Below are positions 1 through 64,000 of a stretch of 64,000 nt of DNA, in pieces. The translations under genes were made by a program, and so were the position numbers. Location: assembly GCF_000687555.1 (NCBI RefSeq), contig NZ_JHWJ01000014.1, positions 62,001 through 126,000 on the forward strand. The letters run 5' to 3'. Positions within the stretch are counted from its first letter, which is position 1. Every line of letters starts with the position of its first letter. The notes under the pieces were generated by a model, which saw only the letters and a program-made list of their open reading frames with translations, was not told the DNA's origin and searched no databases. Origin of the DNA: [Clostridium] aerotolerans DSM 5434. Lineage in GTDB: Bacteria; Bacillota; Clostridia; Lachnospirales; Lachnospiraceae.

Positions 1-69
1 TCGCTCCGCATTATATACAGGAATAATAACTGAAACTAAACCATTTTCAAAGTTTCTATTTAAACTCAT
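1..69 (-). CDS. Family 2 glycosyltransferase, N-terminal fragment
   Basis: The reverse strand opens an ATG at 67-69 and reads 23 codons to the window edge without a stop. The peptide contains LVSVIIPVYNAE, the usual first beta strand and nucleotide-binding turn of GT2 enzymes. It starts 13 bases after the aminotransferase stop, so it is probably the next gene of the same operon. Only the start is visible, so donor and acceptor cannot be judged. Confidence 0.7.
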   Translation of the reverse strand, partial: MSLNRNFENGLVSVIIPVYNAER

Positions 70-82
70 TATATTCTACCTA

Positions 83-1015
83 TTAACTATATATTGGAGT
101 AAGCCATTTAGAATACTCCTGTGAATCACCAGTTACAACTCTCAAATATTCTTTATGTATTTTATCAGTAATCGGGCCCTTCTCCCCATTATTTATCAGA
201 TACTTATCAATAGAAAAGATTGGCGTTATCTCCATTGCAGAACCACATAAAAAAGCTTCATCACACAAATACAGTTCCGTCCTATCAATACTCCGTTCCT
301 GAACTGCTAAACCCAGTTCTTTCGCTATAACTATTATTGTATCACGAGTTATACTTTCCAAAACACTATCTGTTATAAGCGGTGTAATTAGTACATTGTC
401 CCTTACTATAAATATACAAGACCCTGGACCTTCTGCTACCGTTCCACGGTTGTTTAGAAATATAGTAGTATCATAGCCATTATTTAAGGCTTCTATTTGA
501 GCCATCCTACTATTGATATAATTGGCACCGCACTTAATTCTTGGAGATATTGAATTATCATTAATACGTTGCCAAGAGCTCACACAACAATTCAATCCAT
601 TTTTATTATATTCAGAATTTGATTTTGCTTTTGGTATGGGTGAAATAAACATATTTATGGTTCCATGTGAAGCCCATGAGCCAAATCCATCTACAAATAT
701 TGTTTGTCTAACCGAGATATCTTCTCTATATTCATTAGCAATAATTGTATTAAATAATGCAGCTTCCAAATCTTTTATTGTATATTTATCTTCTAGCTGC
801 ATTAATTTTTGTGATCTCTTAAGTCTTTTTAAATGATCATTTAAACGAAATGCATACAGATTTTGTTTCTTATCACTCCAATAGCATCGAATTCCTTCAA
901 AAACGTTCAACCCAAATTGTGATGTAGGAGATAATACATTAATATTAGCCTCATTTACAGGCACTATTTTACCTCCTAACCACACCCTACGCTCATCGAC
1001 TGTGAATTTTGCCAT
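83..1015 (-). CDS. Class IV PLP aminotransferase, branched-chain type
   Basis: This 310-residue protein has the fold-IV (IlvE/D-amino-acid transaminase) pattern. The Schiff-base lysine is about residue 161 in RIKCGANYINS, the cofactor glutamate is in AEGPGSCIF near 195, and SITRDTII near 221 matches the phosphate-binding LxGITR motif. Family members move an amino group between glutamate and 2-oxo acids. GAGGAG precedes the ATG. It lies between a sugar phosphotransferase and a glycosyltransferase in a polysaccharide operon, which suggests a dedicated role in making an amino-bearing substituent rather than bulk leucine, isoleucine or valine (inference). The K-C-G-A in place of the common K-x-G-G-N also departs from housekeeping IlvE. 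A misplaced housekeeping copy remains possible. Confidence 0.85.
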   Translation of the reverse strand: MAKFTVDERRVWLGGKIVPVNEANINVLSPTSQFGLNVFEGIRCYWSDKKQNLYAFRLNDHLKRLKRSQKLMQLEDKYTIKDLEAALFNTIIANEYREDISVRQTIFVDGFGSWASHGTINMFISPIPKAKSNSEYNKNGLNCCVSSWQRINDNSISPRIKCGANYINSRMAQIEALNNGYDTTIFLNNRGTVAEGPGSCIFIVRDNVLITPLITDSVLESITRDTIIVIAKELGLAVQERSIDRTELYLCDEAFLCGSAMEITPIFSIDKYLINNGEKGPITDKIHKEYLRVVTGDSQEYSKWLTPIYS

Positions 1016-1053
1016 AATTAATACTCCTCTCTATATCGTTATTAGCTACTGAT

Positions 1054-1746
1054 TTATTCTTCCTGATGTGCTCTTCTGATTATCTCGATTTCTTGCATTT
1101 TTGCAGACTCTTGGTCATCAATGATACCAGATATTTTATCTTCATATATGCTATTTCTCTTAAATACACTAGAAAATGTTTTTACAAGAATTAATAAATC
1201 TATTAGTATACCTCTTTTTATAAATAAGTCAATATACTCATTATCTAGATTAACCTTTTCATCCCACGTTATCTCATTTCTTCCTTTAATTTGGGCGTAA
1301 CCTGTTATACCAGGTAAAACACTAAAACGTCTCTTATATCGTCTATTTAAGGTTTCATAGTCACCTAATTCATATGTTACACAAGGTCTTGGTCCAACCA
1401 AACTCATATCCCCTTTAATTACGTTAATTAGCTGAGGAAGCTCATCTAAGCTAGTATTTCTTAAAAAATCACCAAATCTTGTCACTCTAGGATCATTTGA
1501 ATAATTAAACAGACCAGCTCCTGTCTTTTCTGCATTTACAATCATCGTACGGAACTTTAATATCATAAACTCTTTACCATTTAAAGATAAGCGGGCTTGC
1601 TTAAAAAAAATGGGCCCCCTTGAATCAATCTTTAAAAAAAGCGATATTACTATAAATAAAGGAATTAACAATAATAATAACGTAACTGAAATTAATATAT
1701 CTAATCCCCTTTTGAAATAAAGATCTGATTTTCTAAATTTATACAT
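1054..1746 (-). CDS. Initiating sugar-1-phosphate transferase (WcaJ/PglC family)
   Basis: This 230-residue bacterial sugar transferase has a single hydrophobic segment at about 16-38. It then carries the family motifs: KFRTM, and a C-terminal block with DELPQLINVIKGDMSLVGP followed by RP. Such enzymes move a sugar phosphate from a UDP-sugar to undecaprenyl phosphate at the inner face of the membrane, starting repeat-unit synthesis. It lacks the multi-span N-terminal domain of WbaP/WcaJ, so it is the short monotopic form. GGAG lies 10 bases before the ATG. With the flippase and polymerase upstream it completes a Wzx/Wzy-type pathway. The sugar transferred cannot be read from sequence. Confidence 0.92.
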   Translation of the reverse strand: MYKFRKSDLYFKRGLDILISVTLLLLLIPLFIVISLFLKIDSRGPIFFKQARLSLNGKEFMILKFRTMIVNAEKTGAGLFNYSNDPRVTRFGDFLRNTSLDELPQLINVIKGDMSLVGPRPCVTYELGDYETLNRRYKRRFSVLPGITGYAQIKGRNEITWDEKVNLDNEYIDLFIKRGILIDLLILVKTFSSVFKRNSIYEDKISGIIDDQESAKMQEIEIIRRAHQEE

Positions 1747-1812
1747 AAATTTATGACTCCTATATTTTATTACGAAAAAGTGTACTTATAAAAATAAAAA
1801 TTCACAATAAAC

Positions 1813-3039
1813 TTAATTGAATTCAAAGCTATAAGTATGAAATATATCATCAAAATTTTCTTTTCTCTTTATTAACCTAACCTCTTCTCCATCATATTCA
1901 AGGACGGAAAAGTTCGGCAAAATAAAAGGAGGTTTTAATACTATGGAATATGACCCTACATTATCAAATACTATGTAATCCTCAACAGCTAATTTTCCTG
2001 TATAATTACGATAGAGATAATCTGATTCAATACAAGTAAAACCTCCAAAATCAATATTATTAAATAATTCTAAATTGGAGTCATTATTATGATAAACATT
2101 TATGGGAGGATTTTTTTTGTTCAAGGTTGGATTTATATTGTAAATACTTCCTAATAAAGTAGCTATATACTTTCCTCTAATATTTTTTATAGATACTACC
2201 TTAGTAGCGAATTTCATTACATCTCCTACTAATGCACTCCCAGGTTCAATAAAAAGCATAGGCTTGATACCGCTATACTTTTGTGCAAATTCATTTGCCA
2301 CTATCTCAGCATATTCAACGTAAGATGGTATATATGAATCAAATTGCCTTTTTAATTCCTCACCCATTTTTCCATACAACCCACCGCCTAAGTCTATGCG
2401 TTCAGGAATCATATCAAGCTTTTCCTCTACCAAACTTATAATTCTTTCTGTTCGGGTATGCCAAGTATTTAAATCTCTTGTCGCAAAATGACAATGTAAT
2501 CCATTTAAATTAATATTGGTATAATGTTTTACAGATGATATAATATCATCAATTTCACTAGTATTAGTATCTATACCAAAACGTGAGATTAAGTTATCGT
2601 TAATAGGAAAATTACAGCGTATTCCAACATTAATTGTTTTGTCTACATTATCTTCAGCTATTTTACAAATCAGTTTTAATTCATTCTTTGAATCAATGTT
2701 AACAGTCCCACCTGCAAGTAATAATTCTCTAACTGCATCTTGGTCTTTGTAAGGTCCATTAAAAATGATTCTTTCAGGTTCTACACCAATGCGCTTCGCT
2801 AACTCATACTCCATATCCGATACAACTTCTGCATAACCTCCAAGATCATCTACCATCTTGCACAGCCTTGGAATATAATTTGTCTTATATGAATATGCTA
2901 TACAAAAATTAGAGTACCTTTCTTCAAAAGTCTCCTTTAGTTCTAGGTAATTTTTTTTAAATTGTTCGGTATCCAAAATATAAAAGGTTTCTCCATATTC
3001 TTTTTCAATCTGCTTTAAAAATTTATAATCTAGTTTCAT
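1813..3039 (-). CDS. Fold-III PLP decarboxylase (LysA/ornithine decarboxylase-like)
   Basis: This 408-residue alanine-racemase-fold decarboxylase places its PLP lysine in AYSYKTNY near residue 52. A glycine-rich GGGLYG loop follows, and a C-terminal FTCIESDYL block resembles the CESxD motif that supplies the catalytic cysteine. Family members decarboxylate D- or L-amino acids such as meso-diaminopimelate, ornithine or acyl-carrier-bound glutamate. The usual EPGR motif reads IEPGSALVG; the missing arginine argues for a substrate other than diaminopimelate (inference). The start at 3039 has AAAGGGA upstream. An in-frame ATG at 3060 has a poorer site. Either start overlaps the aldolase gene end, so the two are translationally coupled. 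Confidence 0.85.
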   Translation of the reverse strand: MKLDYKFLKQIEKEYGETFYILDTEQFKKNYLELKETFEERYSNFCIAYSYKTNYIPRLCKMVDDLGGYAEVVSDMEYELAKRIGVEPERIIFNGPYKDQDAVRELLLAGGTVNIDSKNELKLICKIAEDNVDKTINVGIRCNFPINDNLISRFGIDTNTSEIDDIISSVKHYTNINLNGLHCHFATRDLNTWHTRTERIISLVEEKLDMIPERIDLGGGLYGKMGEELKRQFDSYIPSYVEYAEIVANEFAQKYSGIKPMLFIEPGSALVGDVMKFATKVVSIKNIRGKYIATLLGSIYNINPTLNKKNPPINVYHNNDSNLELFNNIDFGGFTCIESDYLYRNYTGKLAVEDYIVFDNVGSYSIVLKPPFILPNFSVLEYDGEEVRLIKRKENFDDIFHTYSFEFN

Positions 3040-3874
3040 TAATCTTTCTGTCCCTTTCATTTATTTCCACTAAAATATTATTAACCAAATCCTTTACCAA
3101 TTTTTGATTAGACGAATAACACTCTTTGGACGATAACTCAATTAATTTTTCATATTCATGAATTTCACTAATTCCAATCCGAAATATCTCTTCAATTTGA
3201 TCAAGGTTCATATTAGAAGAATCACAAAAACCTCTTGATAGAATTGCACATTCGGAGCCTAATCTATAATGCTCTGATATAATATACTTTGCCGGTAATT
3301 TACCTTCATTTAAGCGAGCAATTCCACCAAAACCATACGGAATTTTGGCATCCTTTATTGTAGCACACATCTCTTCGATAATTCCATTAGCTAGTAATTC
3401 GAACATGAACTTTTTTTTATATTCTAAATGCAAATCATTCAAACCTATATGAATTTCATTTACTCCCGGAACTCTAACAATATCTTTTAAATTCATTTTG
3501 GCTTCTATAGTCTCTACTAAGAGCATAGTCTTAGCCCTACCATTAACCAAATATACAAAGCGGTTTACTTCATCTATCGTTCTAAACATTGGTAGCATTA
3601 CTATGTCTGCCCCCCGTCTAATCACCTCATCTATTTCTCTCTGTGATTCCTCATAGATTGAATTTACTCGTACAAGTAGATTTGAACTTTTTAAACAATT
3701 TTTAATATTAGATACATCTTCTATTACGTGATTTGATTTAACAGTATTTAAACCTTTCTGTCGCTCTTCCTTGCCTCTCCATTCTAAGTCAACCCAAATT
3801 CTATCAACACCGTATTTCTCCGCAATAATTGCCACCTCTGGCTTGTTTGTTATATACATTAACTTTAGAGACAT
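3023..3874 (-). CDS. HpcH/HpaI-family aldolase or citrate-lyase-beta-like enzyme
   Basis: This 283-residue TIM-barrel protein shows RIWVDLEW, LVRVNS, GADIVMLPMF, LLVETIEA and EIHIGLNDLHL. These are the family's phosphate/carboxylate and metal-binding strands, with the glutamate and aspartate metal ligands probably in VETIEA and LND. Class II aldolases of this family reversibly join pyruvate or another 2-oxo acid to an aldehyde; relatives are macrophomate synthase and CitE. The start has a good GGTGG/AAGGAT site. The gene sits 32 bases after the flippase and overlaps the decarboxylase. The substrate is unknown. An aldolase, aminotransferase and decarboxylase in one operon could build a short amino-alcohol or amino-acid substituent (inference). 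Confidence 0.82.
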   Translation of the reverse strand: MSLKLMYITNKPEVAIIAEKYGVDRIWVDLEWRGKEERQKGLNTVKSNHVIEDVSNIKNCLKSSNLLVRVNSIYEESQREIDEVIRRGADIVMLPMFRTIDEVNRFVYLVNGRAKTMLLVETIEAKMNLKDIVRVPGVNEIHIGLNDLHLEYKKKFMFELLANGIIEEMCATIKDAKIPYGFGGIARLNEGKLPAKYIISEHYRLGSECAILSRGFCDSSNMNLDQIEEIFRIGISEIHEYEKLIELSSKECYSSNQKLVKDLVNNILVEINERDRKINETRL

Positions 3875-3906
3875 AATCCTTAACCACCTTATAATTATTG
3901 TTTCAT

Positions 3907-5334
3907 TTATTTCTTTAAAAGCCTTTTAAAATTATCAATAAAAAACTTATCTCTTAAAATAATTAACATTAAAATATAAACTACAGCACCAATCGTTACT
4001 AATATCAAAGAATTTACTAATGATGGGACTAAATAAAAAGATAAAATCCTCAAAAAAATATACATTATGATACCTGCCATCAAATAATTTTTGCACATTT
4101 TTATAATTACTAATGCTGACAGTTCTTTCCTTACAATATATAGCTGCAAGGTCGCTATAATTACTTCAGCAGTTACTGACGAAAGTGATGCACCAACTGA
4201 TTGAAAGCGCGGTATTAAAATTAAATTCATCATAAAATTAATAATAGCTCCAACGCAAACACTTAAAGTAAAATAGTTTTGTCGTTTTGTGGGAACCATA
4301 TATTGTATTCCAGTAACATTGTTTATACCAATAGCTAAAACCAAAAAGCCAAGAATGGATAAAAGTACAACCACTTTATCATATCCATCTCCATAAAACC
4401 AGGGAACTAAATTTCCAGATACTCCAATTAAACCAAAACATAAAGGTATTCCTAAAAGCCAAACAAAATTATATCCTCTATACAAATAAAGCTTAACATT
4501 CTCAATATCATTTTTATTGTAATAATGTCCAATACGAGGTACCATAACCGTTCCTAATGATGTTACAATAGTTAATGCCATTTTAGATAATTTTAAAGCC
4601 TGCTCATAATACCCATTTTCGGAGGGTTCATTCGTAAAAATACCTATCATTGTCTTGTCAAGTACAGTATAGATTTGAATTGCAATGGTAGGTATAAATA
4701 ATGACATAACAAATTTAAAGTGGCGAAGTGGCCTTAATTTATTGAATTCAGGCAAATCTACATATAGTTTTAAAGAAGGCCATATTGATATTGTATTTAA
4801 AAATACAAGAAAGCACAAACCAAAGATGTATAAATTTAAATCACCTACTGACCTAATCATGAGAAACACGAATAAAATATTTAGTAATTTAGTAATTAAA
4901 TTACGAACAACTATCCTCCCAAATTCTTCCATACCAGCAAATAACCATGTAATATCAGTGGCCACCGCTATAATAGATAGGCTTTGAATAATATATATTA
5001 AAGAAAATCCTTTACTTAAAATAAATATAAAGTATAAAGCCAAAACAAAGAACGTGCTTATTATACTTAAAAGTTCTATCTCCCAAAAGGTTCTAGTTCT
5101 TTGTTTGCGATCATTTTGTAAATATGATATTTCTCTTTGACCATAAGTTGCCGTTCCCATAGCTGCAAACAGAGTGAAATATGATACTATAGAGGCTGTA
5201 AAACTATAAATACCGATTGCATCAACCCCCAATACACGGGATATATAAGGGGTTGTTAATAATGGTACAATTAGATTCAGTATCTGATATCCTGTATTAT
5301 ATATATAATTCATTTTAATACTTTTAGGTTTCAT
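3907..5334 (-). CDS. Oligosaccharide flippase, Wzx family
   Basis: This 475-residue protein is hydrophobic along its whole length with about 12-14 predicted membrane segments. It begins with the family-typical YNTGYQILNLIVPLLTTPYISRVLG. Wzx proteins move undecaprenyl-diphosphate-linked repeat units across the membrane. The gene lies between the radical SAM activase (13 bases upstream) and the aldolase. A typical AAGGAA site precedes the ATG. Together with the polymerase at the head of the operon it supports a Wzy-dependent polysaccharide rather than an ABC-exported one. It is distinct from the two other flippases in the window. Confidence 0.92.
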   Translation of the reverse strand: MKPKSIKMNYIYNTGYQILNLIVPLLTTPYISRVLGVDAIGIYSFTASIVSYFTLFAAMGTATYGQREISYLQNDRKQRTRTFWEIELLSIISTFFVLALYFIFILSKGFSLIYIIQSLSIIAVATDITWLFAGMEEFGRIVVRNLITKLLNILFVFLMIRSVGDLNLYIFGLCFLVFLNTISIWPSLKLYVDLPEFNKLRPLRHFKFVMSLFIPTIAIQIYTVLDKTMIGIFTNEPSENGYYEQALKLSKMALTIVTSLGTVMVPRIGHYYNKNDIENVKLYLYRGYNFVWLLGIPLCFGLIGVSGNLVPWFYGDGYDKVVVLLSILGFLVLAIGINNVTGIQYMVPTKRQNYFTLSVCVGAIINFMMNLILIPRFQSVGASLSSVTAEVIIATLQLYIVRKELSALVIIKMCKNYLMAGIIMYIFLRILSFYLVPSLVNSLILVTIGAVVYILMLIILRDKFFIDNFKRLLKK

Positions 5335-5347
5335 TCTTTTAATTCCT

Positions 5348-6109
5348 TTATATTTTACAAACCAAATTTTCTACACCTGCATTCAAAAAAAATTGTCTTA
5401 TCTCCTCAACTTCTGCATTGGAGATTGGAGGTGCGTAATACATTGATTTATTTAATGCTAAGTACTTCTTTTCTGCTAAATTATGTCCAAGTATAAGTTC
5501 TACATGTGGGTTTTTAAAGCTACTAACTAAATTAACAATATCTTGTACATTTTTTTTACTCGAGGTATAAGGGCTAATTAGTGGAATTCGAAAAACGATA
5601 TTAGCTTTACCCTCATATAAGATGCTTAGATTATTCAAATATTCATTTATATTACCACCTATGATACTCTTACAATATAACTCATCTAAAATTTTAATAT
5701 CTACATAAAAAAGATCTATATAATTTAATGCAATTTTAGTTAGAGAGGTAGGTACAAATAAAGCAGTCTCAACACATTGATGAATTCCTTCTTTCTTTAA
5801 ACGGTCCAGAAGAGGCACTAACTTTTTCATCCAAAGTAACGCCTCTCCTCCAGAAAAAGTAACACCACCATTTGTATCATAATAGATTCTATCTTTCATT
5901 ACCTCTTGATATAAATCGTCAATCCCCCACCACTGTCCTTGAAAATTTACATCCTGTTTATTTATATTAAACTCTATATTTTCTGGATTTGAACACCATG
6001 GACAGTGCAAAGAACATCCTTTTAAAAAAACTGTGGTACGTATACCTGGACCATCATGTAAGCTAAATCGTTGAATATTTGTAATTAGTAACCCCCTATT
6101 ATCTGTCAT
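5348..6109 (-). CDS. Glycyl radical enzyme activase (radical SAM)
   Basis: This protein of about 253 residues activates its partner by cleaving S-adenosylmethionine to form the backbone glycyl radical. The radical SAM motif is GCSLHCPWCSNPE (C-x3-C-x2-C), preceded by FSLHDGPGIRTTVFLKGC. A later GGVTFSGGEAL holds the SAM-binding GGE. It is short like pyruvate formate-lyase activase. It lacks the cysteine-rich ferredoxin insert common in activases of the dehydratase/lyase subclass; only scattered single cysteines follow. The gene starts inside the end of the glycyl radical enzyme gene. Start 6109 has GAGAG upstream, and an in-frame ATG at 6121 is an alternative. Confidence 0.93.
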   Translation of the reverse strand: MTDNRGLLITNIQRFSLHDGPGIRTTVFLKGCSLHCPWCSNPENIEFNINKQDVNFQGQWWGIDDLYQEVMKDRIYYDTNGGVTFSGGEALLWMKKLVPLLDRLKKEGIHQCVETALFVPTSLTKIALNYIDLFYVDIKILDELYCKSIIGGNINEYLNNLSILYEGKANIVFRIPLISPYTSSKKNVQDIVNLVSSFKNPHVELILGHNLAEKKYLALNKSMYYAPPISNAEVEEIRQFFLNAGVENLVCKI

Positions 6110-8075
6110 ATATACTCTCATTTTCCAGAGCTCTCTTTATAAGAATGTCTTTATATTCCTCAGGTAAATCACTAAAAAATGCACTAAACCCCCATACACG
6201 GACAATTAAATCAGGAAATTTATCAGGATTATTCTTAGCATCAATCAGCGTATTGCTACTTACTATGTTCATCTGCATTTGAAAAAAACCTTGTTTAATT
6301 GCGATTTGTAAAAATATAATAAACTTATCAAAATTCTTATTCATAAAATCAGGAGTAGAAATTATATCAACAACGTTACCGTTAAAGCCACCATTTCCAT
6401 AATCTATTTTAGAAGCAAATGACATTATTTCTGTAAATGCTGTTGTTTGGGACGCCGAAATATGTGTGGCGAAAGCATCTCCTGCTTTTCGTCCATCACA
6501 TGTCGCCCCAATTTCTTTACCACCTGTAAGATATGAGGGTGAACTCAAACCAACTTTATATCTTCCACCAAGATAATTTATCTTCACACTTATGACTGTT
6601 TTAACAGTATTAAATATCCTATTTGTCAATTCTATTACTTCCTCATTATCAGTGCCAAAATATGGCCTAATATTCATAAGTCTTTTGCGTATTTCATTAT
6701 CATTTATATAATTATTTTTAATAGCTTCATTTAATTGACTAATGGTTAATTCTTTATTTATAAAAACATATTTTTTTATATTTATTAATGAGTTAACAGT
6801 TGAGGCCAGCCCTATAGTTAATAAACCATAATTATTATACTTAGCACCTCCAAATGCTATATCAACTTTGCTTTTAACACATTCAGTAAAAAACATAGAG
6901 AGCAATGGGTCTTCACTCCATTTAATCGACTCAATCTGGCTTACTATATCCATAGAATATACTTTTAATTGCTCTAAGTAGAAATCCAAAAATTGTTCAT
7001 AGGAGTGAAATGTTTTTGCCATGTCCATAGTTTTTTTTAACGGTTCTACAAAGTTAATATTAATTAAGTTGTTTTGATCTAATGTTTTTCCTGGAACAAG
7101 TGGCTCCCAACAAGCTGAAACACAATAATTGTAAGCATCTTCATTTGCATACCCAAATTCTATCATTTTGGGAATAACTACATCGTCATTAGAAATAATA
7201 GGGCTTCCATTACCTGTAATCATGCATCTAACTGCTAATTCTAATAAGTCAATAGGAGTTTTTTCACAAACCCTTAGCATTAACTTAGGGTCAGGTAGGT
7301 TTAAGTTTATAACAACTTTTATAAATTCATACGTCAACCAATTACAAAAATATTCACCATTTTCCTCAAGCCCTCCAAGTATAATAAGCTGCCCAGTATC
7401 ACCAAGCAATTCTTGACTTTTATATTCATAATGATTATGTAAGATAATTAAAAAATCCTTAATTACTTCCGTGTCTTCATTATTGACGCTATCATTAATT
7501 ATTTCGTTTAATATCTTATCCAATCGTCCTAATCCCATTAATGTATGTCCACTCTGATGAAATAATGAGTTCCAGATTAATATTCTTTGAAAGGAATCTT
7601 CTAAATCACTAGCCCGGTGTGTCAATATCTTCAAGATTCTATTAGCTAAATAATTGGATTTTGAAGTTTGAAATGTAAATATATAATCAGCAATTTTTTT
7701 AATATATATTTCTATAGCATCTAACAAATCATCATATTTGTCATTATCTAGAGATTGATGATACTTTCGCAAATCTGCAATAGACCAATAAGAGCATTTC
7801 GAATAATCAATCGGCATATTTCCTAATAATTTATCATTATGACTCAGTATTAAATCTTCATCAATATAATAATAATATCTAGTTTCATTCCACATAAGCT
7901 TAATTTCTTTTAACATCAATAATAGTTGTTCTTTTTTAGTCCTTTTCTCCAAAATCACCCGGGAACTAAATATCGCATTTATTACTAAGGCAATTTTAGA
8001 TTTGTTTCTATTTATTTTTTTCATTCCTCGAGCTCTATCATAGATCAAATGTTCGTACTCTAAAAGTTTATTCAT
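6099..8075 (-). CDS. Short glycyl radical enzyme of unknown substrate
   Basis: This 658-residue enzyme of the pyruvate formate-lyase superfamily has the thiyl cysteine in SACWEP (about C322, with E324). This matches the GCVEP motif of diol dehydratase, choline lyase and related enzymes, not the CC pair of pyruvate formate-lyase. EPLVPGKT follows, as in those enzymes. The radical glycine is about G629 in RVWGFSAFF, 29 residues from the end. Family members are usually about 780-850 residues; here the region before the active-site cysteine is shorter by roughly 100. ATG 8075 follows GAGGAT; an upstream in-frame TTG at 8090 lacks a site. Its place between polymerase and flippase is unusual and suggests a role in making a glycan building block. 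Confidence 0.92.
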   Translation of the reverse strand: MNKLLEYEHLIYDRARGMKKINRNKSKIALVINAIFSSRVILEKRTKKEQLLLMLKEIKLMWNETRYYYYIDEDLILSHNDKLLGNMPIDYSKCSYWSIADLRKYHQSLDNDKYDDLLDAIEIYIKKIADYIFTFQTSKSNYLANRILKILTHRASDLEDSFQRILIWNSLFHQSGHTLMGLGRLDKILNEIINDSVNNEDTEVIKDFLIILHNHYEYKSQELLGDTGQLIILGGLEENGEYFCNWLTYEFIKVVINLNLPDPKLMLRVCEKTPIDLLELAVRCMITGNGSPIISNDDVVIPKMIEFGYANEDAYNYCVSACWEPLVPGKTLDQNNLININFVEPLKKTMDMAKTFHSYEQFLDFYLEQLKVYSMDIVSQIESIKWSEDPLLSMFFTECVKSKVDIAFGGAKYNNYGLLTIGLASTVNSLINIKKYVFINKELTISQLNEAIKNNYINDNEIRKRLMNIRPYFGTDNEEVIELTNRIFNTVKTVISVKINYLGGRYKVGLSSPSYLTGGKEIGATCDGRKAGDAFATHISASQTTAFTEIMSFASKIDYGNGGFNGNVVDIISTPDFMNKNFDKFIIFLQIAIKQGFFQMQMNIVSSNTLIDAKNNPDKFPDLIVRVWGFSAFFSDLPEEYKDILIKRALENESIYDR

Positions 8076-8175
8076 AAAAATTATCCTCAAATCTAATATT
8101 AATAAAAATTGCGTTAGAGTGGGCTGTACCTATTTAAATATATTCAGCATTATACTAAACTTATACCATCGTTAT

Positions 8176-8204
8176 AGTATAGCACTTATACTTTGTAAGT
8201 ACAA
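8176..8204 (-). promoter_or_regulatory. Promoter for the glycyl radical enzyme and downstream genes
   Basis: On the minus strand TTGTAC (8199-8204) and TATACT (8176-8181) are 17 bases apart, about 100 bases before the glycyl radical enzyme start. The 240-base gap between the polymerase stop and this start is otherwise very AT-rich with no supported gene. It may give the pathway genes expression separate from the polymerase. AT-richness raises the chance of a false match. Confidence 0.5.
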
Positions 8205-8328
8205 TCATAATACCATTATAATAACAGACTATTTACTTAAGTTTTCTTTAATAAAATATATTTGTCAGCAAGTTATATTTAAAAAAACTTATATTTTTAT
8301 TAAGCATTATACTTAGCTGTTTAAATTT

Positions 8329-9894
8329 TTACCTAATTGTTTCCTGTGAAGCACTTATACCCAATAGAAGCCAAAATATGGGAGTAGTAATAGGTAGATT
8401 AATATTAACAACTGCTTGAATGCTATAACAAATAATACCAAATGTAACAGCCATAAAATAAGGATTATTCCTTCTACATTTAATGCAATTTTGTATACTA
8501 CATATCAGAAACATCAAATAAGATAAAAGTCCTGCAAAACCGACCGTAAGTAGCAATTGAATGTATTCATTGTGGGCGCTATCAAATAATAACTTATATG
8601 GATTATTTGCTGTTTTAGCCAACAATAAAATGCCAAATGTTTCAGGACCATAACCAAAGATTTTTTTCCAAGTTGATAACCCTGAAAAGCATTCTATAGC
8701 ATTCCTCCATATGTAACCCCTATTGGTTCCCCAATCATCATCAAATAAAAGATATGAACTTAAACTTCCATATTTCAAAGCATTTCCTAAGACATTTGCA
8801 TCATATATAATATAAAAAACAATCACTAACAATATAGTTAAAGAAAGTAACCATATGTACTTTAGAATATTACCATATTCTTTTTCTTCTCTGAAATATT
8901 TACAACAGATATACTTGAAAGCAATAACAATGATCCACAGAATAATTACTAATAAATGTAGCCATTTAAAACTAATAATTATATTAAATGCGCTATTAAT
9001 TCCTATTACATTTTTGCTAAAATATGTATTAATCCAATCAATACACTGAACCACGGTAAGAAAAGTTGCTATAACTATCAAGTACTTTTGTAGACTGTTT
9101 TTATTATTAAATAGGAAAAGTGGAAGTAAGACAAACAATGATACTAAACTTAGATATGCATTATCACTAGCCCCCATAATAATTGCAAAAAAACTTATAA
9201 TCATACACATATAATAAAATATAGACTGCTTAATGCTTTTACTTAACGTGTATAATACGGTTGACATTGCAACAATTATACCTATATATGCTGTATAAGT
9301 ATTTATATTACCTATCGTCGATGTAAATATGTTACGTTCCTCAATTATTAGCGGAGCCTTAAAATTTAGAATATCCATTTGAAAATAATCAGTGATGCCA
9401 AATATACAAACCAACAATCCTGCAAAAAGTATAATATCAATATATTTATCTTTTAATGACCAAAGCCTGCTAACACAAAAGTAAGATACTATATACCAAG
9501 TGATTAGAAACAAACCTGTCAATCTACCTTCATTCCCCCAGAATGACTCATATACATAATCTGAAGTTATTGTAGATATAACACTAATAGCATAAAATAA
9601 TAATATAAAAAAATCAGCCAATGTAATACTTTTTATAAATGTCTTATATATTCCCTTTTTTACTGAGTTAACATTTTTTGTTTTGTTATATACAATACAA
9701 CCAATTAGTATAATAATCATGGCAATAGTACATGTACAAAAAAAGTAATACTTAACAATAAGAATATCAAAATATTTATCTCTAACAACCAAAGGTAGCC
9801 CAAAGCCTATTAATACTACATATACATTAATTAGAAAAGATATAAACCTAAAGTTATTATTATTTTCATGGCTTAAAATGTTTAATTCCTTCAT
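8329..9894 (-). CDS. O-antigen polymerase/ligase-like membrane protein (Wzy)
   Basis: This 521-residue polytopic protein has about 11-13 membrane segments. The family region near the C-terminus reads GYGPETFG followed by FDSAHNEYIQLLLTVG, the DxAHNExxQ signature of the O-antigen ligase/polymerase (Wzy_C) family, which lies in a large outer loop. Such proteins join undecaprenyl-linked repeat units outside the membrane. ATG 9894 has AAGGA seven bases upstream; an in-frame ATG at 9909 has none. It is the first gene of the AT-rich operon. The flippase and initiating transferase downstream favour polymerase over ligase. Confidence 0.9.
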   Translation of the reverse strand: MKELNILSHENNNNFRFISFLINVYVVLIGFGLPLVVRDKYFDILIVKYYFFCTCTIAMIIILIGCIVYNKTKNVNSVKKGIYKTFIKSITLADFFILLFYAISVISTITSDYVYESFWGNEGRLTGLFLITWYIVSYFCVSRLWSLKDKYIDIILFAGLLVCIFGITDYFQMDILNFKAPLIIEERNIFTSTIGNINTYTAYIGIIVAMSTVLYTLSKSIKQSIFYYMCMIISFFAIIMGASDNAYLSLVSLFVLLPLFLFNNKNSLQKYLIVIATFLTVVQCIDWINTYFSKNVIGINSAFNIIISFKWLHLLVIILWIIVIAFKYICCKYFREEKEYGNILKYIWLLSLTILLVIVFYIIYDANVLGNALKYGSLSSYLLFDDDWGTNRGYIWRNAIECFSGLSTWKKIFGYGPETFGILLLAKTANNPYKLLFDSAHNEYIQLLLTVGFAGLLSYLMFLICSIQNCIKCRRNNPYFMAVTFGIICYSIQAVVNINLPITTPIFWLLLGISASQETIR

Positions 9895-9943
9895 ATCTGT
9901 TCCTTCCATTTTTTTCTAATTTACTACATTTTTTTCTCATTTA

Positions 9944-9972
9944 AGTATATCATCACAATAAATATAAAGCAA
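9944..9972 (-). promoter_or_regulatory. Promoter of the AT-rich polysaccharide operon
   Basis: On the minus strand TTGCTT (9967-9972) and TATACT (9944-9949) are separated by 17 bases, with an extended -10 TGA just before the hexamer. It lies about 50 bases before the polymerase start. No other promoter as good was seen for this operon. Confidence 0.6.
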
Positions 9973-10926
9973 CTTTATGCATTATATTTATTCTTACAAT
10001 TTTTATGTAAATTATCATAATTTTACATATAATTACATTAAACGAAAAGTAATATAGTCAAATAGCTGTTGATTTTAAATTTTACATTGTATAAACTATA
10101 ACTTTTTTTCGATAAATATTGAAAATATTTCTTTAACTTTCCATTTTTTTTGTAATAAATCTTTAAAATCTCCCCTTTTAACAAAATATCTATATACTCT
10201 CCAAAAATGATATGTATATAATTAGGGAGAATAAAACCAATTATGAAAAAAAGAGCAAACTTCGAGCGTAATATTCATTGATGCTTCTTATTTGAGGTAA
10301 ATATTTAATTTTCTGGCGTTGATTAGAGATTTATAACCTCACACTAAGATTAGCATTAGCAATCATTATTTTATTTTGCCCCTTTAGCCTCACTTATCAA
10401 GAATGCACATAAATGATTTCAATAATTTATTGGTATAATTTTCTGAAGCACTACAGATAGAACTAAAGATTAATCAATATAAATTATTAAACGAAATTTA
10501 AAAATATGTAAATCTATGGTAACAAACTTCAACATGTAATAGACCACGTCAGCTTAGGATGGGCTAGATATGATTAACAAGTTCTATCAACTAGACTCCA
10601 AGCCTTACCTCAAGAATCAAGAGTAATGCAATAATTGTATTGCTATGTCAGAGACTTATAACATAAAATCATGTCCATACATAACGGATATATGCGAAAT
10701 AAATTTCATGTATTTTCTAACTTTTGGCAACACTGGAATTACAAAGGAAATAACAACAAAATTGTATATATTTATTAAGTTTTTACGATTCAGAACTTCA
10801 GTCAACTCCTCTTCTATAATCATGTTTATATTTATTATTATAAATATGTACCGTAATACAGGCACTTTACTCTATATGTCCGAGATAGTATATAATAGGA
10901 TCAGCATCGAAATTGGACATTGGTGC
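9973..10926. other. Gene-free AT-rich stretch
   Basis: No gene here can be supported. A plus-strand ATG near 10244 with AGGGAG upstream opens only about 12 codons before a stop, and may be the remnant of a lost gene start. Longer open frames between 10645 and 10947 on both strands overlap each other, are AT-driven and match no family I recognise. The stretch separates the AT-rich operon from the group II intron remnant, which fits a junction that was rearranged and then decayed. Confidence 0.5.
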
Positions 10927-10927
10927 A

Positions 10928-10970
10928 ATAGAGTAGGAGGCAGATGATTATTTCACCTACCGTCCTCTCC
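10928..10970 (-). other. Group II intron domain VI-like hairpin
   Basis: On the minus strand GGAGAGGACGG is followed, after a short inverted repeat, by CCTCCTACTCTATT. This is the common 3' end of bacterial group II introns, where the A of CCTAC is the bulged branch-point adenosine. GAACCGTACC just upstream would be the remains of domain V, which looks degraded. Assignment is by recall of intron ends, without folding. Confidence 0.65.
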
Positions 10971-11014
10971 AACACCTTGGTACGGTTCTAGTATATGACG
11001 TTTCAATCTTATAA

Positions 11015-12283
11015 CTAAACATGAACAAACTGATATTTGTCTAGTAGTGATACTAGACCGAACCTTTTTAATCTTTCGTTAGAAATAGTTGTGCTAAGAA
11101 TCGATGAATTAGCAACACGTGCATATCCTAATCTAGTATTAGCCCATCGAATTGCTTCATAGTGCTTAATCCCCAGTTTCCTGAGGTTTTATATCTTGTT
11201 TTCACTTTTCTTCCATTGCTTCCATGTACACTACGTAAGCAGAATCTGATATGTTTATCTAGCTCTCTACACAGCTTTTTCATATGACTTATTTTAAAAC
11301 AATTTACCCAACCTACTATTAACTGTTTAAGTTTTATAACTCGATATGTTGTACTGACTTCCCAATTTCTTGATGTCAATTGTTTCAACTTTTCCTTTAG
11401 CTTATTTACCGATATCTGGTGTGGTTTTGCCTTGAATTGATGACTAAATACATCACAGTAGAAACCAAAACCCAAGTAGTTTATTCCGTTAGGTCTATAC
11501 ACTTTACTCTTGCTAACATTAACTCTTAAACCCAGCTTCTCTTTCAAGAACTTTGTTACACTTACCATCACTCGGTTTGCATTTTTTCACTCTTTATCAA
11601 AATAGATACAGTTGTTTGCATATCTCACAATGAATAAGCCCCTTTCTTCGAGTTCTTCATCAAGTTCATTAATCAATGATACCTAGAAATGGGGATAGAT
11701 TTCCACCTTGTGGTGTTCCTATTATTGTTTCCTTATATTAGTCATTAATTATTACTCCACTTACGAGATATTTTCTGATTAGTGATATAACATCTCCATC
11801 TTTAACCGTCTTAGAAACGATGTTCATTAGCTTATCGTGATTTTCGTTGTCAAAAAACTTTTCTAAGTCTATATCTACTAACCACGTATAACCTTCATTC
11901 ATCATCTCAAAGCATTTGATGATTGCCATTTCTGCACATCTACCGGCCTGAAACTATAACTGCTATCACTGCACTGCTCCTCATAGACCGGCATCAGCAT
12001 TTGGGTTATCGCCTGTTGAATAAATCGGTCTGTTACTGCGGGAACGCCTAAATTCCTGATACCTCCGTCCAGTTTTGGTATTTCTATCCGTCTTACCGGC
12101 TGTAGTTTATACTTTCTGCATCTTATCTGTTCTTTGATTACTTCGCGATTCGCTCTCAGGTATTCTCCGAGATCCCCGACTTTCATTCCGTCTACTACAT
12201 ATGCACCTTTGTTGCGTTTGACTTGCAGGAATGCTTCATTCAAATTTTCCAAACTCAGTATCTGCTAGATTATCAGTTTTCAT
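11015..12283 (-). pseudogene. Group II intron reverse transcriptase/maturase, inactivated
   Basis: The fragments read in order as one protein. The N-terminal part has ENLNEAFLQVKRNKGA and RRIEIPKLDGGIRNLGVPAVTDR. A palm part has WLVDIDLEKFFD, then GTPQGGNLSPFL near 11700. The catalytic YADD box is YANN at 11611-11622, followed by an in-frame TGA at 11587-11589. The maturase domain (LKQLIVGWVNCF) runs from about 11571 to 11150. A shifted frame continues as RWANTRLGYARVANSSILSTT to a stop at 11015. At least three frameshifts plus the stop and the loss of both catalytic aspartates make it dead. No HNH endonuclease domain follows. Confidence 0.9.
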
Positions 12284-12770
12284 GTTCGTTACCTTCATTC
12301 TTCTCGTGGTTTCTTTGCCATTACCATACTTTTCAGTAGAGTGCTATATACACCTGATGTTGCAATGATACACAATCTCGATTCTAGTAACTGATAAGAT
12401 TGTTCAGTCATTCGCTCCTTCTGGCTTTCATCACTACTAAGGTTTCTGCTAACTTCTGACATATAATTCTTATATCACTGCAAGCCTTTGGTGTAACATA
12501 TGAGGCCTCCCCTGTTAAGAACGAACCACTTCCCTCCACCTATCCGCCAATTTACTTACTCCTACAAAAGTCGTAGTTATTGGACTTCACTTTGTTTTGC
12601 AAGCCTATCCCTCGGAGAAAAGCCTTATATGTGATTTCTTTACATCGGACCAGAGGTATGCCTCCAGATTCCGCCTCACGATGGACACCCTTGCTTTTGG
12701 CTATGTACTTCCCACCACGCATGGTATGTTCAGGACTTTCACCTGTAAGAATTCACCCAGCATGGTCGAA

Positions 12771-12808
12771 AAAAAGGAGTGAGATTCATATGAATCTCAC
12801 TCCTTTTT
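12771..12808 (-). terminator. Perfect 38-base palindromic terminator
   Basis: The two 19-base arms are exact reverse complements, centred at 12789/12790, with GGAGTGAG in each stem and A/T tracts at both ends. On the minus strand it sits 30 bases after the stop of the cell-wall-binding protein gene and ends in a run of T. It is probably bidirectional. The intron remnant begins immediately after it. Confidence 0.93.
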
Positions 12809-12837
12809 AATAAAGAGCTTTATAAAAAATAAATTTA

Positions 12838-14556
12838 TTAGTTCTCTGTAAATACTCTCTTGATGTTACCGCTAGCTAATACTTCGTAGCAACGATCATT
12901 ACCATCTTTTGCTTTGCTCTTGCCCTTCTGAACAGTACCAGCTGTATTAACTAATCTATACTCTACATTAGTATTAGCAGCAACTGCAGTTGATACATCA
13001 TATTCCTCAGAATACTTATCAGCATTTGTTACATCGTTTTCTACTCCAAGCGCTCTCATTTCAGTGATAAATTCGTCAGTAGTAAGAAGCTCCATATGAG
13101 AGTAGTTAGAACCATCTTTAGTTGCTTTAACTACAGCATACTTATCATCTTTATCTGCTGCCATTAACATACCAGACTGATAATATTTCTTATTATCAAC
13201 ACCTGTCTTACCGGCGCCCTTATAGCTACCAGACTTGTTAAGAAGGAAGCTATTAGATTCGCCATCAATGTCGATATTTACTTTGTTAGTCTTCATCGCT
13301 CCGTCATCGCCTGAACCGAAGTAATAGAACTTGTAGCCTGAATTTTCCCAAGATGAAGCATGCTTCTTAAAGCCATCTACTGTATCAAACTTATAGTTGG
13401 TATCTTCTACCAGAGCATGCTCAGGCTCAGCAGAAGTATCATTCTTAATAATCTCTACGATGGTTTTGTTATCAGAAGCAAGCTGAAGGAATCTATATCC
13501 ATCAATCATAACACCACTCTTGTCGAAAGCATATTTCTTTCCACTGATTGTCTTGATTTCGCCTGCTACAAGCTTACCATCTTTATCAGAATAATACCAA
13601 TTTTCAGAATCATCATTGAAGTCGCCTTCATCTAAGTAAGAACCTGGTACAACCTGGAACCAACCCTTAGTTTTTCTAGCGCCATCTTCTGGGCTACCAT
13701 AATATCTGAAGCCCTTTGTATAAGCTGCTGTTCCCTGAGTAGCAGTAGCTGTGGTTGGTGTAGCATCCCAGTTAACCCACTCAGCATTCATACGGCCATT
13801 TTCATCAAAGCTGTACTTTTTACCATTAATGGTCTCACCTTTTTTGTCAACCATCTTCTTGCCGTTACCCTTGAAGTAGAACCAACGATCCTGTTCTTCA
13901 TCATCAAAAGTATCTTTGCTGGAAACGCCCTTACTATCATCATCCTGCCACTGAGTATCTGTGATATGAAGGAATACCCATCCATTAGCCTGAGCTCCGT
14001 CATTTTCATCGCCACAGTAGTAAAGACCGCCTGTTGAGCCATCACCTCTCCAAGCATCATCACCAGTTTCTCTCTGGCCTGATTCGTTAATCCAGCCATA
14101 TAACATCTTACCTTCTTCATCAAAGATGTACTTTTTACCATTAATTGTCTTGAAAGAAGCTGTTCCGCTTGAACTTGCAGTTTTGTAAGCCTTACCATTG
14201 TTACCAAAATAGTACCAATTGTTAACTGGCTCATTATCATCACTACCATCATAATCAGCATTCTCAACGGAAACCCACTTATTAGCAACCATGGAACCGT
14301 TCTCATCTACATAGTAGTAGTTATCATTGTATTCAACGATAACGTCGGTAGCCATCTCGCCATCTTCGTTTAAGTAGAACCAGTTGTCACCGGATTTCTC
14401 CCACTTCTCTGTTTCCTTGTCGCCGTTCTTGTCATAGTACACCCATGTACCATTTTCTTCCTGCCAGCCAGTAGCTGCGAAAGAGGACATGGAAGCGCCT
14501 AAAGCAAGAAGTGCTGCTGTTGATAAAACAGCAACTAATTTAGTCTGCTTTCTCAT
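12838..14556 (-). CDS. Secreted choline-type cell-wall-binding repeat protein
   Basis: This 572-residue protein starts with a signal peptide (MRKQTKLVAVLSTAALLALG, cleaved near SSFAA). About ten cell-wall-binding (CW_binding_1) repeats follow, with aromatic motifs such as NWFYLNEDGEMATD, NGKKYIFDEEGKMLYGW and NGKKYSFDENGRM. Between repeats are acidic, Asp-rich inserts. The last 150 residues lack clear repeats and no enzyme domain was recognised. Repeats of this type bind choline on teichoic acid or similar glycan. ATG 14556 follows GGAGAG; the open frame runs further upstream but without a leader. A consensus promoter and perfect terminator suggest strong monocistronic expression. It may be a structural surface protein. 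Confidence 0.88.
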   Translation of the reverse strand: MRKQTKLVAVLSTAALLALGASMSSFAATGWQEENGTWVYYDKNGDKETEKWEKSGDNWFYLNEDGEMATDVIVEYNDNYYYVDENGSMVANKWVSVENADYDGSDDNEPVNNWYYFGNNGKAYKTASSSGTASFKTINGKKYIFDEEGKMLYGWINESGQRETGDDAWRGDGSTGGLYYCGDENDGAQANGWVFLHITDTQWQDDDSKGVSSKDTFDDEEQDRWFYFKGNGKKMVDKKGETINGKKYSFDENGRMNAEWVNWDATPTTATATQGTAAYTKGFRYYGSPEDGARKTKGWFQVVPGSYLDEGDFNDDSENWYYSDKDGKLVAGEIKTISGKKYAFDKSGVMIDGYRFLQLASDNKTIVEIIKNDTSAEPEHALVEDTNYKFDTVDGFKKHASSWENSGYKFYYFGSGDDGAMKTNKVNIDIDGESNSFLLNKSGSYKGAGKTGVDNKKYYQSGMLMAADKDDKYAVVKATKDGSNYSHMELLTTDEFITEMRALGVENDVTNADKYSEEYDVSTAVAANTNVEYRLVNTAGTVQKGKSKAKDGNDRCYEVLASGNIKRVFTEN

Positions 14557-14622
14557 AATAAATGCACTCTCCTTTTTCTTCTTGAAATACTTTTCTGAAA
14601 TTCCTAATAGCATTACGAGGTA

Positions 14623-14651
14623 ATTATACTTCCTCAAATGGAAATTATCAA
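14623..14651 (-). promoter_or_regulatory. Promoter of the 12838-14556 surface protein gene
   Basis: On the minus strand TTGATA (14646-14651) and a perfect TATAAT (14623-14628) are 17 bases apart. This leaves a leader of about 60 bases before the ATG. It is one of the strongest core promoters in the window. Confidence 0.8.
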
Positions 14652-14921
14652 TACTTTTTTTACATTTTTTGCATATTTTGCAAAATATAAATAAAATTAA
14701 CATTTCCGGAAGAAGCTATCAATTCCTCCATCACATGGAACAGTATAATACATATTCTGGGAAATTACTATAACTTTTCTCTGTTCATTTTCTTACATAA
14801 TTATTACGAAACTGGATTTTGCATCAGCAATTGTACTTTTATCAATACAAATCACGTGTTTAGGGAGAAAGCAGGGTCTGGATGCGTCTTTTTAGATTGA
14901 TATTTTATTATGAATGTAATA

Positions 14922-14949
14922 TTGATTTTTACCATTTCAATGGTATAAT
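14922..14949 (+). promoter_or_regulatory. Promoter of the cytidylyltransferase/choline kinase fusion gene
   Basis: TTGATT (14922-14927) and TATAAT (14944-14949) have a 16-base spacer and a TGG extended -10. The leader would be about 90 bases. It shares the 340-base divergent region 14704-15045 with the minus-strand surface protein promoter. The rest of that region is AT-rich and shows no other clear element. Confidence 0.7.
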
Positions 14950-15045
14950 GTTCACATAATCATTATTTGGCATTAAGATTGAACATGCTATTATATTTTA
15001 TTTTATACTATCATACTTATTATTTATATACGGAGGCGTAATGCT

Positions 15046-16872
15046 ATGGATCGTAATGTTATTGTTTGCCGCTCAATTTTTGAAAATCCTGCTGTGACTC
15101 AAAGAGAGCTTGCAAAGGAACTTCATATTTCCCTGGGAACAGCTAATAGTCTGGTTAAGGAATGTCTGGATAAACAGCTGATTGAAGTTAACAAGGGAAA
15201 TGAAACTTATGAACTTCTTCCCGAAGGACAAGCTCTGCTGGAGAAGCATAAAGTGGATGGTGCTGTTATCATTGCGGCCGGCTTCGGTTCCCGCTTTGTT
15301 CCATTGACCTTTGAAACACCAAAAGGACTCCTTGAAGTGTTTGGTGAGCGTATGATTGAACGCCAGATCCGCCAGCTTCATGAGGTAGGAATCACTGATA
15401 TTACCATTGTAGTTGGATATTTGAAAGAAAAGTTTGAATACCTTATTGATAAATATCAGGTCAAGCTTTTATATAATCCGGAATACTCCAAGAAGAATAC
15501 ACTTACCACCATTTATCAAGCCAGAGAGCTTTTTCGCGGAAAAAACATATATGTTCTATCATCTGATAACTGGATGAGACACAACATGTACCACGCCTAT
15601 GAAGGCGGTGCGTGGTACTCCTCCTCTTATATGGAAGGCGAAACTTCAGAATGGTGTCTTGATTATAATAAGAAAGGACGCATTCTAAACGTTTTTGTTG
15701 GAGGTAAGGACCAGTGGGTCATGTATGGGCCTGCTTTTTTCTCTAAATCATTTTCCAGTAAGTTTCTACCAGTACTGGAAGAATACTACCATCTTCCAGG
15801 AACAGAGCAGTTCTACTGGGAAAATGTCTATATGGAAATGCTATCCGGGGAAGCAGCAAAGCGACTGCCGAATCTCCCAGAGGCAAAGGAAGAAATTGAG
15901 ATGTATATTAACCGGAGACAGGCGGATGAGGTCTATGAGTTTGAAAACCTGGAAGAGCTTCGTCGGTTTGATGTGAAATATCAGCGCCACTCGGATAATG
16001 AAGCGATGGAACTGGTTTCTAAAGTGTTTCAGGTTTCGGAATCTGAAATCACAGAAATCCGCTGTTTGAAGGCTGGTATGACCAACAAATCATTCCTCTT
16101 TAAAATTAAGGACCGCCATTATATCTGCCGGATTCCAGGGCCTGGTACTGAGCTCTTAATTAATAGGCAGCAGGAAAAGGAAGTTTATGATGCCACCCAT
16201 GACCTGGGAATCACAGAAAAGATCGTTTACTTTAGCGGGGAGACGGGATATAAGATTGCAGAATTTTATGAAGGGGCTCATAATGCAGATGCGGAAAATG
16301 AAGATGAAATCAGTCGCTGTTTAAAGCTTGTGCGCAAATTCCACCAGTCTGGTTTAAAGGTCTCTCATTCCTTTGATTTTAAAGAAAGAATTGAGTTTTA
16401 TGAAAAGCTTTGCAAAGCGAGTGGTGACATTTTATTTGATGATTATAACCTGGTACGGGGGTGTATGAAGGAGCTTTTGAATCGCCTTGACGGGCTTGGA
16501 CATGAGAAGGTGCTCTCTCATCTGGATACGGTAGTGGATAATTTCCTCATTCTTCCTGATGGAGATATCAGGCTGATCGACTGGGAATATGCAGGTATGT
16601 GCGATCCATTAGTGGACATTGCCATGTGCGCAATCTATTCCTATTATAATGAAGAGCAAACGGATCGGCTCATTGAGATTTATTTTGAACGTAAACCTTC
16701 CATGGAGGAACGGTTTACGGTTTATGCATATATGGCTCTTGGAGGATTTTTATGGAGTCTATGGGCTATTTATAAGGCTTCTCTTGGAGAGGAGTTTGGC
16801 GAATATACGATTATCATGTATCGGTACGCCAAGAACTACTATAAAAAATGTAGTAAAATTGTATTAGAATGA
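15046..16872 (+). CDS. Fusion: winged helix, LicC-like cytidylyltransferase, LicA-like choline kinase
   Basis: This 608-residue protein has three parts. Residues 1-66 form a winged helix (TQRELAKELHISLGTANSLV). Residues 70-310 are a nucleotidyltransferase with AAGFGSRF at 77-84, TPKGLLEV, and SSDNW for metal binding. Residues 315-608 are a choline/aminoglycoside-kinase fold with HLDTVVDNF near 491 (HxDxxxxN) and LIDWEYAG near 511. The kinase would phosphorylate choline, and the LicC part would make CDP-choline, the donor for phosphocholine on surface glycan. Choline-repeat genes lie on both sides, supporting the role. In pneumococcus LicA and LicC are separate proteins. The winged helix may sense choline or CDP-choline (inference). 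No LicD transferase is in the window. Confidence 0.9.
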   Translation: MDRNVIVCRSIFENPAVTQRELAKELHISLGTANSLVKECLDKQLIEVNKGNETYELLPEGQALLEKHKVDGAVIIAAGFGSRFVPLTFETPKGLLEVFGERMIERQIRQLHEVGITDITIVVGYLKEKFEYLIDKYQVKLLYNPEYSKKNTLTTIYQARELFRGKNIYVLSSDNWMRHNMYHAYEGGAWYSSSYMEGETSEWCLDYNKKGRILNVFVGGKDQWVMYGPAFFSKSFSSKFLPVLEEYYHLPGTEQFYWENVYMEMLSGEAAKRLPNLPEAKEEIEMYINRRQADEVYEFENLEELRRFDVKYQRHSDNEAMELVSKVFQVSESEITEIRCLKAGMTNKSFLFKIKDRHYICRIPGPGTELLINRQQEKEVYDATHDLGITEKIVYFSGETGYKIAEFYEGAHNADAENEDEISRCLKLVRKFHQSGLKVSHSFDFKERIEFYEKLCKASGDILFDDYNLVRGCMKELLNRLDGLGHEKVLSHLDTVVDNFLILPDGDIRLIDWEYAGMCDPLVDIAMCAIYSYYNEEQTDRLIEIYFERKPSMEERFTVYAYMALGGFLWSLWAIYKASLGEEFGEYTIIMYRYAKNYYKKCSKIVLE

Positions 16873-16935
16873 CATTTTTGGAAATTTGTCTGCAAATCGT
16901 AATAAAATATTTAGGTATTCTATCTGCTCCTATGC

Positions 16936-16941
16936 TATAAT
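16936..16941 (+). promoter_or_regulatory. Extended -10 promoter before the choline-binding protein gene
   Basis: TATAAT at 16936-16941 is preceded by TGC, an extended -10. No good -35 hexamer lies at the right spacing. It is about 50 bases before the ATG of the next gene and just after the choline kinase fusion stop. Confidence 0.5.
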
Positions 16942-16988
16942 GGCACTATGTGTAAATAGTTATGTTAGAACAGGAGGAAGAGAACGGT

Positions 16989-18092
16989 ATGCGATATGGA
17001 AAAAAGGCAACGGCTTTTTTATTGGCTGGGCTTATAGGGACCGCTTCCCTTATACCTGCTGGTACAGCCTGGGCTGCCACCGGTTGGGTCTCAGAGGGTT
17101 CCCAGTGGAAATACATTGACCAGGATGGGTCTGTTCATAAAGGATGGGTCAAGACATCAGACGGCAAATTTTATTTCCTTGATCTTTCAACTGGTTTAAT
17201 GTCGACTGGATGGAAGCAGATTAACGGAAGCTGGTACTATTTTCATTCCAATGGTGCCATGGCTACCAAGTGGATTCAAAATGGCGGAAAATATTATTAT
17301 CTCATGGATGATACAGGGATCCTTGTTAAGGGTTGGCTTAAGATAGGCAATGATTATTATTACATGAAGGGCGACGGAGCTATGGCTACCGGTTGGCGGG
17401 AGATGGACGGCGGCTGGTACTACTTTAAGGACGATGGCAAATGTGTCATTGGCTGGGGACAGGTAGGAAATGACTGGTTCTATTTCGGCTCTGACGGAAA
17501 GATGGTTACCGGCTGGAATAAGATTGAGAATTCTTATTATTATTTAAATGGTGATTCTAAATCTGTATTAGGCAAGATGATGACTGGGTGGCTCAGTGAC
17601 GGCACCAATAAGTATTATATGGATACAAGCAACGGCAAGATGGCCCATGGCTGGAAACAGATCGAAGGATCCTGGTATTATTTTAATGATTCTGGTCATA
17701 TGATGACTGGGTGGGTTCAGCTCTCTAATGTTTATTACTATCTTGATCCTTCAACCGGAAAGATGGCAACAAACACCACTTTGACCATTGATGGAAAAAG
17801 CTATTCCTTTGCTTCTAACGGAGCGTACCAGAACAATAACGGCACTCCGACTTCCACATCGTCAAACGGAAATTCTTCAGATACCACTCCTGGCAATTCA
17901 AACACAACACCAGGCGGGACTAACTCATCTGGATCTGGTTCTGGCGGACCGGGAGGTACTTCTTCCGGAAATAATACATTAAGCGGAACTCCGGGCAGCT
18001 CCTCCAATGACACACCTGGAGGCTCCTCGAACTCTTCCAACAGCGGCGGCGTATACCAATTATCTCCTGGACTTACCAATGGTCCTGGCTGA
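16989..18092 (+). CDS. Secreted choline-binding repeat protein with Ser/Gly/Pro-rich tail
   Basis: This 367-residue protein starts with MRYGKKATAFLLAGLIGTAS, a signal peptide ending near AWAA. About eleven 20-residue choline-binding repeats then fill residues 30-280 (GWKQINGSWYYFHSNGAMAT is typical). The last 85 residues are low-complexity Ser, Thr, Gly, Asn and Pro, ending YQLSPGLTNGPG. No catalytic domain is present. ATG 16989 has GGAGG 11 bases upstream; an in-frame ATG at 16962 lies before that site. It may be an adaptor, adhesin or structural protein held on choline-bearing glycan. It follows the choline kinase fusion gene and may be co-transcribed with it. Confidence 0.88.
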   Translation: MRYGKKATAFLLAGLIGTASLIPAGTAWAATGWVSEGSQWKYIDQDGSVHKGWVKTSDGKFYFLDLSTGLMSTGWKQINGSWYYFHSNGAMATKWIQNGGKYYYLMDDTGILVKGWLKIGNDYYYMKGDGAMATGWREMDGGWYYFKDDGKCVIGWGQVGNDWFYFGSDGKMVTGWNKIENSYYYLNGDSKSVLGKMMTGWLSDGTNKYYMDTSNGKMAHGWKQIEGSWYYFNDSGHMMTGWVQLSNVYYYLDPSTGKMATNTTLTIDGKSYSFASNGAYQNNNGTPTSTSSNGNSSDTTPGNSNTTPGGTNSSGSGSGGPGGTSSGNNTLSGTPGSSSNDTPGGSSNSSNSGGVYQLSPGLTNGPG

Positions 18093-18113
18093 TTGATTTG
18101 ATTTAGTATCTGT

Positions 18114-18151
18114 GTGGGTATCTGCAACAAGGCGCAGGTACCCACTTTTTT
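18114..18151 (+). terminator. Rho-independent terminator
   Basis: GTGGGTA (18114-18120) with TCTGC pairs with GCAGGTACCCAC ending at 18145, followed by six T. It lies 20 bases after the preceding stop and separates that gene from the lysozyme gene. Confidence 0.9.
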
Positions 18152-18210
18152 GCTTTATTACATAAAAAGTTACCAAATAATAGAATTACAAGCGATAAGG
18201 AGGTTTTGTT

Positions 18211-20031
18211 TTGAGACACAAAAAGATAGTTATTCGGTTTGCAGCGGCTACGCTTTGCGCTTTTATGGGCATTTCAACCGGTTTTTATCCTGCTATGAAT
18301 TCCTGGGCAGCAGCCGGTTATGAACGGGTGAATGGTACTTATCAGATGAGAGATGGTACAGTTTTAGATAAGGTCATTGCAAGAGGTATCGACGTTTCCA
18401 GATGGCAGGGCAACGTAGACTGGACAGCCGTGGCTGCCAATGACGTAAGCTTTGCTATGCTGGGAACCAGGTCAAAAGGCGTGATTGATCCTAATTTTCA
18501 TACCAATATCCGTGGAGCTTCTGCGGCTGGGATTAAAGTAGGTGCATATATCTACTCTCTGGCTACGACTCCTGATATGGCACGGGAAGAGGCTGATTTT
18601 GTGCTTAACCTGGTCAAGGATTATCCTGTTAATTTCCCCATTGCATTTGATGCAGAGGACAGTGCCACACTTGGTTCTCTTCCTCCTACTCAGGTCAGCG
18701 AGATCATCAATGCGTTCTGCGACCGCATTCAGGAAGCCGGATATTATCCAATTGTTTATGCAAACGATTACTGGCTGACCAATAAGATTGATCTATCTCA
18801 AATGAAACGTGATGTCTGGGTTGCCCGCTATGAGGCGCAGCACAAATATTCAGATCCTATTATGTGGCAGGTTACCAGTACCGGATCGATTCAGGGCATC
18901 AACGGCAATGTTGACATTGATTTTCTTTACAAGGATCTGACTCCAAAGCTTCCTGGAAATCTCTGGAGAACCATTGGCGGCAAGACCTACTACTATCAGA
19001 ATTATGCGGTTCAAAAGGACAGCTGGATCAACGATGGAACTGGCTGGTTCTATATGAATGGAGAGGGCCTGGCATCCACCGGATGGCTGGAAAAGGATGG
19101 CCAGAAATATTACCTTGATGAAAGCAATGGACGTATGAACACTGGCTGGAAACAGCTTTCTGACCGTTGGTATTTCTTTAACGGAAGCGGTGCTATGAAT
19201 ACTGGGTGGCTGACGGATAATGGATCCCGCTATTATTTAAATAATGACGGTACCATGGCATCCGGCTGGTCTACCATTGATGGAAAGAAATATTATTTAA
19301 ATGATTCCTCTGGTCAAATGGTCACTGGTTGGAAGAACCTGGACGGTAAATGGTATCATCTTCAGGACGATGGCGTAATGTCTACCGGCTGGAAGGATAT
19401 TAACGGAAAGCGGTATCATTTGAACAATGACGGAGTGATGGCTACTGGCTGGTTCACAGAAGGTGATTCTAAGTACTTCCTTGGTGACAGCGGTGCAGTT
19501 ACTACTGGCTGGTCAAAGCTTGATGACACCTGGTACTATTTTAATCAGGGCGGAAGCATGGCATCAGGATGGACGAATGTGGACAATACCTGGTATTATC
19601 TGTCCAAAGAAGGAAAAATGCAGACTGGCTGGCTGGATGACAGGGGCACTAAGTATTACTTAAGCACCTCTTCTGGTAAAATGACCGTTGGCTGGAGACA
19701 GATTGATGGCGCGTGGTACTATTTCAATGAAGGCGGCGGCATGGCAACCGGTATGGCACAGATTAATGGGAAACAGTATTATCTGAATCCTTCTGATGGT
19801 AAGATGGCGGTTTCTACGAACATTAATGTTAATGGTGTTTCCTACACGGTAGATTCCAATGGTGTTTGTACGGTAACGCCTCAGGAGACTCAGGGAACCC
19901 CTACTCAGGAATCCCAGGCACAGACGAATCAGCCAGGGGATGGAAGCACTCAGACTCCACCGGCTGAGACTACTGCTCCTGCTCAGGGTCCTTCCAAAGA
20001 GGTTGGTCCTGGTGTTGGGTTGTCTAAATAA
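18211..20031 (+). CDS. GH25 lysozyme with choline-binding repeats
   Basis: This 606-residue secreted autolysin-like enzyme starts with a signal peptide (residues 1-34). The GH25 muramidase domain covers about 55-245: IDVSRWQG at 60-67 supplies the first aspartate and FDAED at 146-150 the catalytic acid pair. The enzyme cuts beta-1,4 bonds between N-acetylmuramic acid and N-acetylglucosamine. About fourteen choline-binding repeats fill 250-555, then a Thr/Gln/Pro-rich tail. The start is TTG at 18211 with AAGGAGG seven bases before it; no ATG start fits the signal peptide. The layout parallels phage and pneumococcal choline-dependent lysozymes. It is probably a host enzyme, as no phage genes are nearby. 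Confidence 0.93.
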   Translation: MRHKKIVIRFAAATLCAFMGISTGFYPAMNSWAAAGYERVNGTYQMRDGTVLDKVIARGIDVSRWQGNVDWTAVAANDVSFAMLGTRSKGVIDPNFHTNIRGASAAGIKVGAYIYSLATTPDMAREEADFVLNLVKDYPVNFPIAFDAEDSATLGSLPPTQVSEIINAFCDRIQEAGYYPIVYANDYWLTNKIDLSQMKRDVWVARYEAQHKYSDPIMWQVTSTGSIQGINGNVDIDFLYKDLTPKLPGNLWRTIGGKTYYYQNYAVQKDSWINDGTGWFYMNGEGLASTGWLEKDGQKYYLDESNGRMNTGWKQLSDRWYFFNGSGAMNTGWLTDNGSRYYLNNDGTMASGWSTIDGKKYYLNDSSGQMVTGWKNLDGKWYHLQDDGVMSTGWKDINGKRYHLNNDGVMATGWFTEGDSKYFLGDSGAVTTGWSKLDDTWYYFNQGGSMASGWTNVDNTWYYLSKEGKMQTGWLDDRGTKYYLSTSSGKMTVGWRQIDGAWYYFNEGGGMATGMAQINGKQYYLNPSDGKMAVSTNINVNGVSYTVDSNGVCTVTPQETQGTPTQESQAQTNQPGDGSTQTPPAETTAPAQGPSKEVGPGVGLSK

Positions 20032-20132
20032 TCTATTAGTATGATTAAGGGTTGCTGACACACTTTCGACTAAGAGGATGTCACAACATAAATTTATGAC
20101 AGAATTCTATACAATAATATCATATAGATGAC

Positions 20133-20220
20133 AAAAATACGTCTTGAGACGGGGTTCTAAGTCTGATATGCTACCGCAGCATATTAAACTGTAGCTAACC
20201 ACCGATTAAGACGTATTTTT
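20133..20220 (+). terminator. Long terminator-like stem enclosing a structured 62-base loop
   Basis: A perfect 13-base inverted repeat (AAAAATACGTCTT at 20133-20145, AAGACGTATTTTT at 20208-20220) ends in T. Inside it ATATGCT (20166-20172) pairs with AGCATAT (20178-20184), with a possible GGTT/AACC stem around it. It lies about 100 bases after the lysozyme stop. A simple terminator would not need the 62-base interior, so a small structured RNA is possible. Confidence 0.55.
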
Positions 20221-20348
20221 TATAACAATATTTTCACTCTACTTGCCCAGCTGATAGTTTCAAACAAATCCATCAGTAACAAAATTCAATGCTTGTATGC
20301 TATATTTCACCTATAACAAAAGATAATTGTATATTTTTAACTTTACAT

Positions 20349-20377
20349 TTGAAGAACACTAGTTCTTATGGTAAAAT
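20349..20377 (+). promoter_or_regulatory. Promoter of the holin-like toxin gene
   Basis: TTGAAG (20349-20354) and TAAAAT (20372-20377) are 17 bases apart, with a TGG extended -10. Transcription would start about 65 bases before the toxin ATG. Confidence 0.7.
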
Positions 20378-20448
20378 ATTCATATGGAACAATCATGTTA
20401 ATACAAGGAGGTGGCCTTCCATTTTACATAAGATGGGAGGTGATGCAG

Positions 20449-20532
20449 ATGGATTTTGACTTTAAAGACCTTATGGCTTTTGGCATGTTCATCATTGCAT
20501 TGCTTACCTTTATTTATAATAATCGTAAGTAA
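20449..20532 (+). CDS. Small holin-like toxin of a type I toxin-antitoxin system
   Basis: This 27-residue peptide begins MDFDFKDLMAFGMFIIALL and ends TFIYNNRK. It has a short charged start, one membrane helix and a basic tail, as in the putative holin-like toxin family of Firmicutes. Such peptides insert in the membrane and are normally silenced by an antisense RNA. ATG 20449 has GGGAGG eight bases upstream; an in-frame ATG at 20443 is too close to the site. The sequence after the stop holds two CCACC/GGTGG-type hairpins usual for these loci, and a divergent promoter lies beyond. Confidence 0.82.
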   Translation: MDFDFKDLMAFGMFIIALLTFIYNNRK

Positions 20533-20533
20533 A

Positions 20534-20660
20534 GTTTTTCTTTAAACCCAAAAATGGGTACAGAAAAACCACCCTTGTATACTTTGACCGGTATCAGGTG
20601 GCGATTCTGTCCATTTAATATAGGCCAACCTCTTGTATGAGGTGGTTGTTCCTCTTTATA
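20534..20660 (-). ncRNA. Predicted antisense RNA antitoxin
   Basis: A consensus minus-strand promoter at 20666-20694 would start an RNA near 20659 running toward the toxin gene. It would cover the toxin mRNA's 3' part: the stem with AACCTC/GAGGTGGTT (20626-20648) and the CCACC/GGTGG stem (20569-20601). It would end in a stem of GTTTTTCT/AGAAAAAC around ACCCA/TGGGT (20534-20569). The overlap of about 125 bases gives full complementarity to the toxin 3' region. Ends are inferred. Confidence 0.65.
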
Positions 20661-20665
20661 TATTA

Positions 20666-20694
20666 ATTATAATCAATTCTGTTTCCAAATTCAA
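20666..20694 (-). promoter_or_regulatory. Promoter of the antisense RNA
   Basis: On the minus strand TTGAAT (20689-20694) and a perfect TATAAT (20666-20671) have a 17-base spacer. The only thing downstream on that strand is the toxin 3' region, so it fits an antitoxin RNA. Confidence 0.75.
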
Positions 20695-20749
20695 GTGATT
20701 TCTAAAAATATCCTATAACCCGCATAAAATAACAACAGAGATCGGATAT

Positions 20750-21685
20750 CTACTCTTCCACATTCTTCGTCTCTCCCACAATATATATGGGCCTATCCTT
20801 TAACTCCGCAAAGAGGATTGCAATATAATTTCCAATAACGCCTACAATTAGAAAAAGAACCGCGAACATAAAGCAGATCAGTACAATGGTAGTTGCATAT
20901 CCATTGGGAGTTCCCACTCTGGCCCAGCTCCATATGGTGTAGATCATCATAGCCAGACCCAGGACTCCAGCACCGCAGCCGGCGTAAATGCCAAGCTTAA
21001 GAGGAAGGTTGGAAAAACACATAATGGTATTCAAAGAAAATGCGATCAGCTTTTTGATGCTGTACTTACTCTCTCCTGCTACTCTCACTCTGGCTTCGTA
21101 TTCAATCGTAGTTTTGCGAAAACCAATATTTTGAACATAGCCTCTTAAGAAGCGTACCTTTTCTCTGTAATTGTCCTTTAAGACCTTTCCAGCCTTCTTC
21201 GATATGGCGAAGAAGTCTGAGGCATTTGGCTCAAATTTAACGTCAGAAAGGACGTTAATGAGATGGTAAAAGGCAGATGAGGCAAGATTTTTAAACCAGC
21301 CTGCTGATTCATTCTTGGTACGAACCATATTGATGACATCATACCCCTCCGATAACTTCTTTACAATTTCAGGCAGATATTCCGGTGGGTGCTGCAAGTC
21401 TGCATCCATGCAGACGATACCGTCCCCTTTACTGTAATCCAGTCCGGCAATCATAGCTGCTTCATGGCCGAAGTTTCGGGAGAAGCTGATGACTTTTACT
21501 TTTTTGTCTCCTTCTGACAGCTTGGTCAGCACCTCCATGGTGCTATCCTGGCTTCCGTCGTTGACAAATATGAGTTCGTAATCCCAGTCAAGACTCTTTA
21601 GAATGCCTGCTGTCTCTTTATAGAACTGGTCGAGAGCCAGTTCTTCGTTATAGCATGAGACTACGACCGATAGTGTTTTTTCCAT
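20750..21685 (-). CDS. GtrB-like polyprenyl-phosphate glycosyltransferase
   Basis: This 311-residue GT2 enzyme has FVNDGSQDST near residue 40, MDADLQHPPE near 94 as the metal and nucleotide site, and RVAGESKYS before the membrane part. Two membrane helices at about 235-257 and 268-290 are typical of the GtrB/CsbB/DPM family. These enzymes move glucose or another sugar onto undecaprenyl phosphate, for use outside the cell by a GT-C transferase. Two polytopic membrane proteins directly upstream could be the partners. A GAGGAG site precedes the ATG. It is the last gene of the ABC/heptose operon. The sugar is not known. Confidence 0.9.
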   Translation of the reverse strand: MEKTLSVVVSCYNEELALDQFYKETAGILKSLDWDYELIFVNDGSQDSTMEVLTKLSEGDKKVKVISFSRNFGHEAAMIAGLDYSKGDGIVCMDADLQHPPEYLPEIVKKLSEGYDVINMVRTKNESAGWFKNLASSAFYHLINVLSDVKFEPNASDFFAISKKAGKVLKDNYREKVRFLRGYVQNIGFRKTTIEYEARVRVAGESKYSIKKLIAFSLNTIMCFSNLPLKLGIYAGCGAGVLGLAMMIYTIWSWARVGTPNGYATTIVLICFMFAVLFLIVGVIGNYIAILFAELKDRPIYIVGETKNVEE

Positions 21686-21740
21686 AATTTATGCTCCTCA
21701 AGCAGGTACCTTCATACTCCCAATAGGAAGGGCTGCGTTG

Positions 21741-23126
21741 TTAATTTTTCAATGATTCACGGGAATGGAATATGCTGTAACCATTTTCCTTTAGAATAGT
21801 AAGTGCGCTGCGCACCTTGGCACCGCTGTCCTCGCGGTTTTTTCTATATTCAAATTTATCCCGAAGCTCATCGTCTGACAGATTTTCAAAATCAAGTGCC
21901 AGTTCTACCCTTTTTTCATATATTTCCAAACGGTTGGGTGCTTTTTTTATTTCGTAGTAAGTGGTGTAGATATTACCCATGAGAAATACCGCAGCGGCAA
22001 CAGCTCCCACGAGGCGGACAAACTTTTCAGGCCTTCTTTTTCTGCTTTGAACAACCAGGCAGAAGGTAAGCAGAATTCCCAGAATGCCAGTCTGAAACTG
22101 CAGAGCATACCTGGAGCTTATCCCGTAATTTTCCTGAAGAAAGATCCATCTGGAGATGACAATTAGTACATGGTTTAATCCTCCTGATACAATGAGGATC
22201 AGTGGAAATATGGTTTTCTCATAGAGGCGATATTTTAGGTTCCACCAGAGGGCTATAAGATACAGGGCTATAACAAAGAATCCCAGGATCAGGAACGGGA
22301 GATTTGTATGAAAAATCTTTTCTGCCCTCTCCCCTCCTATTACCATGGAGGAAAATGACTTTACAAAGAACCGAACAAAAAAGCCTGGGGTTACTTTTAG
22401 CTGTTCCAGTATGGATCCTGTAGCAGGGGCTGCATGATCCTCGATTGCATAGGAGTTACTCCAAAGATACAAGCCCAGGGAAAGGAAGGCGCTTACTCCA
22501 TACAAGCAGTAATCCAATTTCCCTCTTCCCTTTTTTAAGAGGAATAGTACGCCGCAGGCTAATATTACGGTTACGGAATAGATTGCACAGTATGGGCCTG
22601 CCACTAAAAGAGTGGTGGCAAATGGCAGTAATAAAAGCTTTAGCTTGTCATGAGGTTTTTCCTCTCCGCTCCATACACGGTCTAAAATCTCATAGTGATA
22701 ATAGAAGCATACAAAGGATAAAAAATGGGTCCAACCACTTCCATTGGTCAGCATTTCCCATTTATTCAGACTGAAAAGGACCACCATAAGAAGGGAAAAC
22801 CAAAGGAATGGTATCTTTTTTCTCAGGCAGTAGGTGGCAATTACACCTCCGGATAATCCTAAAGCAAGTACACCCAGGACACGGTCAAACATGGTGTTGT
22901 AGCCAAATAAATAGATATTTATAATTCTTCCAAGATAATTGGCCGGTACCCTGGTCAGGATATCAGGAACAAAAAACTTGGCTGGGTTCCATACATCTGG
23001 CAGGTAGCTGTTTACCAGGCGGACATAATCGGAATAGATTCCGTCGCAGGTAGCGGAAAAGATATACCAGAGACCGAATACCGTTCCTAAGAGGGGTAAG
23101 AGATAATACAGATATTTACGTTTCAT
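21741..23126 (-). CDS. Polytopic membrane protein, possible GT-C partner
   Basis: This 461-residue protein has about ten or eleven membrane helices and a soluble, charged C-terminal tail of about 60 residues. The first outer loop holds an acidic cluster (CDGIYSDYVR) where GT-C enzymes place a catalytic aspartate, but no family motif is certain. It lies between a GT-C-like protein and the GtrB-like transferase. The set of three resembles the Gtr and CsbB/YfhO glycan-decoration systems, in which a lipid-linked sugar is flipped and added outside. Flippase, transferase and accessory roles are all open. Confidence 0.6.
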   Translation of the reverse strand: MKRKYLYYLLPLLGTVFGLWYIFSATCDGIYSDYVRLVNSYLPDVWNPAKFFVPDILTRVPANYLGRIINIYLFGYNTMFDRVLGVLALGLSGGVIATYCLRKKIPFLWFSLLMVVLFSLNKWEMLTNGSGWTHFLSFVCFYYHYEILDRVWSGEEKPHDKLKLLLLPFATTLLVAGPYCAIYSVTVILACGVLFLLKKGRGKLDYCLYGVSAFLSLGLYLWSNSYAIEDHAAPATGSILEQLKVTPGFFVRFFVKSFSSMVIGGERAEKIFHTNLPFLILGFFVIALYLIALWWNLKYRLYEKTIFPLILIVSGGLNHVLIVISRWIFLQENYGISSRYALQFQTGILGILLTFCLVVQSRKRRPEKFVRLVGAVAAAVFLMGNIYTTYYEIKKAPNRLEIYEKRVELALDFENLSDDELRDKFEYRKNREDSGAKVRSALTILKENGYSIFHSRESLKN

Positions 23127-23140
23127 GCTTCACCTTACCC

Positions 23141-24973
23141 TTAGTTTGCTGTGATATCCGCTACCACGGACAGACGGTCTTCCCCTCTTTGCTCCGTTGC
23201 TGCATCATAGAAAAAGTTGCTTTCAAAGGTAAACTCGGACACCTGGGAAGGGGCTACATCAAATTCAGCCGTTACGGTACTGGCATCGATTGGAATGACT
23301 CTCTGTTCGCTTCCGTTGACGGTAATAATGATGTGTTCCATGCCGGTAATCACTCCGGGATAATAGAATTTAAAGGTAATCTTTCCTTCATTTCCTGCCA
23401 TGATACGGGCCTTGGCATTCTCATCAAGCCAGCCGTCTTCATAGCAGCCGTACACTCTCTCAAACTTTAAGTTACGAACGAAATCCGTGATATCCTGGAA
23501 CGCATTATGGGCTGGGTCCTCCCTTAATATGAGCATATTGGGAGTGATGAGTCCAATGGATCCCATGGAATCGATGAATGTCACTTCCGTGCCTTCTGCT
23601 GTCCGTTTCTTATCAAAGGTCTTAAAAAAGGTACGGGCGGTAAAATCACTCATTTTATAAGTATTGCCAATGATATATATTTTCTTACCGAAAAGCTTTT
23701 CCTTATAGTTTCCGTAGGTCTCCTCTGCCAGGGAATTGTAGCGGAGCTGATTGGACCAATAGTAGAGATTATCGTATTTTCCGCGGTAAAAGCTTTCCAC
23801 CGGGAACATAATCAGGCCGTAAAGAACAAACAGGCCGCAGTATAACAGAGGTTTGGAAAGATTTGCATTCAGCTCTTTTTTCGGCACCGTCACCCCGCAC
23901 ATATAGGCGGCAAACAGCCAGGCGGCTGTCATGGAGACATAAATCCAGCGGGTTTCCACACGTATGGTGACGCTGGAGGAACCGATGCACAAGGCAATAA
24001 AGAGAAGGAACAGACCAATGACTTTTAACCTGATTTTGCGGTCCTTTTTTTCTTTGATTACTACGGCAAGAAATATAAGGGTCATAATTGCCAGCATAAG
24101 GCCGGAAACCATGACAAGGACCCGAATCCAGGCAGGTGATGCGTCCCAGCTTAATCCGCTTAGATGCTCCGGGCCTGCATTGATTCCAAAGATATAAAGA
24201 ATCTGGCTCACGGCATATTTTAAAACACCGGTTATTTTAAAGGTTTCTGCGACTGTAGTTCCTCCGGTTCCTGCCGGAGAAATGCTGCCGATGGTGAAAA
24301 AGCGAATCGCCTGAACCGCTGCAAATGCCAGAGTGGTGGATATCCAGGGGACTAGCTTTCTCTCTTTTTTCATCAGAAACGCAACGTAGAAAAGAGGCAG
24401 AAGAACCATATACCGTTCATGGATAAAGCAGATGGCAAAGTAAAGAGCCACGGAACAAGGAATGAGGGCTTTTTTTGCAGGTTCCTCTGTGATATAACGA
24501 TACAGGCAGTAAAGGATTCCAATGGCTGCCCAGAGAGCGAGAGTTTCCATTAAGCCGTATACCTGGCTGATCTGATAGTAGGACATACGGGATAAGAGAT
24601 ACAGGATACCTGTTAAAAATCCCATGGTCCACCTTCCGGATAAGCGTTTTCCAAAGCGGTATACCGTATAGGCGATACAGACATTGACCAGTATATTGAT
24701 TGGTACAAACCAGCCAATATGATTACCTGCGATCATAAGCTCCAGCCATGAAATCAGATTAAATACGAAACGGAACCGGGTGCTTCCTAATGGGAAGACA
24801 TACTCCCTAAAGGATTGTTCTCCGTAGCAGGACCACAGATAGAGGTCATCCATGTAAAGTCCTTTTATTTCAATGCCCCTGTTAATGAAGAAAGCAAAGG
24901 CCAGCAAAAGTACGGCTGCTATGATTTCATCTTTCCATGCGGCTTCCTTGCCTATCCATTGTCTGTCTTTCAT
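23141..24973 (-). CDS. GT-C-like membrane glycosyltransferase with outer beta domain
   Basis: This 610-residue protein has about ten to twelve membrane helices in residues 15-400. A soluble C-terminal region of about 200 residues follows, rich in beta strands (KITFKFYYPG, EHIIITVNGSEQRV). The first outer loop reads GLYMDDLYLW; an aspartate pair there is the catalytic signature of many GT-C enzymes, which use polyprenyl-phosphate sugars. GGAGG precedes the ATG. Its neighbours are the heptose genes upstream and the GtrB-like enzyme downstream, so it may transfer a lipid-linked sugar to the polysaccharide outside the membrane (inference). Confidence 0.68.
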   Translation of the reverse strand: MKDRQWIGKEAAWKDEIIAAVLLLAFAFFINRGIEIKGLYMDDLYLWSCYGEQSFREYVFPLGSTRFRFVFNLISWLELMIAGNHIGWFVPINILVNVCIAYTVYRFGKRLSGRWTMGFLTGILYLLSRMSYYQISQVYGLMETLALWAAIGILYCLYRYITEEPAKKALIPCSVALYFAICFIHERYMVLLPLFYVAFLMKKERKLVPWISTTLAFAAVQAIRFFTIGSISPAGTGGTTVAETFKITGVLKYAVSQILYIFGINAGPEHLSGLSWDASPAWIRVLVMVSGLMLAIMTLIFLAVVIKEKKDRKIRLKVIGLFLLFIALCIGSSSVTIRVETRWIYVSMTAAWLFAAYMCGVTVPKKELNANLSKPLLYCGLFVLYGLIMFPVESFYRGKYDNLYYWSNQLRYNSLAEETYGNYKEKLFGKKIYIIGNTYKMSDFTARTFFKTFDKKRTAEGTEVTFIDSMGSIGLITPNMLILREDPAHNAFQDITDFVRNLKFERVYGCYEDGWLDENAKARIMAGNEGKITFKFYYPGVITGMEHIIITVNGSEQRVIPIDASTVTAEFDVAPSQVSEFTFESNFFYDAATEQRGEDRLSVVADITAN

Positions 24974-25003
24974 CTCATCCTCCTGTGTTTTGGGCGAACC
25001 CGT

Positions 25004-25639
25004 TTAAAAGAACCGCTCTTCCAGCATCAGGCACAGTGCGTGATAAACAGGAAGGTGAAGCTCCTGAATTTTAAATGTCTCTGACTCAGGTACTACAATG
25101 GAAACGTCGGCTGTCTTTTTTAACTGGCCTCCGTCTTTTCCCGTAAGTCCTATGGTCTTCATGCCTAGTGCCCTGGCGGCTGTCATGGCGTACATTACAT
25201 TTTTTGAATTGCCTGAGGTGGAAATACCAAGGAGTACATCTCCCTTTTTTCCATATCCATAGGTCTGCTGGGCAAATATCATCTCTCCATCCACATCATT
25301 TAAAAAGGCGGTGGAAAGGCCAGGGTGACCGGTCAGTGCAATAGCTGGAAGTCCTCCCTGAAGCTTTTCAGCCAGGGCGCTTCCCAGTTCTGGGTCTATT
25401 TCTTTCAGTGTCTCTTGAAACTCAGGAGATACGCTGCGGCGTTTTACAAAGCCTTTCATCAGTTCTCCAACGATATGTTCTGCATCGGCACAGCTTCCGC
25501 CATTTCCTGCGATGAGAAGCTTACCGCCATTTTCATAACAGGCTTCAAGAATCTCATAGGCATTTTTAATCTCTTCCTTGATACAGGAAAGAGAAGGGTA
25601 GCGTTCCATCAGCTCTTCTAAGTATTTCATGGGTTCCAT
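25004..25639 (-). CDS. gmhA: Sedoheptulose-7-phosphate isomerase
   Basis: This 211-residue SIS-domain protein has GNGGSCADAEHIVGEL near residue 45, the sugar phosphate loop STSGNSKNV, and ETFKIQELHLPVYHALC near the end with the catalytic glutamate and metal-binding histidines. GmhA turns sedoheptulose 7-phosphate into D-glycero-D-manno-heptose 7-phosphate. An insert of about 20 residues (around 70-95) lengthens it compared with typical GmhA of about 190. It starts one base after the phosphatase stop and has AGGAGG upstream. The four heptose enzymes are contiguous, which makes the assignment firm. Confidence 0.93.
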   Translation of the reverse strand: MEPMKYLEELMERYPSLSCIKEEIKNAYEILEACYENGGKLLIAGNGGSCADAEHIVGELMKGFVKRRSVSPEFQETLKEIDPELGSALAEKLQGGLPAIALTGHPGLSTAFLNDVDGEMIFAQQTYGYGKKGDVLLGISTSGNSKNVMYAMTAARALGMKTIGLTGKDGGQLKKTADVSIVVPESETFKIQELHLPVYHALCLMLEERFF

Positions 25640-25640
25640 G

Positions 25641-26222
25641 TTATTTTCCTCCTTCTCTGGTGAGTATAAAATCAGCTGCTTCCTTCATGGAAGGGGCGTA
25701 AGAAGCAAATGCCGCTGATCTCTCTTCCTCTTTCATGGAGTCATAGATATCTTTTCCGTATCCGGTTCCAACTAAGATGGAACTTACGCCATACCGTTTG
25801 CCGGCTTCTGTGTCCAAAAGCTTATCACCGATCATATAGGAATGGGCCTTGTCCACTTGGAAATATGCTTCTGCCATTTCAAACATTCCTGTTTCTGGTT
25901 TACGGCAATGGCACTCCGTTTTATACTCCGAAATTCCATGTACCGGGTGATGGGGGCAGTAGAAAAATTGGTCTATTTCAGCACCTTCCTCCGACAGATG
26001 CCGATTTAATGCTTCATGAAGGATCTTGACATCTTCTTCCTTATAATATCCTCTTGCAACGCCTGCCTGATTGGTGACCACCACAAGGCGAAAGCCATGT
26101 TCTTTCAGACGTCTTAGAGCTCCTGTTACTTCAGGTAATATTACGAGGTCTTCGGGGCGGTATAAGTAGTCTACTTCTTTGTTGATGGTTCCGTCCCGGT
26201 CTAAAAATACGATTTTATCCAT
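25641..26222 (-). CDS. gmhB: D-glycero-D-manno-heptose 1,7-bisphosphate phosphatase
   Basis: This 193-residue HAD phosphatase has the nucleophile motif FLDRDGTIN at 6-14, VVTNQAGVARG near 49, the zinc loop CPHHPV...CHCRKPETG, and MIGDKLLDTEAG. GmhB removes the 7-phosphate (C7) from the bisphosphate, leaving heptose 1-phosphate for nucleotide activation. With a HddA-type kinase beside it, the anomer is most likely alpha, for the GDP-heptose branch. It follows the kinase by 29 bases and is nearly joined to gmhA. Confidence 0.92.
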   Translation of the reverse strand: MDKIVFLDRDGTINKEVDYLYRPEDLVILPEVTGALRRLKEHGFRLVVVTNQAGVARGYYKEEDVKILHEALNRHLSEEGAEIDQFFYCPHHPVHGISEYKTECHCRKPETGMFEMAEAYFQVDKAHSYMIGDKLLDTEAGKRYGVSSILVGTGYGKDIYDSMKEEERSAAFASYAPSMKEAADFILTREGGK

Positions 26223-26251
26223 AATGTTCTGATTCTCCTGGTGCCGTGTTC

Positions 26252-27322
26252 TTACAGGTTAAATTTATATTCTCCGCCCGGTATCTTCACCCGGATATCA
26301 GAATAGTCCCAACGTGCTTCATCGGTGATCCACGCCTGGGCTCCTCTTAATTCAAAGTTCCAGTCTGTGAGCTGTCCGCCTGCGGCTTCCATGCGGGCTG
26401 CAACTTTGTGGCGCACGTTATAAGGGCAGTATACCAATAGGAAACCACCACCGCCTGCACCTAAAAGCTTTCCGCCAAGGGCGCCTGCTTTTAAGGCCTC
26501 CTCGTAAAGCTCGTCGATATGAGGAGTAGTGATCTTGGTGCTCATACGTTTTTTGCTTTTCCAGCCGTAATCTAGAAGCTTTCCAAAGCTATATAAATTT
26601 CCCTTTAACAGCTCATCTTTCATGGCATAGGCAAGGGCTTTTACCTCACACATAGCATCAAAGGGATCTTTCTTTTCATAGTTGGATACCTGGTCTTTTA
26701 TGATGTTGGCGGATACGTGGATATTGCCGGTATAGCATAAAAGAAGGTTATACTGTAGCTCGTGAATAATCTCCTTTTTGATTCGAAGGGGATTTACCAC
26801 TACGTTGTTACGGCCGTGGAATTCAATAAAGTTAAAGCCGCCGAAGGTGGCTGCATACTGATCCTGATAGCCTCCGTCGATCTTTAAATCCTCTCGTTCC
26901 ACCTTATAGGCTAAATCAGCCATGGCATAGCTGTCCAGCTCAATTCCCTTCCATTTAGCCATGGCGGTCAGAAGTGCTACCATAACGGTAGAAGAGGTTC
27001 CAAGACCTGAGCCTGGAGGTGCATCGCACTGTAAATAAACTTCACAGCCCTGCTTGATGTCCATGGCTTTTAAGGCTGCCGTTACAAGGTCAAGTCTGCC
27101 ATCGTAGACATAGTTTTCATTGGTGTTGTATTTAACCGTCATGTCAAAGTCCAGGGAATGGACGATGATCTGGTCGTCTTCTCTTGGGACTATGGAGCAA
27201 TAGGCGTACTTATTAATGGTACTTCCAATAATAGCTCCTCCCTGTTCCACACAGAAGGGGGCCACATCGGTTCCGCCTCCTCCAAAACTTACACGAAGGG
27301 GCGCACGTCCTCTGATAATCAT
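26252..27322 (-). CDS. hddA: D-glycero-alpha-D-manno-heptose 7-phosphate kinase
   Basis: This 356-residue GHMP-family kinase starts IIRGRAPLRVSFGGGGTDV, carries the ATP-binding PPGSGLGTSSTVMVALL near 100, and KLLGAGGGGFLLVY near 285. HddA phosphorylates heptose 7-phosphate at C1. The start overlaps the nucleotidyltransferase stop by four bases, so the two are coupled. Related GHMP kinases act on fucose or galactose, but the adjacent gmhA, gmhB and hddC strongly favour heptose. Confidence 0.93.
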   Translation of the reverse strand: MIIRGRAPLRVSFGGGGTDVAPFCVEQGGAIIGSTINKYAYCSIVPREDDQIIVHSLDFDMTVKYNTNENYVYDGRLDLVTAALKAMDIKQGCEVYLQCDAPPGSGLGTSSTVMVALLTAMAKWKGIELDSYAMADLAYKVEREDLKIDGGYQDQYAATFGGFNFIEFHGRNNVVVNPLRIKKEIIHELQYNLLLCYTGNIHVSANIIKDQVSNYEKKDPFDAMCEVKALAYAMKDELLKGNLYSFGKLLDYGWKSKKRMSTKITTPHIDELYEEALKAGALGGKLLGAGGGGFLLVYCPYNVRHKVAARMEAAGGQLTDWNFELRGAQAWITDEARWDYSDIRVKIPGGEYKFNL

Positions 27323-28026
27323 ATGGTCACCGTTCCTTTCCTTACGTCTTCATCAAACCGGTAATAATCTTCTGGGACTCCAATATCAATAAAGTAGCCG
27401 TCATTGACAAAGCCGCCAAGCTTCTTTCCCTCTGACAGCCACTTGGGAATCATATCATGTTCTAAGGATACCTTTCCTTCCGGAATTTCCTCAAGAAGGG
27501 AACGGCGAAGGTAATAAACGCCTCCGTTGATGGTTCCTCTTACGGATTCTTCTGTTTTCTCGTCAAAGGATTTTAACCAGCCATCTTCCAAAAGGGCCTG
27601 TCCATACCGGGATACGTCAGGTACTTCCCGCAATACCAGAGCCATATGAAGATCCCGCTCCTCACTTAAGGCAGTCAGTCTTTCATAATCAATCTGATAG
27701 AAGGTATCTGCATTCAGTGCCAGAAACCGGTCGTCGGTCACGAGGCGCCCAGCATTCTTAATCGCTCCGGCTGTGCCTAAAAGCTCTTCTTCATAGGCGT
27801 AGGAAACCTTAATTCCCCATCTTGCGCCGTCTTCAAAATATTCCTCAACCATAGAACCTTTATAGCCTACGGCAAATATAATCTCTTTGACTCCATGCTT
27901 TTTAAGCTCCAATACCACATATTCCATGAAGGGCTTGCCTTCAATCAGTGCCATTGGCTTTGGCCTGTCATTTACCACGGAACGGAGCCGTGTACCAAGA
28001 CCGCCTGCCAGCAATACTGCCTGCAT
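27319..28026 (-). CDS. hddC: D-glycero-alpha-D-manno-heptose 1-phosphate guanylyltransferase
   Basis: This 235-residue nucleotidyltransferase begins MQAVLLAGGLGTRLRSVVND then RPKPM. It has a metal-binding aspartate in LALNADTF near 105 and ends with the YFIDIGVPEDYYR motif common to HddC and mannose-1-phosphate guanylyltransferases. It would form GDP-D-glycero-alpha-D-manno-heptose. AGGAGG lies eight bases before the ATG. It is the first gene after a hairpin and an extended -10 promoter, so the heptose genes may form their own transcript. Confidence 0.9.
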   Translation of the reverse strand: MQAVLLAGGLGTRLRSVVNDRPKPMALIEGKPFMEYVVLELKKHGVKEIIFAVGYKGSMVEEYFEDGARWGIKVSYAYEEELLGTAGAIKNAGRLVTDDRFLALNADTFYQIDYERLTALSEERDLHMALVLREVPDVSRYGQALLEDGWLKSFDEKTEESVRGTINGGVYYLRRSLLEEIPEGKVSLEHDMIPKWLSEGKKLGGFVNDGYFIDIGVPEDYYRFDEDVRKGTVTI

Positions 28027-28078
28027 ACCGGATTCCTCCTGTTATACTCATCATTAGTTCTAACGTCGAAACATTCTT

Positions 28079-28084
28079 ATTATA
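28079..28084 (-). promoter_or_regulatory. Extended -10 promoter before the heptose genes
   Basis: On the minus strand a perfect TATAAT (28079-28084) is preceded by TGA. No convincing -35 lies at 17 bases. It is about 50 bases before the hddC ATG and follows a hairpin at 28140-28170, so it could restart transcription there. Confidence 0.5.
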
Positions 28085-28139
28085 TCATAATTCCTTTGGA
28101 ACAATCCACTATAATTCCCATTAAGCTGGAAAAGACCGT

Positions 28140-28170
28140 CCGCAAAAAGGCTCAGCCACCTTTTTTGCGG
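28140..28170 (-). terminator. Hairpin between the large glycosyltransferase gene and hddC
   Basis: CCGCAAAAAGG and CCTTTTTTGCGG form an 11-base stem around CTCAGCCA. On the minus strand only a short TCTTTT follows nearby, so termination may be partial. It lies in the 174-base gap after the large glycosyltransferase stop. Confidence 0.6.
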
Positions 28171-28200
28171 TCCAGTCTCTTATCCCGATTTTAACAGGCC

Positions 28201-31200
28201 TTAGAAATCTTCCCCAACCACGCTCCAGGCTGCATCAATACTGTGATATCTGCGGATGTAATTCTGGGTTTCTTCACAGATTTGTTTGCAGCGTTCTGTA
28301 TCCTGATACATGGAAACTACCTCCTGAGCAAAGCCCTGAGGATCATCGGTAACAGCCATAACCTTCTCTGCATCAGGGATTCCTTCTGCTCCGATGGAGG
28401 TCGTTACGATAGGGGATCCATGATAAAGGGCTTCAATGACTTTTCCTTTTACGCCAGCTCCATAACGGAGGGGAACTACTACCACACGGCAGGAAGCATA
28501 CAGCCTGGAAAGCTCTTCATCAGATACAAAGCCTTTGACTATGATTCCATTCCCCGGCTGCTCCAGGGCCTTAATCTCGTCCGTTACCTTGGAACCTACG
28601 ATGTAGAAATTCACCGGAAGTACCTGACGGATTAGTGGGAATATATCATTGGCAAACCATAGGACTGCGTCAATGTTCGGCGGATGGGCAAAGCCTCCTA
28701 CAAACAGCAGTCCTTCCCGCTTGGAAAAATCATCGGGAATGCGGCTTAAAAATGATTCAAATACGTAAGCGACGATGGCCTTTACATGAATGGAGGGCTC
28801 TATTTCATGAATGGCTTCCCGTTCTACATAGGAAGGATAATAGGAAACAGATGCCTTTCTCATGAGGCGCAGCTCCATGGATTTCCAGTACTCCGAGGAC
28901 TCCCTCTTTTCCGGATCTCCTGTCAGCTCGTACTCTCTTCCTTCTCGTAAGAAATGGAGGTCATGGCCGTAGTAGATTACCTTTATGTTAGTTTTGTTTT
29001 TAATAAAGTCGATATATTTGGCTGCGATATGAGGACGGTTTAAATAAGCCACCTTAATATCATCGCTATGGTCTTTTAACCAGTTCCAGATTCCTGCCTG
29101 GTATTCAGGGCCATAAAGAATCTCGATTCCCATCTGCTGTAAAACGGTGGAATAAGGTTCTTCATGAAGGAAGTTATCCCCAAGGAATTTTACCACGTAA
29201 CCTTTTTCCACAAACATCTGAAGATACTGGAAGGTGGTCTTGGAGCCGGCATCCTTATCATAGGTGGGGACATAATGATCTACCACGAGAATGATGTCCT
29301 TATTCTGGCTTCGCTCTCTCGCGCGGAAGGGGTCTGGGTTTCCGTCATTTTCACATTGCTTTTTAAATTCTTCTGCCCATTTTTCCTGAAGCTTTCGGCT
29401 GTTTTCTACCTGATACCGCTTTAGGCCGGTACCATTGACATCGGTGCCGTTTGAGATACCTTCAAAGTGAATGACCTTGGAAAGAGGCTGATATACCGCC
29501 CTCAGTCCTGCTTTTCTTACTTCAAAGGCCAAATCGGAATCCTCGCAGTAGGCAGGGGCAAATCGTTCATCAAAGCCGCCGATCCGTTTCCAAAGCTCAT
29601 TGGAAAGTAAAATGGCTGCACCTGAAATATAGTCCACGTCTTTTACATAATTGTATTCCGGCTTTTCCGGATCGTCCAAACGTCCGTAATTCCAGCCGGA
29701 GCCGTCACTCCAGAGAATCCCTCCGGCTTCCTGAAGGCGTCCGTCTGGATAGACCAGCTTAGAGCCTACCATACCAATGGTGGAGTCGGATTCGATTAAG
29801 TTCACAAGACTAGACAGCCAGCCTTCTGTCACCTGGGTGTCATTGTTTAAGAACATGACATATTTTCCCCTGGCGGCCTTAGCTGCCTGGTTGCAGTTCT
29901 TTAAAAAGCCCTGGTTTGTTTCATTTCTGCAGATCACTACATTTTCTGTAAATTTAGTAAGCTCTGAGGTGGCATCGGTGGAAACATCGTCTGCAATGAT
30001 TACCTCATATACCACATCTTTTGTATGCTCCAAAATAGAGGCAAGACAAGCGTAGGTATAATGAATCTGGTTGTAAACCGGGATGATGATTGAAACCATG
30101 GGATGGCCTTCTTTTACGAAACGCAGCTTTCCATGCTTTCTGTAAGCCTCCCCGATCTTCATATCTCCTTCTATTACATTCCTGCCTTCCTCTGTGGTAT
30201 AAAGGCGGATGGATTTTATGGGATGAAGCAGTGCATTTTTCGTATAATAAAGCAGCTTTCGCTTTCTTGTACCTTCTGGGAATTTCTCGTTAAAGAGGCG
30301 TTTTAACCTTCTTCCTACCCGGTAGAACAAAGCCTCGTGACGTCTTAAACGGTTGATGATCTCTTCCATGTTTTCACAGTCTTTACGAAGGGTGGTGATG
30401 ATCATATCCTGATTGGTCACGTGGTTATCCGTCAGACGCTTTACTTCCTGCTGCTTTGTGATGGTCACATCTTTTTCATGAAGCTCCATCTCCATCTGGG
30501 AAATCTGCTCTTTGGTATCATCAATGATCTGGGATACTTGAAACATATCATCTGGAATGGCATGGGTCTCATGCATGTAGTTTACCAGATAAATCTGCTG
30601 ATTTTCTCCATGGACGTATTCCTGGAAGCTGCGTTCCATCTCCTGATAGAGAGACAGACGATCCCCATCTACTCCGAATTCCTCTAAAAATGCTTCCATG
30701 GAATCGTAGGTCAGGATGCTTTTATACTGCTCATAGAAATAATAGAGTACCCGGAATTTAATGAAGTTAACTGGAACCGGGAAGGTAAATACCCATTCAT
30801 AATCGAGACAATAAGGACCATTTTCAGTTAACATAATATTCTCAAAGAGACAGTCTATATTCGATGCCTGGAAGGTCCAGTCTTTTTTGATTTTCTCATC
30901 GGCCTGGGATAAGTCACCAAAGACCTCCTTAAATTCAGGAGTTAAGTGAAATGGAAGCATGCAATCTTCCTTTACGCTTAAGATCATGGAAATGGCGTCT
31001 TCCATCTTAGAGACAGAAACCTTCCCGTCCTTGATCTCTCTGCCCAAAATTTCAGATAAGGTCTCTCCCTTTAAGAATTCAAACCGGGCGGTCCGTCCAT
31101 CAGGGCTTACAGAGACCTCTGCCACCTTTAACCTCTGGTTCTGCTCCATAAGACTCTTATATTTGTCGCCCAGGGACCGGATATGAGCGGTGCCTTCCGG

Positions 31201-31314
31201 AGTCAGGGCTGATTTTTCCACATAGGGAACTCCGCCTTCCTCCACCAGACTGGTGCGGATCTGAAAGGCGTCCCTGCGGGTTTTATTGTATTTTACAAAG
31301 TTAATCTTCTTCAT
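28201..31314 (-). CDS. Kinase-like/coiled-coil/GT2/GT4 multidomain glycosyltransferase
   Basis: This 1037-residue cytoplasmic protein has four parts. Residues 1-250 look like a small-molecule kinase: K34 in VEKSAL, the catalytic loop NIDCLFENIML (D154, N159) and YCLDYEW (D171). Residues 262-335 are a predicted coiled coil. Residues 405-625 are a GT2 domain with SIIIPVYN, ADDVSTD, FLNNDT and CEDSDLAFE. Residues 680-1030 are a GT4 domain (LLFVGGFAHPPN, KGFVSDEELSRLY, GAGVKGKVIEALYHGSPIV). It overlaps the methyltransferase end by 14 bases. The kinase and coiled coil recall WbdD, which caps O-antigen chains and sets their length. The function is inferred. Confidence 0.85.
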   Translation of the reverse strand: MKKINFVKYNKTRRDAFQIRTSLVEEGGVPYVEKSALTPEGTAHIRSLGDKYKSLMEQNQRLKVAEVSVSPDGRTARFEFLKGETLSEILGREIKDGKVSVSKMEDAISMILSVKEDCMLPFHLTPEFKEVFGDLSQADEKIKKDWTFQASNIDCLFENIMLTENGPYCLDYEWVFTFPVPVNFIKFRVLYYFYEQYKSILTYDSMEAFLEEFGVDGDRLSLYQEMERSFQEYVHGENQQIYLVNYMHETHAIPDDMFQVSQIIDDTKEQISQMEMELHEKDVTITKQQEVKRLTDNHVTNQDMIITTLRKDCENMEEIINRLRRHEALFYRVGRRLKRLFNEKFPEGTRKRKLLYYTKNALLHPIKSIRLYTTEEGRNVIEGDMKIGEAYRKHGKLRFVKEGHPMVSIIIPVYNQIHYTYACLASILEHTKDVVYEVIIADDVSTDATSELTKFTENVVICRNETNQGFLKNCNQAAKAARGKYVMFLNNDTQVTEGWLSSLVNLIESDSTIGMVGSKLVYPDGRLQEAGGILWSDGSGWNYGRLDDPEKPEYNYVKDVDYISGAAILLSNELWKRIGGFDERFAPAYCEDSDLAFEVRKAGLRAVYQPLSKVIHFEGISNGTDVNGTGLKRYQVENSRKLQEKWAEEFKKQCENDGNPDPFRARERSQNKDIILVVDHYVPTYDKDAGSKTTFQYLQMFVEKGYVVKFLGDNFLHEEPYSTVLQQMGIEILYGPEYQAGIWNWLKDHSDDIKVAYLNRPHIAAKYIDFIKNKTNIKVIYYGHDLHFLREGREYELTGDPEKRESSEYWKSMELRLMRKASVSYYPSYVEREAIHEIEPSIHVKAIVAYVFESFLSRIPDDFSKREGLLFVGGFAHPPNIDAVLWFANDIFPLIRQVLPVNFYIVGSKVTDEIKALEQPGNGIIVKGFVSDEELSRLYASCRVVVVPLRYGAGVKGKVIEALYHGSPIVTTSIGAEGIPDAEKVMAVTDDPQGFAQEVVSMYQDTERCKQICEETQNYIRRYHSIDAAWSVVGEDF

Positions 31315-32080
31315 GGCGGCTCCAAATGGTTAAAAATGAATTGGCAAATGTCTGAAACTGTTTTCCCTCGCAAACTTCATCAAACATCTTTCCTAAATCA
31401 AAACGCAGATATTTGGGATAATCGTAAGCTAAAATAGCATGGGTCAAATCTCCCTTGGAGGGAAGATAAGAATCGGAATATATGGTAACAGGAAGCTTAT
31501 AATCCGGCATGGGATAATAGAATTCTACGTTTCCCTGGCATTTTTCCTCTCCACATAACAGTTCTAAAAGCTCCTGTCTGGAAAGTTTTGTTTGATCGGA
31601 GACAGCTCCTGCCTGATACTTTAAGCCCAAGCGGTTGCACAGGGAAAGAATCAGTTTTCCTTCTGGCTTTAGAAGTGCCTTTGCCTTCCCGATCTGTTCC
31701 TGATAAGGCTCTTCTAAAGAACCAACCATGACCACATAATCGAATTGCTCTTCGGTATAGGTATCAAGGCTTCCGGTAACGTATTTGATGTTGTCCCGTT
31801 TCTGGTGGCGAAGGCGGTTAAAGGATAAATTGTTCTGATTGGATTCTAAGACAGTCACCTCTTTTACTCTGCGGCTGTATAGGCCGGTAAGAGCGCCGTA
31901 ATCGGAACCGATCTGCAGGAGGGAGGCGTTTTCTTCAAACTGGTACCATTCCAGCAGATTTTCTCTGATGTCGGAAAGGGCATACATATAATCCAGGTTG
32001 GGATTATCTTTTAGAATCGCTTTTGTGTCTCCCTGATATTTTACATACAGATTTCTGATTTCAGGGCTTAAATCGTTCAT
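31301..32080 (-). CDS. SAM-dependent methyltransferase, possible chain-capping enzyme
   Basis: This 259-residue class I methyltransferase has the SAM loop LLQIGSDYGALTGLYS near 55, VTVLESNQNN as motif II, and FDYVVMVGSLEE as the post-II strand. It lies directly between the Wzt ATPase and the kinase/coiled-coil glycosyltransferase, and its end overlaps the latter's start. In O8/O9a-type systems a methyltransferase-kinase caps the polymer, and the Wzt C-terminal domain reads the cap for export. The order here suggests the same task (inference). A sugar O-methylation within the repeat is the main alternative. Confidence 0.8.
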   Translation of the reverse strand: MNDLSPEIRNLYVKYQGDTKAILKDNPNLDYMYALSDIRENLLEWYQFEENASLLQIGSDYGALTGLYSRRVKEVTVLESNQNNLSFNRLRHQKRDNIKYVTGSLDTYTEEQFDYVVMVGSLEEPYQEQIGKAKALLKPEGKLILSLCNRLGLKYQAGAVSDQTKLSRQELLELLCGEEKCQGNVEFYYPMPDYKLPVTIYSDSYLPSKGDLTHAILAYDYPKYLRFDLGKMFDEVCEGKQFQTFANSFLTIWSRHEED

Positions 32081-32093
32081 TGATGCTTCCTCC

Positions 32094-33437
32094 TCACACT
32101 CTGTCCCGATGCAGCATAAGACTTACTTCCGGTTCCATATCATAGATACCCACTGTATTCTTGTTGGAAATAACCGTTATGTTAACAATATCATACAGAC
32201 GGTGGTAAACAACATGTTCTCCGTTTTCAAATCCGGTACAGCTCATGGAAAGCAGATATTCCCCTCCTTGAAGGGTCATTTTCTGTTTGAATTCCACCTC
32301 ATATTCATCGCCGTTTTTCACCGACTCAACGTCTGAAGCTTCATACATGGTATTGGTGCCGGTCAAATCGGCTCCCCGTTTGTCCTTTATGGTGTAAGTA
32401 AAAATAGGAGCTTCGATGTCTCCGTGGAAATGGATTCTCTCTTTGATCGTGAAATACTCACCCTTTAAAAGAAGATTGGAAACATTTCCCCGCTCATCAA
32501 GGAGACCGAAATCTACGATTTCAGCCTTCTTATCTCCGTATTCGGTACGGTTTGGATTCACGGTCAGCTTATCCTTCATAAAGCCTTCCTGGGCTGCATT
32601 TGCTTCTTTTCTGGATTTCACATGTTCCCCGGAGAAGTCATTTAACTCTCCGCTCCTTATTTCTGCCAGTTCCAAAGACAAATCATCCATCTGATTGGCT
32701 AAGATTTTCTTATATAAATCTACCATTTTTCCTGGCTCGCCCTGAGCAATGAAGTTACCCTTGTTTAATACTACGACCTGGTCACAATATTTTATAATGG
32801 CACCCATATCATGTGTAACCATTAAAATGGTGGTTCCATTCTGGCGGATTTCTTCCATACGGCGGTAGCATTTTGCCTGGAAGAATACGTCTCCTACGGA
32901 AAGGGCTTCATCGACGATCAGTATCTCCGGCTCTACATTGATGGCAAGTGCGAAGGCAAGACGGACGAACATACCGCTGGAATATGTTTTTACAGGCTGG
33001 TATACAAAATCTCCGATATCTGCAAAATCCAGGATATCCTTAAGCTTGTCATCCATCTCTTTTCTGGAGAATCCCATCATGGTTCCGTTCATATAGATGT
33101 TTTCGATGCCGGTATAATCCATGTTAAAGCCTGCGCCTAACTCCAGTAAGGCTGAGATAACGCCATTTACCTCCAGAGTTCCGGCGGTAGGGGTCAGGAC
33201 ACCTGTAATGATCTTTAAAATAGTGGATTTTCCCGAACCATTGGTTCCGATGATACCCACGGTTTGTCCTTTTTTCACATCAAAAGAAATGCCGTTTAAG
33301 GCATAGAAATCCCGATGATAGTTTTTATGGGTCGGGCTCATGGCTTCCTTTAAGCGGTCGATGGGCTTTTCGTATAGCTTATATATTTTTGTTACGTTAT
33401 TAACTGATATTGCATGATTGTTCGATTCTACGGACAT
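32094..33437 (-). CDS. Polysaccharide ABC exporter ATPase with glycan-binding domain (Wzt type)
   Basis: This 447-residue protein has a nucleotide-binding domain in residues 5-245 with Walker A GTNGSGKST, signature YSSGM and Walker B ILIVDEAL. A beta-rich C-terminal domain (about 290-447) follows, as in Wzt proteins that recognise the finished polymer. TagH-type ATPases lack this form. The likely start is ATG 33437, where GGAGG is five bases upstream; an in-frame ATG at 33470 overlaps the permease but has no site. With the permease it exports the undecaprenyl-linked polysaccharide. The C-terminal domain points to cap-dependent export. Confidence 0.93.
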   Translation of the reverse strand: MSVESNNHAISVNNVTKIYKLYEKPIDRLKEAMSPTHKNYHRDFYALNGISFDVKKGQTVGIIGTNGSGKSTILKIITGVLTPTAGTLEVNGVISALLELGAGFNMDYTGIENIYMNGTMMGFSRKEMDDKLKDILDFADIGDFVYQPVKTYSSGMFVRLAFALAINVEPEILIVDEALSVGDVFFQAKCYRRMEEIRQNGTTILMVTHDMGAIIKYCDQVVVLNKGNFIAQGEPGKMVDLYKKILANQMDDLSLELAEIRSGELNDFSGEHVKSRKEANAAQEGFMKDKLTVNPNRTEYGDKKAEIVDFGLLDERGNVSNLLLKGEYFTIKERIHFHGDIEAPIFTYTIKDKRGADLTGTNTMYEASDVESVKNGDEYEVEFKQKMTLQGGEYLLSMSCTGFENGEHVVYHRLYDIVNITVISNKNTVGIYDMEPEVSLMLHRDRV

Positions 33438-33459
33438 TGAATCCTCCATACTAAGCTTG

Positions 33460-34272
33460 TCACAACACATCTGAAAAATGAGGACGCAGCTTTTTAAATA
33501 CTTTTAACCCAAGGAGCATGATCACGATTGTCACGGTCCAAAAATAAAGTCCAAGGGTGGGTCTTTCTACCAGCCAGTTACCAGACAGCATGCTGTCTCT
33601 GTATCCTGCAACAATGTAATAGAAAGGATTTAATTTAAGCAAGGTCGGCAGCCAGGAAGGAAAATTCTTAAACATTTCCGGTGCCCACATGATAGGAACC
33701 ATCCACATGCCAAACTGTAGGCAAATGCCGATGATCTGTGCCATGTCCTTGAAGAAAACCTGAATGGCACTTGTAAAATAAGCAATTGCAAGGGAAAACA
33801 TAGAGCTTGCAAAGGAATAATAAACGATTTGAATCCAGCTTGCTTTTGGAAACACACCATAGCAAAAGAATACTACGATCATGATAAGAGCAAAGATTCC
33901 ATGTACCATAAGGCAGGAAATCAGTTTGATGACCGGAAGAATTTCCACACGGAAAACCACCTTTTTCACCAGATAATTATATTCCTGCAGGCACCCGGTT
34001 CCAAGGTTTAATACCTCACTGAAAAAGAACCAGGGTACAATGCCTGGGATCAGCCACAGTACATATGGGTAATTGGGCACCGGCGGTACACTTTTAAATC
34101 CCATCTGGAATACAAAAAAGTAGACCAGTACCGTCGCCATAGGCTGTAAGAACATCCAGGCAATTCCAAAGTAGGAACCTACGAATCGTTTCTTAAAATC
34201 TGCTTTTGACAGCTCCAGGATTAGCTTTCTTTTTGTTATAATTTCTTTTAACAAGGAAACCAGATAATTCAT
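33460..34272 (-). CDS. Polysaccharide ABC exporter permease (Wzm/TagG type)
   Basis: This 270-residue ABC-2 family permease has about six membrane helices and the family start KRKLILELSKADFKKRFVGS followed by YFGIAWMFLQPM. The conserved GAPEM-like outer part reads WAPEMFKNFPSW, before LNPFYYIVAGYRD. It would form the channel with the Wzt-type ATPase. GAGGAG precedes the ATG. It lies 15 bases after rfbC. Confidence 0.93.
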   Translation of the reverse strand: MNYLVSLLKEIITKRKLILELSKADFKKRFVGSYFGIAWMFLQPMATVLVYFFVFQMGFKSVPPVPNYPYVLWLIPGIVPWFFFSEVLNLGTGCLQEYNYLVKKVVFRVEILPVIKLISCLMVHGIFALIMIVVFFCYGVFPKASWIQIVYYSFASSMFSLAIAYFTSAIQVFFKDMAQIIGICLQFGMWMVPIMWAPEMFKNFPSWLPTLLKLNPFYYIVAGYRDSMLSGNWLVERPTLGLYFWTVTIVIMLLGLKVFKKLRPHFSDVL

Positions 34273-34287
34273 GGTTTTCTCCTCTCA

Positions 34288-34842
34288 CTAAAATTTAAAG
34301 GTATCCTTAATGCTGCCCCACTTCTGATCCTTTTCAGAAATGATCAGCTCCATACCTTCTTCAATCGGCCACTGGATTCCGATTTCCGGATCACTCCAAA
34401 GAAGACCGCCCTCATCACCAGGATGATAGAAATCAGTGCATTTATAAGCAAATTCTGCTTCATCAGACAGAACCAGGAATCCATGGGCAAAGCCTTCCGG
34501 AATATAGAACTGCTTTTTGTTTTCTGCTGTCAGCTCAACGCCGAACCATTTTCCATAGGTTTCGGAAGTGGAACGAAGATCTACTGCCACATCAAATACT
34601 TTGCCCTTGATTACGCGCACCAGCTTTCCCTGTGGAAATTCCTTCTGGAAATGAAGACCACGAAGAACGCCCTTTACTGACATGGACTGATTATCCTGTA
34701 CGAAATTCATGGTAAGGCCTGCTTCTTTAAAATCGTTCTGATTATAGGTCTCTACAAAATAGCCTCTGGAATCTGGAAATACTGTTGGCTCAATGACATA
34801 AAGTCCTTCTATTCCGCACTCTGATACTTTTATCTTTCCCAT
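34288..34842 (-). CDS. rfbC: dTDP-4-dehydrorhamnose 3,5-epimerase
   Basis: This 184-residue cupin epimerase has DSRGYFVETYN, RGLHFQ with the catalytic histidine, and YIPEGFAHGF and YKCTDFYHPGDE with the catalytic tyrosine region. It converts dTDP-4-keto-6-deoxy-glucose to the L-lyxo form in dTDP-L-rhamnose synthesis. The partner genes rfbA, rfbB and rfbD are not in the window and must lie elsewhere if rhamnose is made. Several rhamnosyltransferase-like GT2 genes downstream in the window would use the product. It heads the ABC-exporter operon. Confidence 0.94.
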   Translation of the reverse strand: MGKIKVSECGIEGLYVIEPTVFPDSRGYFVETYNQNDFKEAGLTMNFVQDNQSMSVKGVLRGLHFQKEFPQGKLVRVIKGKVFDVAVDLRSTSETYGKWFGVELTAENKKQFYIPEGFAHGFLVLSDEAEFAYKCTDFYHPGDEGGLLWSDPEIGIQWPIEEGMELIISEKDQKWGSIKDTFKF

Positions 34843-34886
34843 AATTTATGCTCCTTTATCATTTAAAACATTCTTTTACTTGTAGC

Positions 34887-34915
34887 ATTCTACCACAACT
34901 CAGCTCAGATTTCCA
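34887..34915 (-). promoter_or_regulatory. Promoter of the rfbC-ABC exporter operon
   Basis: On the minus strand TGGAAA (34910-34915) and TAGAAT (34887-34892) are 17 bases apart, with TGG extended -10. It lies about 45 bases before the rfbC start. Confidence 0.55.
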
Positions 34916-34977
34916 TATATAGCAAAATATTTATTGGTTTCGGCCCCATTCAGGACCTGTTTTTCCCCTCTGGTGTC

Positions 34978-35017
34978 AAAAATGCCGCCTGACTGACGGT
35001 TCATCAGCCAAGCGGCA
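34978..35017 (-). terminator. Rho-independent terminator of the fibronectin-like/choline-repeat protein gene
   Basis: On the minus strand TGCCGCTTGGCTGA pairs over 14 positions (some G-U) with TCAGTCAGGCGGCA, followed by five T. It lies about 60 bases after the stop and separates that gene from the rfbC promoter. Confidence 0.88.
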
Positions 35018-35075
35018 CACATTATGCTTTATCCTTTAACCCTTATCCAATTTGTCATACAGTGTACTGACTTAC

Positions 35076-36095
35076 TTATGCGCCGGTCCAGGCACCATCG
35101 CTTCCCACCAGATATCCGTCTGGAGTGGTTGCACTTGAATACATCGCGCCGTCAGCCCCACAGTAATACCATTTGGAATTCCAGGATACCCAGCCGGTTA
35201 CCATGTATCCGTACTCATTAAAATAGTACCATCTTCCGTCAATGGACTGCCAGTTGCTTACGGTATAGCTTTTATCGGCGTTGCAATACCACCAGCCATT
35301 GTTATCTTTTAACCATGCGCCGGTACCTTGAGTCGTTCCTGGACCGGAAGAACTGTCTGAGCTGCCGGAGGTACCGGAACTGTTTGATTTTATCTCTTCT
35401 GCTTCCGTTGAGGACAAATACCAGGAATCGGAGGTTTCCCAGCTCCCCTTGTTAGAAGAATTATAGACACCTCTTACCTTGAATGTATAATAGCCGCTGG
35501 AAGTAAAATAGCTGGAGAAATTATAGCTGGAACCAGTTGTGGTGAATACAGAGGTAACAGCGGTGCTTCCCCGATAGAGTCTTACTTCGTATTTATTGGC
35601 ATCCTCAACCTCTTCCCAGCTTGCTTCTCCGTTTGATTCATCCCAGGTCAGATCACTGACGTCCAGATCATAGCTACTGCTGCTATCATCATCTAATGCA
35701 TCAAGGGTAATATAGACTATGAGTTCTGAGGAGCTGCTTCTGCTTACTGAGATAATGGTACCGTCTGAACCGCTGATACTCACGCTGCTCTTTGAGAACC
35801 CGCTGGCAAAATAATAATCGTCATCTGCCTCTACATACACCTTAAGCTTTGGCTTATCTCCATCTTCCCAATCATCATTTGGCGTGTTTGTCACCGTTGC
35901 TTCTTCCACGCTATATTTACTGGAACTGGTTGTGACGGTTACATCACTGCTACTGCTTCCTGCTTCTATATCCGAATCAATATCCAGGGAAACGCTGCTT
36001 ATTTTGGTTTGAGTGGCTGCGATTGAGGAAAGCGGGAATGCTGCCATAAATATTGCAGTGCTTACTATGGCTATTACTTTTTTGTATTGAAACAT
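35076..36095 (-). CDS. Secreted protein with fibronectin-III-like domain and choline-type repeats
   Basis: This 339-residue protein has a signal peptide (MFQYKKVIAIVSTAIFMAAF, cleaved near SIAA). A Ser- and Asp-rich beta region follows. A fibronectin type III-like stretch (WEEVEDANKYEVRLYRG to YYTFKVRGVYNSS) ends near 240. A Ser/Gly linker leads to about four cell-wall-binding repeats (NWQSIDGRWYYFNEYGYMVT) and a PDGYLVGSDGAWTGA end. ATG 36095 follows GGAGGG by seven bases; an upstream in-frame ATG at 36113 is not supported. It has its own terminator. The role is probably surface attachment, and no enzyme motif was found. Confidence 0.85.
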   Translation of the reverse strand: MFQYKKVIAIVSTAIFMAAFPLSSIAATQTKISSVSLDIDSDIEAGSSSSDVTVTTSSSKYSVEEATVTNTPNDDWEDGDKPKLKVYVEADDDYYFASGFSKSSVSISGSDGTIISVSRSSSSELIVYITLDALDDDSSSSYDLDVSDLTWDESNGEASWEEVEDANKYEVRLYRGSTAVTSVFTTTGSSYNFSSYFTSSGYYTFKVRGVYNSSNKGSWETSDSWYLSSTEAEEIKSNSSGTSGSSDSSSGPGTTQGTGAWLKDNNGWWYCNADKSYTVSNWQSIDGRWYYFNEYGYMVTGWVSWNSKWYYCGADGAMYSSATTPDGYLVGSDGAWTGA

Positions 36096-36121
36096 ATCAG
36101 ATCCCTCCTGCATTCTATGGT

Positions 36122-36146
36122 CCGGAGCGCCTAAAGGCGCCGCCGG
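36122..36146 (-). promoter_or_regulatory. GC-rich hairpin in the leader of the choline-repeat protein gene
   Basis: CCGG plus GCGCC (36122-36131) pair with GGCGC plus CCGG (36136-36146) around a TAAA loop, with a small internal bulge. It sits about 30 bases before the start, just ahead of the ribosome binding site. A minus-strand TAAAAT with TGG before it lies upstream near 36165. The hairpin may protect the mRNA or affect translation; no T-run follows. Confidence 0.45.
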
Positions 36147-36266
36147 AATGTTTTATGTTGCCTGAAATTTTACCACAGACTGCTTAAATCAGTCTTAAAT
36201 ATTCCAGAAATTTGCAAAAACAATTTGTAGATGCAAGAAGAACCTGTATTCTTTTTCATGATAGCA

Positions 36267-37442
36267 TTACTGTTTGGCGATGAATGATTTTCTCTTGCTC
36301 ACTACATCAAAGATAACTGCTGCCATTAGTACCGCTCCCTTAACTACTTTCTGGAGGTTCTGGTCTACTCCCATAATGCTCATTCCAAGGTTTAATACAC
36401 CCATAAGCGTAGCACCTACAATAACGCCTGGTACGGTTCCGGTACCGCCATAGGCAGAGGCGCCTCCGATAAAGCAGGCACCAATAGCGTCCATCTCGTA
36501 GTTGTTTCCTGCGGTTGGGTTTGCGGAATTAAGACGGGCTACGGTTACCATGCCTGCTACGGCTGCTAAAAGGCCCATGTTTAAATACGCAAGGAAATAA
36601 ACTTTATTGGTATCAATACCAGATAATCTTGTGGCCTTTTCATTGCCTCCTACGGCATAGAAATAACGGCCAGTGGTTGTTTTAGAGGAAATGTAGCTGT
36701 AAATTCCGATGATGACTGCGACCCAGATAAGAGCGTTTGGAATGCCTTTGTATTTTGCCAGCTTATACATAAAGGCAAGAATGACAAGGCTGATGAGTGA
36801 CAGCTTTACAATGGTTCCAAATAAGGGATCTACATGGTAGCCTTTTTGTTGTCTTCTTCTGCGGCTTAGAAGCTCCAGAACGATAAAGACCAGGCAGGCG
36901 ATCACTCCAATTAAAAAGCAGGTCAGGTTAAAGCCTTCCATTCCAAAGATATCCGGGACATAGGAATTAAACAGGGATAGAAATGGATCCGGGATTGGAG
37001 ATAAGGTCATTCCCTGAAGAACCACGTTAGACAAACCACGGAACATGAGCATTCCGGCCAGGGTTACGATAAATGGAGGAATTCTTACATAGGCAATCCA
37101 GAAGCCCTGCCATGCACCGGCTAAAATTCCGATGATAGCCATTGCAAGTAAGGTCAGATAGGGGTTGATGCCAAAGGTGATCATCATGGTTCCCCCAACG
37201 GCTCCAATAAAGCAGACCAGGGAACCTACGGATAAATCGATATTGCCTCCGGTGAGAATACAAAACAGCATACCGGTAGCAAGAATAAATACATAGGCGT
37301 TCTGTGCGATTAAGTTATTTACATTCTGGGGCAGAAGCATTTTCCCGCCTGTATTGACTGTAAATAGAATGACCACTACTAAAAGAACGATTATCATGGT
37401 ATATTTTTTTAATCCCTCAGATAATTTAATCTTATTCTTCAT
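36267..37442 (-). CDS. gguB: Sugar ABC transporter permease (GguB/XylH type)
   Basis: This 391-residue permease of the ribose/xylose/galactose family has about ten membrane helices. Conserved blocks include LTGGNIDLSVGS near 63, RIPPFIVTLAGMLMFRGL near 120, and TAGNNYEMDAIGACFIGGAS near 325. It forms the membrane channel for sugar import, three bases after the ATPase gene. Length and order (binding protein, ATPase, permease) match the ChvE-GguA-GguB system. Confidence 0.92.
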   Translation of the reverse strand: MKNKIKLSEGLKKYTMIIVLLVVVILFTVNTGGKMLLPQNVNNLIAQNAYVFILATGMLFCILTGGNIDLSVGSLVCFIGAVGGTMMITFGINPYLTLLAMAIIGILAGAWQGFWIAYVRIPPFIVTLAGMLMFRGLSNVVLQGMTLSPIPDPFLSLFNSYVPDIFGMEGFNLTCFLIGVIACLVFIVLELLSRRRRQQKGYHVDPLFGTIVKLSLISLVILAFMYKLAKYKGIPNALIWVAVIIGIYSYISSKTTTGRYFYAVGGNEKATRLSGIDTNKVYFLAYLNMGLLAAVAGMVTVARLNSANPTAGNNYEMDAIGACFIGGASAYGGTGTVPGVIVGATLMGVLNLGMSIMGVDQNLQKVVKGAVLMAAVIFDVVSKRKSFIAKQ

Positions 37443-37445
37443 TGC

Positions 37446-39035
37446 TTACTCTCCCTTCTGCTGCTCTGCCCGTTCTAAGGGGGCTGGTGCTGTCCCATCA
37501 GAGTATTTATCTGATTTTAAAATACAGGCCATGATTTTTTCCTGAGTTGCCTCTTCTGCATCGATTTCTCCTACCATCTTGCCTTCATTCATTATATAAA
37601 TGCGGTCAGACATTCCAAGGACTTCCGGAAGCTCGGAGGAGATCATAATCACTGATTTTCCTTCTGCTGCCAGGCGGTTGATGATGCAGTAGATTTCATA
37701 TTTGGCACCTACGTCGATTCCCCTGGTAGGTTCATCTAAGATAAGAATATCCGGCTCTGCAAACATCCATTTGGCAAGCAGCACCTTCTGCTGGTTCCCA
37801 CCGCTTAGATTTCCTACGTTTTGTTCCACGGAGGAGCATTTCGTCTTTAATTTATCCCGGTATTCCTGGGCCACACCAAACTCTTTGTCTTTATCTATGA
37901 TGGTCCGGTGGCTGATGGCCTTTAAATTAGACAAGGTGGTATTGATTTTAATGGGATTTCCAAGAATGAGCCCATTGCCTTTCCGGTCTTCTGTTACATA
38001 GGCAAGCTTATGTTTTATGGCGTCCTTTACCGAGGATAAGTTCACCTCTTCCCCATGAATGCGAACGGTGCCCGAAATATTGGCGCCATAGCTTTTGCCA
38101 AAGATACTCATGGCAAGCTCAGTTCTTCCTGCTCCCATCAGGCCGCAGATTCCAAGGACTTCTCCTTTTCTTACATGAAAGGACACGTCACTTACTACCT
38201 TCCGGTCGGAATAGAGGGGATGGTAAGCATTCCAGTTCTCCACCTCCATGGCCATTTCTCCAATGGTCACATCGTGGCGTTTCGGGAAGCGGTCTACAAG
38301 CTCCCGGCCTACCATTCCTTTGATGATACGGTCCTCAGAGATGTTATCTACCTTCCGGTCCAGAGTCTCTATGGTCTGACCATCTCTAAGAATGGTTATC
38401 TTATCTGCCACATAGGCTATCTCATTCAATTTGTGGGAAATGATGATGGAGGTCATTCCCTCTTTTTTGAATTTTAATAAAAGCTCCAGAAGAGCTTTTG
38501 AATCGTCTTCGTTCAGTGATGCGGTTGGCTCATCAAGAATCAACAGCCTTGCCCGCTTGGCTAATGCTTTTGCAATCTCTACTAACTGCTGCTTTCCTAC
38601 GCTGATATCCTTAATTAATGTATGGGAGGATTCTGTAAGACCCACAGTCTTTAAGTATTTGTCTGCCTCTCCATAGGTTTCATTCCAGTCGATGGCATAT
38701 TTTTTTCCCTTTTCATTTCCAAGATACATGTTTTCTGCAATTGTCATATATGGAACCATTGCAAGCTCCTGATGGATGATGACAATGCCTTTGTGCTCGC
38801 TGTCACTGATGTCGTGAAATTCACAGATTTGTCCGTCGTAGATGATGTCCCCCTCATAGGACCCATATGAGTATATCCCGCTTAACACGTTCATGAGAGT
38901 TGACTTTCCTGCTCCGTTTTCGCCCACCAGGGCGTGAATTTCGCCTTCCTCCACCTGGAGGTTCACATCACTTAATACCTTAACACCAGGAAATGTCTTT
39001 GTTATGTTTTTCATTTCTAGCAGTATTTTAGCCAA
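37446..39035 (-). CDS. gguA: Sugar ABC transporter ATPase, two nucleotide-binding domains
   Basis: This 529-residue tandem ATPase has Walker [10 protein letters not shown] near 38 and signature [14 protein letters not shown] in the first half. The second half has the degenerate Walker [11 protein letters not shown] and signature [15 protein letters not shown], as is normal for MglA/XylG/GguA proteins. Its start is TTG at 39035 with GGAGGG seven bases before it; no better ATG is near. It drives import of a pentose or hexose together with the neighbouring permease and ChvE-like binding protein. Confidence 0.93.
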
Positions 39036-39063
39036 GATTAACCCTCCCTTCCCATTATCATGA

Positions 39064-39097
39064 AAGGGCGTCTCCCGCTTGGCAGAAGCCGCCCCTT
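39064..39097 (-). promoter_or_regulatory. Intercistronic hairpin between binding protein and ATPase genes
   Basis: AAGGGCG and CGCCCCTT form a short GC-rich stem around about 20 bases, in the 74-base gap after the binding protein stop. No T-run follows. Such stems often protect the upstream mRNA so that more binding protein than ATPase is made. Confidence 0.5.
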
Positions 39098-39109
39098 AAG
39101 GAAATCATT

Positions 39110-40270
39110 TTATTTCAGCTGATCTTCTTTGTAGTATCCGGATGTAATTAACATATCTTTATAGTTATCTAAGGTTACAACCACAGGATCACAAAGATAG
39201 GTCGGGATAATTCCGGTTCCGTTGTCATAAGACTTGGTATCGTTGATTTCTGCTTCTCCACCCTTAATGATGGAATCTACCATCTTAACAACCTGGGAAG
39301 CAAGAGTACGGGTATCTTTAAATACGCTCATGGCCTGCTTGCCCTGAATCATGTTCTTTACATTGGCGATGTCACAGTCCTGACCAGTGATAATCGGATA
39401 TTTTCCGGTATAGGAGGATGCAAGCGCATTTTCTACACCAAGAGCGGTTGAGTCGTTGGAGCAAAGAACTGCATCAAGTACGGTTCCGTCAGAGTAGTTT
39501 CCTGCGATAATGGTATCCATACGGTTCTGAGCTTTTTCAGAATCCCAGTTAGCAGTAGCAACCTGCTCAAATGCGGTCTGGCCGGATTTTACAGTCAGCT
39601 TGCCATTGTCGATGTATTTCTTAAGGACATCCATAGCTCCTCCGAAGAAGAACTTACAGTTGTTGTCTGCCGGGTCACCGGTGAACAGCTCAATGTTCTT
39701 AGAATCTGTTGCTTTTTCAAGTCCTAATGCTTCTACCAGATACTCACCCTGCTTCTGGCCTACTTTATAGTTATCAAAGGTTGCGTAATAGGTTACGGCA
39801 TCGGAGTTCATGATCAGACGGTCATAGGCAATGACCGGAATGCCCATTGACTTTGCCTGAGCCAGAGGCTCACCTAAGGAGCTTCCATCAATAGAAGCAA
39901 TAACCAGGAGCTGGCAGCCGTTTGAGATCATATTTTCGATCTGGGATACCTGGGTCTGAACGTCATTGCTTGCGAACTGAAGGTCAACCTTATAACCGGC
40001 ATCTTCCAGCTCTTTTTTCATGTTGGTTCCGTCCTGGTTCCACCGCTGAAGATCCTTGGTCGGCATAGCAACACCGATTAAAACACCATCGGCTTTTCCG
40101 GCCTTTGTTTCTTCTGCTTTGCTCTCTGCTGCTTTTGTCGTCTCTGCTGCCGTTGTCGCTGCCTGAGTCTCTTTGCTCTCGGATACAGAGCTTGTTTTGC
40201 TTCCACAGCCTGCTAAGGTAGTAGCAGCAAGGGCAAGAGTCATTGCAACTGCTAAAAGTTTTCTTTTCAT
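39110..40270 (-). CDS. chvE: ChvE-like multiple-sugar-binding lipoprotein
   Basis: This 386-residue lipoprotein has a lipobox LAGC and an Ala/Thr/Glu-rich linker, then a Peripla_BP_4 domain. It resembles Agrobacterium ChvE closely by eye: GVAMPTKDLQRWNQDGTNM, VIASIDGSSLGEPL, IAYDRLIMNSDAVTYYATFD, NIELFTGDPADNN and ITGQDCD all have direct ChvE counterparts. ChvE binds galactose, glucose, arabinose and xylose. ATG 40270 follows GGAGGAGG; the open frame extends to a TTG at 40291. A terminator upstream suggests that it has its own promoter, not identified here. Confidence 0.92.
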   Translation of the reverse strand: MKRKLLAVAMTLALAATTLAGCGSKTSSVSESKETQAATTAAETTKAAESKAEETKAGKADGVLIGVAMPTKDLQRWNQDGTNMKKELEDAGYKVDLQFASNDVQTQVSQIENMISNGCQLLVIASIDGSSLGEPLAQAKSMGIPVIAYDRLIMNSDAVTYYATFDNYKVGQKQGEYLVEALGLEKATDSKNIELFTGDPADNNCKFFFGGAMDVLKKYIDNGKLTVKSGQTAFEQVATANWDSEKAQNRMDTIIAGNYSDGTVLDAVLCSNDSTALGVENALASSYTGKYPIITGQDCDIANVKNMIQGKQAMSVFKDTRTLASQVVKMVDSIIKGGEAEINDTKSYDNGTGIIPTYLCDPVVVTLDNYKDMLITSGYYKEDQLK

Positions 40271-40372
40271 GGTTCTTTGTTCCTCCTCCAATACTTTATT
40301 TGTAGTTTTATCTTATCACCAACCTATCTGGATATGTTTGTGAACCATTAGCACTCATTCATCCACATAAAA

Positions 40373-40396
40373 AAAGCCCTGACCCCCCAGGACTTT
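40373..40396 (-). terminator. Terminator between the XylF-like and ChvE-like genes
   Basis: On the minus strand AAAGTCCTG pairs with CAGGGCTTT (nine positions, one G-U) around GGGGGT, then seven T. It separates the sensor/regulator transcript from the transporter genes. It also has a T-run on the plus strand. Confidence 0.88.
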
Positions 40397-40431
40397 TTCG
40401 TTTCAAAAAAATGCTATGCTGTTTATTGGTA

Positions 40432-41478
40432 CTACTGTTTTACATTTAAGTAGACATCCTCTTTGGAATGGAATCCGCCCTTAATGATGACAGAATCCAT
40501 ATTTTCCTTATTCACTGCTACCGGCTTCAGTTCCAGATAAGGGACCTCATAGGTGCCGTCGTAAATGGTTTTATTAACCCCATCTAAAGGCTCTCCCTTT
40601 CCAAGCTTTACGGCATATTCTGCCCCAAGCCTGGCTTCCTCTTCCACATACTTAAATGCGGTCATGGTCTGGGTTCCCTCCATAATTCTCTGACATGCCA
40701 TTAAATCCCCATCCTGACCTACCAGATATACCTTGCCAGCCAGACGGTCCTCGGAAAGAGCCCGAAATACCTGGGTGGCCAGATCGTCATTGCCGCACAT
40801 GATCCCCTTTACATCGGGGTGAGCCTCCAGGGCTTCTTTTGCATGGGTATAGGCATTTTCTGCCAGCCAGCCATCACAATTGTTTTCATATACGACTTGA
40901 AGGTTATTGTTGATTTTCGAATCAAAACCATCACGGATTAAGCGTACGTTATTGTCTGTCTCAGGTCCCTGTATCATGAATATTTTCCCTCCCTCTGGAA
41001 TATTCTGATTCAGGCTTTCTGCCATCAGCCGCCCCACCTCTTCATTATTAAAAGATATGTACATATCTGCGCCTGCATTTTTTATCAGGCGGTCGTAGCT
41101 GACGGTTTTAATCCCCGCATCCTTTGCTTTTTTCATCACATCAGAAAGAGCTTCACTGTCCCCCGCTACTACCACAATGACGTCCATCTGTTTTTTGATG
41201 AAATATTTGATTTGTTCAATCTGTTCATTTACATCCCCATTTGCATTCTGAACATTTACTTCCGCCCCTAAGTCTTTTGCCGTAGATACAAACACATCCC
41301 GGTCTCTGATCCATCGTTCGATGACGAAGGAATCTATGCTGAGACCGATTGTTACGGGCCTTTCACTTTCTTCCTGTCCGGTTCCTTTGTCCATCTCTGC
41401 AACAGCATCTCTGCAGCCAACCATAAAAACGCAGCAGAGCATAATCATCAGTAACCATTTCCCTCTCCACATTTTCAT
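40432..41478 (-). CDS. XylF-like sugar-binding lipoprotein
   Basis: This 348-residue lipoprotein has a lipobox ending MVGC. Its binding domain matches E. coli XylF block by block: ERWIRDRDVFVSTAKDLGA, NANGDVNEQIEQIKYFI, SYDRLIKNAGADMYISF and VGQDGDLMACQRI. XylF binds D-xylose. It lies six bases before (downstream of) the response regulator gene and ahead of a terminator, so it is transcribed with the sensor genes rather than the transporter. It may supply the transporter with xylose or feed a signal to the membrane kinase. Confidence 0.88.
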   Translation of the reverse strand: MKMWRGKWLLMIMLCCVFMVGCRDAVAEMDKGTGQEESERPVTIGLSIDSFVIERWIRDRDVFVSTAKDLGAEVNVQNANGDVNEQIEQIKYFIKKQMDVIVVVAGDSEALSDVMKKAKDAGIKTVSYDRLIKNAGADMYISFNNEEVGRLMAESLNQNIPEGGKIFMIQGPETDNNVRLIRDGFDSKINNNLQVVYENNCDGWLAENAYTHAKEALEAHPDVKGIMCGNDDLATQVFRALSEDRLAGKVYLVGQDGDLMACQRIMEGTQTMTAFKYVEEEARLGAEYAVKLGKGEPLDGVNKTIYDGTYEVPYLELKPVAVNKENMDSVIIKGGFHSKEDVYLNVKQ

Positions 41479-41483
41479 AACCT

Positions 41484-43070
41484 TTACCTCTCCCTGTATT
41501 CACTCGGCGTCATCCCTTCGTATTTCTTGAAAATACGGCTGAAATAGTTAGGGTCGCCATAGCCGGACATTACACACACCTCCTTGATGCTGTACTTGGG
41601 ATCCTCCAAAAGATGTCTCGCATGCTTCATCCTGACTCCTGTTACATATTCAATAAAATTTTCTCCCACCTCCTGTTTAAACAATTTACTGAAATAATAT
41701 GGACTGATATCCACCATTCTGGATACATCATCAAGTGAAATATTTTTTGCGTAATTCTCATTGATATATGCTTTTACCCTGGAAACCACATTTTCATATT
41801 CCCTGTCCCTGGCTGTACTGATGCAGTCGCAAATGTCCCTTGTCTTTTCCTGGAACCACAGCCTCAGGCTCTCGGTATCTGCGGCTTCTCTTAATTCGCT
41901 TAAGTAATTCTCCCGGTAACGGAAGCCATACCTGAGATTGCCGCCTTCAAAGGCCATTTTTTCAAGCCTCATAATCAGTTCTAATATCTTTACTTCAATG
42001 TTGGATCGGTTATTGTTGTTATGTACCAGCATCCAGTCAAAGAATTCATTGGCACAGGATAAGGCTCCTTCCCGGTCCCCTTTCGCCCCTCGCTGCAAAT
42101 ACATATGTTCAAGCTCCAGGGGATATTCTCCGTCGTAATCTGCCACGTTTGGAATGTCTGTGATATGCACCACGTGGCTGTCACTTTCTCTCAATGATTT
42201 TAAAGCTTCTTTATAAGAATCCCGGATTGCGGTCAATGGCTTTACAGAGCCAATGCCGCCCCTGCATTTGATGTCTGCGCTGTTTTCCAGCTTATGAATC
42301 ATATTTCTCGTTCTGGTGATGATCTCCACTCGTTCCTCGTAGCGCATCTTTTCTTCTTCAAAGGTCAGGAACAGGACAAGACGGTTTCCCATCACCGGGC
42401 CGATAACACAATCAAAATAATCCTTAAGAATCTCCCGGATCATGGCATAATATTTGCTGACACGGACGCCCACCCCAATGGCGTTTGTCATGGTACCGCT
42501 TTCAATGCTGTCCCCAAATTCCAGAACCATCATAAATCCATAGGAGGTCTGGATATCCAGCATTTCCGCATACCCGTTATTTAAAATGTCTGAGTCATCC
42601 TGAAGAACGTTATAGATAAAGCCGCTTTCTATCATGGGTATTACGATTTCCAGCTTCTCTCTGATTTTAAGATCGTCACTTAACTTCTGTCTTGCTTCTT
42701 CCACCTGGTGCATGGCCTTTACGCAGGTCTCTAAAATCTTCTTTTTATTCACCGGCTTCATAATAAATTCCATGACCCCCAGATTTACCGCCTCCTGGGC
42801 ATAAGAGAATTTATCAAAGGCTGTCATGATGATAAAGACGATGGAAGGATTGAACTTTCTGACCTCCTTGATAGCCTGGATGCCGCTTAAGCCTGGCATC
42901 TGAATGTCCACAAAGGCGATATCCGGCCGAAAGAAGCCAGCCTGCTCGATGACCGCCCTTCCTGTCTTAACACAGACGATTTCGCAATCACTTCCGAAAT
43001 TGGACTGTATGATGTTTTTTATTGCTTCCAGCATGATTCCTTCGTCATCCGCCACCAATATCCGAAACAT
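41484..43070 (-). CDS. Response regulator with AraC-type DNA-binding domain (YesN type)
   Basis: This 528-residue regulator has a receiver domain in residues 1-120 with the phosphoacceptor aspartate in FVDIQMPG near 56 and lysine in FIMKPVNKKK. A long linker domain follows, then two AraC helix-turn-helix motifs at the C-terminus (NISLDDVSRMVDISPYYFSK; IKEVCVMSGYGDPNYFSRIF). It overlaps the kinase gene end by 26 bases. It would activate the downstream sugar transporter genes. YesN regulators of this build pair with LytS-type kinases for sugar sensing in Clostridia and Bacilli. Confidence 0.93.
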   Translation of the reverse strand: MFRILVADDEGIMLEAIKNIIQSNFGSDCEIVCVKTGRAVIEQAGFFRPDIAFVDIQMPGLSGIQAIKEVRKFNPSIVFIIMTAFDKFSYAQEAVNLGVMEFIMKPVNKKKILETCVKAMHQVEEARQKLSDDLKIREKLEIVIPMIESGFIYNVLQDDSDILNNGYAEMLDIQTSYGFMMVLEFGDSIESGTMTNAIGVGVRVSKYYAMIREILKDYFDCVIGPVMGNRLVLFLTFEEEKMRYEERVEIITRTRNMIHKLENSADIKCRGGIGSVKPLTAIRDSYKEALKSLRESDSHVVHITDIPNVADYDGEYPLELEHMYLQRGAKGDREGALSCANEFFDWMLVHNNNNRSNIEVKILELIMRLEKMAFEGGNLRYGFRYRENYLSELREAADTESLRLWFQEKTRDICDCISTARDREYENVVSRVKAYINENYAKNISLDDVSRMVDISPYYFSKLFKQEVGENFIEYVTGVRMKHARHLLEDPKYSIKEVCVMSGYGDPNYFSRIFKKYEGMTPSEYRER

Positions 43071-44559
43071 ATGAAACCCCTCCTCTTTTAGGAATCCTTA
43101 AGACTATCGTGGTGCCCTTGTCCTCTCCTTCGCTAAAGATGTGGAAAATGTCGTCATAGTTGTAATACAGTCTTAATCTGGAAATGACATTGTAAATACC
43201 AATTCCGGTGGATTCCTTTTTATCGCCGTTCTGACGCCCGGCTCGTATTCTTTCTAACGTTTCTTCATCGATTCCCTTCCCATTGTCTTCAATGCGAATC
43301 TCAATCTCATCTTCCCTGTCTTCTACAGACAGATGGATTTTCCCAGGCCATTCAATGTTTCGGATTCCGTGGGTCACAGCATTTTCAACCAGTGGCTGCA
43401 GGGTCATGCTGGGAATGGTAATGTTTAACGCTCCTTCATTAATGGAGGAGCTGTACTGGATATCTCCTGCAAATCGTACATTTAAGATATAGATATAGTT
43501 CTCCACGGTCTCCACCTCTTCTAAAATGGTGGCATCCTCGGAACCTTTTTTTACGTTATAACGGAAAAAGTCCGCCATCTTTTCCATGAATACAGAGGTT
43601 TTTTCCGCATCCTCCATCATGGCAAGCTGAACTCCCGCATTTAAGGAGTTAAAGAGAAAATGAGGATTGATCTGAGACTGGAGGTATTTTAGCTGAGCCT
43701 CTTTTAAATGGTTCTCCATTAGAAGCTCTCGTTCCTTCATCTCCTGTTCTTTTTCCGCACTTTCTTTAATTTTCTGAACGTATTCATCCAGACTTTCTAC
43801 CATCTGATTAAAGGTTCCGGTTACGATTCCAAGCTCATCTCCTGCCTGAACCGATGGTACCTTTACATTAAAATTGCCTTCACCCACCAGCTTTGCCGTG
43901 TGGGCTAAGTTAATTAAAGGTGTTACCATATCCTTTGTAATCATCATCATGACGGTGATGCTGGTGATCATGACTATGACTAGAATGATGGAGCTTATGA
44001 CCTCCAGATACTGGAGGGCTGCCTGCAGGGTCTGGTAGCTGGCTGAGTTATTTTTAAATTGAAGGCTGTTTAAGACGGAGACGTCGTTGCCGATAAAACG
44101 GTAAAGTTTTAAGGCGGATTCATAGGAAACCTTATATTTCTCTACATTTTGGCCCCGCTTTGCCTGGACGGTTTCATCGGTTATGGCCAGATAGCTGTCT
44201 GACATGTTCCTGATGTTCTTTTCCAGTATCTGGATCTGATTATCGGTGACCGATACGTTAAGCCCTTCCAGCAGCATTCTTAAATCCTGCTCGGCTCGGT
44301 AATAATTGGTCAGGGATTCGGAATCCTTTACCTGAAGGTAACGGTACATATAATTTTGTACATTGGAAAGGCTGTCTGATAACTCGTTTAGGTTTACATT
44401 GCTCATATAGACAGAGTTCATCCGTTCCACCATCTGGTTGATCTGGGCATAGATAAACAGGTTGCTGGAAAAGAGCACGACAGCCGTTACGGCGATTTCT
44501 AAAAACAGTTTTCGGGTGATGGGGATATTTTCCCATACATGGATTAACTTATTTTTCAT
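43045..44559 (-). CDS. Sensor histidine kinase, LytS/YesM type
   Basis: This 504-residue kinase has a membrane helix at about 18-38, an outer sensor region, a second helix near 185-210, a HAMP linker and a coiled segment. The His_kinase domain holds the phosphoacceptor histidine in QINPHFLFNSLNAG. The ATPase domain has an N-box in VENAVTHGI, IEDNGKGID and GIGIYNVISRL. ATG 44559 has GGAG six bases upstream; the ATG at 44577 does not. Its start overlaps the end of a membrane-anchored binding protein gene, the arrangement seen in XylFII-LytS-type sensors where the binding protein presents sugar to the kinase. Confidence 0.92.
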   Translation of the reverse strand: MKNKLIHVWENIPITRKLFLEIAVTAVVLFSSNLFIYAQINQMVERMNSVYMSNVNLNELSDSLSNVQNYMYRYLQVKDSESLTNYYRAEQDLRMLLEGLNVSVTDNQIQILEKNIRNMSDSYLAITDETVQAKRGQNVEKYKVSYESALKLYRFIGNDVSVLNSLQFKNNSASYQTLQAALQYLEVISSIILVIVMITSITVMMMITKDMVTPLINLAHTAKLVGEGNFNVKVPSVQAGDELGIVTGTFNQMVESLDEYVQKIKESAEKEQEMKERELLMENHLKEAQLKYLQSQINPHFLFNSLNAGVQLAMMEDAEKTSVFMEKMADFFRYNVKKGSEDATILEEVETVENYIYILNVRFAGDIQYSSSINEGALNITIPSMTLQPLVENAVTHGIRNIEWPGKIHLSVEDREDEIEIRIEDNGKGIDEETLERIRAGRQNGDKKESTGIGIYNVISRLRLYYNYDDIFHIFSEGEDKGTTIVLRIPKRGGVSYVSDIGGG

Positions 44560-45589
44560 GGCTGCTCCACTGGTCATTTACGAAACTTAGGGCATTTTCC
44601 TTTGATATAAACTCTAGGTCCACGCTGTTAAAGGAATTGGTCCTTCCATCATGTATGGACTCTGTTAAGGCTTGTACACTGTATATTCCCATCTGTCTGG
44701 TGTCTATGTAAAGCGACATGGCCATTGTCCCTTTTAAAACGGCATCCAGGGTGGCCTTTGATTTATAATAGCCAATCACCTGGGTCTTTCCCACACTGTT
44801 GTAATCAATCACGGCCTGATATACAGCTTCTGTATCCACCTCATCCATGCAGATAATGATGTCAGGCGGGCCTTGATCGTTCTGGAAGAGATTGCGGACG
44901 ATTTCTTCTGATTCAAAGGCTCGTCCTGATGGAACCTTGATTTCCTCTACTACGATGGGGTTTGCGGTATCACTGGAAGTAACCAAACGGTTATTGATCT
45001 GGTTGAATATCTGGGATTGGCTGCTGTCGGAGGAATTGTCATGGAGAAACATCATGACTCTCATCTTCCTGGACTCTTTTGGAAGTATTTTTATGATCTG
45101 GTTTCCATATTCCTGTCCCAGCTGATAGGAATTGATTCCCACAAAGCTTTGTCTGTTTGATGTGGGGGCATCGTTTAACATGGTTACCACTGGGATTCCT
45201 CTGGCTGCTGCCTCGTTGATCTTATCCTCCAGACGGGATTCCCCTGTGAATTCCAGTAAGATTCCGTCTACTTTTGCTGCTATGCTCATATCCATAAAAT
45301 CAACTGTGGTATATTCCGAGGACTGGTCCTTTCCCTTTAGCTCTACATAGGCATCGTGAAGAGCCGCCTCTTCCTTTACACTTTTGTATACGTCGTTCCA
45401 GAACTGGGAATCCAGATTATCTATGATCATGACATAATGATATTCATAAGCCGAATTCTTTTCTCCATGCTCCAGTCCTGTTTTTTTCAGGACGTATCCG
45501 TAGAAGGAGGAGGTCAGCCTCGTTAAGAATACGATAACGAGTAATCCGGCAAATACTAACAAAAGCAGGCTTTTTTTTCTTTTATCCAT
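44549..45589 (-). CDS. Membrane-anchored sugar-binding protein, likely kinase partner
   Basis: This 346-residue protein has an uncleaved-looking N-terminal membrane helix (SLLLLVFAGLLVIVFL) without a lipobox cysteine. A Peripla_BP_4/RbsB-like domain follows (MIIDNLDSQFWNDVYKSVKE, GIPVVTMLNDAPTSNRQSFVG, IIICMDEVDTEAVY). Divergence from the transport-type proteins nearby and overlap with the kinase gene suggest a sensing role. AGAGGAT precedes the ATG. In the known XylFII-LytS system a like protein binds xylose and activates the kinase. The ligand here is not certain. Confidence 0.87.
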   Translation of the reverse strand: MDKRKKSLLLLVFAGLLVIVFLTRLTSSFYGYVLKKTGLEHGEKNSAYEYHYVMIIDNLDSQFWNDVYKSVKEEAALHDAYVELKGKDQSSEYTTVDFMDMSIAAKVDGILLEFTGESRLEDKINEAAARGIPVVTMLNDAPTSNRQSFVGINSYQLGQEYGNQIIKILPKESRKMRVMMFLHDNSSDSSQSQIFNQINNRLVTSSDTANPIVVEEIKVPSGRAFESEEIVRNLFQNDQGPPDIIICMDEVDTEAVYQAVIDYNSVGKTQVIGYYKSKATLDAVLKGTMAMSLYIDTRQMGIYSVQALTESIHDGRTNSFNSVDLEFISKENALSFVNDQWSSHEK

Positions 45590-45622
45590 GGGTATCCTCT
45601 TGTCTCAATTTATGCTGTTTTT

Positions 45623-45651
45623 ATTATACTAAATTGGGGTGGAAAACGTAA
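45623..45651 (-). promoter_or_regulatory. Promoter of the sugar-sensing operon
   Basis: On the minus strand a perfect TATAAT (45623-45628) has TTACGT (45646-45651) 17 bases upstream, a weak -35. The TTTAG before TATAAT is also found in the glf promoter. The leader is about 30 bases. Confidence 0.5.
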
Positions 45652-45756
45652 GCAGGAGAATCTTGCGGGGGAGTAGCATTTTTTTGTCATGGGTGTGATG
45701 ATAGGTATTATGGATTAGAACAACTTTACTGGTGATGTTATTTCTATGTAATGAGA

Positions 45757-45779
45757 AAAGCACGGTCATTCCGCGCTTT
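45757..45779 (-). terminator. Terminator after the DUF1963-like gene
   Basis: On the minus strand AAAGCGCGG pairs with CCGTGCTTT (one G-U) around AATGA, followed by TTTTCTC. It lies about 80 bases after the stop. The rest of 45590-45855 shows no gene. Confidence 0.72.
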
Positions 45780-45855
45780 ATCCTGTTTATGTAGTACATA
45801 TGTTTATGTTTATAATGGAATTGATTCATTCCGTATCAGAGGATTTTATATCGCA

Positions 45856-46554
45856 TTAATAGAAATCACAATATACTTTCCAATCAGATATTTGAGGATT
45901 GTAGAAGAAATAGATTTTTCCACTATCTACAATATTAAATAGGGCTTTTACATCGGACGAGATTTGCATAACAAATTCATATCCATCTCCAAAACTAAAA
46001 CCAGATTGGCAAAAAGCAGGATAGCCACCAACCTTGTGCTGGGAATATATTTCTTCACATATATCATCAAAATAATCGATTCCTTCTGTTGTTTCTAATT
46101 GGAGGATTATATCTTCCATTTCTTCTGAAATTCCCCCTCCGTCCCAACAGGGATAATCATTTTCTATTAATTGAGGGATTAGTGGAAAAGGCTTTATCAT
46201 ATCAGTTTGGTACTCACACGGGACTAATTGCTCTAAGGAAGGATAGGTACGGATGCAGAACCATGGACTCAAATCATCTGATTTAAGGTTATCCCAAACG
46301 TCTTTTGACATGAATACTGTGACAAGCTCGATTCCAGTTAATTCTATCGGGACAAAGGGTAAATCTTTTAAGAATATTGTTGCGACAGGAGCCATGTTAT
46401 TTCCGCTTTTATCTTTAGGAATGTCCTCACCTTCATGCTGCCAGCAAACACTTCCAATCCAGCTTTCTAGTAACTCTCTGGTTGGTCTTTTTCCTCCTGT
46501 CTCAAAAATAACAGCCTTTTTTGCAAGCTCTTCCTTTATTTCTTTTACTGTCAT
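45856..46554 (-). CDS. DUF1963/YwqG-like cytoplasmic protein
   Basis: This 232-residue soluble, acidic protein has no signal peptide. The block QHKVGGYPAFCQSGF near 190, followed by FVMQISSD and a YFFYNPQISDW end, matches the DUF1963 (YwqG) pattern, where a GYP.. loop precedes a strand. Function in this family is unknown; some members occur with polymorphic toxin systems as immunity-type proteins. AGAGGTG precedes the ATG. It and the next small membrane protein interrupt the glycan genes and have their own terminator, so they may be a later insertion. Confidence 0.6.
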   Translation of the reverse strand: MTVKEIKEELAKKAVIFETGGKRPTRELLESWIGSVCWQHEGEDIPKDKSGNNMAPVATIFLKDLPFVPIELTGIELVTVFMSKDVWDNLKSDDLSPWFCIRTYPSLEQLVPCEYQTDMIKPFPLIPQLIENDYPCWDGGGISEEMEDIILQLETTEGIDYFDDICEEIYSQHKVGGYPAFCQSGFSFGDGYEFVMQISSDVKALFNIVDSGKIYFFYNPQISDWKVYCDFY

Positions 46555-46660
46555 ATTGGGCGCACCTCTTATGTATTGTTTAATAATATTTATTCTTCAG
46601 ATTCTTGATAAAAATTGCTTATATATAACGGAATTTATCCCATTGTAAAATATAAACGTT

Positions 46661-47101
46661 TTAACCTTTCAAATTGAGACTTTGGTCTGTTTGAATGCCT
46701 GATTCTTTATCTGTAGTAGCACACACAGCAAAGATCACTCCCATAATAATAAAAATAATCCAATACAGTGAGACAAAGGGTATCATTCCAATGCTGATAT
46801 AACCCACAAGTTTCAAAACAAGAAAAACAATATAAACCAATAAAAGAATTATATTTATAAATCCAAAAAACCTTTTTATTATGTTGGAAATTTTAATGTC
46901 AGATAGTTTAATAAAGATAGTCACAATGCAAGCAGATATTAAAAAGTAGAATAGAGGAATTACCATAAAACTATAAACTGTATCCAGGAAAATATTTATA
47001 TTACGATAATAGATTACTGTTTCATAATAACTCATAACCAATAAACAGCATACAGAACCCAATGCAAATAATGCTTCACTATTGATTTTATGACTTCTCA
47101 A
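46661..47101 (-). CDS. Small four-helix membrane protein, unknown
   Basis: This 146-residue protein has about four membrane helices (around 10-30, 36-60, 75-97 and 103-125) and a short polar tail (ATTDKESGIQTDQSLNLKG). I do not recognise the family. The start appears to be TTG at 47101 with GGAG 11 bases upstream; no ATG fits. It precedes the DUF1963-like gene by about 106 bases on the same strand. The higher AT content here than in neighbouring glycan genes hints at separate origin. Confidence 0.55.
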   Translation of the reverse strand: MRSHKINSEALFALGSVCCLLVMSYYETVIYYRNINIFLDTVYSFMVIPLFYFLISACIVTIFIKLSDIKISNIIKRFFGFINIILLLVYIVFLVLKLVGYISIGMIPFVSLYWIIFIIMGVIFAVCATTDKESGIQTDQSLNLKG

Positions 47102-47193
47102 TATCTCATCATCTCCTATTAGTAAATTAACACTATATACGTTTAGCTAATTATAATTGTTTTCCAGACTTTTCACAACCCAATAATCAAAAA

Positions 47194-47238
47194 AAGGCAG
47201 CCCGGCCCATGAACTCTCGTCCACAACCAGACTGCCTT
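47194..47238 (-). terminator. Strong terminator at the end of the flippase/GT2 operon
   Basis: On the minus strand AAGGCAGTCTGG pairs with CCGGGCTGCCTT over 12 positions, followed by seven T. It starts five bases after the GT2 stop. Confidence 0.93.
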
Positions 47239-47242
47239 ATAG

Positions 47243-48226
47243 TTACATTTTCCCTTGAAATCCAGGTTCCTTTTTCCAATAAGACTGATTCATGGTAAAT
47301 CTTAAAATCAGCCAGGTTGGAAGCGAGCGATACCGCTTCCCCGCAAGGTACCCCATATACTTAAATCCGCTCTTTACAATCACTCCTGGAACCAGCCAGA
47401 TCTTTTTCTCACTCACCAGCCACGCTATAGTCTTCTTTACAAGACGGATTCCTTCACTTTCCGACCGGATTCCTTCAAATACTTCCGGGTGGTCCGCCTG
47501 GGACACGGCTAAGTCAAAGTTTCTTCTAAATTGTTCCATGCATCCGTAATTATGAGAATGATACACCTTTGCCTCTGCCGCATAAGCTACGGCCTGTCCC
47601 CGGTATCTGATTGCATTTCCGGCATAAATCATGTCTTCATTAAAAATAGTGCGACTGGTGAATCCACCAGCTTCTAAAAAGGCTTCTCTGTCATAGGCAC
47701 AGCACACATTGGAAGCAAAGAAGGTCTTGATTCCAAGCCCCTGCAAATCTTCCCTTGTCTTTACTCTGCTGTTTTCCGGGTAATTAAAGGACCGGGTATA
47801 CTGCTCTACCAGACCGCAATCTTGATTGGGAAGCTGTCTTCCATAGGCCATCACTACCTTTTCCCCATTCTTTCCTTCCTGGTCAAATGCATTTACCAGA
47901 GCACCGATCAGGTTTTTATCCGCAGGGACTGCGTCATCGGTCATAAAGACCATAATATCAGCTTTTGAGTACCCGGCTCCCTGGTTTCTCGTTCCGCCGT
48001 GGTCAAATTCTTCTTTTGTCACATGGTGGACTTCCAGGTTTTCTATATGATCATAGACATGGTCCTTCCAATAAGACTTTTCCGTATTCACTGCAATGAT
48101 GCGGCGAATGGGATAGTTCTGTACGGCCAGTCTCTCCAGCAAACGTCTTAAGGTATCGTCTGGCTTATAAACCGGAATGATTACGTCTACGGTCTTTTTC
48201 TCTGTTTGTTTTTCTTCCATTCCCAT
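47243..48226 (-). CDS. Rhamnosyltransferase-like GT2 enzyme
   Basis: This 327-residue GT2 enzyme starts VDVIIPVYKPDDTLRRLLER. It has FDHGGTRNQGA near 77, a motif typical of rhamnosyl- and related transferases, then FMTDDAVP as the metal site and FNEDMIYAGNAIRY near 195. It would extend a lipid-linked oligosaccharide at the cytoplasmic face. It is the last gene of the operon that starts at the 50908-52155 flippase, 14 bases after the DUF2142 gene. Confidence 0.87.
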   Translation of the reverse strand: MGMEEKQTEKKTVDVIIPVYKPDDTLRRLLERLAVQNYPIRRIIAVNTEKSYWKDHVYDHIENLEVHHVTKEEFDHGGTRNQGAGYSKADIMVFMTDDAVPADKNLIGALVNAFDQEGKNGEKVVMAYGRQLPNQDCGLVEQYTRSFNYPENSRVKTREDLQGLGIKTFFASNVCCAYDREAFLEAGGFTSRTIFNEDMIYAGNAIRYRGQAVAYAAEAKVYHSHNYGCMEQFRRNFDLAVSQADHPEVFEGIRSESEGIRLVKKTIAWLVSEKKIWLVPGVIVKSGFKYMGYLAGKRYRSLPTWLILRFTMNQSYWKKEPGFQGKM

Positions 48227-48240
48227 TTCCTACCTTCCTG

Positions 48241-49845
48241 TCAATAGCGCAGACATGCCGTGGAGCAGATGCGTATCAGGGCGTAAATGCTGACAAAGCA
48301 TTGCAGGAACCAGGCACTTTTTCTTAAATCAACGGTCAGAACCAGCCGTTTATCAAATATGGTCAGTAAAACCAGAGGAAGCAGGGGGATAAAATAGCGC
48401 CCCTGAACTCCGGTGATGTAAGTCATTTCTCTTGGAGTATAGCCAAGAAGCATGGAAGCCAAAATGAGACAAGCGCTTAAAAATACCAGCAAAAGAGTAA
48501 ACCATTTCTGCCATCTCTGAAAAGGAACCACTTCTCCTTCTCTTCTCACCACACTGATGAAAAGCCCATAGCACAACAGCAGCAGGCAAAATGGAGGTAC
48601 CGTAAGATTGGGATCTAAATTTCCTAAAAAGCCGCCCAGCATTGTCACCAGATAATAATCAAGCTGGGTCACAAAGGTATTATAATAAATCATGACAATA
48701 TCATATGGCTTGTTTATTACATCAGATACGGTATAGCCTGCTGCCTCACTCCAGCCAACATAGCTTTCCGTCTGAGTGGCCCATATGCCAAGAACCAGAT
48801 GGTTTACCAAATATACCGCAAGGAGCATAGCTCCCAGGACGCAGGCAAAGGAAATCCAGTACCGTTTCTTTGACTGGAATTTTGCAGTTGGAATAAAAAG
48901 GCAAATACCTGCCAGAGGAAGATACACGATTTTACCCGGCTCTAATAGAATTAACAGCAGGCCCAGGATGACGGTATCTTTTATGGTCACCTCTTTTTTC
49001 TCAAAGGCAAGATAAAAGCACCAGGCAATAAACATCAGGGAAAGGCCAATAAATCCACTGTCATAGGAATAAGAAGCCGCCAGATGAAGAGTCATGGGCA
49101 AAGCGGATACAGCCATAATTACCTCTTTTTTAAAGGGCATGACCCGAAATGCCAGATAGGACATGGCAGTAAATGCAAGGAGATTAAAGAACCGTCCCAG
49201 CATGACCATGGGTACGTATCCCATATGGAATACTCTTGCAAGGGCAATTCCAATAGCCTGAGGAAGATATATAACGGGTGAGGTATTGACAGGAATCTCA
49301 CTGCGGACGGTTACTCCCTGGCTGTTATCCTTTGAAAATAACTGAGTGATCATCATATTATAGGAAAACTGCTCCGGCTCTGATTCAAAGCCATTGACAT
49401 CGTCTCCACTCCGAACTAAAACATTAGCGCCACGGCTGATCCGGTCTTTTTCCTCTTTCGTGGCCTGGGATAAATAATCCTTATCTGCTACTGCCTGCTT
49501 TCCCATGATCTGGCTGGATAAGCGGTAAGAGCTGATGAAATGTGCCGCTTCATCCGGGGCAGTAAATGGCGGAAGGGCGATTAAGTAAAATACTCCTAAA
49601 ATCAGGATAACCACCGGATACATCCATTGATACAGCTTTTTACTTATCCACAAAACTGCTCCCAAACAGAAAAGAAATCCACAACCTGCCAGTATGAGCC
49701 ACCAGTAAAATCGCCGGACAGACTCAAATTCCGGGGACGGAATGCCGATAATGGTTTTATGATAGGGCAGCAGGAAAAGAAATGCGAGAACCAGGATACT
49801 TCCTGCCGTCAGTGCCAGGCCTTTTTTATTCCCAGTTAGATTCAC
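48241..49845 (-). CDS. DUF2142 polytopic membrane protein
   Basis: This 534-residue protein has about twelve membrane helices. The first large outer loop has PPFTAPDEAAHFISSYRLS, the PDExxH signature of DUF2142, a GT-C-like family found in surface-polysaccharide loci. The aspartate-glutamate pair is where GT-C enzymes bind the lipid-linked donor. The best start is GTG at 49845 with AGGAGG upstream, overlapping the DUF2304 gene end by 20 bases; a TTG at 49890 lacks a site. It probably adds a sugar outside the membrane, perhaps using a lipid sugar made by the adjacent GT2 enzyme. Confidence 0.83.
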   Translation of the reverse strand: MNLTGNKKGLALTAGSILVLAFLFLLPYHKTIIGIPSPEFESVRRFYWWLILAGCGFLFCLGAVLWISKKLYQWMYPVVILILGVFYLIALPPFTAPDEAAHFISSYRLSSQIMGKQAVADKDYLSQATKEEKDRISRGANVLVRSGDDVNGFESEPEQFSYNMMITQLFSKDNSQGVTVRSEIPVNTSPVIYLPQAIGIALARVFHMGYVPMVMLGRFFNLLAFTAMSYLAFRVMPFKKEVIMAVSALPMTLHLAASYSYDSGFIGLSLMFIAWCFYLAFEKKEVTIKDTVILGLLLILLEPGKIVYLPLAGICLFIPTAKFQSKKRYWISFACVLGAMLLAVYLVNHLVLGIWATQTESYVGWSEAAGYTVSDVINKPYDIVMIYYNTFVTQLDYYLVTMLGGFLGNLDPNLTVPPFCLLLLCYGLFISVVRREGEVVPFQRWQKWFTLLLVFLSACLILASMLLGYTPREMTYITGVQGRYFIPLLPLVLLTIFDKRLVLTVDLRKSAWFLQCFVSIYALIRICSTACLRY

Positions 49846-50197
49846 GTTTTGTCTCCTCCTTTTCCTTATCTTCTTCCCTGTCCAGGGCAAAAGCCTGAAT
49901 GAGCTCTGTCACCCGCCGTTCCAATTGTGAGATTTTTACGGATTGGAAGAATACCTTTAAAAGCAAAATAAAAATCATAAAGGTAAAGATAAAGTTTGCT
50001 GTGGAATACGTTCCCACCATACCTGAAATGAAATCCGCCAGCCTTGGAAACAGGCTGAATACCACCAGTAAGAGTGCAAACATTACCCAGAAAATAGAAT
50101 CCTCGATTTTCATTTTAGAATGGCGTATCCTTCTGAGCAAGTAACATGTCAGCAGAATGGACACGCATATCAGTACGCATCGAAGTATAAATGTCAT
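49826..50197 (-). CDS. DUF2304 small membrane protein
   Basis: This 123-residue protein has three membrane segments (about 2-20, 32-52 and 66-88) and a charged, coiled-coil tail (SQLERRVTELIQAFALDREE). This is the DUF2304 layout, a family nearly always found beside a DPM1-like GT2 gene. It likely helps the neighbouring transferase at the membrane, as small subunits do for DPM synthase (inference). ATG 50197 has GGGAG six bases upstream. Confidence 0.8.
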   Translation of the reverse strand: MTFILRCVLICVSILLTCYLLRRIRHSKMKIEDSIFWVMFALLLVVFSLFPRLADFISGMVGTYSTANFIFTFMIFILLLKVFFQSVKISQLERRVTELIQAFALDREEDKEKEETKRESNWE

Positions 50198-50212
50198 TGA
50201 CAACTCCCCCTT

Positions 50213-50911
50213 TTATCTTCTGTCCCTGATACGGAAGCTTTGAACCAGTAAAATGGAGAAAAGCATTTTCCCCATATACCGTGCCGCATTCAGTGGATTT
50301 AAGTAGCTTTCGCCAAGAATTCTCTCATCCATCACCACAGGAATTTCAGCTACCTTGGCACCATGACGGATCAGATAAGAGATGGTATCCGGCTCCGGGC
50401 CATAATTTAAGCCATCAGCAAATTCCTTGATCATCTTATGGCTGAACATACGCATTCCGGAAGTGGGGTCTTTGACCAGAACTCCTGTGGTGAACCAGAT
50501 GGCACCGCTTAAGAGACGGCTTCCAAACATACGCAGGGAATGAGGTTTCCTTTCTGATACATACCGGGAACCGATGACAATATCGTAGCCCTCATTCATT
50601 TTTTCCTTCATGGGAAGGATATACTCTGGCCGGTGCTGTCCGTCTCCGTCAAACTGTATGGCATATCGGTAGCCATGGCGGTGGGCATATTTAAGACCTG
50701 TCTGGAATGCACCAGCGAGCCCAAGGTTCACCGGAAGGTCGATGATCCGCCAGTTATGCTTCCGGCATATTTCTGCCGTATTGTCCGTGGAGCCGTCATT
50801 GATGATCACGTAATCGAACATGGGATAGTTTTCAATAACGCCTCCTACGACGCGCTCGATATTCAAAGCTTCATTATAAGCAGGTATTACTACCAAAACT
50901 TTATCCGTCAT
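50213..50911 (-). CDS. DPM1/DpgS-like GT2 polyprenyl-phosphate glycosyltransferase
   Basis: This 232-residue GT2 enzyme has VVIPAYNEALNIERV, IINDGSTDNT, FDGDGQHRPEYI and GSRYVSER. There are no C-terminal membrane helices beyond an amphipathic end (MGKMLFSILLVQSF), so it may rely on the DUF2304 neighbour for anchoring. It would make a polyprenyl-phosphate sugar for the DUF2142 protein. The start overlaps the flippase stop by four bases. Confidence 0.88.
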   Translation of the reverse strand: MTDKVLVVIPAYNEALNIERVVGGVIENYPMFDYVIINDGSTDNTAEICRKHNWRIIDLPVNLGLAGAFQTGLKYAHRHGYRYAIQFDGDGQHRPEYILPMKEKMNEGYDIVIGSRYVSERKPHSLRMFGSRLLSGAIWFTTGVLVKDPTSGMRMFSHKMIKEFADGLNYGPEPDTISYLIRHGAKVAEIPVVMDERILGESYLNPLNAARYMGKMLFSILLVQSFRIRDRR

Positions 50912-52155
50912 TTTAATAACCCTTTCTTTTCCTTTATCAGTACGTAAGCTGCCTGTCCCATAAAGCAGAGCATGAGGAGCAGCATGGAAAGCAGATAGGA
51001 GAACGCTCCTCCGTTAATTCCTCCCGCTTTCACCAGGGAAAAGGAAAGGAAATATGACAAAATACAGACTGGAACATAGCCAAAAAAGATCCGCTTCTGC
51101 TGCTTCATAATTACAAGGACATAATAGAATAAGTTCATCAATGCAAACAGACCACCGCCAAAAACAATGGCAAGTAAGCCCCAAAGATATGGATTTAAGT
51201 CTACATTATAGATTGCACCAAGTACCGGAACTCCAATGGCCCAGGCACCTATGAGGGCGATTACTGTAAGAACTAAAATCACGCCGGATAGCTTACTGAT
51301 TTCCCTGACAAAGCCATGATAACTTCTCTCTTCCCAAAGGTAGGACAGCTTAGTAAGGAACGGCCGAATCACGAAATTGGCCGCAAGATTGATTACAGAA
51401 GTGGGCATAAAAATAGCCACAAAAATGGCGTTATCAATGGAAGTCATCTGGGCATCTACCGCATACTTTGCCATAGCAAAGATAAGCCCGTCGAGAAATA
51501 CGGAAAGAAAAAGCAGAAATCCTTCCTTAAGGATCTCCCACTCCTTGCCTTCTCTCCTATGAAGGGCAATTTCAGGCATATTTCCTGCCATACCCTTGTC
51601 AAAGATCAGGATTCCAGCTCCCTGTGAAATCACCGCGACACCGCTGGATAACACAAGATTTTTTGTTATAATAAGTGTGGTCAAAAAGCAGAACACAGAT
51701 AAAAGAGTTCGGTACGTCATAGCCTGTCCCGTACGATAGAGACGCCCCACTCTTTGAAATTCAGATTCATATACATCTGCAAAGCCGTCCAGCACTTTAT
51801 AAAGCACCATTAAAAATACCACCAGACATTTTTCCAGGGTATAATCCGGAGAGGCTACAAAAAGCTTCCAGACGATATAACCGATTCCCAAAATGACCGC
51901 TGCCACACAGGATAGATATCTGGCTCTCCGGTATTCCGAGAAGGTGTAATTCCCGGAAACGTCCGTACTCTGAATGGGTCTCATGCCAAAATAGGCCACC
52001 AGAAACATCTGCTGCCCAAATGTGCTGAAGGCAAAACCAAAGATTCCTCCCTGATCCGTGCCTATAATATGATTGACAAGGGCCGTAAGAAGCATGCTGG
52101 AGCCAGCATAAATAAAGCTTCCAATCATGTTCCAGGCCACATTTTTTCGTTCCAT
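50908..52155 (-). CDS. Polysaccharide flippase/exporter, MATE-like
   Basis: This 415-residue polytopic protein has about twelve helices and a start (ERKNVAWNMIGSFIYAGSSM) like the polysaccharide biosynthesis flippases. It is shorter than the other two in the window. It probably moves lipid-linked oligosaccharide outward. It heads an operon of GT2, DUF2304, DUF2142 and a second GT2 gene. A good promoter lies 34 bases before it. Confidence 0.82.
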   Translation of the reverse strand: MERKNVAWNMIGSFIYAGSSMLLTALVNHIIGTDQGGIFGFAFSTFGQQMFLVAYFGMRPIQSTDVSGNYTFSEYRRARYLSCVAAVILGIGYIVWKLFVASPDYTLEKCLVVFLMVLYKVLDGFADVYESEFQRVGRLYRTGQAMTYRTLLSVFCFLTTLIITKNLVLSSGVAVISQGAGILIFDKGMAGNMPEIALHRREGKEWEILKEGFLLFLSVFLDGLIFAMAKYAVDAQMTSIDNAIFVAIFMPTSVINLAANFVIRPFLTKLSYLWEERSYHGFVREISKLSGVILVLTVIALIGAWAIGVPVLGAIYNVDLNPYLWGLLAIVFGGGLFALMNLFYYVLVIMKQQKRIFFGYVPVCILSYFLSFSLVKAGGINGGAFSYLLSMLLLMLCFMGQAAYVLIKEKKGLLK

Positions 52156-52188
52156 ATATATTCCTCTGATTTCCTTACCGTTCCCTTT

Positions 52189-52217
52189 ATTCTACAATAA
52201 CAGACTTTAAATGTAAA
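52189..52217 (-). promoter_or_regulatory. Promoter of the 50908-52155 flippase operon
   Basis: On the minus strand TTTACA (52212-52217) and TAGAAT (52189-52194) have a 17-base spacer. The -35 matches the three other TTTACA promoters in this half of the window. Confidence 0.7.
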
Positions 52218-52231
52218 CCGTAACCCCTATA

Positions 52232-53677
52232 TTACGATTCTTTTCCAATTCCTGCTGTTTTGCAAAGGTACAAAAATGCTTCCAGACGGAACAGCCAGGA
52301 AAGGCCTGCGTAAACAACAACTCCTACCAGAATCTGTACCACCAGAGTGAGAAGCGTTCCTTCTATTAAATACTGTACGCCGTATACAACAAGACCCATG
52401 ACTGCCGAGATAATAAGGGAAGGCATCACGTCCTTCCATTGCTCGTAAAAGCTGTAATTTAACAGCTTTTTATTGGGGTGGGCATTGATAAAGGTACAGA
52501 TAAAGTCGGTTACCGCACGAAGAGCCACCATGGTGTAGATTCCTAAGGGAATGCTGATAATAAGGGCGACAACACTGACTGCCTTTTTAATGATCTCCAG
52601 CTTTAAAAATATCTCACTTCTTCCCAGTGCGTTAATGGCCTGTAAGTTAGCTACATGAAGGGGCCAGGTGGCATAGGCGATGCAAAGCAGCCGGAGCATC
52701 GGGACGCAGGGGAGATACTGATCGGTAAGGAGCAGCTTCACCATGGGTTCTGCCACTGCCATTAGGCCTGCCATCATAGGAAACACAAGATATGAGCTTG
52801 TGACGATGGATCTGCGGACCATGCCTTTCACCCGTTCCCTGTCATCCTGAAAGGCAGAAAAAGCAGGAAGCATGACCGACTGGATAGCAGCTCCCAGGTT
52901 ATTGGCAATAAGGGAAGGGAACTGGTTTCCCCTTGAGTATTGCCCCATCATGGCGGAATTATATACTTTTCCAATGACTAATCCATAGACATTGGTAAAT
53001 ACCGTATCAATAAGACCGGAACACAGGATTTTCCAGCCGTAGGAAAACAGCTCCTTGGCTTTTTCCACGGAAAACAAAAGTCTGGGGCGCCATTTTACAA
53101 GAACGGAAAGAGCTGCCATTAAGAAAAAGCTGTAAAAAAACTGCTGCATAGCAAGAGCCCAGACTCCATAGCCTAAAAATGCCATAGTAACTCCTATCAC
53201 TCCAGAGCCAAGAGCAGCCACAATACTGGCAATGCAAAGCTTACGAAACTCCATGGTTCTTGCAATTGCCGCAGACTGAACGGAAGTTACTGCACCAAAA
53301 AACAAGGTAACAGCAAGGGTTCGAAGGACCGGACGGAATAGGGGCTGTCCATAAAATGAGGCAATGGCCGGGGCCGAAAAGAACAAAATGAGATACAAAG
53401 CAGCTGCAATTCCTGCACTGATATAGAAGGCAGAGGAATAATCCTCCTCGTCCACCTTTTGCTTTTGTATCAGGGATGTATTGAAACCACTTTGAACGAA
53501 TACATTTCCAATGGTAATAAATATCATGATGAGCATGACTTCTCCGGACTCTGCCGGTGTTAAAAGCCTGGCCAGCAGTATTGATACCAGGAACTGAATA
53601 CCTTGAGTTCCTCCATTTTCCATCACTTTCCAAAACAAACCGGAAAGGACTTTATTTTTTATATTTTCCTCATACAT
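52232..53677 (-). CDS. Lipopolysaccharide-type flippase, WzxC family
   Basis: This 481-residue protein has about twelve to fourteen membrane helices. It has the WzxC-like start VLSGLFWKVMENGGTQGIQF, then FLVSILLARLLTPAESGEV and an FNTSLIQKQKVDEEDYSSAF block typical of the family. It would flip undecaprenyl-linked repeat units. ATG 53677 follows GAGGAG; the open frame extends to a TTG at 53710 without a site. It has its own promoter and may be monocistronic. Confidence 0.88.
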   Translation of the reverse strand: MYEENIKNKVLSGLFWKVMENGGTQGIQFLVSILLARLLTPAESGEVMLIMIFITIGNVFVQSGFNTSLIQKQKVDEEDYSSAFYISAGIAAALYLILFFSAPAIASFYGQPLFRPVLRTLAVTLFFGAVTSVQSAAIARTMEFRKLCIASIVAALGSGVIGVTMAFLGYGVWALAMQQFFYSFFLMAALSVLVKWRPRLLFSVEKAKELFSYGWKILCSGLIDTVFTNVYGLVIGKVYNSAMMGQYSRGNQFPSLIANNLGAAIQSVMLPAFSAFQDDRERVKGMVRRSIVTSSYLVFPMMAGLMAVAEPMVKLLLTDQYLPCVPMLRLLCIAYATWPLHVANLQAINALGRSEIFLKLEIIKKAVSVVALIISIPLGIYTMVALRAVTDFICTFINAHPNKKLLNYSFYEQWKDVMPSLIISAVMGLVVYGVQYLIEGTLLTLVVQILVGVVVYAGLSWLFRLEAFLYLCKTAGIGKES

Positions 53678-53719
53678 ACTGGTTTTTCTCCTCGTTTTAC
53701 CAATTAACAATTCCGCCTT

Positions 53720-53748
53720 ATTGTACTATATTACCCATTAATTGTAAA
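53720..53748 (-). promoter_or_regulatory. Promoter of the WzxC-like gene
   Basis: On the minus strand TTTACA (53743-53748) and TACAAT (53720-53725) are 17 bases apart; the spacer ends in ATATAG as in the GT8 operon promoter. Confidence 0.7.
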
Positions 53749-53827
53749 TCGTCTCTAGCATTTTGACCCCAATCATGATAAACTATGAGGGAATATACTC
53801 AATTTACTAGAATTCAGGAGGTTTTTC

Positions 53828-55264
53828 ATGATGCGTAAACTGACATACGGTCTGGCAGCATTTTGCCTGACGGCTGTTCTGGTTTCGGGACATGCTTCTA
53901 ATGCATGGGCAGACGAAGCACGTGGACCGGGATTTAAGAATGGCATCCCAATAAGTCAGAATGACAGTCAGACTGAGACCAAAGATCAAGGCAGCAAAGT
54001 TACAGAGGAAGCGGAAAACGCTTTGGCAAATGCCGGCATAGACATCGGAAAAGAAGCAGAGGGAAACGGTGAAGATGGCGTGGAAGACGCCGCCGCGAAA
54101 GCTGCACAGGAAGCCTTAAAGGCTAATTTCCCCCGTCTCCAGACAACCGTTATGACAGGCGACAGCAATTGGTCCCAGCCTTTCGTAAACGATGCCTGGA
54201 TCACAAACAATGGGGAAGGATTCCATGGATTATCCACATTTCTCACAAATATCGTAGGCAATGTACTTTACCGGACATATACATCAAGCACAGGCTGGTC
54301 TCCCTGGGTCTTAAACGGACAGCAGACGACGAACTATGCCAATGATGTTAATATCGAAGCCATTCAGATGCGCTTTTCCGGTTATGTAAACAACCAGTTT
54401 GATATTTATTATACCGCCAAATTAGAGGATGGTACTACTATGGGCTGGGCGAAGAACGGAACTGCTACAGGAACCATGGGGACAGGCCACTATATTACAG
54501 GCTTTCGAATGGCTTTCTACGCCAAAAATTCTGCATTCCCCTACTCTACAGAAAAGCCGCTGATCTCTGCTGTGCCAGATGGAATTCAGCAGGTTGATGG
54601 TGCCCTTCGTTATGTAAACGGAGACGGCTCTGCCTTTACCGGCTGGGCATGGTCAGGCAATGAACGGTATTATTTCGTTGATTCCAATCCGGTAACAGGA
54701 TGGCAGTACATAGACGGCTTTAAATATTATTTTGATGAGACTGGCAGGATGTTAAATGACTTAGAGCCGGTTATGGGTGCAAAGGGACCATTTTTAATCA
54801 GCATCAATAAGCAGATGAACACCATGACCGTATTTGCAAAGGACGGAGAACGGGGATTTATCATTCCAGTCAAATCCTTCCTTACCTCAACCGGACCGGA
54901 TACTCCCCTTGGAACCTTCCAGACTCCGGCCAAATACCGCTGGCGGGATATGAATCACGGAATTTTTACCCAGTATGCGACCCGCATCTGGAAAGGATTC
55001 TTAATTCATTCCATTCTCTACAGCAAGCCTAACGGAATGACACTTGATTCCAGTACTTATAATTATCTAAGCATTGCTGAGTCAGCAGGATGTATCCGTC
55101 TCTTATCAGGTGATGCCAAGTGGGTTTATGACCACTGTGCTCTTGGAACAACCGTTACCATTTATAATTCTCCGGTACCAGGACCTTATGAGCGCCCTGC
55201 AATCGAACAAATCATACCGGAATCACAGACCTGGGATCCTACTGATCCTAATATTGCTCATTAA
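53828..55264 (+). CDS. L,D-transpeptidase with ChW-like and choline-type repeats
   Basis: This 478-residue secreted protein has a signal peptide (to about NAWA, residue 28) and an acidic linker. A ChW-like region at 96-250 (TGWSPWVLNG, NIEAIQMRFSG, DIYYTAKL, GWAKNGTATGT) resembles the clostridial hydrophobic-W repeats. Two cell-wall-binding repeats follow near 265-315. The YkuD domain (325-455) has FLIHSILY and SAGCIRLL with the catalytic cysteine. The enzyme would form 3-3 peptidoglycan cross-links or anchor proteins. GGAGG lies six bases before the first of two ATG codons. It is alone on the plus strand between minus-strand glycan genes. Confidence 0.9.
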   Translation: MMRKLTYGLAAFCLTAVLVSGHASNAWADEARGPGFKNGIPISQNDSQTETKDQGSKVTEEAENALANAGIDIGKEAEGNGEDGVEDAAAKAAQEALKANFPRLQTTVMTGDSNWSQPFVNDAWITNNGEGFHGLSTFLTNIVGNVLYRTYTSSTGWSPWVLNGQQTTNYANDVNIEAIQMRFSGYVNNQFDIYYTAKLEDGTTMGWAKNGTATGTMGTGHYITGFRMAFYAKNSAFPYSTEKPLISAVPDGIQQVDGALRYVNGDGSAFTGWAWSGNERYYFVDSNPVTGWQYIDGFKYYFDETGRMLNDLEPVMGAKGPFLISINKQMNTMTVFAKDGERGFIIPVKSFLTSTGPDTPLGTFQTPAKYRWRDMNHGIFTQYATRIWKGFLIHSILYSKPNGMTLDSSTYNYLSIAESAGCIRLLSGDAKWVYDHCALGTTVTIYNSPVPGPYERPAIEQIIPESQTWDPTDPNIAH

Positions 55265-55289
55265 TTCAATTGTAATTTACCTACATAAG

Positions 55290-55337
55290 GGGGTGCTACA
55301 AAACTAGCGTAAGTTAGTTTTGCAGCACCCCTTTTTT
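55290..55337 (+). terminator. Strong terminator of the L,D-transpeptidase gene
   Basis: GGGGTGCT with CAAAACTA pairs with TTAGTTTTG and AGCACCCC around GCGTAAG, then six T. It lies 25 bases after the stop and also closes the converging operon, though without a good T-run on the minus strand. Confidence 0.95.
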
Positions 55338-55342
55338 GTATA

Positions 55343-56320
55343 CTATCCATGATATTTCTTTCTTAAAAATCCGTACACTCCCGGATACCTGTGTTCCAGT
55401 TGGATAAAGAACCTGGTTCGGCTGGTGAGTTCCTTATAGTACTTTCGATACTCTGGATTCAAGATTTCCTTAAACTGTCTGGTATTGACCATGGTATGAT
55501 AATACGTTCTCTTTTCGGCACTTCGAATCGCTTCCCGGAGCCGTCCTCCGGTTGCTGCATCGTAAAGGTCATAGACCTTTTTCATCCGCTCGTAATAGAC
55601 TCTCTGCTTCTTCTCGTAATCTCCGCTTTTACCTTCCACCGTCCAGGAACCGGCAACACCTACCCGGTAGGCGCTCATTGGCTCGTCAAAGTAATAGCCG
55701 TATCCCTCGCTTGCCGCAATCATCTGAATGGGGGTATCTCCAACGGGACATTCCACGTAATAATCGGGAAGCTTCTTTACAATACGGCTTGGAAATGCCA
55801 TAGAGGACATGGCGTAGCCAGAAGACTTATCCACAATATCCTCTGGGGAGAGGACCTTGTTTCCACAATAAGGCCGCATTTGTCCCTCTGTCACCGCTTT
55901 TCCCACCAGGTCTATTTTGGCGCTGTGAATGCAAAGTGTGCATTCCGGGTGGGCTTCCATATAATCTACCTGCTTTTGCATCTTATCCGGTGAGACCCAG
56001 TAATCATCTCCGTCGCACATAAAGATATATTTACCTCTTGCCCTGGGAAAATTAAAGGCACCGCTGATGTTGTCTATGCCCTGGGAATACTGGTTCTCCG
56101 TCTGAATGAGAGGCAGTACCTTTCCCGGATATTTCTTTTCGTATTCTCTCAGAATCTCTCCCGTGCCATCGGTGGAGGCATCATCGTGTACCAGTATTTC
56201 AAATTCAAAGTTTGTTTTCTGCATCAGAAAGCTGTCCAGGGCCTGACGGATATAATTCTTGTGGTTAAATGTCACACAGTTTACACTGACCATGATGTTG
56301 GAATCAGAATTTCCACTCAT
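55343..56320 (-). CDS. GT2 glycosyltransferase
   Basis: This 325-residue GT2 enzyme has SVNCVTFNHKNYIRQALDSF, VHDDASTDGT near 42, FMCDGDDYWVSPDK near 98, and a C-terminal helical part. This form is common among capsule glycosyltransferases. Its start overlaps the ATP-grasp gene end by four bases (ATGA), so DegT, ATP-grasp and this enzyme are made in step. It is the last gene of the operon. Confidence 0.88.
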   Translation of the reverse strand: MSGNSDSNIMVSVNCVTFNHKNYIRQALDSFLMQKTNFEFEILVHDDASTDGTGEILREYEKKYPGKVLPLIQTENQYSQGIDNISGAFNFPRARGKYIFMCDGDDYWVSPDKMQKQVDYMEAHPECTLCIHSAKIDLVGKAVTEGQMRPYCGNKVLSPEDIVDKSSGYAMSSMAFPSRIVKKLPDYYVECPVGDTPIQMIAASEGYGYYFDEPMSAYRVGVAGSWTVEGKSGDYEKKQRVYYERMKKVYDLYDAATGGRLREAIRSAEKRTYYHTMVNTRQFKEILNPEYRKYYKELTSRTRFFIQLEHRYPGVYGFLRKKYHG

Positions 56321-57306
56321 TCTCTCTCGCCTTCTTTCCCCAGAATTTTTGTAATGTATTCCTCATATTTCCTGGCTATATACATGTCCGTGATTCCATG
56401 AAATGGTTCTATCTTCTCTCCGGTAAAGCACCTGATGTGATTGGAAACACAGTCATATCCGGCGAGACAGGAAAATTCCACACCGCCGGAAAAACGGGGG
56501 TTGCACTCCAGCATTCGGTAAATACCGTCTTCCCCCTCAATGAATTCAAAATTCACGCAGCCATTTATGTTAATCGCCTCTGCTATTTCCCTGCACATGG
56601 CTTCTAATTCCTTATTGGTAAATACAAGCACGGAAGTTCCGGCACCATTGCCTGTCCGCAGAAGCTCTTTTCGGCAGATGACTGCACATTCTCCGGTTTC
56701 TTCCTGACGTACCACATCAATGGTAATGATACTTCCTTTATAATAGGGCTGCACCACAAATTCTCCGGCTTCCTGAAAGGTAAGAAAGCTTTTCATTTCC
56801 TCAAGAGAAGAAATGTAGTGAAGTCCCTGGCTGCTCCTTCCGTTATATGGCTTTACAACGGCTGGGTAAGAAATGGAATTAATATCAGCTTCTAAAAGAT
56901 CCACGGTTTCAATGGGATTTCCCAGTCCCTTTTTGGAAAGAAAAGAACTCATCTTCCGCTTGTCCCTGCATAAGAGCATAGTTTCTTCCCCAGAAAGGCA
57001 AAGGGTTATGGAATGAGCCTTTAATTCCTCTCTGTGGCGGTTCCAAACATCGGCCTCCACATCGGTTAAGATGATGATGGCATCCACCTGTTCCTGGTCA
57101 CAAATAGAAAGCAGCCGTTCCACGTAGCGGGGCTCTTCCGTTGCATATGGTACCTGAAAAAATGCGTCTGTATTGCCTGCGTCTGCGATCCATTCGGAGG
57201 GATAAATATCACAGCCAATGACACGGATTCCGTTCTTTTTTAAATTCTTGATTACTATATCCGCAGAAAATGAACCGATTGCGGTTACCAGTGCTGTCTT
57301 CATCAT
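56317..57306 (-). CDS. ATP-grasp carboxylate-amine ligase
   Basis: This 329-residue protein has a Rossmann-like start (MMKTALVTAIGSFSADIVIK), and an ATP-grasp domain with YPAVVKPYNGRSSQGL near 150 and NFEFIEGEDGIYRMLECNPRFSGG near 260, which holds the metal ligands E and N. Such CarB/PylC-like enzymes form amide bonds from a carboxylate and an amine with ATP. Coupled to a sugar aminotransferase and a GT2, it may attach an amino acid or other acid to an amino sugar (inference). Confidence 0.82.
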   Translation of the reverse strand: MMKTALVTAIGSFSADIVIKNLKKNGIRVIGCDIYPSEWIADAGNTDAFFQVPYATEEPRYVERLLSICDQEQVDAIIILTDVEADVWNRHREELKAHSITLCLSGEETMLLCRDKRKMSSFLSKKGLGNPIETVDLLEADINSISYPAVVKPYNGRSSQGLHYISSLEEMKSFLTFQEAGEFVVQPYYKGSIITIDVVRQEETGECAVICRKELLRTGNGAGTSVLVFTNKELEAMCREIAEAININGCVNFEFIEGEDGIYRMLECNPRFSGGVEFSCLAGYDCVSNHIRCFTGEKIEPFHGITDMYIARKYEEYITKILGKEGERE

Positions 57307-58436
57307 AGCCTCCCCTTTGGTTTTGCATCCAAAATAATATCACAGATACGGTCTGCATCACTGATAGATAAGTCCGCATACAAAGGAAGTGTGAGTACGC
57401 TGTCAGCTGCTTTTTTCGCATATGGCAGACTGACTCCCTGAAACTGTTCCCGGTAGCAGTCGAAATCAGTAATAAGAGGGTAGAAATATTTTCTTGCAAA
57501 TATATGATGAGAGGCCAAAAGCTCATATACCTCATTCCTTGTCATGGAAAAGCCGTCAAAGGCAACCGGGAAATAGGCGTAGTTTGGCAATATGCCTTCT
57601 TTTTCCTGATTAAGACGAATGCCTGGAATCCCGGACAAACGTTTCTTATAATGTTCTGTTACAAGTCTGCGTTTTTCTATATTCTCTTCCACATGCCTTA
57701 AGTTGCAGATACCCATGACTGCCTGAAATTCATTCATTTTGGCATTGCCGCCCACGTATTCCACGGATTCCTTGCCTGTGATACCAAAGTTCTTTAGATA
57801 GTTTAAAAGAACTTCCAGAGAAGGGTCCTGAAATGTTACCGCGCCGCCTTCAATGGTATTAAACACCTTGGTAGCATGGAAGCTGAACATGGAGGCGTCT
57901 CCAAAGGTACCGATTCCTCTTCCATTTACCTCTACGCCAAAGGCATGGGCTGCATCGTATATGACCTTTAAGTTATGTTTTTTTGCAATTCTTTCTATCT
58001 TTTCCACATCACAGACATTGCCGTATACATGTACCGGAAGAATGGCGGTTGTCTTATCGGTGATAAGTTCCTCGATCCGGTCTGCATCTATGGTGTAATC
58101 GTCTTCCTTGATGTCGCAGAACACAGGAGTCAGATTATTTCTAATGATGGCATGGGTGGTGGAAGCAAAGGAAAAAGGAGTGGTAATCACTTCTCCGGAA
58201 AGATTCATGGCCTGGAGCGCCATCTCCAGGGCCATATGTCCATTGACGAACAAAAGAAGGTTCTTCGCCTTTAAACAAGCCTTTAACTGCTCCTTTAAGC
58301 GGTCATGAAATTCTCCCATGTTGGTCATCCAGGCTGTCTCCCAGATGGGCTTTATCTCCTCTATGAATTCCTCATAGGAAGGCATGGATGCCTTCGTCAC
58401 TAATATATCTTTTTCTTCCGGTATCATACGTTCCAT
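57303..58436 (-). CDS. DegT/DnrJ/EryC1 nucleotide-sugar aminotransferase
   Basis: This 377-residue PLP enzyme has the sugar aminotransferase motifs: TTPFSFASTTHAI near 86, VYGNVCD, DAAHAFG (PLP aspartate) near 165, and the lysine in FSFHATKVFNTIEGGA near 190. It transfers an amino group to a keto-sugar nucleotide, such as a dTDP-4-keto-6-deoxy-hexose. The ATG at 58436 has GGAGG only two bases away, so the in-frame ATG at 58427 may be used. The end overlaps the ATP-grasp gene. Confidence 0.9.
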   Translation of the reverse strand: MERMIPEEKDILVTKASMPSYEEFIEEIKPIWETAWMTNMGEFHDRLKEQLKACLKAKNLLLFVNGHMALEMALQAMNLSGEVITTPFSFASTTHAIIRNNLTPVFCDIKEDDYTIDADRIEELITDKTTAILPVHVYGNVCDVEKIERIAKKHNLKVIYDAAHAFGVEVNGRGIGTFGDASMFSFHATKVFNTIEGGAVTFQDPSLEVLLNYLKNFGITGKESVEYVGGNAKMNEFQAVMGICNLRHVEENIEKRRLVTEHYKKRLSGIPGIRLNQEKEGILPNYAYFPVAFDGFSMTRNEVYELLASHHIFARKYFYPLITDFDCYREQFQGVSLPYAKKAADSVLTLPLYADLSISDADRICDIILDAKPKGRL

Positions 58437-58466
58437 TTCCTCCGTTTTCCATTGCCATAAAGGGGG

Positions 58467-59387
58467 TCAGATGGAAAGCATCTGGCCAAACGTCCTTATG
58501 ATGGTGCTTTTATAAAATTTATATTTCCAGATAATCCTTACCTTTTGCAACCGGCTCTTGTCTGGAAGGGCGACAAATTGTTCCAGGGCTTCCCGATTCT
58601 CTCTGTCCATCTCCTGGCCGTACTGTTTTAGAAAGGATCTGGCCTGGGCGAACATCTTCCGGTACTCTTCCTTTACCCGTTCCTTTTGGGTCAATCGGCT
58701 TACATACTGCTCCATCTGGCCTCTGGAACCTACCTGATTGCCTCCATGCTGCCGGTAGAGAAGGAGCGGCTTGTCAATATAGGATATTTTCCCGAAACAG
58801 CTTGCCAAAAGCCCCAGCCACCAGTCATGCATCATGCACTGCTTTGGTATGTAGGTGAAATAGGAAAGAAAGCTTCGGTTTATCATAACCGTGTTTCCGG
58901 TAATGTTATTCTCTACCAGATAATGAGTGAACCGATTGTCATGAATCGCTATGTTCTGGAATTTTGCCATGGACTTTTGACGAATGGTTCCCTCCTCATC
59001 GGTCACGGATAAATCTCCATGAACTAAAAGGGGGAGTTCATTTCCCCATTTCCGTTCCATTTGCTTCATTTCTTTTAATGTCACTTCCACCTTATGAGGG
59101 AGCCAGATATCATCCTGGTCACAGAGCATGATATAATCGTCATCCGCACTGCTTAAGAGGCGAAAAAAGTTGTTTTGAGGACTTCCGGAAGCCTTAATAT
59201 TTTTTAGGCACTTGATTCGGTCCGGATATTTTTTCTCATATTCCTTTATAATTCCAGGAGTTCTGTCAGAAGAAAGATCGTCTGAAATCAGGATAACCAG
59301 CTCTTTGTGGGTCTGATTTAATAAGGAGTCAAGCTGCTGCCTTAAGTAGGCCTCCCCATTATAGGTCGCCAGAAGAATCGTTACCAT
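58467..59387 (-). CDS. Rhamnosyltransferase-like GT2 enzyme
   Basis: This 306-residue GT2 enzyme starts VTILLATYNGEAYLRQQLDS. It has SDDLSSDRT, CDQDDIWLPHK near 100, HDWWLGLLA near 195, and YRQHGGNQVG near 222. The latter blocks are characteristic of rhamnosyltransferases acting on dTDP-rhamnose. AGGAGG precedes the ATG. It lies in the operon starting at the GT8 gene. The donor is inferred from family resemblance only. Confidence 0.88.
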   Translation of the reverse strand: MVTILLATYNGEAYLRQQLDSLLNQTHKELVILISDDLSSDRTPGIIKEYEKKYPDRIKCLKNIKASGSPQNNFFRLLSSADDDYIMLCDQDDIWLPHKVEVTLKEMKQMERKWGNELPLLVHGDLSVTDEEGTIRQKSMAKFQNIAIHDNRFTHYLVENNITGNTVMINRSFLSYFTYIPKQCMMHDWWLGLLASCFGKISYIDKPLLLYRQHGGNQVGSRGQMEQYVSRLTQKERVKEEYRKMFAQARSFLKQYGQEMDRENREALEQFVALPDKSRLQKVRIIWKYKFYKSTIIRTFGQMLSI

Positions 59388-59422
59388 GGCTTAAGCCTCC
59401 TTTCCCCAAAAGAAGGGACTCC

Positions 59423-60295
59423 CTACCAGGACAGTCCCACGATTTTTGTTAAAAACCAGATCTCCACCATCAAAAAGCCAAGGAAGGCACGAACAAGCAT
59501 CTCTTCCAGCGGATTGATCTTTAGATAAGTCTTATAATAATGAAGCTTGCTTTCATGAAGAATCGCCTGCTTCTTTAAAATAGATGCCACGCTTTTATTA
59601 ATGGATACAGAATGAAGATGAACATAAGATTCATCAAGAAGAAGGGCTGTCCGATAGCCTTTTTCTTTCAGCTTATACCCAAGTATCTTTTCTTCATAAT
59701 AAAGGAATACCTTCTCATCGTAAAGTCCACATTCCATAAGTGCCTTTGCATCAGCAAGAAATAAGGAGCCAAGAACTGCATCCACAAATACGAATCCATC
59801 TTTCCCCTTTATCTCCGGTCTGTCATTGAGAAAACGGGCAAACAAACGCCTTGTGATCAGTCCTGTATCAAGTAGGTCTAATAACAATCCATTGAGCCTC
59901 CAGCTGGATAACGCCACACTGCCTGTCCGGTCTTTGGTAACGGCTGCGGCGATTGCCAGATTTTCTAACTTTTCAAAGGCTTCCGCCATGGCTACGACAC
60001 AGGCTTCCGATACCTTAACATCGGGATTAGCGATTAATACATGGGTCGCACTAAGGGTGTCATAGGCATACCGGATTCCAATGTTGTTGCCGCTTCCATA
60101 GCCCCCATTGGAAGGAGACGTTAAAAGTTGGACCTTTTCCCCTTGAAGCTCCTTTAATGTGGTCAGGGAATCATCCGTGGAATGATTGTCCACTATGACA
60201 ATGGAATCGAGGCATTGATAATCCTTTATGGCAGTTACCAGACTCCTGGTGGTCACGGCATCGTTATAATTTAGAATAATACAGCTAATATTCAT
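59423..60295 (-). CDS. GT2 glycosyltransferase, WbbL/rhamnosyl type
   Basis: This 290-residue GT2 enzyme has CIILNYNDAVTTRSLV, IVDNHSTDDSL near 37, SNGGYGSGNNIGI near 62, and LIANPDVKVSE near 87, where NPD replaces the usual DxD. This form is typical of WbbL/WbbL-like rhamnosyltransferases. A hydrophobic C-terminal stretch (AFLGFLMVEIWFLTKIVGL) suggests membrane contact. It would add a sugar to lipid-linked glycan. Confidence 0.86.
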   Translation of the reverse strand: MNISCIILNYNDAVTTRSLVTAIKDYQCLDSIVIVDNHSTDDSLTTLKELQGEKVQLLTSPSNGGYGSGNNIGIRYAYDTLSATHVLIANPDVKVSEACVVAMAEAFEKLENLAIAAAVTKDRTGSVALSSWRLNGLLLDLLDTGLITRRLFARFLNDRPEIKGKDGFVFVDAVLGSLFLADAKALMECGLYDEKVFLYYEEKILGYKLKEKGYRTALLLDESYVHLHSVSINKSVASILKKQAILHESKLHYYKTYLKINPLEEMLVRAFLGFLMVEIWFLTKIVGLSW

Positions 60296-60305
60296 ATCCG
60301 TTCCT

Positions 60306-61283
60306 CTATGAACCCTTTCTGGAATTAATCACCTGCATACCAAAGCGGCGGCTGATTAAGTCACGAATGGGCGGACATAAAAAGGTGGCATAATCCATCA
60401 GATGGTATAGCACCATGTAAAAGCGGCTTCCCTTTTCCTTTGGCGCTCCTGCCCAGGGAGTGAGGGAGAGATAATGGTCGTATACGTTCCGGTAATGATT
60501 TAAATTCCACTGCTTCCATGGCCTCTCATCTCCCATAAAATGAAGGATTACGGGGTGCTTTTTCGCCTCTTTGAAGGACTTTTCCGGTATCGTTTTATAC
60601 ACCGGGGAAAGCCTTGTTAAATGGCTGTAGTGGAAATACCGGTAGTTGGTAAAGAAATTATAACGGGGAGGCAAAGGTTTTATCCTTCCTTTAAACGCAC
60701 CATTGATGGTATCCTGGTCTCCGGCAAAGAGTTTTCCTCCCTTGGAGGAATAAAAATCCATCAAAAGCTTTTGGGCATGTTCCCCGCGCCACCGTTTCAT
60801 ATCAATTAGAAGAACTCCGGAATTAAAGTAAGGGTCTTCTGGTAAAAGACCAATTTTTTCTTTTACCGATGAATATATGGTGGGTTCCATAACAGCCCCC
60901 ACCATATTAGAATCAAGATTGCTTTCCCACAGCCGTTTTAAGGAAGCGCACACCACGGTATCGCAGTCCAAATAAAGCACTCTTTCAGCCGTTTCCGGCA
61001 GCATCTCTCCCACAAATAAGCGGGCCATGATGCTTAAATCAAAGCCACCGGTATCCACATCATAGGGAAAACGCTCTTTTAAGTCACCTAGCTCTAATAC
61101 TGTAACATGACGATTAAATTGACTGCCAATGGAAAGAAGACGTTTTTTACTCTCTTCGGATAAACCCATGGATAAAATATAAATCTGGATTTCTTCCGCC
61201 TCTTTGTTATGATCCAAAAGAGAGTAAAGGGATACCCCGAGATGTCTGGCATAGCCGTCATTAGAAGCGTATACAACATTCAT
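60306..61283 (-). CDS. GT8 family glycosyltransferase
   Basis: This 325-residue enzyme starts NVVYASNDGYARHLGVSLYS. It has the metal-binding DxD in VLYLDCDTVV near 104, YFNSGVLLIDMKRWR near 150, FAGDQDTING near 187, and ILHFMGDERPWKQW near 255. GT8 enzymes are retaining and use UDP-glucose or UDP-galactose. It is the first gene of a six-gene operon, after a strong promoter. Confidence 0.92.
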   Translation of the reverse strand: MNVVYASNDGYARHLGVSLYSLLDHNKEAEEIQIYILSMGLSEESKKRLLSIGSQFNRHVTVLELGDLKERFPYDVDTGGFDLSIMARLFVGEMLPETAERVLYLDCDTVVCASLKRLWESNLDSNMVGAVMEPTIYSSVKEKIGLLPEDPYFNSGVLLIDMKRWRGEHAQKLLMDFYSSKGGKLFAGDQDTINGAFKGRIKPLPPRYNFFTNYRYFHYSHLTRLSPVYKTIPEKSFKEAKKHPVILHFMGDERPWKQWNLNHYRNVYDHYLSLTPWAGAPKEKGSRFYMVLYHLMDYATFLCPPIRDLISRRFGMQVINSRKGS

Positions 61284-61329
61284 GAAAATCCCTCCGTCCT
61301 GTACTGATCCGTACCTTTAGTTCCGTTGT

Positions 61330-61358
61330 ATTGTACTATATCTCATAGGAAATGTAAA
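61330..61358 (-). promoter_or_regulatory. Promoter of the GT8-to-GT2 operon
   Basis: On the minus strand TTTACA (61353-61358) and TACAAT (61330-61335) are 17 bases apart. The first seven spacer bases (TTTCCTA) and the final TAG are the same as in the glf promoter. It lies about 45 bases before the GT8 start. Confidence 0.8.
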
Positions 61359-61376
61359 CAGCCTGGGATTTAAGGA

Positions 61377-62477
61377 CTATGAAAGCTCCTGCTTCGCTAC
61401 TTTCATGGCAGATTCAATGACCTTGTCCATGTCATAATATTTGTACTCACCTAATCGGCCGCCAAATATAACACCGGATTCTTTTTCTGCCAGGGAGGCG
61501 TACTGCTTATAAAGCTCCTGGTTTCTCTCGTCATTGACCGGATAATAAGGCTCCATACCTTCCTCCCAAGCTACGGAATACTCTCTGGTAATCACTGTCT
61601 TTGGCTGGGTACCGAACTCAAAATGCTTATGCTCAATGATTCTTGTATAAGGTGTCTCCCGGTCTGTATAATTTACAACAGCAACGCCCTGATAGTTGTC
61701 CATATCAAGAGTTTCCGTCTCAAATTTAAGACTCCGGTATTCCAGCTTTCCAAGCTGGTAGTGATAGAAGGCATCGATCATACCTGTATATACTGTCTTT
61801 TCACCAAGGCTGTCATAATGCTCCCGATTCTCCAGATAATCTACATTAAATTCCATATCACAGCCTTCAAACAGCTTTTCAATGATAACATTGTATCCAC
61901 CCATTGGAATTCCCTGATATAAGTCGTTAAAGTAATTATTATCATAGGTAAAACGAACGGGAAGCCTCTTAATGATAAACGCCGGCAGTTCTTTGCAGTC
62001 TCTTCCCCACTGCTTTTCCGTATACCCTTTTACCAGCTTCTCATAAATATCCGTTCCTACTAAGCTGATGGCCTGCTCCTCTAAATTCTTTGGTTCTCCT
62101 GTTACAGATGCCTTTTGTTCCTCGATTTTAGCCTTTGCTTCTGCCGGTGTGGCCACGTTCCACATCTTGCTGAAGGTATTCATATTAAAGGGCATGTTAT
62201 AGATTTCCCCTTTGAAATTGGCTACCGGGCTGTTGGTATAGCGGTTGAATTCCACAAGCTCATTCACGAATTTCCAAACCTCTTTGTTACTGGTATGGAA
62301 AATGTGGGCACCATAGGTGTGCACGTTAATTCCATCCTTTTCCTCGCAATAGATATTTCCGCCCATATGGCTGCGCTTCTCTACCACAAGACATTTCTTC
62401 CCCTTTTTACGGGCCAGATAGGCAAACACACCGGAATACAGTCCGCTTCCCACCAATACGTAATCATACTTTTTCAT
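61377..62477 (-). CDS. glf: UDP-galactopyranose mutase
   Basis: This 366-residue flavoprotein starts with the FAD-binding VGSGLYSGVFAYLA. It has VVEKRSHMGGN, YGAHIFHTSN (FAD and substrate loop), WGRDCKELPAFIIKRLPVR with an active-site arginine, and GRLGEYKYYDMD with a second at the C-terminus. It converts UDP-galactopyranose to UDP-galactofuranose for use in surface glycan. It follows its own promoter and no galactofuranosyltransferase is certain nearby; one of the GT2 enzymes in the next operon could serve. Confidence 0.97.
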   Translation of the reverse strand: MKKYDYVLVGSGLYSGVFAYLARKKGKKCLVVEKRSHMGGNIYCEEKDGINVHTYGAHIFHTSNKEVWKFVNELVEFNRYTNSPVANFKGEIYNMPFNMNTFSKMWNVATPAEAKAKIEEQKASVTGEPKNLEEQAISLVGTDIYEKLVKGYTEKQWGRDCKELPAFIIKRLPVRFTYDNNYFNDLYQGIPMGGYNVIIEKLFEGCDMEFNVDYLENREHYDSLGEKTVYTGMIDAFYHYQLGKLEYRSLKFETETLDMDNYQGVAVVNYTDRETPYTRIIEHKHFEFGTQPKTVITREYSVAWEEGMEPYYPVNDERNQELYKQYASLAEKESGVIFGGRLGEYKYYDMDKVIESAMKVAKQELS

Positions 62478-62512
62478 AGTTTCCGTTCTCCTGTCTTTTA
62501 TAAACTGCTCTT

Positions 62513-62541
62513 ATTATACTAAAGTCCTTAGGAAATGTAAA
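62513..62541 (-). promoter_or_regulatory. Promoter of glf
   Basis: On the minus strand TTTACA (62536-62541) and a perfect TATAAT (62513-62518) have a 17-base spacer that begins TTTCCTA and ends TTTAG. It lies about 36 bases before the glf ATG. Confidence 0.82.
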
Positions 62542-62563
62542 TTCCTCTTGCCTTGATACATGG

Positions 62564-63058
62564 TCATGAATCCTTTTCTATCATAAGCTCCATTACCTTT
62601 GCCTCTCTGGCTGCCCAGGGACATTCTTTCTTTCCTATGATACGGTTATTATTTTCGAAAGCCTCTTTTAACGGAATCCAGACAATCTGATAATTATATT
62701 CCTTCTCATATTCATCTAAGTTTCTTTCCCCGGCTTCCTCTCTTATTTCACATACATAGTAGTGGGAATCCATCTCAAGGATTGAATTCCCTTCTCCCTT
62801 TCTCCGTTCCAATACCTGGCCATATTTACTTATGGACTCTTTGATTACCTGGTAGCCAGTCTCTTCTTTTACTTCCCGGATCAGGGTTTCTTCTAAAGAT
62901 TCTCCATCTTCCATTCCACCGCCTGGAAATTTATAATCACCGTACCTGCTGAAAATCAGAAGATAGTTTTCTCCTCGTCTTATAATCCCTCTTGCTGCGG
63001 TTCTCCTAGATACGGTATCACCTGGTTCATAGTTTTTAAGGTCTATGATCAGCTCCAT
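62564..63058 (-). CDS. Nudix hydrolase
   Basis: This 164-residue protein has a complete Nudix box, GGGMEDGESLEETLIREVKE followed by ETGY, at about 46-69 (G-x5-E-x7-REUxEExGU). Such enzymes cleave nucleoside diphosphate-linked compounds. AGGAGG precedes the ATG. It lies between the leuA terminator and glf and appears to be a separate unit. Substrate cannot be told; both nucleotide-pool cleanup and nucleotide-sugar turnover are possible. Confidence 0.92.
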   Translation of the reverse strand: MELIIDLKNYEPGDTVSRRTAARGIIRRGENYLLIFSRYGDYKFPGGGMEDGESLEETLIREVKEETGYQVIKESISKYGQVLERRKGEGNSILEMDSHYYVCEIREEAGERNLDEYEKEYNYQIVWIPLKEAFENNNRIIGKKECPWAAREAKVMELMIEKDS

Positions 63059-63096
63059 TTATTTTTCCTCCTATAAATATTTCGTTACATTGCAAA

Positions 63097-63130
63097 AAGA
63101 CGGGGCCGCGTCTTAAGCTGGCCCCGTCTT
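63097..63130 (-). terminator. Terminator of leuA
   Basis: AAGACGGGGCC (63097-63107) and GGCCCCGTCTT (63120-63130) are exact reverse complements around 12 bases. On the minus strand a T-run follows. It starts five bases after the leuA stop. Confidence 0.95.
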
Positions 63131-63134
63131 TCTA

Positions 63135-64000
63135 TTAATAGAATAACCGGTTTACTGCACTGAAAATGCCTCGGATAGAGGATCTGGTAATGTTGGAACT
63201 GATTCCTACGCCGTAAGTCGTCTTTCCGGAGCGCACATCCAGCAAGTGGATATAGGAAGCAGCCTTTGCGCCGGAACCGGAAGCAAGAGCGTGCTCGTTG
63301 TAATCAAGTACACGGATTTCAATATCAAGCTCTTTCTCAAGGCCTTTTTGAACCGCATCGATAGGACCGTTACCGACTCCCTCGAATACCTTTTCTACGC
63401 CGTGATCCATGTAGCGGACTCTTGCGAAGGTGGAGAATTCCACATCCTCCTCTGCCTCTGTGATCTGGGCCTTAAGGAAGTGAATGGGTTCTTTTCTATC
63501 CACGTAGTTGCTGTTAAACTCATCAAGAATCTGCTCTGGAGCCACCTCACCCTGCTTTTCGGAAATAGCCTGAATGACATCGGCAAATTCCTTGTGCATA
63601 CCTTTTGGAAGCTTGAAGCCATAGAAGGTGTCCATAACAAAGGCCACGCCACCCTTTCCGGACTGGCTGTTGATGCGGACCACAGGCTCATACTGTCTTC
63701 CGATATCGGCAGGATCGATGGGCAGATAAGGAACCTCCCAGTAAGCATTTTCTCTTTCCCGCATGGCCTGCATGCCTTTGTTGATGGCATCCTGATGGGA
63801 ACCGGAAAATGCGGTGAAAACGAGCTTTCCTGCGTATGGGTGTCTTGGCGCTACCTCCATCTTGGTGCAACGCTCGTATACCTCGGAAATCTCACGGATA
63901 TTTTCAAGATGAAGTTCCGGATTGATTCCCTGGGAGAATAAATTATAAGCTACCGTTAATATATCAAGATTTCCGGTTCTCTCTCCATTGCCAAACAGTG
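63135..64000 (-). CDS. leuA: 2-Isopropylmalate synthase, C-terminal part
   Basis: The frame stays open to the window edge; the visible part is about 287 codons. It includes the family motif GNGERTGNLDILT near the edge, then HPYAGKLVFTAFSGSHQDAI. The C-terminal regulatory domain follows (FSTFARVRYMDHGVEKVFEG; GNGPIDAVQKGLEKEL; a final KTTYGVGISSNITRSS stretch), which binds leucine for feedback control. LeuA joins acetyl-CoA to 2-oxoisovalerate in leucine synthesis. The form looks like the longer LeuA type. The start lies outside the window. An internal ATG at 63860 is not the start. Confidence 0.95.
   Translation of the reverse strand, partial: LFGNGERTGNLDILTVAYNLFSQGINPELHLENIREISEVYERCTKMEVAPRHPYAGKLVFTAFSGSHQDAINKGMQAMRERENAYWEVPYLPIDPADIGRQYEPVVRINSQSGKGGVAFVMDTFYGFKLPKGMHKEFADVIQAISEKQGEVAPEQILDEFNSNYVDRKEPIHFLKAQITEAEEDVEFSTFARVRYMDHGVEKVFEGVGNGPIDAVQKGLEKELDIEIRVLDYNEHALASGSGAKAASYIHLLDVRSGKTTYGVGISSNITRSSIRGIFSAVNRLFY

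What the first reader, a model, noticed from the sequence alone, without database searches (positions are those of the whole stretch)
5348..8075. A short glycyl radical enzyme and activase embedded in a Wzx/Wzy polysaccharide operon
Seen: a 658-residue enzyme with the thiyl cysteine in SACWEP, radical glycine in RVWGFSAFF, and an overlapping activase, sitting between polymerase and flippase genes. Known: CxE-type glycyl radical enzymes are dehydratases or C-N/C-O/C-S lyases, usually 780-850 residues, and belong to catabolic loci. Inference: an oxygen-sensitive radical reaction is used to make a surface-glycan component. The shortened N-terminal half and CWEP instead of CVEP suggest a separate subfamily.
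Basis: partly seen in the sequence, partly recalled or inferred. Interest (0 to 1): 0.82.

Follow-up and report, generated by a model that had tools for sequence, protein, structure and literature searches.

The report
Radical enzyme for building surface sugars
A gut-type anaerobic bacterium carries an oxygen-sensitive radical enzyme inside the genes that build its surface sugar coat, and related enzymes sit in sugar-coat gene clusters of distant anaerobes including archaea, which suggests an unrecognised way of making unusual surface sugars without oxygen.

Summary
Confirmed: an intact 658-residue glycyl radical enzyme (GRE) with SACWEP and RVWGFSAFF, its overlapping activase, a Wzy-like protein and a Wzx flippase share one AT-rich glycan operon. 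The gene is not truncated. It belongs to a clade (34 of 34 sampled members, SH-aLRT 100) apart from CutC, HypD, PflD and a glycerol-dehydratase-like GRE; the nearest comparators are short GREs in sugar-catabolic loci. Of 83 non-redundant loci gathered by GRE sequence, 78 have a glycosyltransferase, flippase or similar glycan gene within five genes, 75 have the activase and 50 a Wzx within two genes. Three GREs and one activase are fused to a glycosyltransferase. Members occur in four bacterial phyla and two archaeal lineages, mostly as MAGs. Cys and Glu of GRE eliminases are kept, but the His and Asp of glycerol-dehydratase-like sequences are Asn, and the activases lack auxiliary cysteine motifs. 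Best reading: a radical dehydratase that turns a sugar diol into a deoxy-carbonyl sugar during glycan assembly. Substrate and reaction are unproven; galactofuranose is a weakly supported candidate. The paper searches run found no description of it. New variant of a known kind, high interest.

The parts
6099..8090 (-). Glycyl radical enzyme of the glycan-locus clade, 658 aa from ATG at 8075 (663 aa from TTG at 8090; residue numbers in this report count from the TTG)
7104..7112 (-). C327-W328-E329: thiyl Cys and catalytic Glu; W in 81 of 81 members compared
7068..7073 (-). N340-N341: N341 in 81 of 81, where the GDH-like and PflD sequences have Asp
7818..7820 (-). N91: Asn in 78 of 81, where GDH-like, PflD and HypD sequences have His
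6189..6191 (-). G634, radical glycine in RVWGFSAFF
5348..6121 (-). GRE-activating radical SAM enzyme, compact type without auxiliary CxxCxxC motif
5993..6016 (-). CX3CX2C of the activase (CSLHCPWC)
3907..5334 (-). Wzx-type flippase, nearest by path to flippases of other GRE loci
8329..9909 (-). Wzy/O-antigen-ligase-like membrane protein (PF04932, 34 bits)
1054..1746 (-). Polyprenyl-phosphate sugar-1-phosphate transferase (initiating enzyme)
   Evidence: PF02397
3023..3874 (-). HpcH/HpaI aldolase-like protein (39.6 bits), overlaps the next gene; not clustered with a gene of another GRE locus
1813..3060 (-). PLP decarboxylase of the DapDC/ornithine type; not clustered with a gene of another GRE locus
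83..1015 (-). Branched-chain-type class IV aminotransferase (PRK06606 307 bits, over its cut-off of 279)

Best explanation
The protein is a biosynthetic glycyl radical eliminase of a distinct clade dedicated to surface-glycan assembly. Shown by sequence: intact GRE and activase, a clade of its own, recurrent glycan-locus company, glycosyltransferase fusions. Inferred: the activase makes the radical at G634; G634 makes a thiyl radical at C327; the thiyl takes a hydrogen from a carbinol carbon of a sugar residue; E329 acts as base and a neighbouring hydroxyl leaves as water; the hydrogen returns, giving a deoxy-carbonyl sugar with no outside reductant. The substrate is most likely the sugar handled by the partner GT2 glycosyltransferase, either while attached to the polyprenyl-diphosphate carrier or as its nucleotide donor, and the partner Wzx then exports the altered repeat unit.
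For: Catalytic Cys and Glu in 81 of 81 members (the radical Gly is also in 81 of 81, but one of the two search patterns contained it). Activase in 75 of 83 loci by cluster, 76 by HMM. Glycan gene within five genes in 78 of 83 loci that were chosen by GRE sequence alone. None of 6 comparator GRE loci matched any of eight glycan-gene HMMs. GT2-GRE single ORFs in L052, L053 and L066, and a GT2-activase single ORF in L074. Flippases of GRE loci cluster on their tree: 9 label changes against 17.8 in shuffles, 0 of 500 as low. Asn replaces the His and Asp of glycerol-dehydratase-like sequences, which argues for a different hydroxylated substrate. Precedent for GREs on cyclic sugars: PflD and YbiW cleave 1,5-anhydro-hexitol 6-phosphates (passage of PMC12441222); the sister GREs sit beside genes that read as sugar transport and sugar breakdown.
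Against: No activity, structure or glycan chemistry is at hand; structure prediction was off. No single reductase, aminotransferase or nucleotide-sugar gene accompanies all members, so neither substrate nor product is pinned down. Eight loci have no separate activase gene in the cluster: one has it fused (L074), and L026, L029, L060, L068, L071, L078 and L084 show none, some of them on short contigs or near an end. E329 is also present in GRE decarboxylases (recalled), so elimination is not proven. Distance correlations between GRE and neighbours are confounded by host phylogeny. The flippase controls come from one bacterial family, while the GRE-locus flippases come from several.
Confidence: 0.6

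Rival explanations
1. The GRE makes a small non-sugar precursor (for example an aldehyde from glycerol, a polyol phosphate or an amino alcohol) that is then built into the glycan; in the window the HpcH/HpaI aldolase, PLP decarboxylase and aminotransferase would extend it.
For: These three enzymes lie in the same operon. GRE dehydratases of small diols are well known. Some relatives lie within 10 kb of CDP-alcohol-type genes (IspD-like in 10 of 83, LicD in 10 of 83).
Against: The aldolase and decarboxylase cluster with no gene of another GRE locus; the aminotransferase cluster has two other loci, L056 and L073. The GT2 fusions and the flippase link favour a sugar-level step. The His/Asp pair of the glycerol-dehydratase-like sequence is Asn/Asn.
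Confidence: 0.22
2. A GRE of anaerobic catabolism that happens to travel with mobile glycan loci.
For: The nearest comparators are catabolic by their neighbours; the region is AT-rich, 26-31% GC against 38-46% further on; distribution is patchy: at least 7 of 299 genomes in the family sample and at least 3 of 344 in the order sample, few candidates being scored per genome.
Against: Glycan neighbours in 78 of 83 loci over several phyla and two domains, and gene fusions with a glycosyltransferase in three loci.
Confidence: 0.07
3. A GRE decarboxylase or C-C/C-N lyase acting on a uronic acid or amino sugar of the glycan rather than a dehydratase.
For: UDP-glucose-dehydrogenase-like genes occur in 9 of 83 loci and just outside the window; CxE is shared with GRE decarboxylases (recalled).
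Against: Such genes are in a minority of loci; NCBIfam decarboxylase models score far below cut-off (120 and 96 bits against 1100 and 1150).
Confidence: 0.08

Closest known systems
PflD / YbiW (1,5-anhydromannitol- and 1,5-anhydroglucitol-6-phosphate cleaving GREs)
   Same: GRE family, CxE motif, act on cyclic sugar derivatives; PDB entries of both are among the matches by sequence (8yjo E 1.4e-47, 8yjn 2.9e-37; the top match is 8id0, 1.7e-51)
   Different: Catabolic; a PflD sequence (L153) falls outside the clade, has 155 residues before the N-terminal His column against 90, CVE, and His and Asp where this clade has Asn
Glycerol / 1,2-propanediol dehydratase GREs (1r8w, 5i2a)
   Same: CxE chemistry, perhaps 1,2-diol dehydration; both entries match by sequence
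   Different: His and Asp of the own-genome GDH-like sequence become N91 and N341; that GDH-like protein lies in another part of the tree. 1r8w itself was not in the tree
CutC, HypD, HpsG/HpfG
   Same: Domains and activase dependence
   Different: 155-170 bits against cut-offs of 1000-1100; CutC and HypD sequences lie in another part of the tree
Short GREs of sugar-catabolic loci (L164, L166, L168)
   Same: Nearest comparators; short N terminus, CWE, Asn at both positions, D231, K269 and W before the radical Gly
   Different: Neighbours read as sugar ABC transporters, kinases, aldolase and glycosidases (named from sequence); activases have auxiliary CxxCxxC motifs
GlfT1 galactofuranosyltransferase (best NCBIfam glycosyltransferase match of most partner GT2 enzymes tested)
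   Same: Best match for 5 of 6 partner GT2 proteins tested
   Different: 70-88 bits, far below the 330 cut-off; in the window's own locus a rhamnosyltransferase model is nearly level (73 against 69 bits); sugar not established

Membership tests
Glycyl radical enzyme superfamily | PFL-like and Gly_radical domains with thiyl Cys and radical Gly | tested here: met
Glycyl radical enzyme superfamily | Partner radical SAM activase | tested here: met
   Window: TIGR02494 at 217.9 bits, over its 174.35 cut-off
Glycyl radical enzyme superfamily | Glycyl radical formed in vitro or in vivo | not testable with these tools
   needs EPR
CutC, HypD, sulfopropanediol dehydratases, indoleacetate and 4-hydroxyphenylacetate decarboxylases | Curated NCBIfam cut-off | tested here: not met
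   96-170 bits against 1000-1150
Glycerol-dehydratase-type GRE | Substrate-binding His and Asp (H164 and D447, recalled) | tested here: not met
   Asn at both aligned positions; alignment only, no structure
Glycan-locus GRE clade (proposed here) | Monophyly apart from characterised GREs | tested here: met
   34 of 34 in one clade, SH-aLRT 100; 81 of 81 together in a FastTree run, whose printed support at that node after re-rooting was 0.47
Glycan-locus GRE clade (proposed here) | Glycan-assembly neighbours | tested here: met
   78 of 83 loci; 60 further relatives were not returned and not examined
Wzx/Wzy-dependent polysaccharide locus | Flippase, polymerase, initiating transferase, chain-length protein | tested here: inconclusive
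   Flippase and initiating transferase clear, polymerase marginal; the chain-length protein outside the window is named from sequence only, no Pfam match
Galactofuranose pathway | GRE loci tied to UDP-galactopyranose mutase (UGM) and GlfT1 | tested here: inconclusive
   UGM within five genes of Wzx in 23 of 53 GRE loci against 3 of 20 controls (p 0.029, uncorrected), within three genes 15 of 53 against 3 of 20 (p 0.36); UGM occurs in 273 of 299 family genomes anyway

The most novel reading that the evidence does not exclude
A glycyl radical dehydratase that works directly on a carrier-linked or glycosyltransferase-bound sugar, perhaps the exocyclic 1,2-diol of a galactofuranose-like residue, so that anaerobes of several bacterial phyla and two archaeal lineages make a deoxy-carbonyl sugar by protein-radical chemistry, with the GRE, activase and flippase moving as one cassette.
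Probability: 0.35. Interest if true: 0.92.

Novelty: new variant of a known kind. Interest (0 to 1): 0.78.

Why it matters
Characterised GREs other than ribonucleotide reductase are, to my knowledge, almost all fermentative or degradative. A GRE clade dedicated to glycan assembly would put protein-radical chemistry into cell-envelope biosynthesis, offer a reductant-free route to deoxy or carbonyl sugars under anoxia, predict glycans that can be made only without oxygen, and give a genetic marker for finding them in gut and rumen bacteria and methanogens.

Tried and rejected
Truncated or decayed gene: rejected, because relatives from several phyla share length and motifs. One relative, in L017, is broken; it was described only. 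It counts as one of the 83 loci (its 458 aa piece lies in the GRE cluster) and was left out of A1, A2 and the trees. A row printed as 'CutC_G046x' is mislabelled by me: it is L157, an uncharacterised GRE that passes only the PFL2-3 cut-off.

Absence of the GRE from the 20 control loci is no evidence: the controls were taken from genomes that had no match.

Galactofuranose as the certain substrate: not accepted. Presence of UGM in the genome is uninformative (273 of 299). The near-locus excess is weak: of 15 uncorrected tests, UGM gave p 0.029 within five or seven genes and 0.36 within three; the GT2b cluster gave 0.029, 0.055 and 0.10 within three, five and seven genes; LicD and RmlB-type genes were rarer in GRE loci in five of six tests at p below 0.02. 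Homologues of the fused glycosyltransferase occur in genomes with no detected UGM (G139, G075).

Fused glycosyltransferase confined to GRE loci: not so. Its nearest stand-alone relatives in the set compared (51-57%) are in GRE loci, but relatives at 36-41% are in ten family genomes, of which only G250 is among the seven GRE genomes.

Viral copies: none confirmed in a scan with peptide patterns from the window protein. Plasmids: only remote GREs, at most 27% identity in the 20 listed of 91 records. Operon signals: promoter-like sites at chance level, no terminator-like site between 8090 and 8329. Mantel-type correlations were positive for every pair tried and so not decisive.

Literature: I saw listings only, most of them capped lists of larger sets, and many listed papers do not hold the GRE term at all. 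The sharpest was 'glycyl radical enzyme' with 'flippase': five papers, none on this by title. The library lacks most subscription journals, and the two GRE papers sought by id were not held.

Full report
What is there. On the minus strand, from 9909 down to 83, lie in order of transcription a Wzy-like protein, the GRE, its activase, a Wzx flippase, an HpcH/HpaI aldolase-like protein, a PLP decarboxylase, an initiating sugar transferase and a branched-chain-type aminotransferase. Beyond the left edge of the window the cluster goes on with three GT2 glycosyltransferases, a nucleotide-sugar (UDP-glucose-type) dehydrogenase, a CapD/PseB-like protein and what looks like a chain-length protein (L018; the last named from its sequence only). 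The island is AT-rich, 26-31% GC up to about 12000, then 38-46% up to 30000.

Subfamily. Against NCBIfam the GRE reaches no curated cut-off; the best are PFL2-3 at 234 of 678 and NF007437 (PflD type) at 201 of 1109 bits. In a sample of 299 genomes of its family, 7 including its own have a relative at E<=1e-80; in a sample of 344 genomes of its order, 3 including its own at E<=1e-160, and none of the three other same-genus genomes listed. Only the best three or four candidates per genome were scored in most rows, so these are lower bounds. A scan of species genomes with two peptide patterns found 140 relatives; the tool kept the best 80 in 79 loci, and the other 60 were not seen. With the window, L012, L014 and L017 that makes 83 non-redundant loci. 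A tree of 63 GREs puts the 34 sampled members in one clade, SH-aLRT 100, on a stem of 1.05 changes per column, apart from 29 comparators; the sister is three short GREs (support 97). The comparators include CutC and HypD sequences over their cut-offs, a glycerol-dehydratase-like protein of the same genome, so called for its motif, and a PflD sequence, so called because its Cys region equals that of PDB 8yjo. Deep branches elsewhere are weak: 25 of 60 inner branches are under 80. A FastTree run of 110 sequences also kept 81 of 81 together, though the value printed at that node after re-rooting was 0.47.

Residues. In 81 members C327, W328, E329, N341 and G634 are invariant, N91 is Asn in 78 and H182 is His in 77. 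The G634 region was part of one search pattern, so its constancy is partly by selection. The aligned glycerol-dehydratase-like and PflD sequences have His at 91 and Asp at 341. CWE and the two Asn are shared with the sister, so they mark a larger short-GRE group. R169, Q179, K224, S516, H543 (80 of 81) and D575 are this clade's own against the seven comparators printed of 29, except that HypD also has K at 224. Which of them line the pocket is not known here.

Activase. Of 75 clustered activases 73 show CX3CX2C and two do not, as called; none has a CxxCxxC motif after residue 40; all 6 comparator activases do have one. The partner is thus distinct too.

Neighbourhoods. Loci were chosen by GRE sequence only. 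Activase: 75 of 83 by cluster, 76 by HMM. Wzx of one cluster: 52 by cluster, 53 by HMM, 50 within two genes. GT2b cluster (a mixed set with GlfT1-like members): 36 by cluster, 43 by HMM. UGM: 28. 78 of 83 have a glycosyltransferase, flippase, UGM, initiating transferase, LicD or ABC exporter gene within five genes. Of the other five, L021 is a two-gene contig, L046 has a gene that reads like DUF4422 beside the GRE, L092 and L097 have IspD-like genes, and L090 has a gene of a cluster that reads like CMP-sugar synthetases (readings from sequence). Twenty control loci around flippases of GRE-less family genomes have no activase of this type; GRE absence there is by construction.

Flippase. In the family survey with the window flippase, 48 of 299 genomes match at E<=1e-60; among the 47 others the GRE genomes G250, G269 and G046 rank first to third (58, 53, 51%) and G098 fifth (49%), but G225 ranks low (33%), G079 is not among them, and G292, G188 and G268 (50, 48, 46%) had no GRE match. 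On a tree of 53 GRE-locus and 20 control flippases the label needs 9 changes against 17.8 in shuffles (0 of 500 as low); the smallest well-supported set with the window holds 30 GRE-locus and 2 control rows. One of the 53 is a second, remote flippase of L088 that I failed to leave out.

Fusions. L052, L053 and L066 encode a GT2 domain and the GRE in one ORF of 988-1017 aa; L074 encodes GT2 and activase in one ORF of 746 aa. Of six fused or partner GT2 proteins tested, five match GlfT1 best among glycosyltransferase models, at 70-88 bits against a cut-off of 330; in the window's own locus a rhamnosyltransferase model is close behind (69 against 73). The sixth, in L074, matches a rhamnosyltransferase model best. 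Three other GT2 enzymes of such loci match TuaG or PRK10073 instead.

Spread. Members occur in Bacillota, Spirochaetota, Synergistota, Actinomycetota (one MAG), Methanobrevibacter and one Thermoplasmata MAG. Two Methanobrevibacter loci share a contig with archaeal genes over curated cut-offs, TgtA in L022 and archaeal topoisomerase I in L028, so those two are not simple binning errors. By their titles most records are MAGs, many from gut or rumen.

How it may work. The steps are given under best explanation. The radical chemistry follows from knowledge of GRE eliminases (recalled); sugar-directed GREs are known from PflD and YbiW (one passage in PMC12441222; the original paper was not seen). 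The review PMC11574389 (passages) says that many abundant gut GREs have unknown functions. PMC11528403 (passages) concerns GRE relatives with another residue at the radical site (Ala, Ser or Thr, recalled); this clade has Gly.

What stays open. The sugar, the position of attack, whether donor or carrier-linked, and the fate of the carbonyl. UGM near GRE-locus flippases (23 of 53 against 3 of 20 within five genes, p 0.029; 15 of 53 against 3 of 20 within three, p 0.36) and GT2b within three genes (16 of 53 against 1 of 20, p 0.029) hint at a furanose, but the controls are from one family and 15 uncorrected tests were run.

Scores.

Noticed in passing
L180, L181, L182 (GREs of 693, 669 and 697 aa): Sister short GREs lie beside genes that read as sugar ABC transporters, KDG-kinase and KDPG-aldolase-like enzymes and glycosidases: perhaps an undescribed radical route of sugar breakdown.
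   Followed up: partly
window 3023-3874, 1813-3060, 83-1015: HpcH/HpaI aldolase-like, PLP decarboxylase and aminotransferase genes in a polysaccharide operon, the first two overlapping: possibly a dedicated amine or amino-acid substituent pathway.
   Followed up: partly
window 11128-12685: Group II intron RNA match (RF02001, 88 bits) with a separate maturase-domain piece and a weak reverse-transcriptase piece (below cut-off) next to the operon; looks like a degraded intron.
   Followed up: no
window 12838-20031: Three choline-binding-repeat proteins, one with a GH25 domain, around a nucleotidyltransferase-kinase fusion that resembles LicC-LicA (recalled; NCBIfam matches below cut-off): suggests phosphocholine on the surface.
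   Followed up: partly
window 20750-34842 and 61377-62477: A second glycan region with ABC exporter and heptose-type genes (named from sequence) and a UDP-galactopyranose mutase (399 bits, over its cut-off).
   Followed up: partly
L045 and L096 (Breznakiella homolactica): Two Wzx-GRE-activase-UGM loci about 27 kb apart in one complete spirochaete chromosome.
   Followed up: no
L081 2551-4584 and 12107-14140: Two full-length GREs of this clade in one locus.
   Followed up: no
L017: A broken relative with an in-frame stop, still beside a flippase and an activase gene; intact relatives exist in other genomes.
   Followed up: no
own genome, L099 and L098: The same genome also encodes CutC (1673 bits, over cut-off) and a glycerol-dehydratase-like GRE.
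   Followed up: yes
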